From Sulfuriferula multivorans (GTDB lineage Bacteria > Pseudomonadota > Gammaproteobacteria > Burkholderiales > Sulfuriferulaceae), in NCBI RefSeq assembly GCF_003851125.1, contig NZ_BGOW01000003.1, positions 186,001-250,000 of the forward strand: 64,000 bases of DNA. The letters are read 5' to 3'. The position numbers and the translations under genes were made by a program. The notes beneath the pieces are model-generated. The model was not told the DNA's origin, did no database searches, and saw only the letters and a list, made by a program, of their open reading frames with translations. Below, piece by piece: positions 1-64,000 of this stretch (the first letter of the stretch is position 1; each line of letters opens with the position of its first letter).

Positions 1-684
1 CCCGGCGACGTGTTCTACCTGCACTCGCGCCTGCTGGAACGCGCCGCACGCGTCAACGCCGATTATGTGGAAAAAGCCACCGGCGGCGCCGTCAAAGGCA
101 AAACCGGTTCGCTGACCGCATTGCCGGTGATCGAGACGCAAGCCGGCGACGTGTCCGCGTTCGTGCCGACCAACGTGATCTCGATTACCGACGGCCAGAT
201 CTTCCTGGAAACCGACCTGTTCAACGCCGGTATCCGTCCTGCAATTAACGCCGGCCTGTCGGTGTCACGCGTCGGTGGCGCCGCGCAGACCAAGGTGATC
301 AAGAAGCTGGGCGGCGGTACGCGCCTGGCGCTGGCCCAATACCGCGAACTTGCGGCGTTCGCACAGTTCGCATCGGACCTTGATGAAGCGACTCGCAAAC
401 AACTGGAACGCGGCAAGCTGGTGACCGAGCTGATGAAGCAGAACCAGTACGCGCCGATGAACGTTGCAGAAATGGCGCTCACCCTGTTTGCCGTGAACAA
501 AGGCTACATGGATGACGTGGACGTGAAGAAAACGCTGGCATTTGAAGCTGCGCTGGCCTCCTACGTCAAAGGCAAGCATGGCGACCTGCTGGAAAAAATC
601 CAGAGCAGCGGCGACATGACAGCCGACACGGAAGCGGCGTTGACCAAGGCTATCGAGGCATTCAAGTCCTCCGCCGTCTACTGA
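1..684 (+). CDS. atpA: F0F1 ATP synthase subunit alpha, C-terminal part (5' end outside window)
   Basis: This is the 3' part of the catalytic-core alpha subunit of F1 ATP synthase; the reading frame is open from base 1, so the gene begins upstream of the window. The visible 228 residues contain the conserved stretch around [16 protein letters not shown], the [19 protein letters not shown] region and the VSRVGGAAQ motif near the nucleotide site, followed by the helical C-terminal domain. It is followed after 13 bases by atpG, in the usual atp operon order. Confidence 0.97.
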
Positions 685-697
685 TCGGGAAGCAATC

Positions 698-1561
698 ATG
701 GCTGCCGGAAAAGAGATACGCACCAAGATCAAGAGCGTGGAAAACACGCGCAAGATCACCCGCGCCATGGAAATGGTGGCGGCTGCAAAAATGCGCAAGG
801 CTCAGGAACGCATGCGCGCTGCGCGCCCGTACGCCGAGAAAATCGGCAACGTGGCTGCCCACCTGTCCCAAGCCAACCCGGAGTATAAGCACCCGTTCGT
901 GGTCAAGCGCGAGAACGAAAAGCGCGTCGGCCTGATCGTGGTCACCACCGACAAAGGCCTGTGCGGCGGCCTCAACACCAACGTGCTGCGTCTGGTAGTG
1001 AACAAGATGAAGCAGTGGGATGTGGCCAAGCTGGGTGTGGATGTCACCGCAATTGGCAACAAGGGGTTGGGCTTCATGCAGCGTACCGGGGCCAACGTGG
1101 TGTCACACATGATTGCGCTGGGCGATACGCCGCATATGGAACGGCTGATCGGCCCGGTCAAGGTGATGCTGGATGCCTACATGGAAGGCAGGATTGATGC
1201 CCTTTATGTGGTGTACAACCGCTTCGTCAACACCATGAAACAGGAACCGACGCTTACCCAGTTGTTGCCGCTGGCTGCCGAACCAAGTGACAAGCCGGTG
1301 CACCACTGGGACTACATCTATGAACCGGATGCCAAATCGGTAGTGGATGGCCTGTTGACGCGTTACATTGAGGCGCTGATTTATCAGGCGGTGGCTGAAA
1401 ACATGGCGAGCGAGCAAAGTGCGCGCATGGTGGCGATGAAGGCCGCCTCAGACAACGCCAAAAACGTGATCGAAGAGCTCAAGCTGGTCTACAACAAGAC
1501 CCGTCAGGCCGCGATCACCAAAGAACTCTCCGAGATCGTGGCTGGTGCCGCGGCCGTTTAA
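698..1561 (+). CDS. atpG: F0F1 ATP synthase subunit gamma
   Basis: Central rotor shaft of F1, 287 residues, the normal length. The N-terminal [20 protein letters not shown] and the C-terminal helix (about residues 250-287, ending in [14 protein letters not shown]) are the two parts of the coiled coil that penetrates the alpha3beta3 ring. The motif [10 protein letters not shown] around residue 86 is typical of the family. The ATG lies 13 bases after the atpA stop and 27 bases separate its stop from the atpD start. Confidence 0.97.
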
Positions 1562-2965
<1,404 letters not shown>

Positions 2966-3028
2966 TAATACCGGCCACGGCGCAGGCATCGTCTGCGCCG
3001 GATGAGCGAACACAGGGAAGCGAGATTT

Positions 3029-3451
3029 ATGGCCATGACCATTCATGTAGACATCGTCAGCGCAGAAGCTGAATTGTTCTCCGGCACCGCGGAATACGTG
3101 GTGGTACCGGCAGAAATGGGTGAAGTGGGGATTTACCCACGACATACCCAGATGCTGACACGCATCAAGCCCGGAACGGTGCGCATCAAAAAGCCTGACG
3201 TTGCAGAGGAAGAAGTTATTTATGTTTCCGGCGGTATGCTGGAAGTGCAGCCTAACGTGGTGACCATCCTGTCCGATACCGCTATTCGCGGCCACGATCT
3301 GGATGAGGCCAAAGCGCTGGAAGCCAAGCGCCATGCTGAAGAAGCCATGCGTAACCGCGCTTCGGAAATGGATTACGCCAAGGCACAGGTAGAGTTGGCC
3401 GAAGCGGTTGCGCAGATTGCGGCTATCCAGAAATTGCGCAAGCATAGTTGA
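3029..3451 (+). CDS. atpC: F0F1 ATP synthase subunit epsilon
   Basis: Regulatory epsilon subunit of F1, 140 residues from the ATG at 3029, with GGAAGCGAG about five bases upstream; in-frame codons from 3002 are a less likely start. It has the N-terminal beta-sandwich ([35 protein letters not shown]) and the C-terminal two-helix region rich in Ala and Glu. It is the last gene of the atp operon and is followed by an intrinsic terminator at 3471-3498. Confidence 0.96.
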
Positions 3452-3470
3452 TACGTGCGTTAATGCGGAC

Positions 3471-3498
3471 AAAAAGGCAACCTGCGGGTTGCCTTTTT
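3471..3498 (+). terminator. Intrinsic terminator after the atp operon
   Basis: A stem formed by AAAAAGGCAACC and GGGTTGCCTTTTT with a three-base loop, ending in a run of T. It lies 20 bases after the atpC stop. Because of the A and T tracts on both sides it could act in both directions. Confidence 0.9.
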
Positions 3499-3614
3499 GT
3501 TTATTCAGGAAGTACATGATGGACCTGAAATTTCACACAATGAGCAAAATACTGCTAGGATTACTGGCAGGAATCCGATAGGTCACCAAAATAATTAAAC
3601 GAGGGGGGATGACT

Positions 3615-4028
3615 ATGAGTTTTATCAACGAGTTCAAAGCATTTGCCATGAAAGGCAATGTGGTTGATTTGGCGGTTGCTGTCATTATTGGCGGCGCCTT
3701 CGGCAAGATAGTGGAATCGTTGGTCAAAGATATTGTCATGCCGATCATCGGCCAATTGGTCGGCGGCGTAGACTTCAAGGAGCTCTACATCAACTTGGGC
3801 AATACCGCATACACCACCCTGGAACTGGCAGAAAAAGCAGGCGCTCCACTGATTAAATACGGATTATTTATCAATGCTGTCGTCAATTTCGTCATCATTG
3901 CGCTGGCTATTTTTGTAGCAATCAAGGCGATGAGCAAATTGCAAAAAGCGGCACCGCCTGCCGCGCCAGCAGCTCCTCCAGAGGAGATATTATTGCTGCG
4001 CGAAATCCGTGACAGTCTGCAAAAATAA
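3615..4028 (+). CDS. mscL: Large-conductance mechanosensitive channel MscL
   Basis: Pentameric inner-membrane channel that opens under membrane tension to release solutes on osmotic downshock. The 137-residue product begins [21 protein letters not shown], has TM1 with the glycine-rich gate ([12 protein letters not shown]), a periplasmic loop, TM2 (about 77-100) and a cytoplasmic C-terminal helix ending in REIRDSLQK. Two ATGs are close together; the second (3615) is placed best behind GAGGGGGG. It is a single gene flanked by terminators on both sides. Confidence 0.96.
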
Positions 4029-4043
4029 ACGGTAACATCCAGT

Positions 4044-4075
4044 AACGCCCCGCCCGGTTTAACCGGCGGGGCGTT
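4044..4075. terminator. Bidirectional terminator between mscL and the epimerase gene
   Basis: A long GC-rich hairpin (AACGCCCCGCC and GGCGGGGCGTT arms around a CGGTTTAACCG core) between two convergent genes. It overlaps the last codons and stop codon of the minus-strand gene, so the stop codon lies in the hairpin. Confidence 0.8.
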
Positions 4076-4934
4076 GTGTTTTTAGGAAGGCGTCAATATC
4101 CGGGTAAGCCAGGTGGACGTTCAGCTCGGACTTGATACGCCTGTTCGCCATACGCCGGGATTCGCGCATGAAAGACAGCAGTTGCGCGGGCAGTGTGGAC
4201 TCGGCCTCGGCGCGGGTGACACGTGGCGGCGCAGGCAGGTCGAAGGCCGCCGCTACCCGTACGAAATAATCCCCCATACACAGCTGGCTATCATCGCTGG
4301 CATGAAAGACACGCCCGGCGCGTGCTCGAAATAATGCGTGAACCGCAATCTGTGCCAGGTCATCGGCATGGATGTGGTTAGTGAATACATCGTCTTCGGC
4401 ACACAGCACGGGTGTGCCGCGTTGCAGGCGTTCGATCGGTAGTCGCCCGCCAGCATAGATTCCCGGTACCCGCAGAATGCTGGTGGCTACCCCATTGCGT
4501 CGTCCCCAGCGGCGCACCTGCTGCTCGGCATCAAGGCGCCGTCGCGCACGCACATTTTGCGGACGGGGTGGGCGCGTCTCGTCAATCAATGCCCCAGCGC
4601 AGTCGCCATATACACCGCTGGTGCTGATGTACACCAGTCGGCGTGGTAAAATTCGGCTTTTCCCCAGCATCGACAACAGCTTGCGCGTGCGCATATCGTG
4701 CACGCCGTGTGCGGGCGGCGGGGCGAAGTGCAGCACCCAGTCCGCGATACCCGCCAGACGCGTCAGGCTGGCACGATCGTCGAGATCGCCGGGGATAGGG
4801 GTAATGCCCGCTTCACGCAGGTGCTGCGCCGATTGCGGCGTTCGCGCCAGCGCGTACAGCCGGTGCTGGGGCGCCAGCAATCGTGCGGTGCGCAAGCCCA
4901 CATCGCCGCAGCCGATGATCAGTATATTTGCCAT
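4059..4934 (-). CDS. NAD(P)-binding SDR-family epimerase/dehydratase (YeeZ-like)
   Basis: A 291-residue protein of the extended short-chain dehydrogenase class. The N-terminus MANILIIGCGDVGLRTARLL carries the GxGxxG dinucleotide-binding motif, and YISTSGVYGDCAG (about residue 100) contains the active-site Ser and Tyr region typical of NAD-dependent epimerases. The YxxxK lysine is not obvious, so the activity may differ from that of classical epimerases. It is divergent from the reductase at 4957; the substrate cannot be told from sequence. Confidence 0.85.
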   Translation of the reverse strand: MANILIIGCGDVGLRTARLLAPQHRLYALARTPQSAQHLREAGITPIPGDLDDRASLTRLAGIADWVLHFAPPPAHGVHDMRTRKLLSMLGKSRILPRRLVYISTSGVYGDCAGALIDETRPPRPQNVRARRRLDAEQQVRRWGRRNGVATSILRVPGIYAGGRLPIERLQRGTPVLCAEDDVFTNHIHADDLAQIAVHALFRARAGRVFHASDDSQLCMGDYFVRVAAAFDLPAPPRVTRAEAESTLPAQLLSFMRESRRMANRRIKSELNVHLAYPDIDAFLKTQRPAG

Positions 4935-4956
4935 TAGCGTATTTTAGAGGAAGTAC

Positions 4957-5979
4957 ATGCCTTACCAGATTACCATTCAACCCAGCGGTCACATTGTTCA
5001 TGCGGATGACGACGAAACCATACTCGCCGCCGCGCTGCGCGAAGGCTATATGCTGCCCTACGGCTGTCGCAACGGCGCTTGCGGTACCTGCAAGGGCAAG
5101 CTGGTGGCGGGCGAGATCGATTATGGCGAATACCAGTCCGGCGCGCTGTCCGACGCCGATATCGACGCAGGCAAGGCGTTGTTCTGCGTAGCGCGTCCGC
5201 TCAGCAACATCAGCATCGAGTGCCGCGAAGTCGGCGCAGCCAAGGACATCCAGATTAAAACCCTGCCGTGCCGGGTACACAAGCTCGAGCGGCTTGGCCA
5301 TGATGTGATGGCGCTGCACCTCAAACTGCCCGCCAACGAGCGCCTGCAATTCCTCGCCGGACAATATATCGATATTTTGCTCAAGGACGGCAAGCGCCGC
5401 AGTTTCTCGCTCGCCAATGCGCCGCATAACGACGACTACCTGCAACTGCATGTGCGCCATATCCCGGGCGGCGAGTTCTCCGAGCATATTTTTACGCGCA
5501 TGAAAGAGAAGGACATCCTGCGCTTCGAAGGGCCGCTAGGCAGCTTTTTCCTGCGCGAAGACAGTGGCAAACCCATTATCTTCATGGCCGGAGGTACCGG
5601 CTTTGCCCCAGTCAAAGCCATGCTCGAACATGCCTTCCATCACCACGTTGACCGCGAGATGGTGTTGTACTGGGGGGCACGCCAGTTACGCGATTTATAC
5701 ATGCCGCAGCTGCCCGGCCAGTGGCAGCAGGAATACCCCAACTTCACCTTCATTCCGGTACTGTCCGAGCCCGTTCCGGAGGATGCCTGGCCTGGCCGTA
5801 CCGGGCTGGTCGCCGACGCCATCCTGCAGGATTTCCCGGATTTGTCCGGCTACCAGGTCTATGCCTGCGGCGCACCGGGGATGGTGGATGCTGCGCATAA
5901 AACCTTTCTCCAGCACGGCCTGCCGGAAGACGAATTTTTTGCCGATGCATTCCTGTACCAGTCCACGCCCGCCAAGTAA
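4957..5979 (+). CDS. [2Fe-2S] ferredoxin/FAD-dependent NAD(P)H oxidoreductase (CDP-6-deoxy-glucoseen reductase type)
   Basis: A 340-residue electron-transfer flavoprotein. Residues 1-90 form a plant-type ferredoxin domain with the cluster motif CRNGACGTC and a fourth cysteine in ALFCVARP. It is followed by an FAD-binding domain (RRSFSLANAP) and a NAD(P)-binding domain (MAGGTGFAPVKAML; the final YACGAPGMV). A GAGGAAG ribosome site precedes the ATG. Proteins of this type are often annotated as CDP-6-deoxy-delta-3,4-glucoseen reductase or as the reductase of oxygenases, but no oxygenase is near. It is the first gene of a co-directional run leading into the hyf-like cluster and could deliver electrons to that complex (inference). 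Confidence 0.88.
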   Translation: MPYQITIQPSGHIVHADDDETILAAALREGYMLPYGCRNGACGTCKGKLVAGEIDYGEYQSGALSDADIDAGKALFCVARPLSNISIECREVGAAKDIQIKTLPCRVHKLERLGHDVMALHLKLPANERLQFLAGQYIDILLKDGKRRSFSLANAPHNDDYLQLHVRHIPGGEFSEHIFTRMKEKDILRFEGPLGSFFLREDSGKPIIFMAGGTGFAPVKAMLEHAFHHHVDREMVLYWGARQLRDLYMPQLPGQWQQEYPNFTFIPVLSEPVPEDAWPGRTGLVADAILQDFPDLSGYQVYACGAPGMVDAAHKTFLQHGLPEDEFFADAFLYQSTPAK

Positions 5980-6021
5980 GGGCATGGCATTAACGGCAAC
6001 ATCCAGCCGCATTAACCAAAC

Positions 6022-7218
6022 ATGATTGCCGGCATTCCCGTCGAATTCATCCTGTTCGCGCTTACCCTGCTGGGCGTGGCGGTGTTGCACCGCCACAATC
6101 TGCCCATCGCGCTGGCCGGGCTGGCAGCGATTGGCGCGTATAAATGGCTGGCGCAGGACTATGCGCTGGCGCTGCATTTCCTGCACGAATGGAAGCTGGT
6201 GCTGAATCTGCTCGGCCTGCTGCTGGGCTTTGCGATCCTGGCGAAGCATTTCGAAGATTCCGGTGTGCCCGACCTGATGCCGCGCATCCTGCCCGATGAC
6301 TGGAAGGGCGGCTTTGTGTTGCTGATCCTGGTGGCGCTGATGTCGACTTTTCTCGACAACATCGCTGCCGCCATCCTGGGCGGCGTGGTGGCGCGCAAGG
6401 TTTTCAACGGTCGCGTCAGCGTGGGCTATCTGGCGGCGATCGTCGCGGCCAGCAATGCCGGCGGCGCAGGTTCGGTGGTGGGCGATACCACCACCACCAT
6501 GATGTGGATTGCGGGGGTGCCTGCGCTGCACGTTGCCGATGCATTTATTGCGTCGAGCGTGGCGCTGCTGGTGGTGGGCGTGTTTGCCAGCCGCGCCCAG
6601 CATCGTTATCAGCCGATCCAGGCCGACCCGCGCAGCGGTGTGCATGTGGATGCTGAAGAACTTGGGATTCTGAGTGTCGTGGTGCTGACGCGGGTGCTGG
6701 TGGCAGGGCTGATTATCGGCGGTGCGGTGGCGGGCAATGTGCTGGTGGATTTCCCCGCGCTGGGGGCATGGATCGCAGTGCTGATCGGTGGCCTGTTCCA
6801 TCCCATCCCCTGGGCCGAGGCGAAAAACGCCTGGAAGGGAACGCTGTTCCTGATCGCGCTGGTGCTGGCCGCGTCACTCATGCCGGTGGCCGCACTGCCG
6901 CTGCCCAGTTGGCATACCACGCTGGGCCTGGGCTTCGTCAGCGCCGTGTTCGACAACATTCCGCTCACCGCGCTGGCATTGAAGCAGGGCGGCTACGACT
7001 GGGGCATGCTGGCGTTCGCCGTGGGTTATGGCGGTTCGATGATCTGGTTCGGTTCCTCCGCAGGGGTGGCCATCTGCAACGGCTTTCCTGAGGCCAAAAA
7101 CACCTGGCAATGGATCAGGCAGGGCTGGTTTGTGCCGGTAGGCTATGTGCTGGGGTTCTTCGTGCTGCTGGCGCTGCTGGGCTGGCATCCGGACGCGCTG
7201 AAAGCGACCGGCGCCTAG
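6022..7218 (+). CDS. NhaD-like Na+/H+ antiporter-family membrane protein (ion transporter superfamily)
   Basis: A 398-residue integral membrane protein with about ten to twelve hydrophobic segments. The segments STFLDNIAAAILGGVVAR and IVAASNAGGAGSVVGDTTTT around residues 105-165 resemble the DN and NAGG-GD-TTT signatures of NhaD-type sodium/proton antiporters; a second half-repeat contains SAVFDNIPLTALALKQGG. It starts 43 bases after the reductase and is followed closely by hyfB. A citrate- or arsenite-type permease of the same superfamily is the alternative. Confidence 0.75.
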   Translation: MIAGIPVEFILFALTLLGVAVLHRHNLPIALAGLAAIGAYKWLAQDYALALHFLHEWKLVLNLLGLLLGFAILAKHFEDSGVPDLMPRILPDDWKGGFVLLILVALMSTFLDNIAAAILGGVVARKVFNGRVSVGYLAAIVAASNAGGAGSVVGDTTTTMMWIAGVPALHVADAFIASSVALLVVGVFASRAQHRYQPIQADPRSGVHVDAEELGILSVVVLTRVLVAGLIIGGAVAGNVLVDFPALGAWIAVLIGGLFHPIPWAEAKNAWKGTLFLIALVLAASLMPVAALPLPSWHTTLGLGFVSAVFDNIPLTALALKQGGYDWGMLAFAVGYGGSMIWFGSSAGVAICNGFPEAKNTWQWIRQGWFVPVGYVLGFFVLLALLGWHPDALKATGA

Positions 7219-7302
7219 CCGGGGTGTGGCGTACTGCCGTGACCTGATCGCCATGCGTTGGGTGACAGGGGCACGCAGATGGTGCTATTGTCGAAGCCGA
7301 TT

Positions 7303-9330
7303 ATGGACAGTCTTACAGCGATCCTGTTTAGTCCCTTGCCGATAGATGTGATGCTCGGCGTCATCGTGCTCTGGATCGCGCTGGGAGTGCTCGGTCTGTT
7401 CGCCCCGCTGAGTCTGCGTTTTGTAGGGCACGTCCTGTTTCCGCTGGGTGCAGTGGGCGGGCTGATCCTGGCAGGTGCAGGCCTGATCGGCATGGCGGCG
7501 CGGCCGGAGACGGCCGTCCTGGTGCTGGGGCTGCCCGGCTTGCCTTTTCACCTGCGGCTGGACGCCCTGTCGGCATTTTTCCTGGTGCTGCTCGGAGCCG
7601 TGTCAGCCGGGATTTCGATTTATTCGGCCGGCTATTTCCGTAAAGACGAGGGCACGTCACCCGGCATGCACGGCCTCCTGTATCACTTTTTCCTCGCCGC
7701 GATGGCTTTGGTGATGCTTGCCGACGATGCGTATCTGTTCATGGTGGCGTGGGAAACGATGGCGCTGTCTTCGTACTTCCTGGTCACCAGCAACCACAAG
7801 GTTCCCGAAATCCGCCGCGCGGGTTTTCTTTACCTGTTGATCGCCCATCTCGGTGCCATTGGCATTCTGTTGAGTTTTGGCGTCATGCAAGGTGGGCATG
7901 GCGACTATACTTTCGCGACTATGCGCACCAGCCATCTGAGCGAATTCTGGGCAAGCGCGACATTTCTTCTGGCGCTGTTCGGTTTCGGCGCCAAGGCGGG
8001 AATTTTGCCGCTCCATGTCTGGCTGCCGGAGGCCCACCCAGCCGCGCCGTCGCCAGTGTCCGCGCTGATGAGCGGCGTGATGCTGAAGACGGCGATCTAT
8101 GGATTGCTGCGTGTGACTTTCGACCTGTTGCAGACGCAACTGTTGTGGTGGGGCGTGCTGGCGCTGTTGCTGGGCCTGCTGACTGCGCTGTTCGGCGTGA
8201 TGTTCGCGGCGGTGCAGACCGACATGAAACGCCTGCTCGCGTATTCTTCGATCGAGAACATCGGCATCATTCTGGTGGGCATCGGGCTGACGCTGATTTT
8301 CCATGTCTATGCGCTGGGCGCGCTTGCCGCCCTCGCGCTGGCGGCGACCCTGTATCACTGCCTCAACCATGCGTTTTTCAAAAGCCTCCTGTTCCTGGTC
8401 ACCGGCACGGTGCTGCACTCGACCAGGGAACGCAGTCTGGGCAAGTTGGGCGGCCTGATCCGCAGCATGCCCTGGGTCGCATGGCTGGCGTTGATCGGCA
8501 CCCTTGCCATGGCCGGGCTGCCGCCGCTCAATGGTTTTGTCTCGGAATGGCTGTTGCTGCAGGCGTTTCTGGCGACCCCGAGCCTGCCCAGTTCCTACCT
8601 GAGCATGCTGGTGCCGGTGGAGGCAGCGGCGGTGGTGCTCGCCATCGCACTGGCGGGCTATGTCATGGTCAAGTTCTACGGCGTGATCTTTCTCGGCCAG
8701 CCGCGCGAGGCAAGGCTGGCCACCGCGCACGATGCCAATTGGCTGGAGCGGATTGGCCTCGGCTGGCTTGCGCTGGGTTGCATTGCGCTCGGCCTGGCGC
8801 CGGTGTTCGTGCTGCTGCAGCTGGATCAGGTTACCCGGCTGCTGACCGGACATACAGTAGGCGCTACGGCGGCCCAGTCCGGCTGGCTGTTCGTCGTAGC
8901 GACGACCCCTGAACACGCGAGCTACAGTCCGCTGCTGTTTCTGCTCGGCATCTTGGCCTTGCTGCTGCTGACTTTCGTGCTGGTGCGCAAACTCTACCAT
9001 GGGCGCATGCGGCGCGGTCCGGCCTGGGATTGCGGTTATCCGCAGCAAACGGCGCGCATGCAGGATACGGCGGAAGGCTTCGGGCAGCCGATCAAACAGA
9101 TCTTCGAGCCGTTTTTCCGCATTGAGCGCCAGATGCCGAGTCCGTTCGATGCGCACCCCCATTATCAGGGCAAGGCGGAGGACAAGCTGTGGTACGCGCT
9201 CTACCTGCCCATCGCGCGGCTGGTCGAGCGCATCTCCCTGAAGATGAGCACATTACAGCATGGCCGCATCCACATTTATCTGCTGTACAGCCTTGTCACG
9301 CTGCTGTTCCTGCTGCTGTTTACCCGATGA
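7303..9330 (+). CDS. hyfB: Hydrogenase-4 subunit B-like antiporter-type membrane subunit
   Basis: An Mrp/NuoL-type ion-translocating subunit of about 675 residues. The start is uncertain: ATG at 7303 is used, with in-frame candidates at 7258 and 7279. Many transmembrane helices are present with the family's charged residues, including the helix-5 Glu in VAWETMALSSY, lysines in FGFGAKAGILPLH, and the WLPEAHPAAPSPVSALMSG signature. The C-terminus carries the WDCGYP region followed by a last helix, as in HyfB proteins. Its stop overlaps the hyfC start by four bases (ATGA), implying coupled translation. Confidence 0.88.
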   Translation: MDSLTAILFSPLPIDVMLGVIVLWIALGVLGLFAPLSLRFVGHVLFPLGAVGGLILAGAGLIGMAARPETAVLVLGLPGLPFHLRLDALSAFFLVLLGAVSAGISIYSAGYFRKDEGTSPGMHGLLYHFFLAAMALVMLADDAYLFMVAWETMALSSYFLVTSNHKVPEIRRAGFLYLLIAHLGAIGILLSFGVMQGGHGDYTFATMRTSHLSEFWASATFLLALFGFGAKAGILPLHVWLPEAHPAAPSPVSALMSGVMLKTAIYGLLRVTFDLLQTQLLWWGVLALLLGLLTALFGVMFAAVQTDMKRLLAYSSIENIGIILVGIGLTLIFHVYALGALAALALAATLYHCLNHAFFKSLLFLVTGTVLHSTRERSLGKLGGLIRSMPWVAWLALIGTLAMAGLPPLNGFVSEWLLLQAFLATPSLPSSYLSMLVPVEAAAVVLAIALAGYVMVKFYGVIFLGQPREARLATAHDANWLERIGLGWLALGCIALGLAPVFVLLQLDQVTRLLTGHTVGATAAQSGWLFVVATTPEHASYSPLLFLLGILALLLLTFVLVRKLYHGRMRRGPAWDCGYPQQTARMQDTAEGFGQPIKQIFEPFFRIERQMPSPFDAHPHYQGKAEDKLWYALYLPIARLVERISLKMSTLQHGRIHIYLLYSLVTLLFLLLFTR

Positions 9331-10262
9331 TCTCTTCCATTTTCTCCCAGCTATTCCAAACCCTGCTCATCGTGGTGCTGGCACCGCTGCTGCTGGGCTG
9401 GGTCAATCAATGCCGCGCCTGGCTACAGAACAAGCGCGGTGCCGGGGTGTTGCAGCCGTACCGGGTTTTGCACAAGCTGTTCCATAAAGACGCGGTACTG
9501 GCGGACAATGCATCGTCCCTGTTCCGCACCGCCCCGTATATCCAGTTCGCTTGCATGGTGCTGGTCGCGAGCATTGTTCCGATGGTGGCGACGGACCTGC
9601 CATTTGCCGCGGCTGCCGACGTCATCGCGCTGGTGGGATTGTTCGCGCTGGCGCGGCTGTTCGCGGCGCTCGCGGCCATGGACATCGGCACCGCGTTCGG
9701 CAGTATGGGTGCGCGGCGCGAGATGCTGGTGGCCAGTCTGGCGGAACCGGCTCTGCTGATGATACTTTTCACGCCTGCGCTGATCGCCCATTCCACCTCG
9801 CTCACCACCATCGTCGAGGCGCTCGCACACCGGGAATTCGTGCTTTATCCCAGTCTCGCCTTCGCCGCCGTGGCTTTTGCGATGGTGGCGCTGGCCGAAA
9901 ACGCCCGCATCCCGGTCGATAATCCCGCCACCCATCTGGAACTGACCATGATCCACGAGGCCATGATTCTCGAATATTCGGCGCGTCACCTGGCGCTGAT
10001 CGAATGGGCAAGCGCAATCAAACTGAGCAATTACAGTGCAATCGGGATCGCCTTGTTTCTGCCGTGGGGTATCGCCAGTGCGGGTGACTGGAACGCCGTA
10101 CCGCTGGCATTGGCGGTGCTGTTCGTTAAGCTGCTGCTGGGTGGCGCCGGGCTCGCCCTGCTGGAGACCCTGTCGGCCAAGCTGCGCATTTTTCGCGCAC
10201 CGGAATTCCTGGGAACCGCCTTTCTGCTTGCGGTTCTGGGGATGCTGATGCTGGAGCTGTAA
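9327..10262 (+). CDS. hyfC: Hydrogenase-4 subunit C-like (NuoH-like) membrane subunit
   Basis: A 311-residue membrane protein homologous to the NuoH/HyfC subunit, which anchors the peripheral arm. Near the N-terminus KRGAGVLQPYRVLHKLFHKD is the conserved cytoplasmic loop, and AENARIPVDNPATHLELTMIHEAMILEYSAR (in two parts, about residues 190-220) is the hallmark acidic loop of the family. The ATG overlaps the hyfB stop (ATGA). Confidence 0.9.
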   Translation: MISSIFSQLFQTLLIVVLAPLLLGWVNQCRAWLQNKRGAGVLQPYRVLHKLFHKDAVLADNASSLFRTAPYIQFACMVLVASIVPMVATDLPFAAAADVIALVGLFALARLFAALAAMDIGTAFGSMGARREMLVASLAEPALLMILFTPALIAHSTSLTTIVEALAHREFVLYPSLAFAAVAFAMVALAENARIPVDNPATHLELTMIHEAMILEYSARHLALIEWASAIKLSNYSAIGIALFLPWGIASAGDWNAVPLALAVLFVKLLLGGAGLALLETLSAKLRIFRAPEFLGTAFLLAVLGMLMLEL

Positions 10263-10265
10263 ACG

Positions 10266-10925
10266 ATGGCTACATTTACCGGACAACTGATTAATTTTCT
10301 GGCGGCACTGCTGCTGTTGATCGCCTTCGCCATGCTGTCGCAGCGGCGTATTCTTTCCCTGATCCACTTGTTCGCCTGGCAGGGGTTCATACTGGCGCTG
10401 AGTACCACGGTAGTGGCGTACTCTACCCACCAGCCGCATTTGTATTATTCGGCCTTTTTAACCCTGGTACTGAAGGCGTTCCTGCTACCCTGGATACTGC
10501 ACCGGTTGATTATCCGCCTCAATATCAAGTGGGACGTGGAAACCATGATCAACGTCCCGACGACCATGCTGGTCGGCATCGCCCTGGTGATCTTCGCCTT
10601 CAACCTGGCGGCGCCCATTTCGCAACTGGCCGACACCATTACCCGCAGCACCCTGGGCATCGCCATGGCCAGCGTACTGTTGTCGTTCCTGATGATGATT
10701 ACCCGGCACAAGGCCGTGGCTCAGGTGGTCGGCTTCCTGGCGATGGAAAACGGGCTGTTCTTTGCCGCCACCAGTGCCACTTACGGCATGCCGATGGTGG
10801 TCGAGCTGGGCATCGCGCTTGACGTGCTGGTGGGAACCTTCATTTTCGGCATTTTCTTCTTCCAGATCCGGGAAACTTTCGACAGTCTGGATATTAAAAA
10901 TCTGGAAAAACTGAAAGAGGATTGA
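10266..10925 (+). CDS. hyfE: Hydrogenase-4 subunit E-like (NuoK-like) membrane subunit
   Basis: A 219-residue, very hydrophobic protein with about six to seven membrane segments. The C-terminal two thirds resemble NuoK (KAVAQVVGFLAMENGLFFAA, with the conserved membrane Glu in MEN, and GIALDVLVGTFIFGIFFFQI). HyfE proteins are longer than NuoK by an N-terminal extension, as seen here. It starts three bases after hyfC and ends just before hyfF. Confidence 0.88.
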   Translation: MATFTGQLINFLAALLLLIAFAMLSQRRILSLIHLFAWQGFILALSTTVVAYSTHQPHLYYSAFLTLVLKAFLLPWILHRLIIRLNIKWDVETMINVPTTMLVGIALVIFAFNLAAPISQLADTITRSTLGIAMASVLLSFLMMITRHKAVAQVVGFLAMENGLFFAATSATYGMPMVVELGIALDVLVGTFIFGIFFFQIRETFDSLDIKNLEKLKED

Positions 10926-10926
10926 G

Positions 10927-12375
10927 GTGGAAATTCTTTGGCTATTGGGAGTTCCTCTGTGCGGCGGGATATTGCTGGCCCTGTTCGGCCACAAGCACTG
11001 GGCGCATGAACTCAATACGCTGATGAGTCTGGCCACCTTCATTGCCGCTGTCGTTCTCACCGTCCGCATCGTCAACGGCGGGCCAATGACGGCGTTCAGC
11101 GAACAGTTCTTCATCGACTCGTTCAACGTTTTCCTGGTTGCACTGACTGCCTTCGTGGGATTCACCACTGCGCTGTTTTCGCGCGCATACATGCGCATCG
11201 AACAGCACCACGGCAAGCTGTCGGCGAACATGCTGCGCCTCTACCACAGCATGTACCAGCTGTTCACCTTTACCATGCTGCTGGCGCTGACCACCAACAA
11301 CATGGGCATCCTGTGGGTGGCGATGGAAGCGGCCACCCTCACCACCGTGCTGCTGGTCAGCCTGTACCGCACCCCGGCCAGCCTGGAAGCGGCGTGGAAA
11401 TACTTCATCCTGTGCGGCGTGGGTATCGCGCAGGCGCTGTTCGGCACCATCCTGCTGTATTTCGCGGCGGAAAAACTACTCGGCGCCGGCGGCAACGCGC
11501 TGCTGTGGACCCACCTCAACGAGGTGAAAGGCCATCTGGAACCTACCGTGCTGTCGCTGGCATTTGTCTTTCTGCTGGTGGGCTACGGCACCAAAGTCGG
11601 GCTGGCGCCGCTGCACAACTGGCTGCCGGATGCCCATGCCGAAGGTCCGACGCCGGTGTCCGCAGTGCTTTCCGGTTTGCTGCTCAACGTCGCGCTGTAC
11701 GCGGTGGTGCGCAGCAAGGTGCTGGTGGATGGGGCGCTCGGATCGCACCTGGCCGGCAACCTGATGATGGGGTTCGGCCTGTTCAGCGTGGTGGTTGCGG
11801 CGTTTTTCCTGTCGCGGCAAAAAGACGTCAAGCGCATGTTCGCCTATTCCTCGATCGAGCACATGGGCCTGATGACCTTCGCGTTCGGCATGGGTGGCGC
11901 GGTCGCCACTTTCGCCGCGTTGCTGCACATGACGGTGCACTCGCTCACCAAGTCCGCCATCTTCTTTACAGTGGGGCATGCGGCACAGAAAATGGGTTCG
12001 CAGCTGATCGAAAACATCCGCGGCCTGATCGATACCAATCCCACCATCGGCTGGGGCTTGATGCTGGGCAGCCTGGCCATCCTCGGCATGCCGCCGTTCG
12101 GCGTATTCGCCAGTGAATTCCTGATTATTACCACTGCCATGCATGAGCATCCCTGGGCCACGCCGTTCCTGCTGGTCGCGCTGGGGGTCGCCTTCGCGGC
12201 CATTTTCACCCGGGTGCAGGAAATGGTGTTCGGTGAAACGACGGGCCAGCGTTTGCCGCATCCGCCCGCGCTGATTCCGGTATTTGTGCATCTTGCCCTG
12301 GTGTTGCTGCTCGGGCTGTATATCCCGCCGTATCTTGCCGACTGGTACCGCCAGGCAGCGCGGTTGATTGGTTGA
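10927..12375 (+). CDS. hyfF: Hydrogenase-4 subunit F-like antiporter-type membrane subunit
   Basis: A second Mrp/NuoN-type ion-translocating subunit, 482 residues, with a GTG start one base after the hyfE stop. Family signatures are the Glu in LWVAMEAATLTTVLLVSLY and the motif GYGTKVGLAPLHNWLPDAHA followed by GPTPVSAVLSG. Together with HyfB it gives the complex two candidate ion channels. About fourteen hydrophobic segments are apparent. Confidence 0.9.
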   Translation: MEILWLLGVPLCGGILLALFGHKHWAHELNTLMSLATFIAAVVLTVRIVNGGPMTAFSEQFFIDSFNVFLVALTAFVGFTTALFSRAYMRIEQHHGKLSANMLRLYHSMYQLFTFTMLLALTTNNMGILWVAMEAATLTTVLLVSLYRTPASLEAAWKYFILCGVGIAQALFGTILLYFAAEKLLGAGGNALLWTHLNEVKGHLEPTVLSLAFVFLLVGYGTKVGLAPLHNWLPDAHAEGPTPVSAVLSGLLLNVALYAVVRSKVLVDGALGSHLAGNLMMGFGLFSVVVAAFFLSRQKDVKRMFAYSSIEHMGLMTFAFGMGGAVATFAALLHMTVHSLTKSAIFFTVGHAAQKMGSQLIENIRGLIDTNPTIGWGLMLGSLAILGMPPFGVFASEFLIITTAMHEHPWATPFLLVALGVAFAAIFTRVQEMVFGETTGQRLPHPPALIPVFVHLALVLLLGLYIPPYLADWYRQAARLIG

Positions 12376-12384
12376 AGGAGCCAC

Positions 12385-13926
12385 ATGCGTATCGAAGATT
12401 TTGACCTTGCATTGTCTCCGCTTCCCGGTGCGGCACCGGTGTGGCACGGCGATGTGGATGCCGCAGCATGGCGTCAGGTCTGCCAGCAGGTGCATGACAA
12501 GGGCGGGCGTCTGGTCGCGCTGTGGGGAAGCGATCGACGCGAACTGCGGCGTGGCTTTGTCGTGCACGCGGCGTTGGTCATCCGTTCCGGGCTGGTGTGG
12601 CTGACGCTGTCCGCCGACCATGAAGCGTATCCTGGCATTGACGATATTTTCCCGGTGGCGAGCCGCATGCAGCGCGCGCTCGGCGACTTGCTCGGCATTT
12701 ATCCGCACAACCCGCAGGATGCGCGTCCGTGGCTGCGGCACAGCGCCTGGCCAGCAGACCAGTATCCGTTGCGCAAGGATTTCGACGGCAGCACCGTGCA
12801 CCCTGCCACAGCGCAGGATTACCCGTTTGTCACTGTGGAAGGCGACGGCGTGCACGAGATTGCAGTCGGGCCGGTGCACGCCGGGACGATTGAGCCCGGC
12901 CATTTCCGCTTTTCGGTGATAGGCGAAAAAATCCTGCGCCTGGAACCGCGCCTGGGCTACACCCACAAGGGCGTAGAAAAGCTGTTTGAGGCGATGACGC
13001 TGGAGAGCGGGGCGCGGCTCGCGGGGCGGATCAGTGGCGATTCCACCGTCGCCTACGCATGGGCCTACGCGATGGCGGCGGAAAGCGCGGTGGATAGGAC
13101 GCCGCCCGAGCGGGCGCTGTGGCTGCGTGCCCTGCTGCTGGAACGCGAGCGGCTGGCCAACCACCTGGGAGACCTGGGCGCACTGGGCAACGATGCCGGT
13201 CTGGCCTTTGGCCTGGCACAGTTCTCCTGTCTCAAGGAAGACCTGCTGCGCAGCAACGCGGCGCTGTTCGGACACCGCTACCTGATGGACAGCATTGTTC
13301 CCGGTGGCGTGATAAGCGATCTGGATGAAAGCGGTGGCGCTCGACTGATGGCCGAGCTCGACGTGCTCGATCAGGCCGTCAGCCGTTTGCACAACATCTA
13401 CGACGACCACGCGGGGCTGCAGGATCGCTTTATCGGGGCCGGCCGGGTTGCCCCGGAACTGGCCGTCGGCCTAGGGCTGTGCGGACTGGCGGGGCGTGCG
13501 AGCGCACAGGCCTGGGATCTGCGTGCGCAGTTTCCGGCGGTGCCTTATGACAGGCTGGATGTGCAGATGGCGACACACCGCAACGGCGATGTCGCGGCGC
13601 GGGTGACGGTTCGCTTTGACGAGGTGAACGAGGCAATACGCCTTTGCCGTCTGATTCTGAAGGGGTTGCCGAGCGGCGCGATTTTCACGGCGCTGCCAAA
13701 AGCCCCCGACAACGCGATTGGCGTGGGCTGGGTGGAAGGCTGGCGCGGCGAGGTCTTTGTCGCGCTCGAAACAGGAGCAGACAATCGCATCCGCCGCCTG
13801 CATCCGCATGACCCGTCGTGGCAGAACTGGCCGCTGATCGAGCACGCGGTGATGGGCAATATCGTTCCGGATTTTCCGCTCATCAATAAATCGTTCAACT
13901 TGAGTTATAGCGGGCACGATTTATGA
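12385..13926 (+). CDS. hyfG: NiFe-hydrogenase/complex-I large-subunit-like protein (HyfG-like, fused NuoC-D) without NiFe cysteines
   Basis: A 513-residue fusion of a NuoC-like N-terminal domain (about 1-130) and a NuoD/HyfG-like large-subunit domain (HEIAVGPVHAGTIEPGHFRF, about 157-176). In true hydrogenases two CxxC motifs bind the NiFe site. Here the first is RISGDS (Ser217, Ser220 in place of both Cys) and the second is DPSWQNW (Ser478, Asn481), so no NiFe centre can be coordinated in the known way. The remaining large-subunit core looks intact. This matches energy-converting-hydrogenase-related (Ehr) complexes rather than a hydrogenase. What it reacts with is unknown. Confidence 0.9.
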   Translation: MRIEDFDLALSPLPGAAPVWHGDVDAAAWRQVCQQVHDKGGRLVALWGSDRRELRRGFVVHAALVIRSGLVWLTLSADHEAYPGIDDIFPVASRMQRALGDLLGIYPHNPQDARPWLRHSAWPADQYPLRKDFDGSTVHPATAQDYPFVTVEGDGVHEIAVGPVHAGTIEPGHFRFSVIGEKILRLEPRLGYTHKGVEKLFEAMTLESGARLAGRISGDSTVAYAWAYAMAAESAVDRTPPERALWLRALLLERERLANHLGDLGALGNDAGLAFGLAQFSCLKEDLLRSNAALFGHRYLMDSIVPGGVISDLDESGGARLMAELDVLDQAVSRLHNIYDDHAGLQDRFIGAGRVAPELAVGLGLCGLAGRASAQAWDLRAQFPAVPYDRLDVQMATHRNGDVAARVTVRFDEVNEAIRLCRLILKGLPSGAIFTALPKAPDNAIGVGWVEGWRGEVFVALETGADNRIRRLHPHDPSWQNWPLIEHAVMGNIVPDFPLINKSFNLSYSGHDL

Positions 13927-13932
13927 GGAATC

Positions 13933-14457
13933 ATGCACAAGATCATTAGACAGATATTACGGTCGGGCATAAAAACCGAGACGCCGCCGGAGAGTAACGA
14001 CGCATTGCGCTGCACTGCCCAGCGCTTGCAGGATGAAATCCTCAGGCGCTTTGGCGGCGCGCTGGCGATTCGTCACGTGGATGCCGGTTCGTGCAACGGT
14101 TGCGAACTCGAAATCCACGCTCTCAGCAACCCGTATTACAACCTGGAAGGGCTCGGCATTCATTTTGTCGCCAGCCCGCGGCATGCAGACATGCTGCTCG
14201 TTACCGGCCCGGTTTCGCGGCATATGGAAACGGCCCTGCAGCGCACCTATGCAGCCATGCCGGAGCCGAAACTGGTGGTGGCAATCGGTGATTGCGGCTG
14301 TACCGGGGGGGTATTCGGAGAAAGTTATGCGAGTTGCGGGCGCGTGTCCAACGTGATCCCGGTGGATATTGCCGTCCCAGGTTGTCCGCCCAGCCCTTCT
14401 GCGCTCATGCAAGGCATCCTGACGGGGATCAGCAACGCGCAGGGGCTAGCCAAGTAG
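13933..14457 (+). CDS. hyfI: Complex-I/hydrogenase-4 small-subunit-like [4Fe-4S] protein (NuoB/HyfI-like)
   Basis: A 174-residue NuoB-family protein carrying the proximal [4Fe-4S] cluster ligands: Cys54 and Cys57 in SCNGCE, Cys121/123 in GDCGCTGG and Cys151 in PGCPPSP. The cluster therefore seems retained even though its partner has lost the NiFe site. It is the last gene of the run. No hyfA- or hyfH-type ferredoxin subunits are present in the cluster. Confidence 0.92.
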   Translation: MHKIIRQILRSGIKTETPPESNDALRCTAQRLQDEILRRFGGALAIRHVDAGSCNGCELEIHALSNPYYNLEGLGIHFVASPRHADMLLVTGPVSRHMETALQRTYAAMPEPKLVVAIGDCGCTGGVFGESYASCGRVSNVIPVDIAVPGCPPSPSALMQGILTGISNAQGLAK

Positions 14458-14522
14458 ACTGACAAGGAATACAGCCAACCAGACTATCTGCGTGTCGATT
14501 CGCAGACCGTAACCGGGGCTGA

Positions 14523-15083
14523 TCAGAATTCGTTCTGCAGCTTTTTGTAACCCTTCACCAGGTTGATGTTGGTCTGCGCCACATCTTCGGAAAAGTCTTC
14601 TTCGCGGAACCCGACCTGTTCGATTTTGCTGAGATCAGAATCGGCATGGATGTTGGTGGTGGAGGGGATGTGGAAACCGTCGGGCAGTTCGCAGCCTTCC
14701 ACTACTGAATTGTGGCGCACTACGCAGCGCTTGCCCACTACACAGTTGAACAACACCGAGTTGAAGCCGATGAAGACGTTGTCGCCGACCACGCATGGGC
14801 CATGCACGATGGAACGGTGGGCGATGGAGGTGTGTTCGCCGATCTGCACCCGCGCGCCGGATTTGGAGTGGATCACGACGCCGTCCTGGATGTTGGAATT
14901 GGCGCCGATGGAGATCGGTTCCATATTGCCGCTGTCATCCACCTCGTCGGCACGAATGACTACATAGGGGCCGATAAATACATTTTCGCCGATGTGCACC
15001 TTGCCGCAAATAATCGCGGTGGGGTCGACAAACGCGGATTCGTGAATGACGGGAAGATCACCGCTGGGATTTTTGCGGATCAT
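14523..15083 (-). CDS. Gamma-class carbonic anhydrase (Cam-type left-handed beta-helix protein)
   Basis: A 186-residue hexapeptide-repeat protein that would interconvert CO2 and bicarbonate. The zinc ligands of archaeal Cam correspond to His72 (VVIHSK), His89 (SIAHRS) and His94 (IVHGP); Arg44, Gln66 and Asp67 also match. Unlike many bacterial homologues it has an acidic-loop insertion (about residues 46-55) and the Cam-like C-terminal helix (about 150-186, ending in NLVKGYKKLQNEF), which argues for real carbonic anhydrase activity. Its ATG overlaps the SulP stop by four bases (ATGA). Confidence 0.9.
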   Translation of the reverse strand: MIRKNPSGDLPVIHESAFVDPTAIICGKVHIGENVFIGPYVVIRADEVDDSGNMEPISIGANSNIQDGVVIHSKSGARVQIGEHTSIAHRSIVHGPCVVGDNVFIGFNSVLFNCVVGKRCVVRHNSVVEGCELPDGFHIPSTTNIHADSDLSKIEQVGFREEDFSEDVAQTNINLVKGYKKLQNEF

Positions 15084-16864
15084 GTGCGTGGCTCTCCATT
15101 GGGTAGCGCAATATTACATTGCGTGAAAATGCGTGCAGTACAGGCGCGACAGATTTCCGGGTCGAGCTTGGAATAGATCGCGTCGATCGGGCGCGATTTG
15201 GTGGGGAAAATATGGTCTTCGCCGATGTCGTTCAAATAATGACCTTTTACCAGTAGATCGCGCACTCCATTTTGCATCCGGTAGAAATACAGTCCGCCCC
15301 CAATTTTGTTGCGGCGCTTGGCTTCTTGCGCCAGCATTTCTGCGCCGGCCACGTCTACGAAATTCATGCCGCCGGCAGCAATCAATGCGTGTTTCTGCTG
15401 TGGGTTAATCTCGTCAATCCGTTGCAAGGCCTGCTGCACGTGGTTAACCGCGCCAAAGAAAATCGAGCCTTGCAGGCGGATCATTTTGAGTTGCGGGCAT
15501 TCTGGGCGGCTATCCGCAGCGACAAAATGGTAGCTGTCCGGTTCCGGATCTGGCATCACATCCACCAGCGCCGGACGTGAGGTGCGGTACAGATAGAGCA
15601 TCAGCGACAACATGATGCCGAAGAAAATGCCTTTTTCCAGATCAATCAGCGTACCGATGATCGTCACCGCCAGCACCGCCGTTTCCTGTTTGCTGGTATG
15701 GAAAATGGAATGGATATGGTGGAAGTCAATCAGCGCCCATGCCACCAGGAACAGAATACCGGCCATCGCCGCCGTCGGCAGGTAGGCGGCGAGTGATGCC
15801 ACCAGCATCAGGATCAGGATCAGGAACAGTGCAGAATACACCGCAGCCAACGGGGTTCTTGCGCCTGCAGCATAGTTCACGCCGCTGCGATTGAACGAGC
15901 CACTGGAAGCATAGCTGGAAAAGAAACTGCCGAAAATGTTGGATAAGCCCTGGCCGATGAATTCCTGATTTCCGTCAATGCGTTGCTCGGATTTCACCGC
16001 GATGGCGCGCGAGATCGATACCGCTTCAGTCAGCGCCAGCATGGTCACAATCAGCGCCGGGAAAATCACCTGGCTGATGGCTGTGGGCGAAAAATCCGGC
16101 AGAGTGAACGGTGGCAGGTGGGCAGCCAGCGCGCCGACAGTTTTGATGTGGGTGGCTTCGGCACCGCCTGCCAGGTTGTTGATGATGATAGCGGCCACGC
16201 TACCCACCACCATGGCAATAATCATGTACAGCTTGGGCATCAGTTTGCGCGCCACGATGCCGGTGAGCAGGGTGATGACACCCACAGCGGTGACGTAAGG
16301 ATTGATTTTGTCCAGTTGCAGAAACACCTGATGCAGAATCTCGTGGAAAGGCAAGCCCCGGGCCATGTTGAGCCCAAGGAAGTGCTTGATCTGGCTGGCT
16401 GCGATCAGCACCGCTGCACCCGCGGTAAAGCCGATCACCACGGTGTGCGAAATGAAGTTGACCAATGCGCCCATGCGCGCCAGGCCCATGATGAGCTGGA
16501 AGATTCCGGTGAGGAAGGTAAGGGTAAGTACCAGGCTGATGAACTGTGCCGATCCGGGTTCGGCCAAAGGACTGATCGAGGCAAACACGGCTATCGAAAT
16601 GGCAGTGGTCGGACCCGACACCAGGTGCCAGCTGGACCCGAACAGCGCGGCAATTACCGCAGGGACCATTGCCGCATACAAACCATACTCTGGTGGTAGG
16701 CCGGCAATGGTGGCAAACGCCACGCCTTGCGGCAGCACGATCATTGCCCCGGTCAGGCCCGCTGTCAGGTCTGTCTTGGTAGTATTGCGGTTGACTATCG
16801 GCCACCAGCGCAGAAATGGGAAAACTTTATACAGCCACAGATTGCAGGCGAGCAGGTCTTTCAA
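15080..16864 (-). CDS. SulP-family anion transporter with STAS domain (putative bicarbonate or sulfate transporter)
   Basis: An inner-membrane SLC26/SulP transporter of about 594 residues. It has a core of about fourteen membrane segments beginning DLTAGLTGAMIVLPQGVAFA, and a cytoplasmic STAS domain near the C-terminus (MIRLQGSIFFGAVNHV to NFVDVAGAEMLA). A Cys-rich tail follows (CRACTARIFTQC). The start is uncertain: no ATG fits, and TTG at 16864 behind GAGGTG is preferred over a TTG at 16951. Translational coupling to a carbonic anhydrase favours bicarbonate as substrate; sulfate remains possible. Confidence 0.85.
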   Translation of the reverse strand: MKDLLACNLWLYKVFPFLRWWPIVNRNTTKTDLTAGLTGAMIVLPQGVAFATIAGLPPEYGLYAAMVPAVIAALFGSSWHLVSGPTTAISIAVFASISPLAEPGSAQFISLVLTLTFLTGIFQLIMGLARMGALVNFISHTVVIGFTAGAAVLIAASQIKHFLGLNMARGLPFHEILHQVFLQLDKINPYVTAVGVITLLTGIVARKLMPKLYMIIAMVVGSVAAIIINNLAGGAEATHIKTVGALAAHLPPFTLPDFSPTAISQVIFPALIVTMLALTEAVSISRAIAVKSEQRIDGNQEFIGQGLSNIFGSFFSSYASSGSFNRSGVNYAAGARTPLAAVYSALFLILILMLVASLAAYLPTAAMAGILFLVAWALIDFHHIHSIFHTSKQETAVLAVTIIGTLIDLEKGIFFGIMLSLMLYLYRTSRPALVDVMPDPEPDSYHFVAADSRPECPQLKMIRLQGSIFFGAVNHVQQALQRIDEINPQQKHALIAAGGMNFVDVAGAEMLAQEAKRRNKIGGGLYFYRMQNGVRDLLVKGHYLNDIGEDHIFPTKSRPIDAIYSKLDPEICRACTARIFTQCNIALPNGEPRT

Positions 16865-17028
16865 GGTGCACCTCAGAGTCGTAAGTCGCTTTAAAAAGAG
16901 CGAGGCAGGGATAAACAGCGGAATTATCTGATATTTAACCCCTTGCGGCAAACTGCGTGTCTCGCTTGGCGTGGTCGACGCCAGCCGTTTCCGCTAAACT
17001 GCAGGGCAATGTCGAACCCGTAAAACCC

Positions 17029-18282
17029 ATGTCTTATCCCCATCTCCCTCTTGAACAAGCCATTACCGCACTACGTGCGGTGTTGCCTCTGGATGCGCCA
17101 GCTGACGCGGTATTGAGCCGTTATTTTCGCGAAAACCCGATGCTGGGCAACAAGGATCGCGCCTTTATCGCGGAACTGGTGTTTGGCGTGCTGCGCCGCA
17201 AGCGCTCGCTGGAGACTGCGACTGGCAAAGGCACGCCCCGGCAGTTGGCGCTGGCCTGGCTGGTGCGCGTGCAGGGCATGAACATGCGCCAGCTGGAGCC
17301 GCATCTGCGCGGTCCGGAGCTGGACATGGTGCCGCAGATCAAGGCGCTGGACCTGGCGACGCAACCGCTGGCGGTGCAATGGGATATGCCGGATTGGCTG
17401 GCGGAGCGCTTGTTGGCAGTCTATGGCGAAGCGGCGGCGACGCGCCTGGCCCAGGCGCTGTTGCGACCGGCACCGCTGGATTTGCGCGTCAACACGCTGC
17501 TTGCAAAGCGCGACGAAATGATTGACGTGCTCAACGCGGCCGGCATCACTGCAACCGCCACGCCATACTCCCCGATCGGCATCCGGCTGGCCGACAAGCC
17601 GGTACTGGCCAAATACAAACCGTTTCTGGAAGGAAAATTCGAGATCCAGGATGAAGGCAGCCAGCTGCTGGGCTATCTGGTTGCTCCGCGCCGTGGCGAG
17701 ATGGTGGTGGATTTTTGTGCCGGGGCGGGGGGAAAAACGCTGCTGCTGGGCGCGCTGATGCATTCCTCGGGGAGATTGTATGCGTTCGACGTGTCGGAAA
17801 AGCGCCTGGCCAAGCTCAAACCGCGGCTCAAGCGTTCCGGTTTGTCCAACCTCACGCCGCAACTGATTACCAGTGAAAACGACACCCGCATCAAGCGCCT
17901 GGCCGGCAAGATTGACCGCGTGCTGGTGGATGCACCGTGCAGCGGCATGGGTACGCTGCGCCGCAACCCCGATCTGAAATGGCGTCAGTCGCCGGATAGC
18001 GTAGCCGAGCTGTCTGCCAAGCAGGCAGCAATTTTGGCTGCTGCTTCGCGCCTGGTGAAATCGGGCGGGCGGCTGGTGTATGCCACCTGCAGTTTGCTGC
18101 CGGAAGAAAACGAACAGGTGGTCGAAGCGTTTATTGCGGCCAATCCGCGGTTTGTGCTGAAAAATGCAGCGGAAATTCTGCAGCAGCAACACATAGCGCT
18201 CGACACCGGCGACTATTTGCGGCTTAACCCGGCAGAGCACGGCACCGATGGCTTTTTTGCAGCGGTACTGGAAGCGAGCTGA
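17029..18282 (+). CDS. RsmB/NOP2-family RNA (cytosine-C5) methyltransferase
   Basis: A 417-residue S-adenosylmethionine-dependent rRNA methyltransferase, most like RsmB (m5C967 of 16S rRNA) but with a short N-terminal domain. Motif I is VDFCAGAGGKTL, motif IV DAPCSGMGTLRRNPD (catalytic-release Cys), and motif VI ATCSLLPEENEQ (nucleophile Cys). The ATG at 17029 (MSYPHLPLEQ) is chosen over the in-frame 16957. It diverges from the SulP gene and its stop is followed at once by the PLD-like gene. Confidence 0.85.
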   Translation: MSYPHLPLEQAITALRAVLPLDAPADAVLSRYFRENPMLGNKDRAFIAELVFGVLRRKRSLETATGKGTPRQLALAWLVRVQGMNMRQLEPHLRGPELDMVPQIKALDLATQPLAVQWDMPDWLAERLLAVYGEAAATRLAQALLRPAPLDLRVNTLLAKRDEMIDVLNAAGITATATPYSPIGIRLADKPVLAKYKPFLEGKFEIQDEGSQLLGYLVAPRRGEMVVDFCAGAGGKTLLLGALMHSSGRLYAFDVSEKRLAKLKPRLKRSGLSNLTPQLITSENDTRIKRLAGKIDRVLVDAPCSGMGTLRRNPDLKWRQSPDSVAELSAKQAAILAAASRLVKSGGRLVYATCSLLPEENEQVVEAFIAANPRFVLKNAAEILQQQHIALDTGDYLRLNPAEHGTDGFFAAVLEAS

Positions 18283-18283
18283 C

Positions 18284-18841
18284 ATGTGTAAAGCCATCGT
18301 CTGGCTAGCGCTATGGTCATGCAGCCATGCCAGTTGGGCGTTTCAGGATAATCGCACGCCGCCTGTGCTGCCTGCAGTGGGCACGGTGCAGGTAGCGTTT
18401 ACGCCGGGCGACGACGCGTCGGCGCTGGTGATTGCCGCGATACGTGATGCGCGTCGGCAGATTCGGATCCAGGCGTTCAGTTTTACCCATCGCGCCATTG
18501 CCGATGCGCTGATTGCGGCGCATCGGCGCGGTGTGGACGTGGCGCTGATCGCCGATAGCGAGCAAACCGATAGAATTTCCACCAGTGTGGTGAGGCATAT
18601 GGCTGCGGCCGGTGTGCCGGTTTATCTGGATGCCGGGCATGCCAGTGCCCACAACAAGATCATGATTATCGACGCGAATAGCGCGCCGGTGGTCATTACC
18701 GGCAGTTATAATTTTACCCATGCGGCGCAGTACCGCAACGCAGAAAACCTGCTCATATTGCGCGGAAACCCGGCGCTGGCACAGGCTTATGCCGTTAATT
18801 GGCGTTACCACCGCGAACACGCAACAGCGTTAAATCCATGA
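18284..18841 (+). CDS. Secreted phospholipase D-like nuclease (single HKD motif)
   Basis: A 185-residue protein with an N-terminal signal peptide (about 1-20, ending near ASWAFQ) and a single PLD-superfamily HKD motif, HNKIMIID, followed by GSYNFTHAA. One-motif members of this size, like the Nuc endonuclease, dimerise to form an active site and cleave DNA. Periplasmic location follows from the signal peptide. It begins one base after the methyltransferase stop, and its stop overlaps the start of the channel gene (ATGA). Confidence 0.85.
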   Translation: MCKAIVWLALWSCSHASWAFQDNRTPPVLPAVGTVQVAFTPGDDASALVIAAIRDARRQIRIQAFSFTHRAIADALIAAHRRGVDVALIADSEQTDRISTSVVRHMAAAGVPVYLDAGHASAHNKIMIIDANSAPVVITGSYNFTHAAQYRNAENLLILRGNPALAQAYAVNWRYHREHATALNP

Positions 18842-20127
18842 CCCGACCCGCACCGCTCGAAAACCTGTTATTCCAGCTGCTCAACGAAACCCACCGCAAC
18901 GAACTGGGTTGGCAGTTCGCTGTTCTCGCCGCATGTGGTTTGCTGGGCTGGGGCGCGATGCGCTGGATTTTCCCGCGGCTGACGCACGCCCACGGATCTT
19001 GGCGCCTCGGTCTGGAAGGGTTGAAACGGATTGGTTCGCCGCTGCTTATGCTGGTGCTGATACTGATCGGGCGAGAGATTCTTGAGACATGGCAGCCGGT
19101 GCATGTGTTGAATATTGCCGTGCCGCTGCTGGGGGCCTTGGTATTGGTGCGCACCCTGGTGTATATGCTGCGCTATGCATTGCGCAGCAACGAAGCCATC
19201 AAGACCTGGGAGCGCTTGATCGCCTGGCTTATCTGGATTGGACTGGCGCTGCATATCACCGGCCTGCTGCCGCGCATCCTGCATGGGCTGGATAGCGTTT
19301 CCTTTGACGCAGGTGCCCACCATTTCTCGCTGCTGCTGCTGCTTGAGGCGATTATTCTCATTGTGCTCGCGGTGGTTGGCGCACTGTGGCTGGCGCAGTT
19401 CGTCGAGACTCGTCTGATGCGCGTGAGCCGTCTGGACCTCAATCTGCGCCTGGCGTTGATCAAGGCGACCCGTACCCTGCTGATTATTACTGGCGTGTTG
19501 ATTGCATTGCCGGTGGTGGGCATTGATATCACCGTGCTGTCGGTGTTTGGCGGGGCTCTGGGTGTAGGACTCGGTCTGGGTCTGCAGAAAATCGCCAGTA
19601 ACTATGTATCCGGGTTCATCATTCTGCTGGATCGCTCGATTCGCCCGGGCGACATGCTCACGGTGGGCACGGGTTATGGAGAGGTGAGCCAGATCAACAC
19701 GCGCTATACCTTGCTCAAAGCGCTGGATGGCACTGAAATCCTGATCCCCAATGAAACGCTGATTATCTCAACCATAGTCAACCATTCGCTCAGCAAGCGC
19801 GATATTCGCATGGCGATCCCCATCCAGATCAGCTATGAGAGCCCGCTGGAGCGGGCAATAGAAATATTGACAGCGGCGGCGGCAAATCATCCCCGCGTGC
19901 TGCAAGGGGATAGCAAGGAGGCCCCCAGGGTTCTGATAAAAAACTTTGGCGAGAGTGGCATTGATCTGGAGCTGGGTATATGGATTTCTGACCCGGAAGG
20001 AGGGCAGGCCAATCTGCGTTCCGAGCTGTATATGGAAATATGGAAGAATTTCCGGGCTGGCGGGATTGAAATCCCGTATCCGCGCCGCGACATTAACATC
20101 ATTAAGCACGAGAAACAAAAGGCCTAA
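18838..20127 (+). CDS. MscS-family small-conductance mechanosensitive ion channel
   Basis: A 429-residue inner-membrane protein with several N-terminal membrane segments and a C-terminal MscS domain. The pore-helix pattern is SVFGGALGVGLGLGLQKIASNYVSG (in two parts, about residues 235-260), followed by the beta domain with DRSIRPGDMLTVG and ILIPNETLI. The ATG at 18838 overlaps the previous stop; an in-frame start at 18799 would overlap the PLD-like gene further. Confidence 0.88.
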   Translation: MTRPAPLENLLFQLLNETHRNELGWQFAVLAACGLLGWGAMRWIFPRLTHAHGSWRLGLEGLKRIGSPLLMLVLILIGREILETWQPVHVLNIAVPLLGALVLVRTLVYMLRYALRSNEAIKTWERLIAWLIWIGLALHITGLLPRILHGLDSVSFDAGAHHFSLLLLLEAIILIVLAVVGALWLAQFVETRLMRVSRLDLNLRLALIKATRTLLIITGVLIALPVVGIDITVLSVFGGALGVGLGLGLQKIASNYVSGFIILLDRSIRPGDMLTVGTGYGEVSQINTRYTLLKALDGTEILIPNETLIISTIVNHSLSKRDIRMAIPIQISYESPLERAIEILTAAAANHPRVLQGDSKEAPRVLIKNFGESGIDLELGIWISDPEGGQANLRSELYMEIWKNFRAGGIEIPYPRRDINIIKHEKQKA

Positions 20128-20251
20128 TGTGATAGGAGTATTTCTGTTATATTACGCAGTGGATGATATATATCAGGATAAGATTACCTTGACTTGAATT
20201 TATGTCTTCCTCGCTGCGGCACGCAGTCATTCATTTGAGGTAAGTGAAACT

Positions 20252-21439
20252 ATGGATTTATTAGCAAACGGTCTGGTGGGGCATCTCCCTTGGTGGTGTT
20301 ATGTTTTGGTCGCCTTGGCGCTGACCCATGTCACCATCGCCGGCGTCACGATCTATCTGCACCGCCATCAGGCGCATCGCGCCCTGGAGCTGCACCCTAT
20401 TGTCAGTCACTTTTTCCGTTTCTGGCTGTGGTTGAGTACTGGCATGGTCACCAAGCAATGGGCTGCAATTCACCGCAAACACCACGCCAAGTGTGAAACC
20501 CCTGAAGATCCCCACAGTCCGCAAGTGCTCGGCCTGAAAAAAGTGTTTTTTGAAGGCGCCGAACTCTATCGCGCCGAATCGAAAAATCAGGAAACAATGG
20601 ACAAATACGGGTCCGGCACACCCGACGACTGGCTAGAACACAATGTCTATTCGCGTTACAGCGGCAAAGGCATCGTACTGATGCTGTTGATTAACCTGGC
20701 GTTGTTCGGCCCAATCGGGTTGACCATCTGGGCGGTGCAAATGGCCTGGATCCCGGTAACTGCCGCCGGCATTATCAACGGCATTGGACACTTCTGGGGC
20801 TATCGCAACTTCACTTGTGAAGACGCCAGCACCAACATTCTGCCCTGGGGCATCCTGATTGGCGGCGAGGAGTTGCACAACAATCACCATGCCTACGGCA
20901 GCTCGGCCAAACTGTCCAACAAATGGTATGAGTTTGACATCGGCTGGATGTATATCCGCATCATGGAAATTTTTGGTTTGGCCAAAGTCAAGAAGGTTGC
21001 ACCTCGTGTGCGCATGACCAAAGGCAAGGCAGTCTGCGACCTGGATACGCTGCAGGCCATCATCACCCATCGCTACGATGTATTGACGCGGTTTACCCGT
21101 TCAGTAAAAACCGTGTACGCGGATGAGGTGCTCAAACTCAAAGCTTCACTGCCGCAACTTAATGACGGCAGCATGGCGAAGAAGGTCAAGCATTGGCTGC
21201 ATCTTGATGCAGCGGATATGCGCGAGCAGGATAAGGCGAGCCTGTCGGAAGTATTGAACCAGAGCAAGGAGCTGGCCACGGTATATGCCATGCGTCAGGA
21301 TCTGGCAGCACTGTGGGCGCGTTCCAGCGCCACCAAGGAACAGCTCCTGGCCCAATTGCAGGACTGGTGCCATCGTGCCGAGTCCAGTGGTATTGAGTCG
21401 TTGCAAAAGTTCTCGCGTAAACTGCGCTGCTACGCCTGA
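20252..21439 (+). CDS. Acyl-CoA/acyl-lipid delta-9 fatty acid desaturase
   Basis: A 395-residue membrane di-iron desaturase. All three histidine boxes are present: HRHQAH (about residue 31-36), HRKHH (about 74-78) and HNNHH (about 209-213), with two pairs of membrane helices between them. It would introduce a cis double bond into membrane fatty acids using oxygen and reduced electron carriers. The region after about residue 260 is a hydrophilic C-terminal extension longer than in minimal desaturases. It has its own terminator. Confidence 0.9.
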   Translation: MDLLANGLVGHLPWWCYVLVALALTHVTIAGVTIYLHRHQAHRALELHPIVSHFFRFWLWLSTGMVTKQWAAIHRKHHAKCETPEDPHSPQVLGLKKVFFEGAELYRAESKNQETMDKYGSGTPDDWLEHNVYSRYSGKGIVLMLLINLALFGPIGLTIWAVQMAWIPVTAAGIINGIGHFWGYRNFTCEDASTNILPWGILIGGEELHNNHHAYGSSAKLSNKWYEFDIGWMYIRIMEIFGLAKVKKVAPRVRMTKGKAVCDLDTLQAIITHRYDVLTRFTRSVKTVYADEVLKLKASLPQLNDGSMAKKVKHWLHLDAADMREQDKASLSEVLNQSKELATVYAMRQDLAALWARSSATKEQLLAQLQDWCHRAESSGIESLQKFSRKLRCYA

Positions 21440-21472
21440 GCAGCTTATTCACTCCAGTATTCCTGCCCCAAC

Positions 21473-21506
21473 AAAAAGCCCGCCATAGTATTATGGCGGG
21501 CTTTTT
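21473..21506 (+). terminator. Intrinsic terminator of the desaturase gene
   Basis: AAAAAGCCCGCCATA and TATGGCGGGCTTTTT arms around a short loop, 33 bases after the desaturase stop. Confidence 0.92.
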
Positions 21507-21542
21507 GTTGGGGCTTTGTTCCTGAGTAAGTGCGCGCACAGA

Positions 21543-21579
21543 CCATAAAAAACCCGCTACCAGAGCGGGTTTTTTATGG
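21543..21579. terminator. Bidirectional terminator between the desaturase and rpmG
   Basis: A hairpin with ACCCGCT and AGCGGGT arms, flanked on both sides by A6/T6 tracts, 12 bases downstream of the minus-strand rpmG stop. It is likely the terminator of the rpmB-rpmG transcript. Confidence 0.9.
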
Positions 21580-21591
21580 AGCAGGCTGGTT

Positions 21592-21759
21592 TTATTTCAG
21601 CTTGATTTCCTTGTACAGCACATGCTTGCGTGCCTTGGGGTCGAATTTCATGAATTCGAGCTTTTCCGGCGTGGTGCGCTTGTTCTTGCTGGTGGTGTAA
21701 AAATGTCCGGTCCCTGCGGTGGACTCGAGTTTGATTTTTTCGCGGATTTTGCTGGCCAT
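21592..21759 (-). CDS. rpmG: 50S ribosomal protein L33
   Basis: A 55-residue basic protein ([20 protein letters not shown] at the start, [11 protein letters not shown] at the end), the exact length of the zinc-free (C-minus) L33 form; no cysteines are present. It lies ten bases downstream of rpmB, preceded by an AAGGAG ribosome site, in the usual rpmB-rpmG order. Confidence 0.97.
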
Positions 21760-21769
21760 GTTTTACTCC

Positions 21770-22006
21770 TTAAACCTTCTCGCCTTTGGCGCGCATTTCT
21801 TCGAGCACGACTTCAATGCCCTTTTTGTCGATAGTACGCAGCGCAGCGGTCGAAACGCGCAGGCGTACAAAACGGTTTTCTTCTTCAAGCCAGAAGCGGC
21901 GTGACTGCAAATTGGGCAGAAAACGACGCTTGGTCTTGTTGTTGGCGTGGGAAACGTTGTTTCCCGACATCGGCGCCTTGCCGGTAACCTGACATACACG
22001 GGCCAT
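21770..22006 (-). CDS. rpmB: 50S ribosomal protein L28
   Basis: A 78-residue basic protein, the normal length, starting [20 protein letters not shown] at 22006 behind a GGGAGGT ribosome site. An in-frame extension to 22051 has no support. It is the first gene of rpmB-rpmG. Confidence 0.97.
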
Positions 22007-22065
22007 AATGACCTCCCTACGGAATTCGGAAAAACGCGATTTATACCACATTTAGATCGTCAACG

Positions 22066-22740
22066 TCAAAGCAATCCGCGTTCTGCAAATGATACAGCGC
22101 TGCCGCTGCCCACTACAAAGTGGTCAATAACCCTTACATCCACCAGTGCCAGCGCGGCTTTGAGCGCTTGGGTCAGGCTCTCGTCGGCCCGGCTGGGTTC
22201 GGCAACGCCGGAAGGATGGTTATGTGCCAGGATCAACGCGGCAGCGTTGTGTGCCAATGCGCGCTTGACCACTTCGCGTGGATATACGCTGGTTTGAGTG
22301 AGAGTGCCTCGAAACAGCTCTTCGACGGCAAGCACGCGGTTTTGCGTATCCAGAAACACCACGCAAAAAACTTCGTAGGATTTGCCCGCCAGAGCTAGCC
22401 GCAGGTAATCGCGCACCGCGCCAGGAGAGGCGAGCGCATCGGTTTGACGCATGGATTCACCCAGTGCGCGCCTTGCCATTTCCAATACCGCCTGCAGTTG
22501 AGCATATTTGGCGTCACCCAGGCCGTGGACGGCACAGAATTCGCCACGGCTGGCCGCAAACAGGCGGGTCAGACTACCGAACTGATGCACCAGGTCGCGC
22601 GCCATGTCCACCGCGCTTTTGCCCGACACGCCGGTGCGCAGGAAAATGGCCAGCAATTCGGCATCGCTTAGCGCCTGCGCGCCGCGCTGCAAGAGTTTTT
22701 CCCGGGGCCGGTCATCCTCCGGCCAGTCGCGAATCGCCAT
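22066..22740 (-). CDS. radC: RadC family JAB/MPN domain protein
   Basis: A 224-residue protein with an N-terminal helix-hairpin-helix region (about 1-95) and a C-terminal JAB/MPN+ metalloprotease-like fold carrying the metal site AHNHPSG and a following SxxD (PSRADESLT). The historical link to DNA repair is not well supported; the function is unclear. It lies upstream of rpmB in the same direction and diverges from coaBC. Confidence 0.94.
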
Positions 22741-22806
22741 TCATCCCCCTAATCCCGTAAAATGTGCTTATTGTTCAAACCATCAGCGCATAGGCGCAAA
22801 GCTATC

Positions 22807-24024
22807 ATGCCGGATTTGCAACACAAACGCATTCTGTTGGGCATCACCGGCGGTGTGGCCGCGTATAAAGCAGCCGAATTGACGCGCCTGCTGGTCAAGG
22901 CGGGCGCAGACGTGCGCGTGGTAATGAGCACCGCTGCCACGCAGTTTGTAACCCCGCTAACCTTCCAGGCGCTGTCCGGCAAGCCGGTACTCACCCAATT
23001 GTGGGAAACGGGCGTGGATAACGGCATGGCGCACATCGAATTCACGCGGGCAGTAGACGCCGTGCTGATTGCCCCGGCCAGTGCCGATTTTATCGCCAAG
23101 CTGGTACATGGTCTGGCAGATGACCTGCTGTCAACGCTGTGCCTGGCGCGCGCTTGCCCACTCCTGGTGGCGCCCGCGATGAACCGGCAAATGTGGGAAA
23201 ACCCGGCAACTCAGCGGAATATTCATCAGTTGCAAGCGGATGGCGTCACCTTGCTGGGGCCAACTGCAGGCGAACAGGCGTGTGGAGAAACCGGTCCGGG
23301 ACGGATGCTGGAGCCGGCTGAATTGCTGGCAGGGCTCAGCGCGTATTTCCAGCCCAAGCTGCTGGCCGGCCTGCGCGTGCTGGTGAGTGCAGGGCCCACG
23401 CTGGAAATGATCGATCCTGTGCGAGCGCTCACCAACCTTAGCTCCGGCAAAATGGGCTATGCGGTCGCACGCGCAGCGTATGAAGCCGGGGCTACAGTGA
23501 CGCTGGTAAGTGGTCCCACATGCCGGGAAGCGCCGCTGGGCGTCACCCGCCTGTCGGTAACCAGCACCGAAGAAATGGGGCAGGCATTGATGAACACGGC
23601 AGGTCTTGCGGATATTTTTATTAGCGTGGCCGCGGTGGCGGATTACCGCCCGGCCATCTGCGCGACCCAGAAAATAAAAAAAAGCGAGCAAACTCTTACG
23701 CTCGATTTAATACCCAATGACGATATTCTGCTGCAGATCGCGAACCGTGCGGACGCCCCATTTTGCGTCGGTTTTGCAGCTGAAACCGAAAATCTGCCGG
23801 AAAATGGCGAAGCCAAACGCCACCGCAAAAACTTGCCTCTTTTAGTCGTCAACCGCGCCCAGGATGCGCTCGGCAGCGACGACAACGAATTGTTGCTGCT
23901 GGACGATGAGGGTAAGCATTTGCTGCCACATGCCGACAAACTGACGCTGGCACGCCAACTCATCGCCCATATAGCCCGTCTGTATTTACACAAAACCAAG
24001 GGAAGCCATGCCACACCAAATTGA
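22807..24024 (+). CDS. coaBC: Bifunctional phosphopantothenoylcysteine decarboxylase/phosphopantothenate-cysteine ligase
   Basis: A 405-residue fusion catalysing two steps of coenzyme A synthesis. The CoaC flavoprotein half begins [17 protein letters not shown] and has the PAMN motif ([12 protein letters not shown]). The CoaB half begins near [16 protein letters not shown] and contains the dimerisation KIKKSE motif. The ATG at 22807 is preferred over in-frame codons upstream. Its end overlaps dut by 17 bases. Confidence 0.95.
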
Positions 24025-24460
24025 TGTCAAGATTCTCGACACACGACTAAACAATGACTTACCCGGCTATGCAACGCCCGGTGCCGCCGGCATAGATCTG
24101 CGCGCCTGTATCGATGCGGCACTGGAACTGGCCCCAGGCCAAACCGAGTTGGTCCCAACTGGTATGGCAATCCATATTGGTCGAGCAGACATGGCTGCGA
24201 TGATCCTGCCGCGTTCCGGTCTGGGCCATAAACATGGCATCGTACTCGGCAATCTGGTAGGGCTCATTGACTCGGATTACCAGGGACAACTGTTTGTTTC
24301 CATGTGGAATCGTGGTCATCAGCCTTTTATTGTCAACCCGCTGGAACGGATCGCCCAACTGGTGATGGTGCCGGTGGTGCAAGTTGCATTTAATATTGTG
24401 GAAGAGTTTTCTGCATCCGAACGCGGAGCGGGAGGTTTTGGTAGTACCGGACGGCACTAA
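24008..24460 (+). CDS. dut: Deoxyuridine 5'-triphosphate nucleotidohydrolase (dUTPase)
   Basis: A 150-residue trimeric dUTPase. All five motifs are visible, among them [40 protein letters not shown] and the C-terminal [11 protein letters not shown]. It removes dUTP and makes dUMP. The gene overlaps the end of coaBC, a very common proteobacterial arrangement. Confidence 0.97.
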
Positions 24461-24576
24461 GGCGACGAGCTGATTCTCACGTTGAGGGGCGTGGGAATAT
24501 ATTGATCATCGGCAACCAAAACGCCAGGCACGTTAATTGCTGTTAAGTTCCAGAACAAATTAACAGCTGGCCGCTA

Positions 24577-26070
24577 ATGCAGGCCAATAACAAGTTGGCA
24601 TTAACCCGGATGGATAGCAGACCCCTTACTATGAAACCCTCTTTAGCGCGATTCAGCATTGCGCTTTTTGCTGCGCTCGAGATAACCCTGATATTGACGA
24701 TGCTGTCAGTGTATTGGGTTTCGAGCCCGGCACGTCACGCAGAATCCGCGCAGGCAGAAGGCTTGGTGATTGCCCAGCAGATTGAGGGCTTGGCCAAGGA
24801 TGTTCACCAGGCTGCGAAACTGATTGCCAGACATCCGCAGACCGTAGCCTGTTTAAAGAGCGGTGCAGAGGATCTTTGCCGAAATCAAGCGGCCAATCTT
24901 TATGCCCTCCACCCAGGTGCACAAATCTTTTTGGTGCCAGAACCGGGAGTGGTAAGCCAGACCGGAGATGCGTTGGTGTTGCCGGAAGCCTACACGCGTT
25001 TTGTGGCGGGCCCGGAAGCGCAACCTGCCACCGCCGCCAGCATGAGCCTGACAGTCTCCGAGCCGGTGCTAGAAGGCACGACGCTGTTGGGCCACGTCAT
25101 CCTGACTCAGGATGCGCCACATCTGCAAGACCTGTTCGATAACTTGCCATTGCCTGGAGGTTATCTGGAATTGCGCCAGTACACCCATCCAGACACCTAT
25201 ACCGTTGTGCGGCGGCGTGGTGACGAGAGCCTCAAGAACGGGCCAGCGATGCGGGAAATTACCCTGGCCGGAACGCCGTGGAAGCTCGAGTTATGGAAAG
25301 CCAGTCCTCAGCCTCTGGTCGAACTCCTGACTTACTTTACCGTATGGCTGGTATTGTCCGTGCTGCTGACAGCCATGGTGTGGCTGGTGTACCTGCGTTT
25401 ACGTAACTGGGTCAGCGAAGATCTCAACACTATTGTCAATCTGATGACAGATATCCGCAGGCAACGAGTGCGTTCTGCATACCAGGTCAATCTGATCGAA
25501 TTTGAGAAACCGCTGGCGATGCTGGTCAAACTGGCACAGCTCACCGTGGGCAAGCAAAAAGAGACGGAATCCCAAGCCAGCCTGGATCACCTGTCGCAGG
25601 TATATAACCGGCGCAGCTTCGAAACCCGTCAAAGCGAGCTATTCAAAACCCTGTCGCAAGGCCAGGTACATAGCCTATTGATTATCGACATCGACAACTT
25701 TAAATATGTAAACGATACCTACGGCCACGATGCGGGGGATCAACTTATCGTCCAGTTTGGCAAGGTGCTCAAGCTACATCTGCGCGCCAGTGATTTCGTG
25801 GCGCGCCTGGGCGGAGATGAGTTCTGCGTGATTTTTCCGAATACGCCCCTGCCCCGTGCGATAGAGCTGGCGGAACGTCTGCGCGGCAATTTGCCTGCCG
25901 TACTGGAACTGACTCCGGGTGTATTGCACCGCCTTAACTGGAGTGGCGGCATGAGTGAATACAGCCCCAAAGATTCCGCGGAAAACCAGGCGCTTATCCG
26001 CGCGGACGGCGCTCTGCTGGAAGCCAAGCGCGGCGGACGCAACACCACGCGGATCAAGCCAGTCGCGTAG
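24577..26070 (+). CDS. Membrane-anchored GGDEF diguanylate cyclase
   Basis: A protein of up to 497 residues; the start may instead be the ATG at 24610 or 24631. It has an N-terminal membrane anchor, an extracytoplasmic sensor region of about 200 residues, a second membrane segment (about residues 250-272), a linker helix and a C-terminal GGDEF domain. The active-site motif is intact (ARLGGDEFCVIF), and the metal-binding DIDNFKYVND segment precedes it, so c-di-GMP synthesis is likely. No EAL domain is present. The ligand of the sensor region is unknown. Confidence 0.9.
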   Translation: MQANNKLALTRMDSRPLTMKPSLARFSIALFAALEITLILTMLSVYWVSSPARHAESAQAEGLVIAQQIEGLAKDVHQAAKLIARHPQTVACLKSGAEDLCRNQAANLYALHPGAQIFLVPEPGVVSQTGDALVLPEAYTRFVAGPEAQPATAASMSLTVSEPVLEGTTLLGHVILTQDAPHLQDLFDNLPLPGGYLELRQYTHPDTYTVVRRRGDESLKNGPAMREITLAGTPWKLELWKASPQPLVELLTYFTVWLVLSVLLTAMVWLVYLRLRNWVSEDLNTIVNLMTDIRRQRVRSAYQVNLIEFEKPLAMLVKLAQLTVGKQKETESQASLDHLSQVYNRRSFETRQSELFKTLSQGQVHSLLIIDIDNFKYVNDTYGHDAGDQLIVQFGKVLKLHLRASDFVARLGGDEFCVIFPNTPLPRAIELAERLRGNLPAVLELTPGVLHRLNWSGGMSEYSPKDSAENQALIRADGALLEAKRGGRNTTRIKPVA

Positions 26071-26072
26071 GC

Positions 26073-27560
26073 TTACCGTTGCGCAGCTTTGCGCCACATT
26101 ATTATCCCCGCCGCTCCCAGCATCAAAGCGCATAGCAGCAACGCGGCATGATTACCCCAATCCACAAATGGCGTTGCGCCCTGATACCCCTGAGCTGAAC
26201 CATTCAGCGTAGCGCGGGTGAACAGCGGCAGCTCCTGCAACACTCGTCCCCGTGTATCAATGATGGCCGTCGCGCCGGTATTGGTGGCGCGCAGCATGTA
26301 GCGCCCGGTTTCCAGTGCGCGCATCTGGGAACTCTGCATATGTTGCCATGGCGCCACCGAATCGCCGAACCATGCATCATTGCTGACGTTCACCAGCAAC
26401 GTGGCGCGCGGCAGTTGGTGGATGATTTCTTCGCCGAACACGTCCTCGTAACAGATATTCATGGCCACGTGCTGGCCCGCCACCGGCATCGGTACCTGAT
26501 AGGCATCGCCGCGTGCGAAATCAGAAAGCGGGATATGCAGCACATTGATAATCCATCCGAATAGCCATTTCATCGGGATGTATTCGCCGAATGGCACCAA
26601 ATGAAATTTACGGTAAGTGTGCGTGGATGCGGTACCAAAGCTCAGCACGCTGTTGAAGTAGCGGCCATCCGGGAATTGTTCCGGCATTCCTACCAGCACG
26701 TCGCCACCATGGGCGCGCGCAGTTTCTGCCAAATCATTCAGATAGCTGGCCGGTACCTGGTCGTAAAATACCGGAATGGCGGTTTCCGGCAGGATGATAA
26801 GCCGGCCCGGACTGGCAGCCACCATTTCGCGGTAATCACGCAGTGTGCTGACCACCTTTTCCGGTTGCCATTTCATATCCTGGGCAATATTGCCCTGCAA
26901 CAGACTCACTGCGACTGGCGCACCAACAGGCTGTGTCCAGTGAATCTGACCCAAACCCCAACCCGCCAGCCACAGCGCTGCGGCCATCAGCACATAGCGC
27001 AAGCGCCCCAGCGCCAATACCGCTGCGCTGAGCGCCAGTATCAGCGATACGCCATACACACCCAGCAACGGGGCGAAACCCGTCAGCGGGCTGGCCGGTA
27101 CTTGCGAATAACCGATGGCGAGCCAGGGAAAACCGGTAAAAATCCAGCCGCGCACCCATTCCCCGACTACCCATAGTGCGGGTACAGCCAATAGCCAGCG
27201 CGCAACGCCGGCATTGCGCAAACCGTGCTGCAAGCCGCCTACAGCGGCGGGAAACAAGGCCAGAAACGCACAGAACAGGGTCGTCGCCAGCACTGCCAGC
27301 GGCATTGACATGCCCCCGTAGGTATGCAGGCTGATGTATATCCAGGACACGCCGCTGCCGAAATAGCCCAGTCCGAATAAAAATCCGCTGAGCGTTGCCT
27401 GACGCGCGCTATGTTGGTGTCGCCATAGCCAGATCAGTCCGGCCAAGCTGAACAGGGGAATGACAAACGCATAAAACGGCGCAAAGCCGAATACGCTGAC
27501 CGCACCCAGCAGCGGCGCGGCGATGAAATGCCAGCGCGGAACACGCAGAGGATGTGCCAA
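26073..27560 (-). CDS. lnt: Apolipoprotein N-acyltransferase
   Basis: An inner-membrane enzyme that adds the third acyl chain to lipoproteins. It has about six N-terminal membrane segments, a periplasmic nitrilase-like domain and a C-terminal helix. The catalytic Glu is in ILPETAIPVFYD, the Lys in YRKFHLVPFGEY and the Cys in MNICYEDVFGE. The start is uncertain: TTG at 27560 lies one base after the nadA stop and gives 495 residues. A longer open frame to 27641 would overlap nadA by 80 bases. Confidence 0.92.
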   Translation of the reverse strand: MAHPLRVPRWHFIAAPLLGAVSVFGFAPFYAFVIPLFSLAGLIWLWRHQHSARQATLSGFLFGLGYFGSGVSWIYISLHTYGGMSMPLAVLATTLFCAFLALFPAAVGGLQHGLRNAGVARWLLAVPALWVVGEWVRGWIFTGFPWLAIGYSQVPASPLTGFAPLLGVYGVSLILALSAAVLALGRLRYVLMAAALWLAGWGLGQIHWTQPVGAPVAVSLLQGNIAQDMKWQPEKVVSTLRDYREMVAASPGRLIILPETAIPVFYDQVPASYLNDLAETARAHGGDVLVGMPEQFPDGRYFNSVLSFGTASTHTYRKFHLVPFGEYIPMKWLFGWIINVLHIPLSDFARGDAYQVPMPVAGQHVAMNICYEDVFGEEIIHQLPRATLLVNVSNDAWFGDSVAPWQHMQSSQMRALETGRYMLRATNTGATAIIDTRGRVLQELPLFTRATLNGSAQGYQGATPFVDWGNHAALLLCALMLGAAGIIMWRKAAQR

Positions 27561-27561
27561 A

Positions 27562-28635
27562 TCAAGCCGCCCCGCGCATCCGAGGCGCAATCTGCTGCTC
27601 CGCGGCAAAATCCAGCATACGCTGGATAGAGCGCACGGCACGGCTGCGAACCGGCTCGGTAATATGGATTTCGTTATCCCCGGATTCCAGCACCTGTGCC
27701 AGTTTTTGCAGTCCGTTCATCGCCATCCATGGGCAATGTGCGCAACTGATACAGGTCGCGCCTGTTCCCGCAGTTGGAGCTTCGAGGAAGATTTTGCCGG
27801 ATGCAACCGCCTGCATTTTGTGAAAAATGCCATTATCGGTGGCAACGATAAAGGTCTGGTTGGGCAGGGTTTGCGCAGCGTGGATCAACTGCGTCGTGGA
27901 GCCCACCACATCGGCCAGCGCAATCACTGCGGCGGGCGACTCCGGGTGTACCAGCACCGCGGCGTCCGGGTGAGCAAGCTTCATTTTTTGCAGCGCTTCG
28001 GCCTTGAATGCCTCGTGCACGACACACGCACCCTGCCACAACAGCATGTCGGCGCCGGTGGTTTTTTGCACATAATCACCGAGATATTTGTCCGGCGCCC
28101 ACAGGATTTTTTTACCCTGTTTATGCAAATGCTCGACGATCTTGACCGCCGTGCCTGAGGTCACCACCCAGTCGGCGCGTGCTTTTACCGCAGCCGAAGT
28201 GTTGGCATACACCACCACGACACGTTCCGGGTGCTGATCGCAGAATGCAGAAAACTCATCGGCAGGGCAGGCCAGATCGAGCGAACAGTTGGCTTGCAGA
28301 TCCGGCATCAACACACGCTTCTCCGGGTTAAGGATTTTCGCGGTTTCGCCCATGAATTTGACCCCCGCGACAATCAGCGTGCGGGCGGCATGGGCGTGAC
28401 CGAAACGCGCCATTTCCAGCGAATCCGAAACACAGCCGCCGGTCTCTTCAGCCAGATCCTGTATGTCTGCAGACGTATAGTAATGCGCCACCAGCACCGC
28501 GTTTTGCTGCAGCATCAGCTGCTTGATGCGCGCGATGAGTGTTGCGCGCACGCTGTCGGTAAGCTGCTCTTCCACCATCGGAGGCGCAATGATATTGGGC
28601 GCTTTGGGCATCTGGATCAGGGGCATGATCTTCAT
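27562..28635 (-). CDS. nadA: Quinolinate synthase A
   Basis: A 357-residue [4Fe-4S] enzyme that condenses iminoaspartate with dihydroxyacetone phosphate to quinolinate in NAD synthesis. Cluster cysteines are in the segments [17 protein letters not shown] and [10 protein letters not shown]. The ATG at 28635 behind TGAGG is preferred; a GTG at 28647 overlapping the upstream stop is possible. It lies directly downstream of the NrtR-like regulator gene, which suggests it is that regulator's target. Confidence 0.94.
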
Positions 28636-28643
28636 GGTCGGCC

Positions 28644-29330
28644 TCACTTGATATAAAGCACCGCGCCGGGGTGCTGCACGCGGTAGAGTTTTGCCGGGCG
28701 GTGGTTACCGACCCGGCGGCTGGTGCCGGTTTCGCCGATTAAATCAAGCGCCAGGATGTGCTTGCGGAAATTGCGCTTGTCCAGCGCCTCGCCGCGTATG
28801 GTTTCGTAGACTTTTTGCAATTCGCCCAGAGTAAACTCCTCTTGCATGAATCCAAATGCCACAGTGGAATAATCCAGCTTGGCGCGCAGCCTTTGCTGGG
28901 CCAGCGCGATCACCTCGCGATGGTCGAAAGCCAGTTCCGGCAGTGCATCCATCGCAAACCAGGCGACTTCCGCCGCATCCGATCCCGCCACCGGCGAGAG
29001 AATTTCGCTGGGCGCCAGCGCGTAATAGGTCACGCTGATGATGCGCTCGCGCGGGTCGCGGTCGGGTTTGCCGAAGGTGTAGAGCTGCTCCAGATATACG
29101 CCCGTCACCCCGGTTTCTTCGGCCAGTTCACGCAGGGCGCAGTCTTCCAGGCACTCGTCCATCTCGACAAAGCCGCCCGGCAGCGCCCAGCAGCCCTGGA
29201 AAGGCGCGGCACGACGCCGGATCAACAATACCGCCAGGCGCTCTTCACGAATCGTGAACAGCGCGATGTCGGTGGTGACCGCCGGGTGTGGATAGTCATA
29301 GCAAAACGGTTTCATTGGATGATTGGCCAT
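28644..29330 (-). CDS. NUDIX-domain transcriptional regulator of NAD metabolism (NrtR-like)
   Basis: A 228-residue protein with an N-terminal NUDIX hydrolase fold and a C-terminal winged-helix region (about 145-228, ending [18 protein letters not shown]), the architecture of NrtR. The NUDIX box is complete (GGFVEMDE then RELAEETGV), so ADP-ribose or related hydrolysis may be retained. It is the first gene of a run with nadA and lnt. Two perfect palindromes just upstream of its start (29331-29374) are candidate autoregulatory operators. The ATG at 29330 is used; 29315 is an alternative. Confidence 0.85.
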
Positions 29331-29374
29331 GGTGTACAAAATACACCGACAAGATAGTGTTGCACAGACACTAT
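29331..29374. promoter_or_regulatory. Two perfect palindromes, candidate NrtR operators
   Basis: GGTGTACAAAATACACC (29331-29347) has 6-base arms around 5 bases, and ATAGTGT-N7-ACACTAT (29354-29374) has 7-base arms. Both lie between the divergent NUDIX regulator gene and hda and touch the regulator's start codon, a good position for repression of the regulator-nadA transcript. The two palindromes differ in sequence, so one protein may not bind both. Confidence 0.6.
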
Positions 29375-29435
29375 GTCAAGCAGATTTTGCACGGCCATGC
29401 CAGAACCCCGCGCGATGCCTGTTAAAATGCGGCGC

Positions 29436-30104
29436 ATGAAACAATTGCTGCTCGACATCGTTGCCCCACCCGCCCCCAGCCTCGGCAATTTTGTCATGGG
29501 CTGCAATGCGGAATTGCTGCATGCCGTAAGCGAGCAGGCGGCGGGGCAGGGCAATGAGCGCCAACTCTATCTCTGGGGCGCACCCGGCAGCGGCAGGACG
29601 CACCTGTTGCAGGCGGCAGTGGCTACCGCAGTAACATGCGGGCTGGAGGCGAACTACCTCCCTGCGTCAGCGTTTGCCGATGCGGCAGATACCCCGGCCG
29701 ATTTCCTGGCGGTGGATGATGTCGACACCCTCGACGCCAACGCCCAGATCGACCTGTTCAACCGTATCAATGCGGTGCGCGAAGGCCATGGGCGAATCCT
29801 GGTCGCGGGCAACGCTGCGCCCGCTCAACTTGAGTTACGCATCGACCTGACTACGCGTCTGGGCTGGGGACTGGTGTATCAGGTGCAGGCGCTGACCGAT
29901 GCGGAAAAAGTCCAGGCGTTGACCACCCACGCAGCCGGGCGCGGTTTCGACCTGCAACCCGGCGTAGCGGACTACCTGCTGCGCCACTGGCGGCGCGACC
30001 TCCCGTCATTACTGGCGGCGCTGGATACGCTCGACCACTATTCACTGGCAACCAAACGGCCGATTACGGTGCCGCTGTTGCGGGAAGTTTTGCGCGCTGA
30101 ATAA
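29436..30104 (+). CDS. hda: DnaA regulatory inactivator Hda
   Basis: A 222-residue AAA+ protein homologous to the DnaA ATPase domain, which with the sliding clamp promotes hydrolysis of DnaA-bound ATP. The N-terminus MKQLLLDIVAPPAPSLGNF contains the clamp-binding QLLLD-like motif. The Walker A is degenerate-looking but present as WGAPGSGRTHLLQ, and Walker B is FLAVDDVDTLD. The start at 29436 places the clamp motif at the N-terminus, as in known Hda. Confidence 0.93.
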   Translation: MKQLLLDIVAPPAPSLGNFVMGCNAELLHAVSEQAAGQGNERQLYLWGAPGSGRTHLLQAAVATAVTCGLEANYLPASAFADAADTPADFLAVDDVDTLDANAQIDLFNRINAVREGHGRILVAGNAAPAQLELRIDLTTRLGWGLVYQVQALTDAEKVQALTTHAAGRGFDLQPGVADYLLRHWRRDLPSLLAALDTLDHYSLATKRPITVPLLREVLRAE

Positions 30105-30614
30105 AAAGGTATTCGGTAGCCGGTATTGAAAACGCCCCGATAGAAACCGTCGGCTCCGATTGTGTAAATCGGAACTCAGCGTTGCTCGGATGTTGGCTCG
30201 CTTGGCGTCAGGGGTGATCAGTCATCGTGGCCGCAGTGAATTCTGCTTTTCGGCCATTTCTGACGGTTGCAGAGAGACACCGGTAGTCTTCCTGTGTCCG
30301 CTTGTGGAACCATGGCCCAACTGGCGCTATCGGCCAGCAAGAGACGGTCAAGCAATCCAGTTCGACTGTTCTTGCTGACTTCGAGCGGCCATACAGTGGT
30401 GGCAAGGGGATTGACGTAAATCGACCCAATACGGCCACCGCTGTGACACCGAAAATTTCAGTAGTGAAAACAGGTGCGCCATATTTCTGGTATGAGGAAT
30501 CAGTACTGCAAGCCATTTCAGCTGAGATCATTAAAAATGGGTAACTCGTTTGTTGATGATTCCGGCAAAAATATGCAATAATGAGCTGCTCATTAGTTTA
30601 TTGATGGATTATAT
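30105..30614. other. Non-coding stretch upstream of the restriction-modification genes
   Basis: About 500 bases between hda and the methylase gene. Open frames of 72-107 codons exist on both strands, but none has recognisable domains, good start signals or consistent codon use, and I could assign none. It is probably the left flank or eroded remains of an acquired segment. Confidence 0.5.
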
Positions 30615-32342
30615 ATGGCGAAGAAAAAAGTACTATCTGGAGCAGCTACCGATGCCGGGCTCAAGCCCGAGGAATCCGTTCGTCAGAGGGTAATCCGCGA
30701 TCTTCGGCAATTGGGGTGGGCTGAGACGCGCCTCCGCTGGAAGCCGGAATGGCCAGTTCCGGCAACGCCGCACGACCTAACCAAACGCGAACGCGGTCAA
30801 AAATTTGAAATATGCGGTAGCACTGACTTGGTAGCGTTTGCGGACGATAGTGGCGAATGGCACGCACTTCAAATTATCTTTGAGTTCAAGGCTCCAAATA
30901 TCGATGCTGGACGCTCACAACTTGTCCGCTACCTCAGCGCGGAACCAATGGCAAAAATGGGGTACTGGACCAATGGATCCCAAAGCCTTGCGATTTATAA
31001 GCGACATACTTGTGAATGGGTTTTTGAACAAGGCGCCGCGCTGCCTCACCCTAGTGACGACCTTACTCAACCCCCAACAACTCCCCCGACATGGAACACA
31101 TTACGAATCCCTACCGAAGCAGAGCTGACAGGGGCATTAAAAAGACTTGTAGCAACCACGGTAGTGAGCGATGCCAACGTAAATCGCAGAGAAGAGCAGC
31201 TTCGGGAACTCCTTCACATCATTCTAACGAAACTCGAAAGTGACGCTATTTCCAGCCGTTCTGCAAATCAGGACAAACCAGTCAGCTTCCGAATCTACGG
31301 GGACAATCTAACTAAGGTCGCCTTAACTGCGAAGGAAATCCGGGACCAATTTAAGGCGTATTTTGATAAGCAGAGAACCAGAATCTTCCTGCCAAGCGAT
31401 AGAGACGTAATTCTATTGAGCAGTGAAACGATATTTGCTGTTGTTGCTGAATTAGCACCTTTTCGCATCCTCGGTGATCACGTGGATCTTCTTGCCAAAG
31501 CCTTCCAAATTTTCAGGACGCAAGCTTTAAAGAGCGCGGAAGGTCAGTTTCTAACCCCGCTTCGTATCGTCCGTCCCGCTGTCATGGCAATGGATATCAC
31601 CTCCGAAGACAAAGTTATTGACCCGGCATGCGGCACTGGCGGATTCATTGTAGAAACCTTGCGCCAAGTAACAGACCGTGAATTTCCTAGTGAGGCAGAA
31701 GCTTGGAACATGGTGAAATGGGCCAACGACAACCTGTATGCAGTGGATAAAGATGATATCGGCATTAAGCTGACTCGAGCCATCATGGTTGCGATGCGCG
31801 ATGGCTCCACACACGCACTCCTTGGAGACGCTGTGCGAGTACATCACTGGGCGACAAAATACCCGAAACTTGCTCAGGAACTAAGTCAACCAGACAACAC
31901 TGGTAACGATACCCCCGACGTTTATGAACAATTCACTGTAGTAATTACCAATCCACCGTTTGGTGAAAACCTGAAAGTTAAGGGTGCGGACTGCCGCGCG
32001 TCGAAATACACAATCTCGGTCGCCGCTGCAATGAAAGGCCCGACGGACTACTGCGATCTCGAAATCGGGCTAGTCTATTTGGAGCTAGCGCACCGACTTC
32101 TGCAGCTTGGTGGTCGTGTAGGGATTGTGCTTCCCGAAACATACTTTTTCAGCTTCTCTTATCGGTGGTTGCCTGGGTGGCTCAAAAATCGCTTCGAGCT
32201 ACGCGGAATGATAAACATCCCAATGGAAGCATTTGAGGAATTCTGCCGAGCCAAGACCAACTTCTACATATTTGAAAAAGTCGGCCATGGGGCCGAGGAA
32301 GTTTGTGACGCTGATAACATAAACCCAATAAAGGAGGCATGA
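30615..32342 (+). CDS. Restriction nuclease-N6-adenine methylase fusion (HsdR_N-like plus HsdM-like, type IIG/BcgI-A style)
   Basis: A 575-residue protein. Residues 1-130 resemble the N-terminal nuclease domain of type I R subunits, with an ordered D (STDLVAF) and ExK (IIFEFKAPN) as in PD-(D/E)xK nucleases. Residues 300-560 are an N6-adenine methylase with SAM motif DPACGTGGFI and catalytic NPPFG. No separate hsdR is present, so cleavage would have to come from this chain. It overlaps the specificity gene by ATGA, with AAGGAGG just upstream. Codon use is less GC-biased than in neighbouring genes, suggesting transfer. Confidence 0.82.
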   Translation: MAKKKVLSGAATDAGLKPEESVRQRVIRDLRQLGWAETRLRWKPEWPVPATPHDLTKRERGQKFEICGSTDLVAFADDSGEWHALQIIFEFKAPNIDAGRSQLVRYLSAEPMAKMGYWTNGSQSLAIYKRHTCEWVFEQGAALPHPSDDLTQPPTTPPTWNTLRIPTEAELTGALKRLVATTVVSDANVNRREEQLRELLHIILTKLESDAISSRSANQDKPVSFRIYGDNLTKVALTAKEIRDQFKAYFDKQRTRIFLPSDRDVILLSSETIFAVVAELAPFRILGDHVDLLAKAFQIFRTQALKSAEGQFLTPLRIVRPAVMAMDITSEDKVIDPACGTGGFIVETLRQVTDREFPSEAEAWNMVKWANDNLYAVDKDDIGIKLTRAIMVAMRDGSTHALLGDAVRVHHWATKYPKLAQELSQPDNTGNDTPDVYEQFTVVITNPPFGENLKVKGADCRASKYTISVAAAMKGPTDYCDLEIGLVYLELAHRLLQLGGRVGIVLPETYFFSFSYRWLPGWLKNRFELRGMINIPMEAFEEFCRAKTNFYIFEKVGHGAEEVCDADNINPIKEA

Positions 32343-33376
32343 TGCCCACCCACCGCCCATCTTGGTTCTCTGACGACAAAATTATGGTTTCAACTGCCCC
32401 CACTTGCGGACTGACCAAGGGGGGACGGCTACTGCCGAAGATCGACCCAGCTACCGGTAAGCGAATCCAAACAATTGACCCCGAGACGGGAGCCTCAATA
32501 GATGCAATTAACGATCAGCTTCTCGAAGATGTCGAAGCACTTGTGACTGGAAAGATCACGGAAACGCTACGTTTTGTCCCTCGAGCAGATGTAAGTATGC
32601 GACTAGCGGTACCTGCGTACTACGAATCCCGACACATCGAACGATTCCGGGAAGCCATGCAGGAAGAACGTTTTGCTGGATTCAGCTCCGCTACCATCGG
32701 CGAACTTGCAAAGAAAGGGATCATCGAAATCAGGAACGGACACGGCTCTCCCTCTCATGATCAACGTGTGGGCAAAGTTCCGTATATTAAAGTATCGGAC
32801 TTACGGGCTGGGATGGTGAACATCAATCCAACGAACCGTGTCCCGAAATCTGTTGCCGAAGCTTTTTGGCGGGGTCCCTCATCAGGACTCCGGGCATTTG
32901 ATCTTATTTGCCCAGAACGAACCTCTAAGAATATCGGTGACTTTTGCATGTTAATGCCCGGCCAGGAGCAAGTCGTTACGACGAAAGAAGTGATTGTGCT
33001 AAGACCCGGGTCCAATGCAGATTTTGATGCCTTTTACCTGCTATGGGCGATGACCCTAAAAGTGGTTCGGGATCAATGGAAGCGGGTTGTCTTCATGCAA
33101 ACGAACCGGGAGGATGTTGGATCTCGCTATCTCGAGATAGAAATTCCGATCCCACCTAACCGGGGGGTTGCGGATGCCGCTTCATACGCTTTCCGGCAGT
33201 ACTACACGTCCATCGCTGATGCGCGTGTATTTCTTGGTAAGTACCTGTCAGAAGTCGGAGATCATCACTTTTTCGTTTCTGGCGCAGAAATCTCCGAGCC
33301 GGAAATCGAGCTAATCGATGATCAAAATGATTTGGCAGATTTAGGGACCACAGTGATTCCAAAAGTCTCGGGGTGA
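32339..33376 (+). CDS. Specificity subunit-like protein of the restriction-modification system
   Basis: A 345-residue protein starting with an ATG that overlaps the methylase stop (ATGA). Its first 60 residues (SDDKIMVSTAPTCGLTKGG then RLLPKIDPATGKR) read like the normal C-terminal continuation of an HsdM-type methylase. Residues about 95-300 look like one target-recognition module (VPYIKVSDLRAGMVNINPTN; VFMQTNREDVGSRYL). It seems to hold a single recognition domain, so a dimer would be needed for a bipartite site. It is translationally coupled to the upstream gene. Confidence 0.75.
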   Translation: MMPTHRPSWFSDDKIMVSTAPTCGLTKGGRLLPKIDPATGKRIQTIDPETGASIDAINDQLLEDVEALVTGKITETLRFVPRADVSMRLAVPAYYESRHIERFREAMQEERFAGFSSATIGELAKKGIIEIRNGHGSPSHDQRVGKVPYIKVSDLRAGMVNINPTNRVPKSVAEAFWRGPSSGLRAFDLICPERTSKNIGDFCMLMPGQEQVVTTKEVIVLRPGSNADFDAFYLLWAMTLKVVRDQWKRVVFMQTNREDVGSRYLEIEIPIPPNRGVADAASYAFRQYYTSIADARVFLGKYLSEVGDHHFFVSGAEISEPEIELIDDQNDLADLGTTVIPKVSG

Positions 33377-33813
33377 TTTTTTAGGACACTCTCTTTGTGG
33401 ATTCAAGCCTACTTACGCTCCGAAACGGACGGTGGGCCTGTAGACCGTGACAGGCACAGTTCCGGGTCGACAGTACGCATTCGTAGATCAGGAAAGCGGA
33501 CGCTCGCCATGGCGGTTCTTGAGTTCAGCGCATCTGACCGCTTAGGCCGATTATGCACAGTCCTCGATTATGTGAAGTGGTTGGCCTGACTGACCGTAAC
33601 GGCTCGATTTGATGCAATCACCAAGGGTTGCACCTTGCCATGAAGCGTCATTGGCGAGGTAAAAAATCACAACCGATGCGCGCCTGCTGTTGATAGAAGC
33701 CGCTATTCAATGGCAGTGATTCATCGACAGAAACTCGACCAAAGCAGACGGGGCGATTTCCTCGAAAGGCATTATGACTGGTAAACGGTCTATTCCACGC
33801 CCACCGCTTTGTT
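33377..33813. other. Non-coding stretch downstream of the restriction-modification genes
   Basis: About 440 bases without a convincing gene. Short open frames on either strand lack domains or start signals. I see no transposase fragments, direct repeats or tRNA attachment site here. Confidence 0.5.
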
Positions 33814-34053
33814 CTACGCTTTCGGTTTTCTTCCAGGGGCTGCAGGCGGAATATATCCCGCCACTCGACAGAGCGTCGCCTCACTCTTCTTGCCTTTTTC
33901 AAACCGAATCGAATGGCACGCGATCACCGCCCCACTGGCTGTTAGTTTTGATACGGAGAGGCGCACGTTCGCCAGTGAGATGCCTGTGTCATGGGCGATC
34001 TCCGAGTCTAGTTTCTCGCCGTGTTTTTTAAGGTATTGCAGAATCTGGTGCAA
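33814..34053 (-). CDS. Small winged-helix DNA-binding protein
   Basis: A 79-residue protein with an N-terminal winged-helix pattern: MHQILQYLKKHGEKLDSEIA, then HDTGISLANVRLSVSKLTAS as recognition helix, then a short wing and a Lys/Pro-rich tail (PPAAPGRKPKA). It resembles small accessory-element regulators. It is isolated beside the restriction-modification patch and two broken genes; no target is evident. Confidence 0.6.
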   Translation of the reverse strand: MHQILQYLKKHGEKLDSEIAHDTGISLANVRLSVSKLTASGAVIACHSIRFEKGKKSEATLCRVAGYIPPAAPGRKPKA

Positions 34054-34136
34054 CGCAAATACTCCCCACGAACATTAAAAAAGCAGTCGAAGTGTTGGCG
34101 CCATGGTGAAAATTCATTAAAAATTTCGCAACACAC

Positions 34137-35021
34137 TCAACCAGAAATGATCGCCGCATCTTTCGCAGCAAGACTGCCTACGGCTGACCAGTCGAGATTA
34201 TCACCGCCATGAGCCGCCAAATCCAGAAAACGATCGCGCAAGATACTGGCAAAAGGCAGCGGCACTTTCAAATCCTCGGCTGCGGCCAGAACCAGTCGCA
34301 TATCTTTTTGGCCCAGGTGAGCGGCAAACCCGGCAGGTTCAAAATGGCGATCGGCAATCATGCCACCGTAGTTCTTGTACAGAGGTACATTGAATATGCT
34401 GGAGGTGAGCAGATCAAGATACTGATGCCGATCTACGCCGCCTTTTTCCACCAGCGCCATGGCCTCGCCCAGCGACTCGATCACCGTTGCAATCAGGAAA
34501 TTGCCACTCAACTTCACCAGATTCGCCTTTTCAGGATCATCTGACACGATGAAAGTACGCTGACCCAGAATGTCCAGCAATGGTTGGATCTTTGCGATGA
34601 GCTCGGGTTTGCCCGCCGCGACCATGAAAAGCTTACCGGCTGCGGCGGCATCCGGCCTGCCGAATACAGGCGCCGCAATAAAACCCTGCTGTTTTTCACG
34701 GTGCGCCTCGGCAAGCTGTGCGGACAAGGCGACGCTTACGGTGCTGCAGGAAACGTGTATGGCGCCGGGCTTGAGATGCTCCAGAATGCCGGAAGGGCCC
34801 AGCGTCACTTCACTCAGCGCGGCATCATTGGCCAGCATGGTGAATACCACATCGGCATCGCAAACTTCCGCAATATTTTTCGCGGCCCTGGCCCCTGCCG
34901 CAATCAGCGGCTGCATCCGTTCTGCAGATCGGTTGTAGACGGTCAGCTCGTATCCTGCCTGACACAGGCGGGAGGCCATGCCTGCGCCCATTTTCCCCAG
35001 TCCGATAAATCCTGTTTTCAT
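34137..35021 (-). CDS. NAD(P)-dependent oxidoreductase of the 3-hydroxyisobutyrate dehydrogenase/tartronate semialdehyde reductase family
   Basis: A 294-residue beta-hydroxyacid dehydrogenase. The N-terminal dinucleotide motif is GFIGLGKMGAGMA, the substrate-binding segment is the family's SCSTVS (usually DxSTxS), and the catalytic Lys lies in NLVKLSGNFLI. The C-terminal all-helical domain is complete. The exact substrate (glyoxylate/succinate semialdehyde, hydroxyisobutyrate or another) cannot be told. The ATG at 35021 lies seven bases behind GGAG. Confidence 0.87.
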   Translation of the reverse strand: MKTGFIGLGKMGAGMASRLCQAGYELTVYNRSAERMQPLIAAGARAAKNIAEVCDADVVFTMLANDAALSEVTLGPSGILEHLKPGAIHVSCSTVSVALSAQLAEAHREKQQGFIAAPVFGRPDAAAAGKLFMVAAGKPELIAKIQPLLDILGQRTFIVSDDPEKANLVKLSGNFLIATVIESLGEAMALVEKGGVDRHQYLDLLTSSIFNVPLYKNYGGMIADRHFEPAGFAAHLGQKDMRLVLAAAEDLKVPLPFASILRDRFLDLAAHGGDNLDWSAVGSLAAKDAAIISG

Positions 35022-35052
35022 CATTCTTCTCCAAAAAGCAGATCAGTGTTTT

Positions 35053-35121
35053 TTATAAATTCGCCATGTTGATGAGTTCGATATCCGAGACAATGTCATG
35101 TTGGGCACAAAAGTCCAGCAT
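35053..35121 (-). pseudogene. Fragment of a zinc-type alcohol dehydrogenase C-terminus
   Basis: Reading the minus strand gives MLDFCAQHDIVSDIELINMA, which closely resembles the C-terminal domain of cinnamyl-alcohol-type zinc dehydrogenases (usual pattern MLDFCAEHNIxxDIExI), followed after two codons by a stop. Nothing upstream or downstream matches the rest of that family, so only about 23 codons remain. It lies between an intact dehydrogenase gene and a broken monooxygenase gene. Confidence 0.55.
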
Positions 35122-35182
35122 CCAGTGTTTCGCGTATGCCCTCTGATAGTGAGAAGCGGGAGCCCAGGTTGAGGGAGGGTTG

Positions 35183-36071
35183 TCACCGCAGCATTGCGCG
35201 GAGCTTGGCGGTGATTTCATATGACCTGAGACGCGCAGAATGATCGAAGATCTGCGACGTGATCATCAATTCATCCGCCCCGGTTTGTTCGATGAACGCT
35301 TCCAGTTTAAGCTTTACTGTGTCGCTGGAGCCAATTGCCGAGCATGACAGAACCTGGTCCAGCAGGGCCCGTTCCGGGGGACCGATGCGATTCATATAGC
35401 CGTTCTCGGGTGGCGGCAGACGCTTGGGATGGCCGCTGCGCAGGCTGACAAATGCTTGCTGCATTGATGTGGCGAGAAATTGCGCGTCCTCTTCCGAATC
35501 TGCCGCAAACACGTTGAAGCCGAGCATCACATACGGTTTCTCCAGATGGGCAGACGGCTTGAAATTGGCGCGATACAAGGCAAGCGCCTGCATCATTTGT
35601 GCGGGCGCAAAATGCGACGCGAATGCATAGGGCAGACCCAGCTCAGCAGCCAGCTGTGCGCCAAAAAGACTGGAGCCCAAAATCCATATCGGTACATTGA
35701 GCCCCGCGCCCGGAACGGCACGAACCGCGTGCCGTTGCGTCGCCGCGAAGAAATCCATCAGTTCGACGACGTCCCGGGGAAAGCGATTCCAGCGTTCCGA
35801 ACTGTTCGGCGATCACCAGAGGCGAATGGTTGGGCAACATGATCCCGCCGGCACCGACGCGGATGGTCGAGGTGCCGCCCGCGACATGCCCGATCAGGAC
35901 AGCGGTCGCGGCGCTGGCAATGCCGGGCATACCATGATGCTCGGCCAGCCAGAAGCGCTGGTAACCCCAGCGCTCTGCGTGCCTGGCAAGATCAAGCGTG
36001 TTGCGAAACGACTGGGCAGCGTTGCCGCCTTCGGTGATTGGAGATAGATCGAGGATGGAAAAGGGGATCAT
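35183..36071 (-). pseudogene. Luciferase-like monooxygenase (LLM class), frameshifted by an internal deletion
   Basis: Two reading frames together make one flavin-dependent LLM-class monooxygenase. The first (from 36071) runs [16 protein letters not shown] to [13 protein letters not shown]. The second begins in the other frame with [15 protein letters not shown] and continues to the stop at 35183. The segment normally found between these parts (about 35 residues with the GLGRAPG-type motif) is missing, and the junction near 35770-35790 shifts the frame. A small deletion therefore explains both defects. The product should be non-functional. Confidence 0.8.
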
Positions 36072-36148
36072 GCGTTCGACATGGGAGCGATAGCCACAAA
36101 GACAAGATTAAATCCGAACTATGTTCGTGAGGCGAAACCCCATATCCA

Positions 36149-36172
36149 TAAAAAAGGCGGCTAACGCCGCCT
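36149..36172 (-). terminator. Intrinsic terminator of the hsp20 gene
   Basis: On the minus strand AGGCGGC-GTTA-GCCGCCT followed by six T, 16 bases after the hsp20 stop. Confidence 0.9.
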
Positions 36173-36188
36173 GGAAAATGAAAATGCT

Positions 36189-36620
36189 TTAATGGATTTC
36201 CAGCCGTTTTGCGGAGGCTGCTGCCTTTTTCGGCAAGCGTAGCTCCAGCACGCCATCATGGTACTTCGCCTCTGCGGCCGCATCGTCGATGTCGTTGCCC
36301 AAGGTAAAGCTGCGATAGGCTTTGCCGAAGTAGCGTTCCGAGCGCAACAGTTTTTCACCATCCTTGTTCCCGGTTTCGCGCTTGACTTCAGCACTGAGCG
36401 AGACCTGGTTGCCATCGATGGTGACGTGAATGTCTTCCTTTTTCACGCCGGGTACATCGGCATGCACGGTGTAGCCCTGTTCATCTTCTTTCACATCCAT
36501 CTTGATTTGTACGACGGCCTCGCTATTGGTAGCGCGCACCGGGCGGAAAAAGCCACGGAACAGGTCATCGAATGGTTCGACAGTGAAATCAAAAGGGCCG
36601 TAACGGGAAATATTTGCCAT
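36189..36620 (-). CDS. Hsp20/alpha-crystallin-family small heat shock protein
   Basis: A 143-residue ATP-independent chaperone. The alpha-crystallin domain spans about 40-135, from VQIKMDVKEDEQGYTVHADV to GVLELRLPKKAAA, with the conserved VPGVKKEDIHV segment. The start MANISRYGPFDF at 36620 follows AAGGAG. A sigma-32-type promoter and a 5' hairpin lie upstream, and a terminator follows directly, so it is a one-gene unit. Confidence 0.92.
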   Translation of the reverse strand: MANISRYGPFDFTVEPFDDLFRGFFRPVRATNSEAVVQIKMDVKEDEQGYTVHADVPGVKKEDIHVTIDGNQVSLSAEVKRETGNKDGEKLLRSERYFGKAYRSFTLGNDIDDAAAEAKYHDGVLELRLPKKAAASAKRLEIH

Positions 36621-36653
36621 TTCAAAACTCCTTCTTTTCAGGTTGATCATCAG

Positions 36654-36710
36654 GCAGTCAATGGACTGCCTTCCCACATCGTAGATTTGGCTGCGCTGAA
36701 AAATTTCAAG
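36654..36710 (-). promoter_or_regulatory. Candidate sigma-32 promoter and 5'-leader hairpin of hsp20
   Basis: On the minus strand CTTGAAA (36710-36704), 13 bases, then CCAAATCTA (36690-36682), close to the heat-shock consensus CTTGAA and CCCCATnTA. Downstream in the leader is a perfect hairpin GGCAGTC-CATT-GACTGCC (36654-36671 region), about 35 bases before the start codon. The Shine-Dalgarno sequence is outside the stem, so a thermometer role is not shown. Confidence 0.55.
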
Positions 36711-37018
36711 CGTCGGGCAGAGTAATGATCGGCCGCCGCATCCGGCGGAAAGGCTAATAACCCTTGCAACATGGCGTGTTTCGATTCCGGAATTTTCAGG
36801 CCGCAGTGCTCCTATGCGTCGTCACTGGAGTCTTGCAGGATGGTGGGAATGCTTCGAAAATCATGCCGGTGAGGATTTTTTCCCCCGATCTTGAATGACG
36901 TCAAATTCCTGATACTAATAATTTCGTGGGTTGCATTGGGCATAAAACACTGGACTGGTTGAGTCTTGACGCTGGTTGGTAGTTCAACCCCCGTGGCAGA
37001 TGACCGCATCCATTACAT
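36711..37018. other. Intergenic region without recognised genes
   Basis: About 300 bases between the hsp20 promoter and the lipoprotein gene. The composition drops toward AT-rich near 36900. Short frames on both strands show nothing recognisable. Confidence 0.5.
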
Positions 37019-37666
37019 TCAATCATTGTTTGTAGGCAACTCTGCGGCGCTAATATTTTGTTGCTGTTGTTTGGTCAAGTACGCAATCTGTGAAAATGTT
37101 GCATCGAATACTATTGTTGCGCTTTTAAGATCTTCCATATTGTTATGCAGATCAGTTTCAAGCCTGGATAAATCTTGTCGAATATTAATGAGCTGATTAC
37201 GGTGGTTGCTAATTTCGTCTTTATCCAGGCGTAATATGCTATTAGCCTGTGCCAAATCGCTATTCATAGAAGCCAGCAAACCTGCAAGTCGATCATGAAT
37301 AATGGCTATTTTGTTCAGCGATTCTAGTGCATTAAGATGAATATCCATTACTTCAGGTGTTTCAGGCTTGAATTTCCCCAAGGTTTTTTCTATAGCCCTA
37401 ACTCTTGAGGCAATTTTTAATGCCTTATCCGGTAGGGCAATATCAGAGGCTATTGGTTTATTAAGGACGGCGTTTAGTTCATTTGAGATTGCATTGACAT
37501 CTGCGGCGTTATAAGCGTTTTCAAAGCGGGTAATGTCCTCAAGAATTTGTTTTGCATGCACCGCTTTTGAATCTTCATTTTTAGGCTGATGATCTGCTGT
37601 TTTTGAACAGGATATTAAAGCCGCTGATGCCACAATAATTAGAATAGCCGTTTTTTTAATATCCAT
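37019..37666 (-). CDS. Hypothetical lipoprotein with helical/coiled-coil body
   Basis: A 215-residue protein of unknown function. The start MDIKKTAILIIVASAALISC gives a typical lipoprotein signal peptide with lipobox LISC, so Cys20 should be lipidated. The body is largely helical with many Asn, Asp, Lys and Leu (for example LDKDEISNHRNQLINIRQDL), suggestive of a coiled coil. The gene is clearly more AT-rich than its neighbours and looks acquired. No other family was recognised. Confidence 0.65.
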   Translation of the reverse strand: MDIKKTAILIIVASAALISCSKTADHQPKNEDSKAVHAKQILEDITRFENAYNAADVNAISNELNAVLNKPIASDIALPDKALKIASRVRAIEKTLGKFKPETPEVMDIHLNALESLNKIAIIHDRLAGLLASMNSDLAQANSILRLDKDEISNHRNQLINIRQDLSRLETDLHNNMEDLKSATIVFDATFSQIAYLTKQQQQNISAAELPTNND

Positions 37667-37785
37667 ATTTTTGGTGCCTATTTTGGGTTTGTGGAGGAGA
37701 AGAGCGCCGCCAGTTTTACCAGCGCAGGCAAACAGCACTGCCTTGAATTTGCTCAGTACCCTCTCTGTCCACGGCGGCAGCGGTT

Positions 37786-38694
37786 TCAGTCCGCATTTCG
37801 TCCAAGTTCATCTTCATCGACCTGTTCTGGCTCTGTGCCAGTCAGCAGCATGGCTTTGCGCTGCTCCGGGGTTTCCAGGCTGACGCGTCCCAGCGAGCCG
37901 TCACGATAATCCTGCAACAGTGTCAACGCAGCTTTTTCCAGGTCGGCTTCGCCGCCCTTCAAACGGTAACCGCGGCGTTTGGCGATGGCCTCGATGACGC
38001 CGACGCCATCCATTTCATCCAGCGTAAAGCCATAACGCGCCTGCAACAGGGCCGGGTAATTTGCAACCAGGCTGTCGGCAAGGAACGTAGCCACTTCTTC
38101 GTCGATCACCGCGTTGCGCCCCACTGCATGACTGGCTGCCAGCATCAGGCCGTCGCGTTCGTGTTCGATTTTCGGCCACAGCATGCCGGGGGTGTCTATC
38201 AGCGTCATGCTGTCGTTGAGTACCAGCCGCTGCTGGCTTTTGGTCACCGCGGGTTCATCGCCCACCTTGGCTACACGGCGTTTGAGCAATGCGTTCATCA
38301 AGGTGGATTTGCCGACGTTGGGGATGCCCATGATCATCATGCGCAGCGGTTTGATCGGCGTGCCGCGGTGCGGTGCCAGGGCCAGGCAAAGCGCAGGGAT
38401 TTTGGCGACATCGGCAGCTTTTTTGCATGACAGTGCCACCGCCTTGACGCCCTTTTGGGCGTTGTAGAATTTGAGCCAGGCTTGCGTCGCTGCCGGGTCG
38501 GCCAGATCGGCCTTGTTGAGGATTTTCAGACATGGGCGTTGACGTGCGAGGCGCAATTCGGCAATCATCGGATTGCTGCTGGCTTCGGGCAGGCGTGCGT
38601 CGACGACCTCGATCACCATGTCGGTCTGCGCCATGGTTTCGGCGGCCTTTTTGCGCGCCGCGGTCATGTGTCCGGGATACCATTGGATGGCCAT
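37786..38694 (-). CDS. rbgA: Ribosome biogenesis GTPase RbgA/YlqF
   Basis: A 302-residue circularly permuted GTPase of 50S ribosome assembly. The G4 motif (ILNKADLAD) comes before G1 (GIPNVGKSTLMN) and G3 (DTPGML), as expected of the YlqF class. The start MAIQWYPGHMTAARKKA is the family's N-terminus. The C-terminal RNA-binding region is present. Confidence 0.93.
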   Translation of the reverse strand: MAIQWYPGHMTAARKKAAETMAQTDMVIEVVDARLPEASSNPMIAELRLARQRPCLKILNKADLADPAATQAWLKFYNAQKGVKAVALSCKKAADVAKIPALCLALAPHRGTPIKPLRMMIMGIPNVGKSTLMNALLKRRVAKVGDEPAVTKSQQRLVLNDSMTLIDTPGMLWPKIEHERDGLMLAASHAVGRNAVIDEEVATFLADSLVANYPALLQARYGFTLDEMDGVGVIEAIAKRRGYRLKGGEADLEKAALTLLQDYRDGSLGRVSLETPEQRKAMLLTGTEPEQVDEDELGRNAD

Positions 38695-38802
38695 GCGTAA
38701 TTTACAATCTAATCAAAAGCTTATTTTACCCCAGGCAAGGCCTGCGTGCCGTCTGCCGTTGCACGGTAAAATGGCCTATTGGCTCCTGATTGAAGGCAAC
38801 AC

Positions 38803-40404
38803 ATGCTGCGTATCACCGAACTCAAGCTCCCGCTCGACCATCCTGAAGCCGCCCTCAGGGCGGAAATACTGCGCCGCTTGGGCATCGCAGACGAAGCGCT
38901 GCTCGGCTACACGATATTTCGACGCGGGCATGATGCGCGCAAGCGCCCGCTGATTACCTTTACCTATACGCTGGATGTCGAGGTCAAAGACGAAGAGGCG
39001 GTGCTGCGCCGCCTGAAAAATGACCGGCAGATCGCGCGCGCGCCGGACACCAGCTACCATTTTGTCGCCCAGGCTGCGGCGCATCCAACTCAGCGTCCGG
39101 TGGTTATCGGCACCGGGCCGTGCGGCATGTTTGCCGGGCTGATTCTGGCGCAGATGGGGTTTCGCCCCATCATCCTGGAACGCGGCAAGGCGGTGCGCGA
39201 GCGCACCAAGGATACCTGGGGCTTGTGGCGCAATGGGGTGCTGAATCCGGAATCCAATGTGCAGTTCGGCGAGGGCGGCGCGGGCACGTTTTCGGACGGC
39301 AAGCTCTACAGCCAGATCAAGGACCCCAAACATTTGGGACGCAAGGTGATCGCCGAATTCATCAAGGCGGGTGCGCCGCCGGAGATTGCATTTGTCAGCA
39401 AGCCGCATATCGGCACGTTCCGGCTGGTCGGCATGGTAGAAAAAATTCGCGCCACGATTGAATCGCTGGGGGGCGAAATACGCTTTCAATGCCGCGTGGA
39501 TAATCTGGACATCGAAGATGGCAAGGTGCGCGGCGTGACGCTGGCCAGCGGCGAGCACATCGCTGCACGCCATGTGGTGCTGGCGGTGGGACACAGTGCT
39601 CGCGATACCTTTGAAATGCTGTACCAGCGCGGTGTGCATATCGAGGCCAAACCGTTTTCGGTGGGATTTCGCATCGAGCATCCGCAGTCGCTGATAGATC
39701 ACTGTCGTTTTGGCGATCGCGCCGGCCATCCTGAACTGGGAGCCGCCGACTACAAGCTGGTCCATCATGCGCAAAATGGCCGTGCGGTATACAGCTTTTG
39801 CATGTGCCCGGGCGGCACTGTGGTGGCGGCGGCTTCCGAACCGGGGCGCGTGGTCACCAATGGCATGAGCCAGTATTCGCGCAACGAGCGCAACGCCAAT
39901 GCGGGTATCGTGGTGGGCGTCACCCCCGACGACTATCCTGGTCATCCGCTGGCCGGGATTGCTTTTCAGCGCCATTGGGAAACGCAAGCGTTTGAGCTGG
40001 GCGGCCGTGATTACTGTGCGCCGGGGCAATTGGTGGGCGATTTTATTGCCGGGCGCGCGTCAAACGAATTCAGTACGGTGTTGCCGTCCTACACGCCGGG
40101 CGTGAAGCTGGGTACGCTGGACAGCAGCTTGCCGGATTATGTTATTGCGGCAATACGAGAGGCACTACCGGCGTTCGACAAGCAAATCCGCGGTTTTGCC
40201 ATGCATGATGCGGTACTCACCGGCGTGGAAACGCGCACCTCGTCACCCATACGCATCACCCGCAACGAAGGCTATCAGAGCCTCAATACGCAGGGCCTGT
40301 ATCCGGCAGGCGAGGGCGCCGGATACGCAGGCGGGATTTTGTCTGCTGCCGTAGATGGCATCAAAGTTGCTGAGGCCGTAGCATTGGCTATTGTTAGACA
40401 ATAG
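38803..40404 (+). CDS. FAD-dependent dehydrogenase (COG2509-type NAD(P)/FAD oxidoreductase)
   Basis: A 533-residue flavoprotein of a broadly conserved but poorly characterised family. An N-terminal 90-residue domain precedes the FAD motif VVIGTGPCGMFAGLILA. Later segments GEGGAGTFSDGKLYS and VLAVGHSARDTFEML are typical, as is the C-terminal GLYPAGEGAGYAGGI. It diverges from rbgA and is followed by the ferritin-like gene. The substrate is unknown. Confidence 0.87.
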   Translation: MLRITELKLPLDHPEAALRAEILRRLGIADEALLGYTIFRRGHDARKRPLITFTYTLDVEVKDEEAVLRRLKNDRQIARAPDTSYHFVAQAAAHPTQRPVVIGTGPCGMFAGLILAQMGFRPIILERGKAVRERTKDTWGLWRNGVLNPESNVQFGEGGAGTFSDGKLYSQIKDPKHLGRKVIAEFIKAGAPPEIAFVSKPHIGTFRLVGMVEKIRATIESLGGEIRFQCRVDNLDIEDGKVRGVTLASGEHIAARHVVLAVGHSARDTFEMLYQRGVHIEAKPFSVGFRIEHPQSLIDHCRFGDRAGHPELGAADYKLVHHAQNGRAVYSFCMCPGGTVVAAASEPGRVVTNGMSQYSRNERNANAGIVVGVTPDDYPGHPLAGIAFQRHWETQAFELGGRDYCAPGQLVGDFIAGRASNEFSTVLPSYTPGVKLGTLDSSLPDYVIAAIREALPAFDKQIRGFAMHDAVLTGVETRTSSPIRITRNEGYQSLNTQGLYPAGEGAGYAGGILSAAVDGIKVAEAVALAIVRQ

Positions 40405-40465
40405 AACCTCAGACACCCGTTTTGGTCAGACCTCATACAATAAACAACAAACAGGTGAGTTTAAT

Positions 40466-41308
40466 ATGCCAGACCCGGATACACATCTACCCTTTGGCGC
40501 ACCCCATCCATGGTCGTTAGACCAGATTGCATATGATCGCATCGCGCACGAGAACATTGTCAACGAAGAGACGTGGTTTTATGTATTGGCGGGCGCATCA
40601 TTTGTGGAGAGTTTTTCTGATTTATTCACCCACAATCTGCTGGGCCATATGGAGGGCGATACCGAAGTCACCCAATGGTTGAGCGAGCGCTGGGAACCGG
40701 AGGAACTGCAGCATGGCCGTGCCTTGCGCCGCTATGTGGAAACGGTATGGCCTGCGTTTGACTGGCAGGCTGCGTTCGATGGTTTCTGCGCGGATTATCG
40801 TCCGTTCTGCAAACCCGAACTGCTGGAGCCCACGCGGGCGCTGGAAATGGTGGCGCGCTGTGTTGTGGAAACCGGCACCTCGGGCCTGTATGGCTTATTG
40901 CACAAGATCAGTCCGGAACCCGTGCTGACCGCACTGGTAGGGCATATTCGCAGCGACGAAGTGGGACATTTCAAATATTTTTACCATTTTTTCCTGCGCT
41001 ATCGCGAGATAGAGCGTCCGTCACGCTGGCAAGTGGCACGTGTACTGCGGGAGCGATTGGGCGAGATCGGTCAGGAAGATGCCTACCTGGCAGTAAAAAA
41101 CGCATTTGAGGTACGCAACCCGGGACAGAAATTCAGCCCCAAAGATTTTCAGCACTTCCAACACACCGCCGGACATTGGGCGCGCGCCGACTACCCTTAC
41201 GAAATGACGGTGAAAATGCTGCTCAAACCGATGCGCCTGCCTGGCTTTATCAACCGCATGGCAATGCCGCTGCTGATGCGACAGGCACAACGCGTCGTCG
41301 CGCCGTGA
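40466..41308 (+). CDS. Ferritin-like di-iron protein
   Basis: A 280-residue helical protein with carboxylate/His pairs typical of di-iron four-helix bundles: EPEELQHG (ExxH-type) near residue 72 and RSDEVGHF (DExxH) near residue 167, plus Glu in AGASFVESF and VVETGTSG. The C-terminal part (about 200-280) is basic. The ATG at 40466 follows AACAGGTGAG. The closest role would be an oxidase or oxygenase; it is co-directional with the FAD dehydrogenase, 61 bases downstream. Confidence 0.75.
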   Translation: MPDPDTHLPFGAPHPWSLDQIAYDRIAHENIVNEETWFYVLAGASFVESFSDLFTHNLLGHMEGDTEVTQWLSERWEPEELQHGRALRRYVETVWPAFDWQAAFDGFCADYRPFCKPELLEPTRALEMVARCVVETGTSGLYGLLHKISPEPVLTALVGHIRSDEVGHFKYFYHFFLRYREIERPSRWQVARVLRERLGEIGQEDAYLAVKNAFEVRNPGQKFSPKDFQHFQHTAGHWARADYPYEMTVKMLLKPMRLPGFINRMAMPLLMRQAQRVVAP

Positions 41309-41374
41309 TGCACGCCATGCGCGGCAGGTACTGGTTATGGCGTTGCTCGAAGCATCGACAGCACCCGGCTAGAT

Positions 41375-42166
41375 TCAGGCTGCAGGCCGCATCTGGCGCT
41401 GGTACAGGAACTCCAGCACGCGCGCGCGCAAGTGATGGTAATGCGCGTTGTTGGCCAGCTCCAGGCGGTCGCGCGGCTGTGGCAAGTCCACCGTGAGGAT
41501 TTCGCCGATGGTGGCAGCCGGACCGTTGGTCATCATCACAATGCGGTCGGACAGCAGCACCGCTTCGTCGACGTCATGGGTCACCATGATGACGGTGCTT
41601 TGAGTGGCGGCAACGATTTTCATCAACTCGTCCTGCAGATGTGCGCGGGTCAGCGCGTCGAGCGCACCGAACGGTTCGTCCATCAGCAGTATTTTTGGTT
41701 CCATCGCCAGCGCGCGGGCAATGCCGACGCGTTGCTTCATGCCGCCGGAGATTTCATGCGGGCGTTTGTGCGCGGCATGGGCAAGCCCGACCAGAGCCAG
41801 CGCGTCAACGGTACGCTGTTTGAGTCTGGCTTTGCTTTCCTGGCGACCAAACACGCGCTCCACAGCGAGGTAGATGTTGTCGTGGCAAGTGAGCCAGGGC
41901 AACAGCGAATGATTCTGGAATACCACGCCGCGTTCCGGCCCCGGTCCCTTGATCTCGCGTCCGGCACAGAGCGCCATGCCGCTGCTGGCATCCTGCAGAC
42001 CGGCCACCACGTTGAGCAGGGTCGATTTGCCGCAGCCGGAGTGGCCGATGAGGGTAAAAAATTGTCCCTGAGCGATGTTCAGATTGATATTGTGCAACGC
42101 GTGAAATGCGCCTTTTTTGGTGGGGAACGTGACGTCCACTTTTTCCAGCTGTACAAATTTTTCCAT
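41375..42166 (-). CDS. nrtD: Nitrate ABC transporter, ATP-binding protein
   Basis: A 263-residue ABC ATPase of the nitrate/cyanate/bicarbonate (NrtCD/CmpCD) type. Walker A is GHSGCGKST, the signature is ISGGMKQRVGIARAL, Walker B is ILLMDEPFGALD, and the H-loop is MVTHDVDEA. It has no extra solute-binding domain, so it is NrtD-like. It is the last gene of the nrtA operon, ten bases after nrtB. Confidence 0.93.
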   Translation of the reverse strand: MEKFVQLEKVDVTFPTKKGAFHALHNINLNIAQGQFFTLIGHSGCGKSTLLNVVAGLQDASSGMALCAGREIKGPGPERGVVFQNHSLLPWLTCHDNIYLAVERVFGRQESKARLKQRTVDALALVGLAHAAHKRPHEISGGMKQRVGIARALAMEPKILLMDEPFGALDALTRAHLQDELMKIVAATQSTVIMVTHDVDEAVLLSDRIVMMTNGPAATIGEILTVDLPQPRDRLELANNAHYHHLRARVLEFLYQRQMRPAA

Positions 42167-42176
42167 GACGGTTTCC

Positions 42177-43067
42177 TTATTCGTAGCTAAAGCGCTTGGC
42201 AATCAGTACCAGTATCTGTTCCAGCAGCAGGCCGACAATGCCGACCACGAAGATGGCAATGATGATGTGTGCGACGTTGAGGTTGTTCCACTCGTCCCAT
42301 ACCCAGAAGCCGATGCCCACGCCGCCGGTGAGCATTTCAGCCGCGACGATCACCAGCCAGGCAATGCCGATCGACAGGCGCACTCCGGTAAGTACGTGGG
42401 GTACCACGGCGGGGAACAGGATGCGGCTGAATATCTTCCACTCGGACAAATTCAGCACGCGAGCGACGTTGAGATAATCCTGCGGTATCTGACGCACGCC
42501 GACTGCAGTGTTGAGTACCATCGGCCAGATGCTGGAGATGAAAATAACCCAGATCGAGGCCGGCTCGGCGCGGTGGAATACCAGCAGGCCTATGGGTAGC
42601 CATGCCAGCGGGGATACTGGCCGCAGCAGGCTGATGATGGGTGCGGTCATCGCTGCAAGGAATTTGAAACGGCCGATCATGAAGCCCAGCGGTATACCGA
42701 CCAAGGCGGCTATGCCAAAGCCCAGGCCCACCCGATAGAGCGAATACAGGATGTTCCAGCCGATACCCTGGTCGTTGGGGCCATTGTTATAAAACGGATG
42801 GGCGAATAATGCCTGCGCCGAAATCCAGGTTTTGTAGGGGCCGGGCAGGTTGCTTGTTTCCTGTGCGATCAGTGCCCAGATGCCAAGAAAGGCTGCTATG
42901 CCCAACAAGGGTGGGATCAAGACGCGCAACACGGCGCCGAGCTTTTCCCTGGCGTTGAACGCAGGTTTGGTCACGCTGGGTTCGGGTTGTGTAGGTTGAA
43001 GCACAGTCGGTGCTGAGTTTTCCTCAGCGGTCGGACTGTGTTGAAGGGTTCCGTATATAGCACTCAT
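42177..43067 (-). CDS. nrtB: Nitrate ABC transporter, permease protein
   Basis: A 296-residue inner-membrane permease. A hydrophilic N-terminal 45 residues is followed by about six membrane segments and the EAA-type loop (ARVLNLSEWKIFSRILFPAVVP). It would form the channel with the NrtD ATPase and receive nitrate from NrtA. It is separated from nrtA by the globin gene. Confidence 0.93.
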   Translation of the reverse strand: MSAIYGTLQHSPTAEENSAPTVLQPTQPEPSVTKPAFNAREKLGAVLRVLIPPLLGIAAFLGIWALIAQETSNLPGPYKTWISAQALFAHPFYNNGPNDQGIGWNILYSLYRVGLGFGIAALVGIPLGFMIGRFKFLAAMTAPIISLLRPVSPLAWLPIGLLVFHRAEPASIWVIFISSIWPMVLNTAVGVRQIPQDYLNVARVLNLSEWKIFSRILFPAVVPHVLTGVRLSIGIAWLVIVAAEMLTGGVGIGFWVWDEWNNLNVAHIIIAIFVVGIVGLLLEQILVLIAKRFSYE

Positions 43068-43143
43068 GGTGAATCTCCTTAATTGCTGTTTGCCGCGCGC
43101 ATATGACGGTTGTCAGAGTGATCAGCCGGGGCAATAACGGGCG

Positions 43144-43557
43144 TCATGTCGTAGCGCACGCAGCCTGCTTCATGGCGGTGGCCAGTGTGGTGTAGGCGTT
43201 GACCCAGGCCAGCTTTACGGCCGGCGTGAAGCCCTCGCCCAGGCCTTGGCCGAGCGTCCAGATCAATGCCTCTCCCACGGTGTCGTAGTGATGGTCTTTC
43301 ACCCCGTAACCGACATGGCGTCGTCCCAGGTCTCCAACGGCACCCAGAATCGGTCCCAGCTGGTCGAGGCTGTTGACCACCGTGTTGATCATGGTCATCA
43401 GCTTGCGCCCCTGCTCGGCCATGTCGCCTTTGAACAGGCTGCGCAAGGAGGGGTCCAGTTCAAACAGCCGGGTGTAAAACAGGCCTGCGGCGGTGTCCTT
43501 GATGGGCAGAACCTGTTGCCAGCTGGATTTGACCAGCGTGATTTGCTCGGGTGTCAT
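43144..43557 (-). CDS. Single-domain bacterial hemoglobin (globin) within the nitrate transport operon
   Basis: A 137-residue classical globin resembling bacterial hemoglobin Vgb or the globin domain of flavohemoglobins. The N-terminus MTPEQITLVKSSWQQVLP and FYTRLFELDPSLRSLFKGD correspond to helices A-C. His in RRHVGYGVKDHHYDTVGEALIWTL (in parts) provides the proximal ligand. No reductase domain follows, so it needs a separate reductase. It lies 26 bases after nrtA and before nrtB. A role in NO or oxygen handling during nitrate assimilation is inferred. Confidence 0.9.
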   Translation of the reverse strand: MTPEQITLVKSSWQQVLPIKDTAAGLFYTRLFELDPSLRSLFKGDMAEQGRKLMTMINTVVNSLDQLGPILGAVGDLGRRHVGYGVKDHHYDTVGEALIWTLGQGLGEGFTPAVKLAWVNAYTTLATAMKQAACATT

Positions 43558-43583
43558 GATTATTTCCTTGAATGTTTGTGGGA

Positions 43584-44873
43584 CTAAGCCTTGATCTTGA
43601 AACCGTTGGCGTATTTCTTCGGATCCGTGCCGTCCCACACCACGCCGTCGATCAGCTTGGCGGAGCGCATCGGGCTCTTCGGCACGGCAATCTTGAGCTG
43701 GGTGGCGGCCTCGGTATAGAGCTTGATCTGGTTGACCTTTTGCGCCTCGGCCAGATAGTCCGGGTCGGTCTTCAGCAGGCCCCAACGCTTGTGCTGGGTA
43801 AGGAACCACATGCCATCGGAGAGATAGGGGAAGTTCACCTTGCCGTCGTTGAAGAATTTCATGTAGTTCGGATCTTGCCATTTTTTGCCCAGGCCGTTTT
43901 CGTACTGGCCATGCATGCGGCCTTCAATGGAGTCGAAATCGGTGTTGACGTAGGCTTTGTCGGCGATGATTTTGGCGACCTGGGTGCGGTTGCTCATGGT
44001 GTCGATGTAGCGTGAGGCATCCAGCACAGCCATGATCAGGGCGCGCGCCGTATTCGGGTGTTTGGCGACCCACTCGGCGCTGGTGCCGAGAATTTTCTCC
44101 GGGTGGTCTTTCCAGATTTCCTGAGTGGTGACGGCGGTAAAACCGATCTTGTCATGGATGGCGCGGGCGTTCCACGGCTCGCCCACGCAAAACCCGTCCA
44201 TGTTGTCCACGCGCATGTTGGCTACCATTTGCGGCGGCGGCACGGTAATCACCTTGGCTTCGGTGAACGGGTTGACGCCGTAGGTCGCCAGCCAGTAATA
44301 CAGCCACATGGCGTGTGTGCCGGTCGGAAATGTCTGGGCGAAAGTGTATTCGCGCGGCTCGGCCTTGATCAGTCTGGCGAGGCTGACGCCGTCCACCGCG
44401 CCTTTGCTCTTGAGCTGGTCGGATAGCGTAATTGCCTGGCCGTTGTTGTTCAGCGTCATCAGGTTGGCCATGTCTTTCTTGGGTCCGCCGATACCCATTT
44501 GCACGCCGTAAATCAGGCCATACAACACGTGCGCTCCATCCAGTTCGCCGTTCACCAGCTTGTCGCGCACGGCGGCCCAGGAGGCTTCCTTGCTGGGGGT
44601 GATTTTGATGCCGTATTTTTTGTCGAAACCCATCACGCTGGCGATGACTACCGAGGCGCAATCGGTCAGCGGAATGAAGCCGATTTTGACCTCGGTTTTT
44701 TCCGGCGCGTCGGAGCCGGCGGCCCAGGCCCCGCTGCGTACGCCGGGTGCGACCAGGTTCATCAGCGCGGCAGCACCAAGGATGCCGGTGGATTTTTTGA
44801 GGAAATCACGGCGCGTGTTTTCCGGGGAGGAAGAGGTAACGTCAATTTGGCTGTCGTGCGGCTGGTTGCTCAT
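43584..44873 (-). CDS. nrtA: Nitrate ABC transporter, substrate-binding protein (Tat-exported)
   Basis: A 429-residue periplasmic binding protein of the NrtA/CmpA class. The N-terminus has a twin-arginine signal (NTRRDFLKKSTGILGAAALM), followed by IGFIPLTDCASVVIASVMGF, the usual first strand and helix. It would bind nitrate and feed NrtB/NrtD. It is the first gene of its transcript, preceded by a sigma-54 promoter, an upstream dyad and a structured leader. An in-frame extension beyond 44873 is not supported. Confidence 0.93.
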   Translation of the reverse strand: MSNQPHDSQIDVTSSSPENTRRDFLKKSTGILGAAALMNLVAPGVRSGAWAAGSDAPEKTEVKIGFIPLTDCASVVIASVMGFDKKYGIKITPSKEASWAAVRDKLVNGELDGAHVLYGLIYGVQMGIGGPKKDMANLMTLNNNGQAITLSDQLKSKGAVDGVSLARLIKAEPREYTFAQTFPTGTHAMWLYYWLATYGVNPFTEAKVITVPPPQMVANMRVDNMDGFCVGEPWNARAIHDKIGFTAVTTQEIWKDHPEKILGTSAEWVAKHPNTARALIMAVLDASRYIDTMSNRTQVAKIIADKAYVNTDFDSIEGRMHGQYENGLGKKWQDPNYMKFFNDGKVNFPYLSDGMWFLTQHKRWGLLKTDPDYLAEAQKVNQIKLYTEAATQLKIAVPKSPMRSAKLIDGVVWDGTDPKKYANGFKIKA

Positions 44874-44896
44874 TGTGGCTGGCTCCGTATGTGCGT

Positions 44897-44955
44897 GCAG
44901 ATTGCCGTCTCCGGTATCTGCAAAATAAAAAAAACGCTTGCGGAGTGCCGCCCGC
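44897..44955 (-). promoter_or_regulatory. Structured leader of nrtA with attenuator-like stem and second hairpin
   Basis: In the expected transcript (from about 44971) a GC-rich stem GCGG-CACT-CCGC, extended past an AA bulge, is followed by eight U (44934-44927): a candidate terminator. Next comes a hairpin GCAGAT-A-CCG-GAGA-CGG-CA-ATCTGC (44921-44897) with a GNRA-type loop, 24 bases before the nrtA start. An ANTAR antiterminator gene (nasT) lies immediately upstream. I could not identify the canonical pair of hexaloops with certainty. Confidence 0.6.
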
Positions 44956-44981
44956 CGTTGGACAGGACTCAAGAGCTATAC

Positions 44982-44997
44982 AGCAAAGGCCGTGCCA
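44982..44997 (-). promoter_or_regulatory. Sigma-54 promoter of nrtA
   Basis: TGGCACGGCCTTTGCT on the minus strand: GG and GC separated by exactly ten bases, matching the -24/-12 consensus fully. The predicted start of transcription is near 44971, giving a leader of about 98 bases. Confidence 0.87.
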
Positions 44998-45085
44998 CAT
45001 TGAATTAAACAATGTAACAAGTTGATTTGCTTAAATTAAACCCACTTTTTTTGGAAATCCGGATGAGGTGTGCATGATTGAACGC

Positions 45086-45113
45086 GCACGATGGCAGTGC
45101 ACACGATTCGTGT
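45086..45113. promoter_or_regulatory. NtrC-like upstream activator sites of nrtA
   Basis: GCACGATGGCAGTGC (45086-45100) is a perfect GCAC-N7-GTGC dyad about 120 bases upstream of the expected nrtA start. An overlapping second site GCACACGATTCGTGT (45099-45113) has one mismatch. Confidence 0.7.
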
Positions 45114-45130
45114 TTCGGCACAACGATGGT

Positions 45131-45706
45131 TCAGCTACTCTGGCCAAGCTGCTGCAAAATGGACTCGGCGATTTCCACCAGGCGGCGGTTTTCAGACATG
45201 GCGGCACGACGCATGGCGTGGTAGGCAGCATCCTCGGATAACCCCTGATGAGCCATGAGTTTTTGCTTGGCGGCGTCAACCACGCTGCGTTCATGCGTCT
45301 TGCGCGCCGTTTCAGCGGCGTTCTGCAGCAGGAGCTGGTGCTCTTCAAAGCGTACCCGCGCCACTTCCAGTATCGGCCGGATGCGTTCAGCGTCCATGCC
45401 ATCCACCACATAGGCAGATACACCGGCTTTGAGTGCCGCCCGTATGGATTCGCTGGCATCATCCGGGGTAAACATGACCACCGGACGCGGACAGTCGCGC
45501 GTGGCAATGCATAGGTGTTCAAGGGTATCGCGGTCGGGTGAATCGGTACCCATGATAATGACGTCCGGCGCATGCTTGGCGACTGCGGCGGCAAGATCAA
45601 ATGCCGAACTCACTACGTCGGCTACCGTATAGCCTTGATCGCGAAATGACTGTTCCAATTGGGCGGCGCGGGTAGCGTCATGATCGGCGATCAGTACTGT
45701 CAACAT
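45131..45706 (-). CDS. nasT: ANTAR-domain response regulator NasT
   Basis: A 191-residue protein with an N-terminal receiver-like domain (MLTVLIADHDATRAAQLEQS) and a C-terminal ANTAR RNA-binding domain (about 130-185: VVDAAKQKLMAHQGLSEDAA, then MSENRRLVEIAESIL). NasT proteins bind leader RNA hairpins and prevent termination upstream of nitrate assimilation genes. It lies directly upstream of nrtA, whose leader has a terminator-like stem. No NasS sensor is adjacent; NrtA-like proteins are related to NasS, and input here is unclear. Confidence 0.9.
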   Translation of the reverse strand: MLTVLIADHDATRAAQLEQSFRDQGYTVADVVSSAFDLAAAVAKHAPDVIIMGTDSPDRDTLEHLCIATRDCPRPVVMFTPDDASESIRAALKAGVSAYVVDGMDAERIRPILEVARVRFEEHQLLLQNAAETARKTHERSVVDAAKQKLMAHQGLSEDAAYHAMRRAAMSENRRLVEIAESILQQLGQSS

Positions 45707-45760
45707 GGCGTATCCTTCAAATACAAAAAGACGGGCTACCGAATCAAGCAAACACTGTGC

Positions 45761-47446
45761 TTATGTCACGATCAATAGATAGATCAGAAACAAATTAAGC
45801 ACGATGGAAAACACCGCGACGGTCTGCCAAACCCGTGCCGGGTCACGCGCCAGCAGCGGTGTACGACGCGGTGCACCGAGCGGGCGGAGTTCGCCCTGTT
45901 CCAGCGCCAGCAGCATTTCTTCCGCGGTCTCAAAACGGTTTTCAGGGTTGACTGAGACGGCTTTCAATAACAGATTTTCCAGCCACTGCGGGATCTCCGG
46001 GCGGTAGCGTGTGGGTGGGGTCGGATCACCAAATCGGGGATGCTGAAACGGCTCGATTTCGCCGTAAGGATATTTGCGCGTGAGCAGGTAATACAGCGTG
46101 ACCCCGGCGGCATACAAATCACTTTGTACCGTAGCGGCAGCGCCGGTGATCAGCTCGGGCGCCATGAAACTGGGCGTGCCCGCACCGCCGCCCGTGTCAT
46201 GCAGGCTGCTGCTGGCGGCGACGCCAAAATCCAGAATGCGCAGCTTGCCGTCTTCGCCCAGGTGCAGGTTGGCGGGCTTGATGTCGCGGTGCAGGATGTT
46301 GAGCCGGTGCAGCACACCCAGCCCCTTGGCCAGGCGGATGCCGGTTTGCGTGGCTTCAGCGATGGAAAAATGCCGGCCGGCGTCCAGGTGCTGCTGTAGC
46401 GTGGCGCCCGCGTGCCAGCTCATCACGTAGTACAGCGCCGAGCGTTCATCTCCCGCCAGCGGCAATACCTGCGGGAAGTAATGGGCGATGACCTTTTTTG
46501 CCAGCCATTCTTCCTGGATCAGCGCCGCGGCAAATTCGGGCTGGTTGGCAGCCGGAGGCAACGTTTTCAATACCCATAGACGCCCGTCGCTGCGTTTGCG
46601 CACCTTGTAGAGAATGGACATGCGCGATTCGTGCAGCACTTCAATCACTTCAAAATCATCCAGCCGGGTACCCGGTTTGAGCCGGGGCGGTACCGGCAGG
46701 CAACGTTCGGCGGCGAGATGATCGCGCAGGTTGTCCTCCGCTACCGCGTCCACGCGCACCACTACGGCGCTGGCGTTGTCCTGGCCCCCCTGTTTGTGCG
46801 CCAGCCTGACCAGCACGTCGGCGGCCTGCGCCGGGTTGCGGTGCAGGTTGAGCGCGCTGTGCATGCCGAGGTCGCCGAGCGGCTCCCATACCCCGTCCGA
46901 TACCAGCACAAACACATCGCCGGTCTGCAACGCGCCTTCGGCAAAGTCCGCCATCAAGTGGCTGTCCAGCCCCACCGCGCGCTTGAGTACGTGGCGCATG
47001 TCGGGCCTGTCCCACACGTGATCGGTGGTGAGCTGGGTGAAGGTCTCGCCGCGCAACCGGTAGATGCGTGAATCGCCCACGTGTGCCAGATGGTAGCGCT
47101 GACCGCGCAGCACCAGCGCCGACAGCGTGCACGACATGCCGGCCAGGTCGCGGCGCGTGGTGGCCTGGGAAATCAGCCAGCGATTGATGGCGCCGAGCAC
47201 CTTGTCCAGCGCATGTTGCACCTCCCAGGTGTCGGGCGTGGCGTAGTAGTCGGCGAGCAGCCCGCGCACCGTATACTCCGCCGCTTCGCGTCCTCCCGCA
47301 GTGCCCGACACGCCATCGGCCAGCACCGCCAGTGCGCCCTTGTCGGTGAGCTGTGCGCCCTCCGGCGTGACAAATCCGCAGAAATCCTCGTTGCGCTCGC
47401 GCGGTCCGGCAGCAGAGGTGTGGGCTATGGTGAGTTGCAGGGGCAT
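45761..47446 (-). CDS. Protein phosphatase 2C/Ser-Thr protein kinase fusion, membrane-anchored
   Basis: A 561-residue two-domain signalling protein. Residues 1-240 are a PP2C phosphatase (RNEDFCG, VLADGVSG, LVSDGVWE, GGQDNASA metal-binding motifs). Residues about 265-530 are a protein kinase with invariant Lys (WVLKTL), HRDIKPAN, LDFGVA and GTPSFMAPE. A final hydrophobic segment (VWQTVAVFSIVLNLFLIYLL) anchors it in the membrane. It lies between narK and nasT, and such fusions recur in nitrate-assimilation loci of proteobacteria. Substrates are unknown. Confidence 0.92.
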   Translation of the reverse strand: MPLQLTIAHTSAAGPRERNEDFCGFVTPEGAQLTDKGALAVLADGVSGTAGGREAAEYTVRGLLADYYATPDTWEVQHALDKVLGAINRWLISQATTRRDLAGMSCTLSALVLRGQRYHLAHVGDSRIYRLRGETFTQLTTDHVWDRPDMRHVLKRAVGLDSHLMADFAEGALQTGDVFVLVSDGVWEPLGDLGMHSALNLHRNPAQAADVLVRLAHKQGGQDNASAVVVRVDAVAEDNLRDHLAAERCLPVPPRLKPGTRLDDFEVIEVLHESRMSILYKVRKRSDGRLWVLKTLPPAANQPEFAAALIQEEWLAKKVIAHYFPQVLPLAGDERSALYYVMSWHAGATLQQHLDAGRHFSIAEATQTGIRLAKGLGVLHRLNILHRDIKPANLHLGEDGKLRILDFGVAASSSLHDTGGGAGTPSFMAPELITGAAATVQSDLYAAGVTLYYLLTRKYPYGEIEPFQHPRFGDPTPPTRYRPEIPQWLENLLLKAVSVNPENRFETAEEMLLALEQGELRPLGAPRRTPLLARDPARVWQTVAVFSIVLNLFLIYLLIVT

Positions 47447-47537
47447 GGAAGAAGCCTGATGGACGGGACAGACAGGATAACCCGGCGCTGAGTAATTTGA
47501 TTTCCAGCGCGCGTCCTGCCCGGCCCTTTCTGATGTC

Positions 47538-48749
47538 CTAAATCCGCGCACCTGCCACGCCCGGTGCACCCCATGTGGTGCGCCAGCGGGTTTTGACCTT
47601 GGCCAGCCCGACCAGCGCCACCAGTGCCAGGCAGGCAAAAATGATAAAGCCGGCCTGGTAGCTGCCGGTGAGCTGGCGCGAATATCCCAAGCTGGAAGCG
47701 AGATAGAAGCCGCCCACGCCGCCCGCCATGCCGACCAGACCGGTCATTACGCCGATTTCGCGACGGAAGCGTTGCGGCACCAGCTGGAATACTGCGCCGT
47801 TGCCCATGCCCAGCGCCAGCATCGCCGGTACGATCACCACCAGCGCCAGCAGGGGCGTGGGCATGCCTACGCTCACTGCGAGCAGGAACAGAGCAGACAA
47901 GCTGTACATGATGAGCAGGCTGCGGATGCCGCCGATGCGGTCTGCCAGCATGCCGCCGAAGGGGCGCACCAGCGAACCGGCGAATACGCAGGCGGCGGTG
48001 AAATACCCCGCGGTGACCGGCGACAGACCGTATTGCGTATTGAAATAAATGGTGAGGCTGGACGCCAGCCCGACAAAGCCGCCGAAGGTGACGCTATAGA
48101 AGAACATGAACCACCATGCATCCTTGTCGCGCAATACATGCAGGTACTCAGCCATGGATTTGGCGGGCGGGCATTCCGGGCTGTCCTTGGCGAACAGCAG
48201 ATAAACCGCCAGCGCCACCCCGAGCGGAATCAGCGCCAGGCCGAACACATTGTTCCAGCCGAATGCCACCGCCAGACCGGGAGCGAACAACGCCGCCAGC
48301 GCAGTGCCGGAATTGCCCGCCCCGGCGATACCCAGTGCGGTGCCCTGATGTTGCGGCGGATACCAGCGCGACGCCAGCGGCAACGCGACTGCAAACGCCG
48401 CACCGGCAAAGCCGAGCAGCATGCCCAGAATCAATACTTGCTGGTAGCTATGGATGCCACCCAGCCAGGCCCAGCCCAGGCTGCCAATCACGATGAGTTG
48501 ACCTATCAGCCCGGCTTTTTTGGGTTTGAGATGATCCACCAGCACCCCCATGACGATGCGCAACAGCGCTCCGGCCAGGATCGGCGTGGCCACCATCATG
48601 CCTTTCTGTGCGGCGTTCAGCCCCAGATCATTGGCAATCTGCACGCCGAGCGGGCCCAGCATCACCCACACCATGAAGGACAGGTCGAAATACAAAAAGG
48701 CGGCAAACAGCGTGGGCGTATGCCCGGCTTTCCAGAATGATTTATCCAT
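47538..48749 (-). CDS. narK: NarK-type nitrate/nitrite MFS transporter
   Basis: A 403-residue major facilitator protein with twelve membrane segments. The nitrate signature GIAGAGNSGTALAALFAP lies in segment 5, and a second GNGAVFQLVPQRF in segment 11. It could import nitrate or exchange nitrate and nitrite. It is the first gene of a run leading to the kinase and nasT and has its own sigma-54 promoter. It would be redundant with NrtABD or serve a different nitrate range. Confidence 0.92.
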   Translation of the reverse strand: MDKSFWKAGHTPTLFAAFLYFDLSFMVWVMLGPLGVQIANDLGLNAAQKGMMVATPILAGALLRIVMGVLVDHLKPKKAGLIGQLIVIGSLGWAWLGGIHSYQQVLILGMLLGFAGAAFAVALPLASRWYPPQHQGTALGIAGAGNSGTALAALFAPGLAVAFGWNNVFGLALIPLGVALAVYLLFAKDSPECPPAKSMAEYLHVLRDKDAWWFMFFYSVTFGGFVGLASSLTIYFNTQYGLSPVTAGYFTAACVFAGSLVRPFGGMLADRIGGIRSLLIMYSLSALFLLAVSVGMPTPLLALVVIVPAMLALGMGNGAVFQLVPQRFRREIGVMTGLVGMAGGVGGFYLASSLGYSRQLTGSYQAGFIIFACLALVALVGLAKVKTRWRTTWGAPGVAGARI

Positions 48750-48818
48750 TTTCAGCTTCCTGCGGTCACGGTTATTTTAAATCCGGCGCTCTACGGGCCG
48801 CCGCTCAGCACGGTTTAA

Positions 48819-48834
48819 TGCAATGCGCGTGCCA
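48819..48834 (-). promoter_or_regulatory. Sigma-54 promoter of narK
   Basis: TGGCACGCGCATTGCA on the minus strand, a complete -24/-12 match with GG and GC ten bases apart. Expected start near 48808, leader about 59 bases. Confidence 0.87.
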
Positions 48835-48950
48835 GGTATTTAAAACATCAGCAAGATGCTGTTTATAAGAAGAGTTTAATTTTTGGTTGCGGATATTTTC
48901 TGGCAAAAACGGCCATCGCGCCTCTGCTTGGTGCGCGCGTAAGCTGCGCT

Positions 48951-48965
48951 GCACCGAAGCGGTGA
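48951..48965. promoter_or_regulatory. NtrC-like upstream activator site of narK
   Basis: GCACCGAAGCGGTGA, the GCAC-N7-GTGC pattern with one mismatch, embedded in TGCACC-N5-GGTGAA, about 150 bases upstream of the expected start. Confidence 0.6.
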
Positions 48966-49007
48966 AAAGATGCAGCCGACAGGGCTGCCTGCGAACGCAG
49001 TAATTCG

Positions 49008-50180
49008 TTAAAACACCTTGTTCGTCAACGCGTGATGGGCCAGTAAAAACATTGCCGCATTCCACGACTGTCCAGGCATGCCGCGCGGCTCGCCGGTCTT
49101 GCCGTGGAACCATTCGTTGAATTGCCATCCGTTCACGGCGTTGGCCCGCGCGATTTTTTCCAACATATTCTGTGCGAGTTGCGTCTTGCCGAGAGCCGCG
49201 AGCGCCATCGACCAGAACCCACCGATGAATGGCCAGACACCGCCATTGTGGTACTGAAATTCAAGGTTTTGACGATGGCGCCCCATATAGGAACGCCACA
49301 ATGGATTGGTGCTGGTGATAGGGTCGAGCACACTTGCTCCCGGATACGGCTGATTCACCGAGGCCTGTTGCAACGCATGCAGGATGCGGTTGGCAGGCCC
49401 ATCGTCGGCGAGGCCGAGCAGGATGGCGAGCAGGTTGCCCAACACGTCACCTTCTTCGCCCCAGAAGGAAAAATTGACGAAGCTCAGGTAGAGTTCACCA
49501 CGCTTGGCACCATTGCGCACATAGTGGGTGAGTAATCGTAGCCGCTTATAGTCCGGCATCTGGTTGGAGAAGGGATAAAACAGGTGGTTGAAGTGAAATT
49601 TTGTTTGCTGCGCGTGAGGTAGCGCATACAGGCGTTTCACGTAGTACCAGAGGGTGTTGCTGTACAGCACGAAACCGGAGCGCGGCATGATGTCGGCCCA
49701 GTCGCTGGCCTCGTCCTGCCGCACCAGGAAAATCTGCGGGTGCTCCTGGCATTGTAGCCAGACCAGAGCCTTGCTGATCTGCTGCGCGAGGATTTCCTCG
49801 ATTTGTTCGCCGGGCTCGTGGCGGGCATAAAACTTGATCGCAATCAGCCACCACAGCGTCGCGTCTATGCAACCCAGATACCAGAAATCGGCCTGATCGG
49901 CATCCGGGTCGACATATTTAGGAATCTGTCCGTTTTCGGCCTGATGGCGCGCCAGGGTAATGAGCCCGTTTTTTGCGCCTGCGTGGAGCTCTGGATCGCC
50001 TGAAACCAGCATGCCAAGTGCACAAATGGCCGCGTCCCGGCCGAACACGCGGGTGTAGCGACGTTGCTCGGCTTGAGGCGAGCGTGAAGCCGCCAGGATG
50101 CCGTGCGGCGTCAGGTTACGCAGCAGCAATTGCCGGGATTCATGGAGACAATCGTGCAATAGAGAGGAGGCTAAAGGCAT
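49008..50180 (-). CDS. Six-hairpin glycosidase, GH100/amylo-alpha-1,6-glucosidase-like
   Basis: A 390-residue protein resembling (alpha/alpha)6 glycosidases of the neutral invertase or debranching type. Motifs include YTRVFGRDAAICALGM near the start, ASDWADIMPRSGFVLYSN about residue 150, SFWGEEGDVLGNLLA about residue 240 and YHNGGVWPFIGGFW about residue 325. The Asp and Glu in these segments are likely catalytic. There is no signal peptide, so it would act in the cytoplasm on a glucoside. The substrate is uncertain, and it is not functionally linked to its nitrate-gene neighbours. Confidence 0.72.
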   Translation of the reverse strand: MPLASSLLHDCLHESRQLLLRNLTPHGILAASRSPQAEQRRYTRVFGRDAAICALGMLVSGDPELHAGAKNGLITLARHQAENGQIPKYVDPDADQADFWYLGCIDATLWWLIAIKFYARHEPGEQIEEILAQQISKALVWLQCQEHPQIFLVRQDEASDWADIMPRSGFVLYSNTLWYYVKRLYALPHAQQTKFHFNHLFYPFSNQMPDYKRLRLLTHYVRNGAKRGELYLSFVNFSFWGEEGDVLGNLLAILLGLADDGPANRILHALQQASVNQPYPGASVLDPITSTNPLWRSYMGRHRQNLEFQYHNGGVWPFIGGFWSMALAALGKTQLAQNMLEKIARANAVNGWQFNEWFHGKTGEPRGMPGQSWNAAMFLLAHHALTNKVF

Positions 50181-50367
50181 TTAAGTATGAAAAGAGGGTC
50201 TTCAGTTTTTCGCATTGCCCGTACTCTTCCACATATCATGCATATTTACATCTTTTAAATGCGATCAACGCCAGTTCGGCTTGCTGGGCATACGGGCTAC
50301 CGCCATCCTGTTGTGAAACGGGTGCTCAATTCGCGAACCGGCCAGGCTCAATGTAAAGGAATATGAA

Positions 50368-50649
50368 GTGCCCTATGTTCTGATCATTCATGAGGTGGAA
50401 GATTACCCGGCCTGGAAAGAGATTTTCGACCAGGCGGCGGAAATGCGAAAGCATGCGGGCGAAATAAGCTACCAGCTATTGAAATCCGAGCGCGACGCAA
50501 ACCACATTGTTCATTTTTCAGAATGGTCTTCGCTGGAACGCGCACGGCGTTTTTTCGAGTCTCCTGAACTGGTGAAAATACGAAAACAGGCGGGCGTAAA
50601 AACCCCGGATTTTCTGTATCTGCAAGCGCTGGAAAAAGGCGTGCTATAG
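50368..50649 (+). CDS. Small antibiotic biosynthesis monooxygenase-type (ABM fold) protein
   Basis: A 93-residue alpha/beta ferredoxin-like fold protein: PYVLIIHEVEDYPAWKEIFD, ending PDFLYLQALEKGVL. A GTG start at 50368 is used, with AAAGGA about eight bases upstream. Family members range from heme or quinone-handling enzymes to non-enzymatic stress proteins; the specific role is unknown. Confidence 0.7.
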   Translation: MPYVLIIHEVEDYPAWKEIFDQAAEMRKHAGEISYQLLKSERDANHIVHFSEWSSLERARRFFESPELVKIRKQAGVKTPDFLYLQALEKGVL

Positions 50650-50674
50650 GGGAGCGTTGCTTCGGGTGTGCCGG

Positions 50675-51043
50675 TCAACCCGGCAGCGACGCAACCAGCC
50701 AGGCAGCAATCGCTGCCAGCAGCGTGTCGCTTTCACCGAGTGCAGGCAGGGTGTCAAACCCAACATTGGGATAGCGTGTACGCAACGCGTCCATCAGGAT
50801 AGGAAAGTCGTGGCGCAAGTGGCCGCCGGGGCCAAGGAATAATGGTGCCACCGTGACATGACTGGCACCCGCCCCGATTTGCGCGGCAACCGCTTCGGCC
50901 AGACTTGGAGTCATCAGTTCCAGATAGGCCAGGCTTACCTGCCAGCCCGGGCGCTGGATGGTGACCAGTTCGGCAAGGCGCTGGAATGGCGCCGCCCATC
51001 GCGGATCGCGCGCCCCGTGGGCGAACAGCACCAGCCCGTTCAT
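50675..51043 (-). CDS. cbiX: Sirohydrochlorin chelatase CbiX-like (single-domain)
   Basis: A 122-residue single-domain CbiX/SirB-type chelatase. The metal/substrate histidines are in LFAHGARDPRW near the N-terminus and in PLFLGPGGHLRHDF near residue 70. It would insert iron (or cobalt) into sirohydrochlorin. Its place downstream of nirB-nirD and in the same direction as cobA suggests it completes siroheme for NirB. Confidence 0.87.
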   Translation of the reverse strand: MNGLVLFAHGARDPRWAAPFQRLAELVTIQRPGWQVSLAYLELMTPSLAEAVAAQIGAGASHVTVAPLFLGPGGHLRHDFPILMDALRTRYPNVGFDTLPALGESDTLLAAIAAWLVASLPG

Positions 51044-51127
51044 CGCCGCGTCGCGCTCAGAGCATTTCGATACGGGTGATGCTGTTCGACGACAGCGGGA
51101 TAGCTCAGGCCGCTCATGGCGGATCGC

Positions 51128-51466
51128 TCAGGCAGCGCAGACGGCGACGATTTGTTTGATGTCCAGCCACACTACGCCAGCCTCATCCACCTTCACCTGC
51201 AAACAAGACGCATGCCCTTCGTCGGGTGCCTCGGCCGCGCCGCTGTCCAGGCCGATTTTCCAGCCGTGCATCGGGCAGGTTACGGTCTTGCCGGCGACGA
51301 TGCCCTGTGACAATGGGCCGCCCTTGTGCGGGCAATGATCATGCAGCGCGAAGACCTCATCGTTGCCGGTACGAAAGATGGCGATGTCGCCTTGCGCGGA
51401 TTTCACCACGCGTGCGCCAAGGCTGGGAATTTCGTCCAGCGTGCAGATTTTTTTCCATTCGCTCAT
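51128..51466 (-). CDS. nirD: Nitrite reductase small subunit (Rieske [2Fe-2S])
   Basis: A 112-residue Rieske-domain protein partnering NirB. The cluster ligands are in ALHDHCPHKGGPL and in TCPMHGWKIGL (Cys-x-His pairs). The ATG at 51466 (MSEWKKICTLDEIP) follows a GGAAAC site. It lies 87 bases after nirB with an inverted repeat between. Confidence 0.92.
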   Translation of the reverse strand: MSEWKKICTLDEIPSLGARVVKSAQGDIAIFRTGNDEVFALHDHCPHKGGPLSQGIVAGKTVTCPMHGWKIGLDSGAAEAPDEGHASCLQVKVDEAGVVWLDIKQIVAVCAA

Positions 51467-51490
51467 TTGTTTCCTTCGTTTCATATGTTG

Positions 51491-51542
51491 CCACAGAGCC
51501 CGCAGAGAGGACGCTAACGCGGATTTCCTCTGAGCTCTGTGG
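51491..51542. repeat. Inverted repeat between nirB and nirD
   Basis: CCACAGAG at 51491 and CTCTGTGG at 51542, with further AGAGAGG/CCTCTGA complementarity inside. It is the same motif family as the larger repeat at 54033-54135. Confidence 0.7.
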
Positions 51543-51553
51543 CTAAAAAGGTT

Positions 51554-53983
51554 TTAAACCGTCAGCATCTCGAATTCGTGTTTCAGAACACCTTCTTTGG
51601 CGCGTTCCACCCAAGGGTCTTTTTCCACCTGCAATGCAAATATCATGCGTGCGTGCAGTTCGCGTCGATTCGCTGCGTCTTCGAGTACACGCTGCTTGAT
51701 GTAATCCATGCCGACGCGATTGAAGTAATGCACAGTGCGTTCCAGGTAGAAGCCTTCCTCACGGTAGAGCTGGAGAAAAGCGGCGGTATATTCCATCACT
51801 TCTTCAGCAGTCTTCACCTTGACGAAGAAATGCGCGACTTCGGTTTTGATGCCGCCGTTGCCGGCGATGTAGATTTCCCAGCCGGAATCCACGCCGATGA
51901 TGCCGACGTCCTTGATCGCCACTTCGGCACAGTTGCGCGGGCAGCCGGATACTGCCAGCTTGACCTTGTGCGGTGCCCACATTTTCCACAGCGCTTTTTC
52001 CAGATCCACGCCGAGCTGGGTGGAATCCTGCGTGCCGAAACGGCACCATTCGCTGCCCACGCAGGTCTTCACGGTGCGTAGCGCCTTGCCGTAGGCATGG
52101 CCGGATGGCATGTCCAGGTCGGCCCACACACCGGGCAGGTCCTCCTTTTTCACCCCGAGCAGGTCAATGCGCTGGCCACCGGTGACCTTCATCGTGGGGA
52201 TCGCGTACTTGTCGGCGACGTCGGCAATGCGGCGCAGCTCGCTGGAATTGGTCTGCCCGCCCCACATGCGCGGAATCACCGAATAAGTGCCGTCCTTCTG
52301 GATGTTGGCGTGGGCGCGCTCGTTGATGAAGCGCGATTGCGGGTCATCCGCCGCCTCGCCCGGCCAGGTGGAGATCAGGTAGTAGTTCAATGCCGGACGG
52401 CAGGTGGAGCAGCCGTTGGGCGTGCGCCATTCCATAAAATCCATGACTTCCGGAATGGACAGCAATTTGTTGTCGCGGATGACCGCGCGTGCCTCGGCAT
52501 GGGTATGATCGGTGCAGCCGCAGATGGACTTGGTTTTGGGCGCTTCGGAATAATCGCCGCCCAGCACCGAAGCGAGCAATTGCTCCACCAGCCCGGTACA
52601 GGAACCGCACGAAGAAGAGGCCTTGGTGTGCTTGCGCACGTCCTCCAGCGTGAACAGGCCTTTTTCCTTGATTGCCTTGACGATACTGCCCTTGCATACG
52701 CCATTGCAGCCGCAGATTTCCATTTCATCGGTCATGGCGGCGGCGCGGTTGTGGCCGGTATGGCCGAGATCGCCGACATGGCTCTGGCCGAACATCAGAT
52801 GGTCGCGGATGTCGGAAATGTTGCGGCCTTCGCGCAGCAACTGGAAGTACCAGGCGCCGTCGACGGTATCCCCGTACATCACCGCACCGGCGAGCTTGTT
52901 GTCCTGGATCACCAGCTTTTTGTAGACGCCGCCCACCGGGTCGGACATCAGGATTTCCTCATAGCCTTCGCCACCGGTGAAGTTGCCAGCCGAAAACAGA
53001 TCGATGCCGGTGACCTTGAGTTTGGTCGAAGTGACCGAGCCGGTGTAGCGTCCGATACCGAACTCGGCCAGGTGATTTGCGGCGACTTTGGCCATTTCGA
53101 ACAGCGGCGCCACCAGCCCGTAAGCGGTGCCGCGATGGTTGACGCATTCGCCGACGGCGTAGATGCGCGGGTCGTAGGTTTGCATGGTGTCGTTCACTAC
53201 AATGCCGCGATTGCAGTGGATGCCGGCTGATTCCGCCAGTGCGGTATTGGGGCGGATGCCCACGGCCATCACCACCAGGTCGGCCGGCACGGTTTCGCCA
53301 TCCTTGAACTTCACTGCGGCTACGCGTCCGGATTCACCGCTTACCAGCTCGGCCGTGTTTTTTTTCAGCAGGAACTTCAGCCCCTTGTCCTCCAGACTTT
53401 TTTGCAGCAGTTTGGCGGAGGACTTGTCCAGCTGGCGTTCCATCAGCCATTCATTGATGTGCACGACAGATACGTCCATGCCGCGCAATTTCAGGCCATT
53501 GGCAGCCTCCAGCCCGAGCAGGCCGCCGCCGATCACGACTGCGTGCTTGTACACCTTGGCGGCATCGATCATGGCATCGGTATCGGCAATGTCACGATAG
53601 CCGATCACCCCGGGCAGATCATTGCCGGGGATAGGCAGGATGAAGGGGTTGGAACCGGTGGCGAGAATGAGCCGGTCATACTCCACTGCGGTTCCATCGT
53701 CCGCAGTAACCACGCGTTGCTTGCGATTGATATGGGTAATTTTCTTGTTCAGATGAAGCGTAATGCCGTTGTCGCGGTACCAATCCACATCATTCAGCAT
53801 GATGTCCTGAATGGTCTGTTCGCCCGCCAGCACCGGCGACAGCAAAATACGATTGTAGTTGGCATGCGGCTCGGCGCCGAATACCGTGATGTCATACAGA
53901 TCCGGCGCGAGTTTCAGCAATTCTTCCAGGGTGCGCACACCCGCCATGCCGTTGCCTACCATTACCAGGTTCATCTTTTTCAT
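51554..53983 (-). CDS. nirB: NAD(P)H-dependent assimilatory nitrite reductase large subunit
   Basis: An 809-residue siroheme enzyme reducing nitrite to ammonium. In order: an FAD/NAD domain (VMVGNGMAGVRTLEELL; VVIGGGLLGLEAANGL), a BFD-like [2Fe-2S] domain (CGCNGVCKG; SSCGSCTGL), a second Cys cluster (NGCSTCRPAL), then siroheme-binding domains with TCVGSEWCRFGTQDS and SGCPRNCAE. The ATG at 53983 lies nine bases after GGAGA; an in-frame ATG at 53998 is less likely. It sits downstream of cobA. Confidence 0.96.
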   Translation of the reverse strand: MKKMNLVMVGNGMAGVRTLEELLKLAPDLYDITVFGAEPHANYNRILLSPVLAGEQTIQDIMLNDVDWYRDNGITLHLNKKITHINRKQRVVTADDGTAVEYDRLILATGSNPFILPIPGNDLPGVIGYRDIADTDAMIDAAKVYKHAVVIGGGLLGLEAANGLKLRGMDVSVVHINEWLMERQLDKSSAKLLQKSLEDKGLKFLLKKNTAELVSGESGRVAAVKFKDGETVPADLVVMAVGIRPNTALAESAGIHCNRGIVVNDTMQTYDPRIYAVGECVNHRGTAYGLVAPLFEMAKVAANHLAEFGIGRYTGSVTSTKLKVTGIDLFSAGNFTGGEGYEEILMSDPVGGVYKKLVIQDNKLAGAVMYGDTVDGAWYFQLLREGRNISDIRDHLMFGQSHVGDLGHTGHNRAAAMTDEMEICGCNGVCKGSIVKAIKEKGLFTLEDVRKHTKASSSCGSCTGLVEQLLASVLGGDYSEAPKTKSICGCTDHTHAEARAVIRDNKLLSIPEVMDFMEWRTPNGCSTCRPALNYYLISTWPGEAADDPQSRFINERAHANIQKDGTYSVIPRMWGGQTNSSELRRIADVADKYAIPTMKVTGGQRIDLLGVKKEDLPGVWADLDMPSGHAYGKALRTVKTCVGSEWCRFGTQDSTQLGVDLEKALWKMWAPHKVKLAVSGCPRNCAEVAIKDVGIIGVDSGWEIYIAGNGGIKTEVAHFFVKVKTAEEVMEYTAAFLQLYREEGFYLERTVHYFNRVGMDYIKQRVLEDAANRRELHARMIFALQVEKDPWVERAKEGVLKHEFEMLTV

Positions 53984-54032
53984 TGCGATATTCTCCATGA
54001 GGCTGGATGCTTATTAATTAAAATCTAACTTA

Positions 54033-54135
54033 CCACAGAGGTCACAGAGCACACGGAGACAAAAGCCTGCGATTTAAGCAACCTGCTATATTTTGTAGGC
54101 CTTGTTCTTCTCCGTGGCCTCTGTGATCTCTGTGG
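54033..54135. repeat. Long inverted repeat between cobA and nirB
   Basis: Two 27-base arms (54033-54059 and 54109-54135), both reading CCACAGAG at their outer ends and complementary at 24 of 27 positions, around a 49-base AT-rich spacer. It lies in the leader of nirB within the expected cobA-nirB transcript. Confidence 0.8.
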
Positions 54136-54153
54136 CGAAAACGATTTTCTAAC

Positions 54154-54909
54154 TCACGCGGCCTTGACGGCAATCCGTGTACAGGTTTCGATGTGTGCCA
54201 GGCTGGCGACTTCTCCAATCACCATGATGGCCGGGCTGCCTATGCCAGCCTGCTGCGTTGCGGCTTGCAGATTTCCTAAATTGCTTTTGATTTGTCGCTG
54301 CTCGGCGAGCGTGCCGTTTTCAATGACGGCCGCGGGTGTGGTGGCGGGCAATCCGGCTTCGAGAAGCTGTGCCACGATTTCCGGAAGGTTTTTGATACCC
54401 ATGTAAATCACCAGCGTGGTACGTGCTGCCGCCAGCGCCGCCCAATTCACGCTGTTGCCGTCGCGCGTGTGGCCGGTGACAAAGGTCACGCCAGGCGCCC
54501 AATCGCGATGGGTCACGGGAATCCCCAGCGCCGCGGGCGCGGCCATGCCGGAAGTAACGCCGCTGATTATTTCTACCGCGATACCTGCTGCGCGCAAGGC
54601 CTCAACCTCCTCGCCACCGCGCCCGAACATGAATGGGTCGCCGCCCTTGAGCCGTGCGACTACTCTGCCGGCGCGTGCTTCCGCGATCATCTGGCGGTGG
54701 ATGAAAGCCTGCGGTGTCGATTGGCAGCCGCCGCGTTTGCCGACCTCGATGATGCGTGCGTCAGCGCGTGCATGGCTCAGCACGGCGCGGTTCACCAGAT
54801 CGTCAATCAGCACCACGTCTGCGGCGTTCAGCTTGCGCACCGCTTTTAATGTCATCAGTTCAGGATCGCCGGGACCTGCACCGATCAAATAGACTTTGCC
54901 TGCTTGCAT
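54154..54909 (-). CDS. cobA: Uroporphyrinogen-III C-methyltransferase
   Basis: A 251-residue SUMT that makes precorrin-2 for siroheme. The N-terminal VYLIGAGPGDPELMTLKAV and the KGGDPFMFGRGGEEVEAL segment are the family signatures, and VTGHTRDG and LVIYMGIKNL follow. No CysG-type dehydrogenase/chelatase domain is fused. It has its own sigma-54 promoter and is the first gene of cobA-nirB-nirD-cbiX. Confidence 0.95.
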   Translation of the reverse strand: MQAGKVYLIGAGPGDPELMTLKAVRKLNAADVVLIDDLVNRAVLSHARADARIIEVGKRGGCQSTPQAFIHRQMIAEARAGRVVARLKGGDPFMFGRGGEEVEALRAAGIAVEIISGVTSGMAAPAALGIPVTHRDWAPGVTFVTGHTRDGNSVNWAALAAARTTLVIYMGIKNLPEIVAQLLEAGLPATTPAAVIENGTLAEQRQIKSNLGNLQAATQQAGIGSPAIMVIGEVASLAHIETCTRIAVKAA

Positions 54910-54951
54910 GATGCGACCTTAATTTAAAATGAAATGCGTTAAACACTCCTA

Positions 54952-54967
54952 AGCAATACTTATGCCC
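54952..54967 (-). promoter_or_regulatory. Candidate sigma-54 promoter of cobA
   Basis: GGGCATAAGTATTGCT on the minus strand. GG and GC are ten bases apart and TTGCT is perfect, but the -24 box deviates (GGGCAT for TGGCAC), so it is the weakest of the four. Expected start near 54941. Confidence 0.65.
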
Positions 54968-55044
54968 ATTCATTTGTATCGATATAACTTATTGTATTTA
55001 TATATAAATCTGTATTTTTACCGGGAGCGCGCCGGGCAAGGCTC

Positions 55045-55059
55045 GCACCCATGCAGTGC
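55045..55059. promoter_or_regulatory. NtrC-like upstream activator site of cobA
   Basis: GCACCCATGCAGTGC, a perfect GCAC-N7-GTGC dyad about 111 bases upstream of the expected cobA start, in an otherwise gene-free stretch (54910-55158). Confidence 0.65.
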
Positions 55060-55158
55060 AAGACAAAATCGCATGCACCATGATGGGTTTGGATTAAAAA
55101 CAGGATTCGCTGATGCTGGACAAGATATTGCCCAGCGGCGGTTGTTACAGTGGAAAAA

Positions 55159-56142
55159 TCAGGCAGCGGCCAGACTGGCAGTTTCCATGGCGACGATTGC
55201 CTTGGCCTGGTTCATGTCGTTGGTATAGCCCGCGCCATACAGGCAGCAGGCAAGCTGGTTGACCATGGGAAGCGGTATAGGATGCTGACCGGACATCGCC
55301 TCACGTATCCAGGTGGCGGTCGCGGGGGCGTCAATGGAGTCGGGCAGGTTGGGCAGGGATTTGAGCGGGCCGGCTTCGGCCTCGAACAATATTTGCTGTG
55401 CGCCGTCTTCGAAATATTCCAGATCGGGACGGCGTTTCGGGTTGGCGAAGGCCTCTCCTTCGGTGCCGCGCAACAGCAATGCGCGGCCGCCTGTAGCCTG
55501 GAAAAAATCACGCATTTTTTCCAGATAATCCGGATGGGATACGCCGACCAGGCGCAAGCTGTTGCCGCCAAACGGGTCTATTATCTTGGCCAAAGAATGG
55601 CCGGAATTGCGCACACCCAGGCGGTTGCGCAGTGCCAGCAAATTGGCAAGTCCTGGCGACAGGGCGGCAGTGGGAACGAAGGCGATGCGCTCACGTGCCA
55701 ACGCCTCGTTGGCCTGCCGCACATTGGCGCTAGGCAGGATGCCCAGTTCGCGCAAGATGTAAGCGGTGGCGACCCGGCCACCACCTTCCAGCGTGCCGTG
55801 CAGCAGCACCGGCACACCAAATTTGGCCAATAGCAATGCCAGCAACGGTAACAGATTGGCTTGGTGGCGCGCGCCATTGTAGGTAGGCAGCACGACCGGG
55901 CGCACACCGCCATTTGGTGCATCCAGCTGATACACGCGGCGCTCCAGCGCCTGATAAAAACCGAGCAGTTCGTCCGGTGATTCGCTTTTCATGCGCAGTG
56001 CAATCAGGATTGCTCCCAACTCCAGTTCCGGTACGCCACCGTCGAGCATGGCACCGTACAATTGCTCGGCTTCGTCCAGCGTCAGGTCGTGCGCACCATG
56101 CACGCCGCGCGCAATTTCTTTGAGAATGGCGGAATAGCTCAT
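55159..56142 (-). CDS. ybiB: YbiB-like anthranilate phosphoribosyltransferase-family protein (TrpD2)
   Basis: A 327-residue member of the nucleoside-phosphorylase class III fold, related to TrpD but without tryptophan genes near it. MSYSAILKEIARGVHGAHDL is the N-terminal helical domain, and LLHGTLEGGGRVATAYILRE corresponds to the phosphate-binding loop region. YbiB proteins bind nucleic acids rather than make tryptophan. Its ATG overlaps the nasA stop (ATGA), linking it to nitrate reductase expression. Confidence 0.85.
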   Translation of the reverse strand: MSYSAILKEIARGVHGAHDLTLDEAEQLYGAMLDGGVPELELGAILIALRMKSESPDELLGFYQALERRVYQLDAPNGGVRPVVLPTYNGARHQANLLPLLALLLAKFGVPVLLHGTLEGGGRVATAYILRELGILPSANVRQANEALARERIAFVPTAALSPGLANLLALRNRLGVRNSGHSLAKIIDPFGGNSLRLVGVSHPDYLEKMRDFFQATGGRALLLRGTEGEAFANPKRRPDLEYFEDGAQQILFEAEAGPLKSLPNLPDSIDAPATATWIREAMSGQHPIPLPMVNQLACCLYGAGYTNDMNQAKAIVAMETASLAAA

Positions 56143-58859
56143 GCGGCCTCCTGTTTATGCGCAGATACCATGCGCTTGAGCTCGGGAACGCAAGAGCCGC
56201 ATTCGGTGCCGCATTTGAGGCTGGTTTGCAAGGCGGTCAAATCCGCACCGCGGGCCAACACATCCAGAATCCTGGTTTCAGGGATATTGAGACAATTGCA
56301 AATAATGCGCCCGCGGCTATGACTGCCGGCTGGAGGTGTAGCGACCGGTGCCAGCACCCAGCTGCGTAATGGCGCAATTTCCACCCCCTCTGCCATCATT
56401 TCTTTCAGCCAATCGCGTGCCGCGATTTCCCCGGTCAGGCGCACGCCGACCACGCGCCCGTCTTCCACCATGACGCGCTTGGAAATGCCGCGCCGGGGGT
56501 CGTCGTAGCGCATGATGCTGGCCTCGTCCTGCATGCCGAGCAGGGCGTCGATTTCCGCCAGCATCTCGGTGGAGAGGGGGGTGCCATGGGCCACGCGCAA
56601 TACCAGCAGCGGATTGTCACGACCATACAGGCCGCAGCTGGCGTAATCGAAGCGTGCCAACAGCGGCTGGATGCGCAACATGCGCGCCACCGCATTGTCG
56701 CGTCGCATCACCGCCATGTGCCAGGGTAGCGGCGCTTTCTCAACCTGCACGACAGCGTGTTTGAGTTCCGGCTGGCGCGACACCGGGTCGCACTGGTCAG
56801 CGGTAATGGTGTTGACGCCGAAGCCGCTCATATAGCGTCCACCCCAGTGCATGGGCATGAACACTTGTCCGACGCGCATTTCTTCGCTGGCTTCCACTGG
56901 TACCAGCAATTCGCCGCGCGGATTTTTTACGCGCACCAGGTCGCCGTCCTTGAGGCTGCGTCGCGCCATGTCGTCGGCATGCATGGATAAGGCCGGTGTT
57001 TCCACATGGCTGAACAGCCGTGCCACCATGCCGGTGCGACTCATGCCATGCCACTGGTCGCGCAGACGGCCGGTGTTGAAATGTAGCGGATAGCGCGTAT
57101 TAATGACTTCGGCGGTGGGCAGGTAACGCGGGTTGGCGAATTTGGCGCGACCATCGGCGGTGGGATAGACGCCGTCAGCGTAAAGCCGCGCCTTGCCCGT
57201 GGCAGCGCCTTCCGGGAACGGCCACTGTTGCGGGCCCTGTTGGTCCAGCAACGCATAGGACAGCCCAGTGATATCCAGGTCGCGGCCGCGTGTCGATTCG
57301 CGGTGTTCGTTGAACACTGCCTCCACGTTGGTGTAGGGAAACAGACGGTCAGCGGGCTTGCCTTGCAGCACGCCTAGCCGTTGTGCAAAATCTGCCGCAA
57401 TTTCCCAGTCCGGACGCGTCTCGCCAGGCGCAGCAATGGCGGCCTGCAAATGGGTGATGCGGCGCTCCGAGTTGGTGACCGTGCCTTCCTTCTCGCCCCA
57501 GGCCGTAGCGGGCAGCAGCAGGTCGGCGTATTCGGCGGTTTCGGTAAATGCGTTCACTTCCTGAACCACCACGAATTCGGCCGCTGCCAATGCGGCGCGT
57601 ACCAGCGTTTGATTCGGGAGCGACTGCGCCGGGTTGGTACAGGCAATCCACAGCGCCTTGATCTCGCCGCGCGCGACCGCTTCAAAAATTTCCACCGCAG
57701 TCTTGCCGGGAGTCGCCGGCACCGAATCCACGCCCCACAACGCCGCCACTTCGGCGCGATGCGCCGGGTTAGCCAGGTCGCGATGCGCGGACAGCAGATT
57801 CGCCATGCCGCCTACTTCGCGTCCGCCCATTGCGTTGGGCTGGCCGGTTAGCGAAAAAGGCCCGGCGCCGGGGCGGCCGATCTGGCCGGTGGCGAGGTGC
57901 AGGTTGATCAGTGCAGCATTCTTGTCGGTGCCGTGGCTGGACTGGTTTAAACCCTGGCAATACAGCGACAGCGTGGCTGGTGATTTCCCGAACCAGCGCG
58001 CGGCGGTGATGATGTCTGCCGCCGGCACGCCGCACAGCCCGGCTACTGCCTCGGGTGAATATTCGCGCACCGTGGCACGCAGCGCATCGAAGCCGCTGGT
58101 ATGCGCGGCGATATAGTCGGTGTCGGCCATGTTTTCCCACAGCATCACGTGCAACATGGCGTTGAACAGTGCCACGTCGGTGCCGGGCAGGATGGGCAGG
58201 TGCAGGTCGGCCTCGCGCGCCGTGTCGGTACGGCGCGGATCCACCACGATCACTTTCAGACCGGGGTTCGCCTTGCGTGCATCTTCGATGCGGCGATACA
58301 CGATGGGGTGAGCATAGGCCGTGTTCGACCCGGCAATGAACAGGCAATCCGTCGCGGCAATGTCGTCATAACAGGCGGGCGGCGCATCCGCCCCCAGCGT
58401 GGTTTTGTAACCGGTTACCGCGCTGGACATGCACAGGCGCGAGTTGGTATCGACGTTGTTGGTGCCGATCAGCCCTTTGGCCAGCTTGTTGAATACGTAG
58501 TAATCCTCGGTCAGCAGCTGGCCGGAGATGTAAAAGCCCACCGCATCGGGTCCGTGGGTGTGGATAATCTCGGCAAAGCGGCTGGCGGCATGGTCCAGCG
58601 CACTGTCCCAGGACACGCGCTCACGCGCTGCGCCGCGTTCGCTGCGCAATTCAGGATAAAGCGCGCGCGCGTCGGTCTGTGCGGCGACCAGATGCAGGGT
58701 CGAACCCTTGGTGCACAGTCGGCCGAAATTGGCGGGATGGTCGGGATCGCCGCGCACGCCGGTGATGCTCGCACCATCGGTTTCGATCAGTACGCCGCAG
58801 CCGACACCACAATAAGCACAAGCAGATTGAATCAATTTGGATGAATGCAGAGAGGTCAT
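56139..58859 (-). CDS. nasA: Assimilatory nitrate reductase catalytic subunit
   Basis: A 906-residue cytoplasmic molybdoenzyme. The N-terminal [4Fe-4S] motif is CAYCGVGCG with a fourth Cys in RLCTKGSTL. The molybdopterin domains follow (SRLCMSSAV; QGLNQSSHGTDKN; GRPGAGPFSLTGQPNAMGG), and a C-terminal BFD-like [2Fe-2S] domain has IICNCLNIPE and CGTECGSCVPEL. Its electron donor is not fused. The ATG at 58859 lies essentially at the predicted transcription start of a sigma-54 promoter, so the transcript may be leaderless. It overlaps ybiB by ATGA. Confidence 0.95.
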   Translation of the reverse strand: MTSLHSSKLIQSACAYCGVGCGVLIETDGASITGVRGDPDHPANFGRLCTKGSTLHLVAAQTDARALYPELRSERGAARERVSWDSALDHAASRFAEIIHTHGPDAVGFYISGQLLTEDYYVFNKLAKGLIGTNNVDTNSRLCMSSAVTGYKTTLGADAPPACYDDIAATDCLFIAGSNTAYAHPIVYRRIEDARKANPGLKVIVVDPRRTDTAREADLHLPILPGTDVALFNAMLHVMLWENMADTDYIAAHTSGFDALRATVREYSPEAVAGLCGVPAADIITAARWFGKSPATLSLYCQGLNQSSHGTDKNAALINLHLATGQIGRPGAGPFSLTGQPNAMGGREVGGMANLLSAHRDLANPAHRAEVAALWGVDSVPATPGKTAVEIFEAVARGEIKALWIACTNPAQSLPNQTLVRAALAAAEFVVVQEVNAFTETAEYADLLLPATAWGEKEGTVTNSERRITHLQAAIAAPGETRPDWEIAADFAQRLGVLQGKPADRLFPYTNVEAVFNEHRESTRGRDLDITGLSYALLDQQGPQQWPFPEGAATGKARLYADGVYPTADGRAKFANPRYLPTAEVINTRYPLHFNTGRLRDQWHGMSRTGMVARLFSHVETPALSMHADDMARRSLKDGDLVRVKNPRGELLVPVEASEEMRVGQVFMPMHWGGRYMSGFGVNTITADQCDPVSRQPELKHAVVQVEKAPLPWHMAVMRRDNAVARMLRIQPLLARFDYASCGLYGRDNPLLVLRVAHGTPLSTEMLAEIDALLGMQDEASIMRYDDPRRGISKRVMVEDGRVVGVRLTGEIAARDWLKEMMAEGVEIAPLRSWVLAPVATPPAGSHSRGRIICNCLNIPETRILDVLARGADLTALQTSLKCGTECGSCVPELKRMVSAHKQEAA

Positions 58860-58870
58860 ACGATGCTTTG

Positions 58871-58886
58871 AGCAATCGCCATGCCA
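58871..58886 (-). promoter_or_regulatory. Sigma-54 promoter of nasA
   Basis: TGGCATGGCGATTGCT on the minus strand; GG and GC ten bases apart. The expected transcription start is near 58860, one base before the nasA ATG. Confidence 0.78.
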
Positions 58887-58979
58887 GAATATTTATACTT
58901 ACGAATCAATGGGGTTTCCCCATCGACGTTCTTCTATCCAGGCGAAGCGCCAAATTAGAGTGCGCTTTCAGCCTACTCC

Positions 58980-58994
58980 GCACTACTAGGGTGC
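58980..58994. promoter_or_regulatory. NtrC-like upstream activator site of nasA
   Basis: GCACTACTAGGGTGC, a perfect GCAC-N7-GTGC dyad about 127 bases upstream of the expected nasA start. The rest of the 58887-59148 gap shows no gene. Confidence 0.7.
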
Positions 58995-59148
58995 AAGGGT
59001 GTTTGGGTACTGAAATTACCTGCTGAAGCGCAAGACGGAAGAATTCCAGGTATGGAAAATGTGTAAAACTTTGAAACGATTTGAAACAGGCCTGCATGGT
59101 TTAATGCTGATACGATAAGCCCTCATTGGCACGAAAGAGGAGAACGAC

Positions 59149-59703
59149 ATGATGAATAAATCTATGCTGATTGGTGTAGTAGCTGGCGCCGCAGCGGTCA
59201 CCGCGATTGGCGGCGTTGCGGGTTACAAGGCACTGCATCCCCAACCCACCTACGCGGATGTCGTCAACGTGCAGCCGATTACCAAAGACATCCGCACGGC
59301 GCACAAGGATTGCCGGGAAGAGCCCGTCACCCGCCGGGCGCCGGTGCGGGATGAGAATCGCATTGCCGGAACGGCTGTCGGCGCGGTGCTGGGCGGAGTG
59401 CTAGGCAACCAGGTCGGTGGCGGCAACGGCAAGACCCTGGCAACCGTAGCAGGGGCGGCTGCGGGCGGCTACGCGGGTAATCGCGTGCAGAAAAACATGC
59501 AGGAGTCCGACCAGCAGACGGTCATGGAAACGCGCTGCCGGACCGAGTACAGCAACCACAAGAAGGTACTGGGCTACAACGTGACCTATCATCTGGGCGA
59601 GAAACAGGGCGTGGTGCGCATGGACCATGATCCGGGCCAGCGTATCCCGGTCAAGGATGGTCAGTTGATTCTGACGCCGGCCGTGACTGAAAATCCCTCC
59701 TGA
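59149..59703 (+). CDS. Glycine-zipper 2TM-domain envelope protein
   Basis: A 184-residue protein with an N-terminal hydrophobic segment (about 5-25) and a glycine-zipper domain (GTAVGAVLGGVLGNQVGGG, then AGAAAGGYAGNRVQ), as in rickettsial 17-kDa-type surface antigens and outer-membrane lipoproteins. The C-terminal part (about 125-184) is a soluble domain with conserved Tyr and Cys. The start ATGATG follows GGAGAACGAC. The function is unknown. Confidence 0.8.
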   Translation: MMNKSMLIGVVAGAAAVTAIGGVAGYKALHPQPTYADVVNVQPITKDIRTAHKDCREEPVTRRAPVRDENRIAGTAVGAVLGGVLGNQVGGGNGKTLATVAGAAAGGYAGNRVQKNMQESDQQTVMETRCRTEYSNHKKVLGYNVTYHLGEKQGVVRMDHDPGQRIPVKDGQLILTPAVTENPS

Positions 59704-59751
59704 TAACGTGCGGCGCGACGATGGTCAGTCTTCAGCCATCGTCCAGCCCAC

Positions 59752-61392
59752 TTACACGCCACCCCGAACCAGATGCGCATAAGCCGGCAGCGTCTGCAGG
59801 CGGGTATCTTCAAGCGCCGTCCCAACGGTAAAGTGGTACATGCTCTGGATAAAAGCATCCTTGATGCCGAGCAGGTCGTGCACCGCATCGTCAAAGTAAC
59901 AGCCGATTCCGGTGCCGCGCACACCCGCCGCTTCAGCCTCCAGGTAGAGCACCTGCCCCAGTATCCCGGCTTCCCAGAATAGCTGGCGATAGACCCATGG
60001 CGTTGCAGTCAGTGGGGTGTCATATTCGGCCAGCATGGCTACGCTGAATGCGCCATCGGCGGCGATATCCTGGTGGCAAGACAAGGCGCGCGCCGCATTT
60101 TTGGCATCGGCTGCAACCAATCGGAACAGCGAGAAATGCGCCGGACAGCCGGGTGTTTGCAGCCACTCGAATTCGGGGTTCAATTCTGCGCGCAACTTCG
60201 CTTCTATCCCCTCATTACGCAGCAAAAGATACAGCCCCGGTGCAACATCGTCGACGCGATGCACGAACAGCAACAAATGCACGCGCGGCGCCCAGGCGGT
60301 GGCGTCCCAGGGCGGCACCGCCTGGCGCGGCAAGGTCAGGTCCAGCATGCGGTAGAAAGCCTTGGCAGGTAACGTTGAGACACCGTCGAAGGCTTGCGCG
60401 CTGCGCCGCTGGCGGATGATTTCGACGGCAGTGCGACCACAGCCGCCAGTCACCGGCTCGGGCAGCCCGGGTGCCTGCCAGGCGGCTTCCAGCGTTTCGG
60501 GTTTCGCGCTGGCAAGCGCCACCTCGTCAATCACCGGCCATTGGTGCGAATGGTGTGCAGCCAGCACATTGGCGTGCCCTTGCCATTGGCCGCGTCGGGC
60601 AGCATTCACCAGCGTGGCGGCGTCGGGTTCGACGGCGGCGCAACCCGGCGCAGACGCCGTCACCAGCAAAATCGCATCCGGCGATTCATGCTCGGCAGCA
60701 TCAAAATCCTGATCGCGATCTACGCCGAGGATCGCGCCGATCTCCGCGTCGCCCCATATGCTCAGCACCTGTACATGCCAGCCCAGCGTCGCGGCGGCAT
60801 AGCGCGCGGCAGCGATCGCGTGGCCGACGTCATGCTGACAATAGCGAAACGCGCGCTCGCCGTATTTCCAGGCTTCGCGCCAGTGGATCGAAGACAGCCC
60901 CAGCAGAAAAGAATCGGGTGGCAAAATTCGCTCACTACGGTTGCTTGCCGTATCGAAGCGGCAGCGCTGCTCGAGCAGATGGTCGCGGCTCACATAGTGA
61001 TGCACGCCGTCCTCGATCCCCTCGCAGCCCGCACTCACCAGATACGCCTCGGTCGGGTGCAGATTGCCGCTGGACGGGTTGCAGCGCAGCGCCCAGCGCG
61101 TGTCATCGTATTGTTTCCAGGCGGAGAGGCCGAAAGCAAGCTCAAACAGGGCGGCGATGCTGTTCAGCGTCAGAGCTTGCGGCGCGATCTTCCCCGGCGT
61201 GTATAGGTCGGCGTACGCTGGATATGACGCTGCAGTCAGCAAAGGCAGCGCCAGCTGCGGACTGCCCGTAAAACTGCGAAAAGGATTGGGCTGGTTTTTC
61301 CAGTCCAGCCCGCCCGGCCCGGCGGCATAATGCTGGAAATGATGTTTGGTGCGCTGGTGGTAGGCCAGTACGGTATCAAGAGCGTTTTTCAT
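59752..61392 (-). CDS. SagB/ThcOx-type nitroreductase-family dehydrogenase (two domains)
   Basis: A 546-residue flavoprotein with two tandem nitroreductase-like halves. The first contains RCNPSSGNLHPTEAYLVSAG (about 105-125). The second begins near GGCGRTAVEIIRQRRSAQAF (about 325) and ends with the EAEAAGVRGTGIGCYFDD segment that forms part of the flavin site. SagB-like enzymes oxidise azolines in ribosomal peptide synthesis, but no cyclodehydratase or precursor gene is nearby, so this is likely a stand-alone oxidoreductase. Confidence 0.82.
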   Translation of the reverse strand: MKNALDTVLAYHQRTKHHFQHYAAGPGGLDWKNQPNPFRSFTGSPQLALPLLTAASYPAYADLYTPGKIAPQALTLNSIAALFELAFGLSAWKQYDDTRWALRCNPSSGNLHPTEAYLVSAGCEGIEDGVHHYVSRDHLLEQRCRFDTASNRSERILPPDSFLLGLSSIHWREAWKYGERAFRYCQHDVGHAIAAARYAAATLGWHVQVLSIWGDAEIGAILGVDRDQDFDAAEHESPDAILLVTASAPGCAAVEPDAATLVNAARRGQWQGHANVLAAHHSHQWPVIDEVALASAKPETLEAAWQAPGLPEPVTGGCGRTAVEIIRQRRSAQAFDGVSTLPAKAFYRMLDLTLPRQAVPPWDATAWAPRVHLLLFVHRVDDVAPGLYLLLRNEGIEAKLRAELNPEFEWLQTPGCPAHFSLFRLVAADAKNAARALSCHQDIAADGAFSVAMLAEYDTPLTATPWVYRQLFWEAGILGQVLYLEAEAAGVRGTGIGCYFDDAVHDLLGIKDAFIQSMYHFTVGTALEDTRLQTLPAYAHLVRGGV

Positions 61393-61555
61393 GGTGTTTT
61401 AGTTTGGAAAAATCTAACCTGAAAAAATAATTGGTCACAGAGAGCCCATCTTGACACGGTCATGAGTAACCATAAGTCGAATCTGCGATATTCTGAACTT
61501 GCCGGGCGATACGCTCTCTGAAAGTTGTGTCAATTCATTGCATACAGGAGACTCA

Positions 61556-62083
61556 ATGCACAAAACCCTTCTTGCCCTGGTTCTCGTATCCGCATTGCCG
61601 GTATCCGCCGCCTACTCGGCAGAAAACGACATGCGCCCCGGATTATGGGAAATTACCACGACCTCAGACCTGTTGAAGCTGGCGTCACAGATTCCGCCCG
61701 ATCAAATGCAGATGTTAATGAATCTGGCCAAGCAGCACGGCGTAGATATACCACCAATACAGAATGGCGCGGCCACGTCCAATGTTTGCGTGACCCGGAA
61801 AATGGCCGACCAAAAAATCCCGCCCAGCTTTTATCAAAATAAATCCGGATGCACTGCCCAGAACCCCACTCATGCCGGAAATAAATACACCTGGGACTTC
61901 GTTTGTGCGAATCCCAGAGTGAGCGGGAATGGAACCGCGCAAGCCGTTTTTGCGAACCCGGAGAACTTTACCGGACGAACCGAATTCGAAGGCGTTGCAC
62001 AAGGCGCCCCGGTCAAGGAGCACGCCGATATCAGCGGCCGCTGGATGAGTGCGGATTGCGGAACAGTGAAACCGCCGCAGTGA
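61556..62083 (+). CDS. DUF3617-family exported protein
   Basis: A 175-residue protein with a signal peptide (MHKTLLALVLVSALPVSAAY) and the DUF3617 opening (MRPGLWEITTTSDL). Two cysteine pairs (NVCVTRK, SGCTAQN; FVCANP, SADCGTVK) probably form disulfides in the periplasm. The start at 61556 follows CAGGAG. The function is unknown. Confidence 0.82.
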   Translation: MHKTLLALVLVSALPVSAAYSAENDMRPGLWEITTTSDLLKLASQIPPDQMQMLMNLAKQHGVDIPPIQNGAATSNVCVTRKMADQKIPPSFYQNKSGCTAQNPTHAGNKYTWDFVCANPRVSGNGTAQAVFANPENFTGRTEFEGVAQGAPVKEHADISGRWMSADCGTVKPPQ

Positions 62084-62088
62084 TTGCC

Positions 62089-62301
62089 TTAGCGCTTTCG
62101 CAAGGGGTCAAGCAGCGCGGATAAACCGTTGTGATCCAGTTCCTGCATCAACGCCAACAGACGGCCAATTTCGCCGGGCGGAAAGCCCACCCGGGCAAAC
62201 CAGTTAAGGTACTGCCCGGGCAGATCGGCAATCAGGCGGCCTTTGTACTTGCCGTAGGGCATGGCGAGCGTGACCAGGCGTTGCAAGTCTTCGGGGTTCA
62301 T
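62089..62301 (-). CDS. DUF3820-family small protein
   Basis: A 70-residue protein; the pattern MPYGKYKGRLIADLPGQYLN near the N-terminus is the conserved part of DUF3820, followed by WFARVGFPPGEIGRLLALM. Convergent with the DUF3617 gene, five bases apart. The role is unknown. Confidence 0.82.
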   Translation of the reverse strand: MNPEDLQRLVTLAMPYGKYKGRLIADLPGQYLNWFARVGFPPGEIGRLLALMQELDHNGLSALLDPLRKR

Positions 62302-62396
62302 TGCTATCGGGATTAACGGGGTGATTTAGCGCGATCGAAGTGCGCTGCAACGGGTGCTTCCGAGCCTGGGCGGTCTGACGCGAGTACTTTCCCCAC

Positions 62397-63050
62397 TCAG
62401 CTGCGTCCCGCTCTTTCGACGGCCCACACGGCGGCTTCAACGCGTGAGCGCAGATTGAGCTTTTTCAGCATGTGCTTGATGTGGACCTTGACCGTACCTT
62501 CCGTGATGCCGAGTTCCCGTGCAATCAGTTTGTTGCTCTTGCCGGTAGCGACCTGTTCCAGAATATTGGTTTCCTGCTCGGTAAGCCCGGCTTCCAGCGG
62601 CGTGTTGGGACGCGCCTCTTGCCGCAAGGCATGGGCCAGCATGCCCGCCAGGCCATCGGTCAGGGTCATGCGCCCCTGGGCACCGGTACGGATACTGGCC
62701 AGCAGGTCTTCCGGTTCCATGTCCTTCAACAGGTAGCCGTCGGCACCGGCGCGCAACGCGGCGATCAGATCGTCCGAATGGTCCGACACGGTGAGCATGA
62801 TGACGCGCCAGTCGGCGTCTTTGGTTTTCAGCGCCTTCAACACCTCGATGCCGCTCATGTCCTTCAGGTTGAGGTCGAGCAATATCAAGTCCGGCTGCAG
62901 GGCGTGGGCTTGTTCGATACCTTCCTTGCCGCTTGATGCCTCGCCGATGACGCGGAATTCCTCGGCCATGCCGATGAGCTGGATCACGCCTTTGCGAAAC
63001 AAGGGGTGATCGTCGATGATCAATACCGAGAAATTTGTGATGGCGTTCAT
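62397..63050 (-). CDS. narL: NarL-family response regulator
   Basis: A 217-residue regulator. The receiver domain has DD near the start (LIIDDHPLFRKG), the phospho-acceptor Asp in ILLDLNLKDMSG and Lys in YLLKDMEPED. The C-terminal LuxR-type helix-turn-helix (about 150-215) has SNKLIARELGITEGTVKVHI. Its ATG overlaps the kinase stop (ATGA), so the pair is translationally coupled. Confidence 0.9.
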   Translation of the reverse strand: MNAITNFSVLIIDDHPLFRKGVIQLIGMAEEFRVIGEASSGKEGIEQAHALQPDLILLDLNLKDMSGIEVLKALKTKDADWRVIMLTVSDHSDDLIAALRAGADGYLLKDMEPEDLLASIRTGAQGRMTLTDGLAGMLAHALRQEARPNTPLEAGLTEQETNILEQVATGKSNKLIARELGITEGTVKVHIKHMLKKLNLRSRVEAAVWAVERAGRS

Positions 63051-64000
63051 GTTGCGAACCCGTGCAGTTGTACTGGTGCCGGTTCGTTGCAGGTGGCCGG
63101 TTTGAAGCTCAGCGACACGCGCGTTCCCCCTGTAGCACGGTTTTCCGTTTCCAGTTTTCCTCCCAGGCTGCGCGCGCGTTCCTGCATGATGGCCATGCCG
63201 TAATGGTGCATGTCCGGAGAGCCATTGAAGCCGATGCCGTCGTCTTCCACCGTGGCCGACAAGATGCCGTCGCTGTCAAAGCTCACCAATGCTTTGACTT
63301 GTCGGGCCCGGGCGTGATGCACGACATTGGACAGGGCTTCCCGAATGATCTGCAGCACGTGGATTTCCTCGTTGGCCGACAGGCGGCACCCGGCAAGATG
63401 GACGTCGAGCTGAATCTGAATGCCGCCGCGACCGGAAAATTCGGTAACCGTATCCTGCAGCGCGGACGACAGCCCGGTGCCTTCGATTTTCAGGCGGAAG
63501 GTAGTAAGCAGCTCCCTGAGTTCGCGGTAGGCACTGTTGAGACCCTGGCGTAGCTCGGAAAGTATTTTTCCCGCCTCCGCAGGCGGCGGCGTACCGAGCA
63601 CGGACTGCAGGCGGCTCACCTGGATTTTCATGAAGGAGAGCGACTGGGCCAGCGAATCATGCAGTTCGCGTGCGATGACGGCTCGCTCTTCGAGCAGGGA
63701 AACGCGCCGGCTTTGCTCGCTCTTGCGCGCCGTGCCGATGGCCGTGCCGATATGCCGGCACAAGGCCTCGAGCAGCTGCATTTGCCAGGCTTCAAGCGTG
63801 CGCCCTTTCTGGATCTCCAGCTGCAATACGCCGTGTTGCCGTTCGGCGTCCATAAGGGGTAAGGCCAGTATTGTATGCTGGCTGTCGCCAGCGAGGCGTT
63901 GATGCATGACAGCGCCGCCCAGACATTCGGCGCAATTGGATACATGGCAAAGATCGACGTCGCCTGCCTCGGCGACGAACGTGGAGGCAAGCAGGGAGGC
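63047..64000 (-). CDS. narX: NarX-type sensor histidine kinase, C-terminal part (5' end outside window)
   Basis: The reading frame is open to the end of the window, so the N-terminal sensor part is missing. The visible part has a GAF-like cysteine-containing region (CHVSNCAECLGG), a HisKA_3 dimerisation domain with phospho-acceptor His in VIARELHDSLAQSLSF, and an HATPase domain (ALSNVVHHARARQV; VEDDGIGFN; GMAIMQERARSLGG). With NarL it forms a two-component system of the nitrate/nitrite type; whether it senses nitrate is not shown. Confidence 0.88.
   Translation of the reverse strand, partial: ASLLASTFVAEAGDVDLCHVSNCAECLGGAVMHQRLAGDSQHTILALPLMDAERQHGVLQLEIQKGRTLEAWQMQLLEALCRHIGTAIGTARKSEQSRRVSLLEERAVIARELHDSLAQSLSFMKIQVSRLQSVLGTPPPAEAGKILSELRQGLNSAYRELRELLTTFRLKIEGTGLSSALQDTVTEFSGRGGIQIQLDVHLAGCRLSANEEIHVLQIIREALSNVVHHARARQVKALVSFDSDGILSATVEDDGIGFNGSPDMHHYGMAIMQERARSLGGKLETENRATGGTRVSLSFKPATCNEPAPVQLHGFAT

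Follow-up and report, generated by a model that had tools for sequence, protein, structure and literature searches.

Genes hyfBCEFGI of the window, the whole 64,000-nucleotide stretch of Sulfuriferula multivorans DNA analysed here, encode by sequence an energy-converting hydrogenase-related (Ehr) complex of the six-gene type already in print. The predicted complex retains the residues of an ion pump and of one [4Fe-4S] cluster but no NiFe site, and its cassette lies inside a cluster of bicarbonate genes, which suggests that it helps the cell gather inorganic carbon. Our preferred reading, to which we assign a probability of about 0.4, is that a six-subunit Ehr ion pump works inside a bicarbonate island of this organism. 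Across genomes, Ehr cassettes are repeatedly co-located with SulP, carbonic anhydrase or RuBisCO genes, a pattern best read as repeated recruitment of the pump to bicarbonate accumulation. This recurrent link gives Ehr function a concrete, testable hypothesis; Cupriavidus, Thiobacillus and Acidithiobacillus can be grown in the laboratory.

Gene layout

The genes discussed below are as follows.

4957..5979, + strand, [2Fe-2S]/FAD/NAD reductase (PF00111, PF00970, PF00175)
6022..7218, + strand, NhaD-like gene (58 bits with TIGR00775, whose cut-off is 577; nothing in Pfam)
7258..9330, + strand, hyfB, antiporter-like subunit of the NuoL type (885 bits with the NCBIfam model for hydrogenase 4 subunit B, whose cut-off is 667)
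9327..10262, + strand, hyfC, NuoH-like subunit (PF00146)
10266..10925, + strand, hyfE, small membrane subunit (87 bits with NF008556, hydrogenase 4 membrane subunit, short of the cut-off of 136)
10927..12375, + strand, hyfF, second antiporter-like subunit, NuoM/N type (NF005045, 893 bits, cut-off 543)
12385..13926, + strand, hyfG, large subunit in which NuoC-like and NuoD-like parts are fused; NiFe cysteines missing (PF00346, PF00329)
13933..14457, + strand, hyfI, NuoB-like subunit with cysteines for one [4Fe-4S] cluster (PF01058)
14523..15083, − strand, gamma-carbonic anhydrase (gamma-CA), Cam/CcmM type (NF053794 CcmM, 132 bits, below the cut-off of 550)
15080..16951, − strand, SulP-family anion transporter with STAS domain (TIGR00815, 380.8 bits, cut-off 380.45; PF00916, PF01740)

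The ORF list and profile searches of the window place the six hyf genes in a tightly packed run at 7258-14457 on the + strand, with hyfC overlapping hyfB by 4 bases and gaps of 3, 1, 9 and 6 bases from hyfC through to hyfI. A sequence-only reading of this DNA had described the same close-set run, with a [2Fe-2S]/FAD reductase and an NhaD-like gene upstream in the same direction, and our coordinates, overlap and gaps match it. The run is more than a chance arrangement, because orthologous runs are found in dozens of genomes. Genes were called by codon bias. The true start of hyfB is more likely an ATG slightly inside the listed ORF. Among the ORFs and profile matches of the run there is no gene for HyfA, HyfD, HyfH or HyfJ, so that the absence of HyfA and HyfH noted by the sequence-only reading holds for the run but is incomplete as a list. 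Neither the electron-input subunits NuoI and NuoEFG nor a DabA-type subunit is encoded in the run, and the one DabA match of the genome lies on another contig (C85). Rfam models gave no match in the window at gathering scores, and the counts of promoter-like sites (7 vs 3.9 in shuffles, sd 1.8) and terminator-like sites (17 vs 13.4, sd 3.9) are uninformative.

Loss of the NiFe site and retention of pump residues

In an alignment with E. coli HyfG, Ser217 and Ser220 of the window protein fall on the first Cys-x-x-Cys and Ser507 and Gly510 on the second motif (CYSC), with the C terminus only three residues further on. The earlier claim that all four NiFe cysteines are replaced is thus right as to their absence and as to the first pair, but the residues it gave for the second pair, Ser478 and Asn481, align to a Thr and an Asn of E. 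coli HyfG and are ruled out in that role. The conclusion that NiFe ligands are missing stands because all four cysteines are missing from 109 of the 117 rows of the Ehr alignment and the other 8 rows keep a single one, counting the window sequence twice and scoring gaps as no Cys. We also checked the alignment for alternative NiFe-binding cysteines and found none conserved; Cys does not exceed 50 of the 117 rows in any column, which rules out alternative NiFe ligands or other conserved cysteines, and the window has Ile500 and Leu506 at positions where some relatives have Cys. Conservation is strong among the residues around the place where the NiFe site used to be. The genome has a HypD match, so missing NiFe maturation genes are rejected as the cause of site loss.

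The quinone pair of complex I, which we take to be His38/Tyr87 of Nqo4, is replaced in the HyfG alignment by Ile169 and Gly218, whereas the genome's own NuoD has His and Tyr. The missing pair, together with the absence of NuoI and NuoEFG from the run, sets the complex apart from complex I, just as the missing four cysteines and the absence of HyfA/D/H/J from the run set it apart from a group 4 NiFe hydrogenase-4.

Key residues of the expected proton path are conserved. Glu166, Lys246, His371 and Glu430 of HyfB are invariant in 129 homologues, Glu140, Glu205 and Glu216 of HyfC in 138, and Glu134, Lys223, His312 and His338 of HyfF in 152, with Glu397 of HyfF found in 151. The cluster positions of HyfI (Cys54, Cys57, Cys121 and Cys151) are Cys in 146, 146, 146 and 144 of 146 homologues. 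These data bear out the sequence-only view of an Ehr-related complex that has lost the NiFe cysteines while HyfI keeps those for the [4Fe-4S] cluster and both antiporter-type subunits look intact. The NuoH-like HyfC is encoded with them.

Downstream gamma-CA and SulP genes

The gamma-CA gene ends 65 bases past hyfI in convergent orientation, and the SulP gene overlaps it; the sequence-only reading had left out both. We take the zinc-binding histidines of Cam to be residues 81, 117 and 122. In alignments of gamma-CA with carbonic anhydrases of solved structure (1thj, 3oup and others), all three zinc-site histidines are in place, and the protein may be a functional partner of the predicted Ehr complex. 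SulP scores 170 bits against the BicA model, far under its cut-off of 880; from sequence it is a possible bicarbonate transporter, for which the neighbouring gamma-CA is the sole hint.

Ehr neighbourhoods across genomes

We read the regions around 35 orthologous loci in the order, drawn from part of the Ehr genomes, with the distant loci L069-L072 not counted. For the counts of SulP or anhydrase neighbours within 5 kb, a locus had to have 2.5 kb or more of sequence ahead of the cassette, which applied to 33 of 35 loci in the order, 52 of 80 named loci and 36 of 43 loci in the class; a few contigs present in two samples were kept. In a count of its own, SulP lies within 5 kb in 8 of 33 order-level loci (window included; 0.29 expected) and in 6 of 18 families (0.21 expected), with the L065 genome scored as unlinked (SulP fragment only) and L067 left out as a second copy (G118). 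Either SulP or an anhydrase is found within this distance in 9/33 order loci, not counting the window, in 8/52 named loci and in 2/36 class loci outside the order. In a FastTree phylogeny of 118 loci, from which five duplicate loci and short proteins were left out, the linked state requires 12 changes, and at least 9 changes are forced by well-supported branches; the linkage is therefore not one inherited accident.

SulP and/or gamma-CA lie co-directionally and directly upstream of hyfB in L042, L063, L064, L104, L083, L131, L152 and others, and a gamma-CA match precedes hyfB by 17 bp in L065, 95 bp in L104, 418 bp in L063 and 330 bp in L064. The L042 locus has the order SulP-gamma-CA-SulP2-hyf. 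A CsoSCA-like anhydrase adjoins hyfI in L036, L088 and L196 on weak domain matches (PF20686 at 25-31 bits in L036 and L088 and none in L196; TIGR02701 at 36-37 bits in L088 and L196, cut-off 241). Within the window's genus, the hyf cassette is placed between NhaD and gamma-CA/SulP; the corresponding site reads NhaD-SulP in G016 and NhaD-SulP3-gamma-CA-SulP in G011, G012 and G014. Genus members without Ehr retain SulP and gamma-CA, and Ehr is therefore not needed for that system.

RuBisCO genes also adjoin some cassettes. In L109, hyfI is followed by a form II RuBisCO gene, cbbQ and a VWA (cbbO-like) gene; cbbQ/cbbO matches lie upstream of the cassette in L209, and cbbX/cbbS/cbbL lie by it in L191. 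The window's genome has three RuBisCO matches. RuBisCO is found in 27 of 40 Ehr genomes of the order against 27 of 80, counts that are not corrected for kinship; the class sample shows no association (22/43 vs 146/325, Fisher p 0.52), ruling out Ehr as a class-wide RuBisCO partner. In Acidithiobacillus ferrooxidans, AFE2149-54 make up the six-gene cluster and AFE2155 encodes form-II RuBisCO (PMC2621215), with cbbM-cbbQ-cbbO-cbbR at AFE_2155-2158 (PMC6458275); the available text of PMC2621215 names AFE2149-54 and AFE2155 apart, without joining them.

Upstream reductase and NhaD-like gene

The sequence-only reading had given the complex its own reductase and antiporter genes, with the adjacent reductase feeding electrons to the pump. 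The reductase does lie on the same strand, 42 bases from NhaD, in an order common to G001 and G003, but 39 of 41 genomes have it whether or not they carry Ehr, which rules out a dedicated partner, and in Ehr-bearing genomes it is mostly on another contig or more than 40 kb off. Near the Ehr loci scanned, it occurs only in the window, in L034 and in L072, a distant group-4-like locus with a 32% match, and it adjoins NhaD in G016 (75% complete), a genome without an Ehr match. Among the loci compared, the reductase-NhaD-hyf order is limited to the window's genome, G001 and G003; co-conservation of a feeding reductase with the complex therefore fails. The reductase is a neighbour, and its service as electron source for the pump is barely credible. 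The claim on the antiporter gene fared no better, since three sister species that lack Ehr (G011, G012 and G014) have NhaD next to SulP and anhydrase genes. G013 and G017 have the SulP/anhydrase island without NhaD, and in some other genomes NhaD is present with no link to SulP/anhydrase seen. NhaD is a member of the same island, outside the Ehr complex.

Proposed role and alternatives

In our preferred reading, the Ehr complex, a relative of complex I that has one [4Fe-4S] cluster and lacks a hydrogenase site, would couple electron transfer via HyfI/HyfG to the pumping of protons (or sodium). SulP would bring in HCO3-, probably with Na+, gamma-CA would interconvert HCO3- and CO2, and the NhaD-like carrier would cycle Na+/H+, so that Ehr pumping might pay for, or pH-balance, the bicarbonate traffic. 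We infer that the six products assemble and pump, that HCO3- is the SulP cargo, that the two systems are functionally linked, and that an electron donor and acceptor serve the complex. Counting against a carbon role, most Ehr loci have no SulP or anhydrase neighbour, and both genes in the window are on the strand opposite to hyf; the low BicA score of SulP and the Ehr-less genus members that keep SulP and gamma-CA weigh in the same direction.

The most serious competitor is a redox pump for general use that is unconnected with inorganic carbon; its six-gene cassette would be mobile, and the bicarbonate island one among several places that tolerate it. Neighbours are variable in most of the gammaproteobacterial and Nitrospirae loci read, Ehr occurs in genomes without a RuBisCO match (13/40 in the order, 21/43 in the class), and the cassette is found on Cupriavidus, Variovorax and Paraburkholderia replicons. 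This explanation is nevertheless at odds with a SulP linkage in the order at about 28 times expectation, spread over 6/18 families and recurrent on the tree, and with the anhydrases and RuBisCO operons that adjoin some loci too; we consider it doubtful. The RuBisCO neighbours in L109, L209 and L191 would fit a complex running in reverse, in which the proton gradient pushes electrons uphill to supply chemolithoautotrophs with low-potential reductant for fixing CO2, and the accessible part of PMC2621215 puts forward a proton-motive-force-driven reductive role for AFE2149-54. The run has no ferredoxin-type (HyfH/NuoI) or NADH subunit, the quinone pair is replaced, and the SulP/anhydrase neighbours and the RuBisCO-less hosts of the order are left unexplained, all of which make reverse operation unlikely.

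More ambitious forms of the carbon role fare less well than the island reading. One, which we judge slightly less probable than reverse operation, makes Ehr, gamma-CA and SulP a further complex-I-derived carbon-accumulating system besides NDH-1MS and DAB, with the ion pumping of an emptied hydrogenase driving bicarbonate accumulation and the anhydrase attached to the membrane arm, like the gamma-anhydrases of plant complex I. Another would be a vectorial CO2-hydration device, in which CO2 hydration, at a docked gamma-CA or with involvement of the emptied HyfG pocket, would either power the pump or be powered by it, in the way that DAB and NDH-1MS use other anhydrases. The gamma-CA genes 17-418 bp upstream of hyfB in L065, L104, L063 and L064 and 65 bp past hyfI in the window, the occurrence of gamma-CA relatives as chains in solved structures of mitochondrial complex I, and the conserved surroundings of the former NiFe site are consistent with this, as is the coupling of a NuoL-like with an anhydrase-like subunit in DAB (PMC13144422, in part). 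It is improbable, given that gamma-CA is kept in Ehr-less genus members and that most Ehr loci are without it. Far less probable is a hydrogenase with a non-NiFe site, like the Azorhizobium 'endo-hydrogenase' Hyq, to which mutant H2 balances assign H2 uptake and evolution (PMC3357923, PMC2650096). In the portions of those papers available, the basis is whole-cell H2 balances, a cell-free assay not having been at hand, and the authors rate a NiFe site in HyqG as uncertain, if not unlikely; the Ehr alignment offers no substitute Cys column, and the window has Ile500 and Leu506.

Relation to known systems

Unlike DAB with its DabA and NDH-1MS with its Cup proteins, the Ehr run encodes no such component; what it has, in some lineages, is anhydrase and SulP genes close by. 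As far as the text of PMC13144422 at hand goes, complex-I-type proton subunits serve inorganic carbon uptake in DAB2 and cyanobacterial NDH-1MS. E. coli hydrogenase-4 (hyfABCDEFGHIJ) shares homologues of HyfB, C, E, F, G and I with the window, but has the NiFe cysteines and HyfA, HyfD, HyfH and HyfJ, none of which the run has. By description only, and from partial text, Azorhizobium caulinodans Hyq (PMC3357923, PMC2650096) resembles the window in its six genes BCEFGI, a HyqG without CxxC and four cysteines in HyqI; it differs in its regulator HyqR, nitrogen-fixation control, claimed H2 activity and three conserved cysteines in HyqG, where the window-side alignment conserves none in 117 rows.

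Ehr complexes are described, in the sections available, as having an unknown or suspected function (PMC6349859, PMC10284858), with redox chemistry coupled to ion translocation suspected (PMC6349859). They share with the window complex a group-4-hydrogenase/complex-I architecture, antiporter-like subunits and the lack of NiFe ligands; the part of PMC6349859 consulted proposes a formate dehydrogenase partner, whereas the window has none adjacent and SulP and carbonic anhydrase instead. Among the matches listed in open-licence PMC literature, no title or abstract start points to a link of Ehr with SulP, carbonic anhydrase or RuBisCO; the main text of a 2024 DIC-toolkit review contains neither 'hydrogenase' nor 'complex I', and that of a C. 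necator fitness paper (PMC11540253) no 'hyf'. The same six genes are published, in the excerpts available, for Cupriavidus (PMC2864759; H16_A2196-A2201 in C. necator H16), A. ferrooxidans (PMC7735108, PMC2621215), whose large subunit is non-hydrogenase by HydDB, and Nitrospira (PMC5596200), and those excerpts draw no SulP/carbonic anhydrase link. Window HyfG shares 52-64% identity with its homologues on the Cupriavidus, Variovorax and Paraburkholderia replicons.

The large subunit and its partners

The best HMMER alignment of HyfG is to formate hydrogenlyase subunit 5 (7z0s, 200 bits), with complex-I 49-kDa chains next. MAFFT alignment of 125 sequences, among them E. coli HyfG and the NuoD of this genome, places the first NiFe motif (CGIC) at Ser217-Gly-Asp-Ser220 and the second (CYSC) at Ser507-Tyr-Ser-Gly510, the protein ending three residues later. 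The sequence-only reading had placed the four cysteine replacements at Ser217, Ser220, Ser478 and Asn481. The first pair holds, while the second was misassigned, as its residues lie opposite Thr and Asn in E. coli HyfG; the conclusion that HyfG has no NiFe ligands is unchanged. All four cysteines are missing in 109 of the 117 rows from energy-converting hydrogenase-related (Ehr) complexes and one is present in the other eight (the window is counted twice); nor is there a conserved alternative, as Cys occurs in at most 50 of the 117 rows of any column. The quinone ligands of complex I, His38 and Tyr87 of Nqo4, are aligned with Ile169 and Gly218 in HyfG and with His and Tyr in the genome's own NuoD. 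Lacking both the NiFe cysteines and this quinone pair, HyfG is therefore without either known active site. Judged by its sequence, the region is strongly conserved although neither site remains: across 42 sequences, R215, G218 and D219 are invariant, and N501, K502, S503, N505, Y508 and G510 are at least 90% conserved.

The four cluster cysteines of HyfI are all present, and are conserved in 144–146 of 146 homologues. Two proton-path residues of NuoL, Glu144 and Lys229, as described in a passage of PMC13144422, correspond to Glu166 and Lys246 of HyfB, which are invariant among 129 homologues together with His371 and Glu430; the NuoL ion-pair partners Arg175 and Asp178 are replaced by His197 and Ala200. 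Glu134, Lys223, His312 and His338 of HyfF are invariant in 152 homologues (Glu397 in 151), as are Glu140, Glu205 and Glu216 of HyfC in 138. Judging by these residues, the Ehr complex seems capable of pumping and of carrying a single [4Fe-4S] cluster. The only genetics encountered for this six-gene type, that of Hyq in passages of PMC3357923 and PMC2650096, claims H2 activity, and a passage of the former doubts that HyqG has a NiFe site.

The cassette within a SulP/anhydrase island

The genome carrying the window (G000:C3:186001-250000) comprises 3.6 Mb in 87 contigs. On the plus strand, a [2Fe-2S]/FAD/NAD reductase gene and an NhaD-like gene precede hyfB, C, E, F, G and I; hyfB and hyfC overlap by 4 bases, the later gaps from hyfC to hyfI are 3, 1, 9 and 6 bases, and no HyfH/NuoI-type gene lies within the run. 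Two genes next to hyfI were absent from the sequence-only reading:

14523-15083, minus strand, gamma-carbonic anhydrase (gamma-CA), near end 65 bases past hyfI
15080-16951, minus strand, SulP transporter, overlapping the gamma-CA gene

The same order, from reductase and NhaD through hyfBCEFGI, gamma-CA and SulP to RsmB, occurs in genomes G000 and G001, and its two ends lie on separate contigs in G003. Genomes G011, G012 and G014 have NhaD, SulP3, gamma-CA, SulP and RsmB, and G013 and G017 have this arrangement without NhaD. G016 runs mscL, epimerase, reductase, NhaD, SulP and RsmB, with neither hyf nor gamma-CA between NhaD and SulP. This synteny within the genus indicates that the cassette fills a slot within a SulP/anhydrase island. 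The suggestion that the reductase is the complex's own partner does not hold up, as it is present in 39 of 41 genomes, many without Ehr; the NhaD-like gene is found in 19 of 61 (E 1e-30).

Upstream of the island (698-3451) lies the apparent end of an ATP synthase operon, presumably atpG, atpD and atpC (named by eye), with mscL in between.

Distribution and linkage to carbon genes

The order sample has HyfG orthologues in 40 of its 120 genomes (a list compiled by hand from search output) and the class sample in 44 of 369 (E 1e-80), own genome included in both. The best 80 of 581 matches include Gallionella, Sideroxyarcus, Thiobacillus, Rhodoferax, Thiomonas, Sulfuritalea, Accumulibacter, Paraburkholderia, Thiorhodococcus, methanotrophs and Nitrospirae. 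Most Ehr loci that are not truncated at a contig end carry the identical six-gene unit. At locus L077 (1977-11605), a NiFe-type Hyf large subunit with CGVC and CYSC intact, accompanied by HyfE, HyfF and HyfI homologues, lies immediately upstream of the cassette on the same strand, possibly a living snapshot of the ancestor next to its derivative.

In addition to the window, 9 of 33 order loci, 8 of 52 named loci and 2 of 36 loci from the rest of the class have a SulP, gamma-CA or CsoSCA-like anhydrase gene no more than 5 kb from the cassette; SulP is also nearby in L080, L129 and L150, which have shorter flanks. For SulP alone, the order gives 8 of 33 loci (window included; expected 0.29) or 6 of 18 families (expected 0.21), and random placement reached neither value in 200,000 simulations. 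Mapped onto a FastTree tree of 118 loci, 20 of which are linked, the linked state requires 12 changes, no fewer than 9 of them on starred (well-supported) branches; shuffled states average 18.7, with 0 of 500 as low as 12. The link is thus recurrent and clustered, gain and loss being indistinguishable on this tree.

Several loci extend this pattern. In G031 (L036, L157, L158; several gene names assigned by eye), SulP, response regulator, kinase, SulP2, hyf, CsoSCA-like anhydrase, LysR and cbbL are followed by a small presumed cbbS gene, then by cbbQ- and cbbO-like genes and, further on, a beta-CA. L042 has SulP, gamma-CA, SulP2 and hyf, all co-directional. In a Thiobacillus MAG (L088), gamma-CA, response regulator and SulP2 precede the hyf orthologues, after which come a CsoSCA-like anhydrase and a LysR gene whose nearest match is CbbR (252 bits, below the cut-off of 450). 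In a Thiomonas MAG (L109), hyfI is followed by form-II RuBisCO, CbbQ and a von Willebrand-type gene, with LysR on the other strand. Among the class loci, cbbX, cbbS and a truncated cbbL lie 4–6 kb downstream, on the opposite strand, in L191; L209 has cbbQ/cbbO upstream (by BLAST match to L109 only), L196 a CsoSCA-like anhydrase and L213 a SulP. Separate passages of PMC2621215 give the six-gene cluster of Acidithiobacillus ferrooxidans as AFE2149-54 and its form-II RuBisCO as AFE2155; AFE_2155-2158 are cbbM, cbbQ, cbbO and cbbR in a passage of PMC6458275. These hyf and RuBisCO tags are consecutive, and the passages leave them unconnected.

A sigma-54-type response regulator, often with a histidine kinase, recurs by the cassette across beta- and gammaproteobacteria (L036, L038, L042 with a PF00158 match, L066, L088, L147, L150) and is a candidate CO2-limitation regulator. 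In other Burkholderiales a different gene, that of cluster c8, recurs next to the cassette (L097, L101, L123, L098, L099 and others; also L256); it may be the 'fused MFS/spermidine synthase' adjoining hyfB in a Variovorax record.

Possible function

Ehr is most likely a redox-driven ion pump: a redox couple would drive ion pumping, which would in turn pay for, or pH-balance, Na+-coupled bicarbonate import. A role in CO2 fixation by reverse electron transfer seems less likely, and that of a true vectorial anhydrase less likely still. Within the order, RuBisCO is found in 27 of 40 genomes with Ehr vs 27 of 80 without (Fisher p 0.0008), and outside the own genus in 19 of 32 vs 18 of 70 (p 0.0017), kinship being uncorrected in both; class-wide, there is no association (22 of 43 vs 146 of 325, p 0.52). 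Because most Ehr loci outside the order have no SulP or anhydrase neighbour, RuBisCO is not tracked class-wide, and SulP and gamma-CA are retained in genus members without Ehr, the activity of this putative pump is probably general, with some lineages tying it to carbon uptake.

RuBisCO matches occur in 16 of 17 same-genus genomes, the exception being G016 (75% complete). Contig C85 of the window's own genome (L155, L156) has a DabA match (8103-11054) between RuBisCO large-subunit matches at 5128 and 24170, so more than one inorganic-carbon system is probably present in this organism.

Elsewhere in the window, 30615-33376 holds a possible restriction-modification or defence pair: an N6-methylase whose N terminus gives a sub-threshold restriction-type match and, overlapping the end of its gene by 4 bases, the gene for a 345-aa protein that has no Pfam match. 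The region 45761-58859 encodes an MFS transporter, a nitrite/sulfite-reductase-type protein, a molybdopterin oxidoreductase with a BFD domain and a fused PP2C phosphatase/protein kinase, and is probably a nitrate assimilation cluster (roles assigned by eye).
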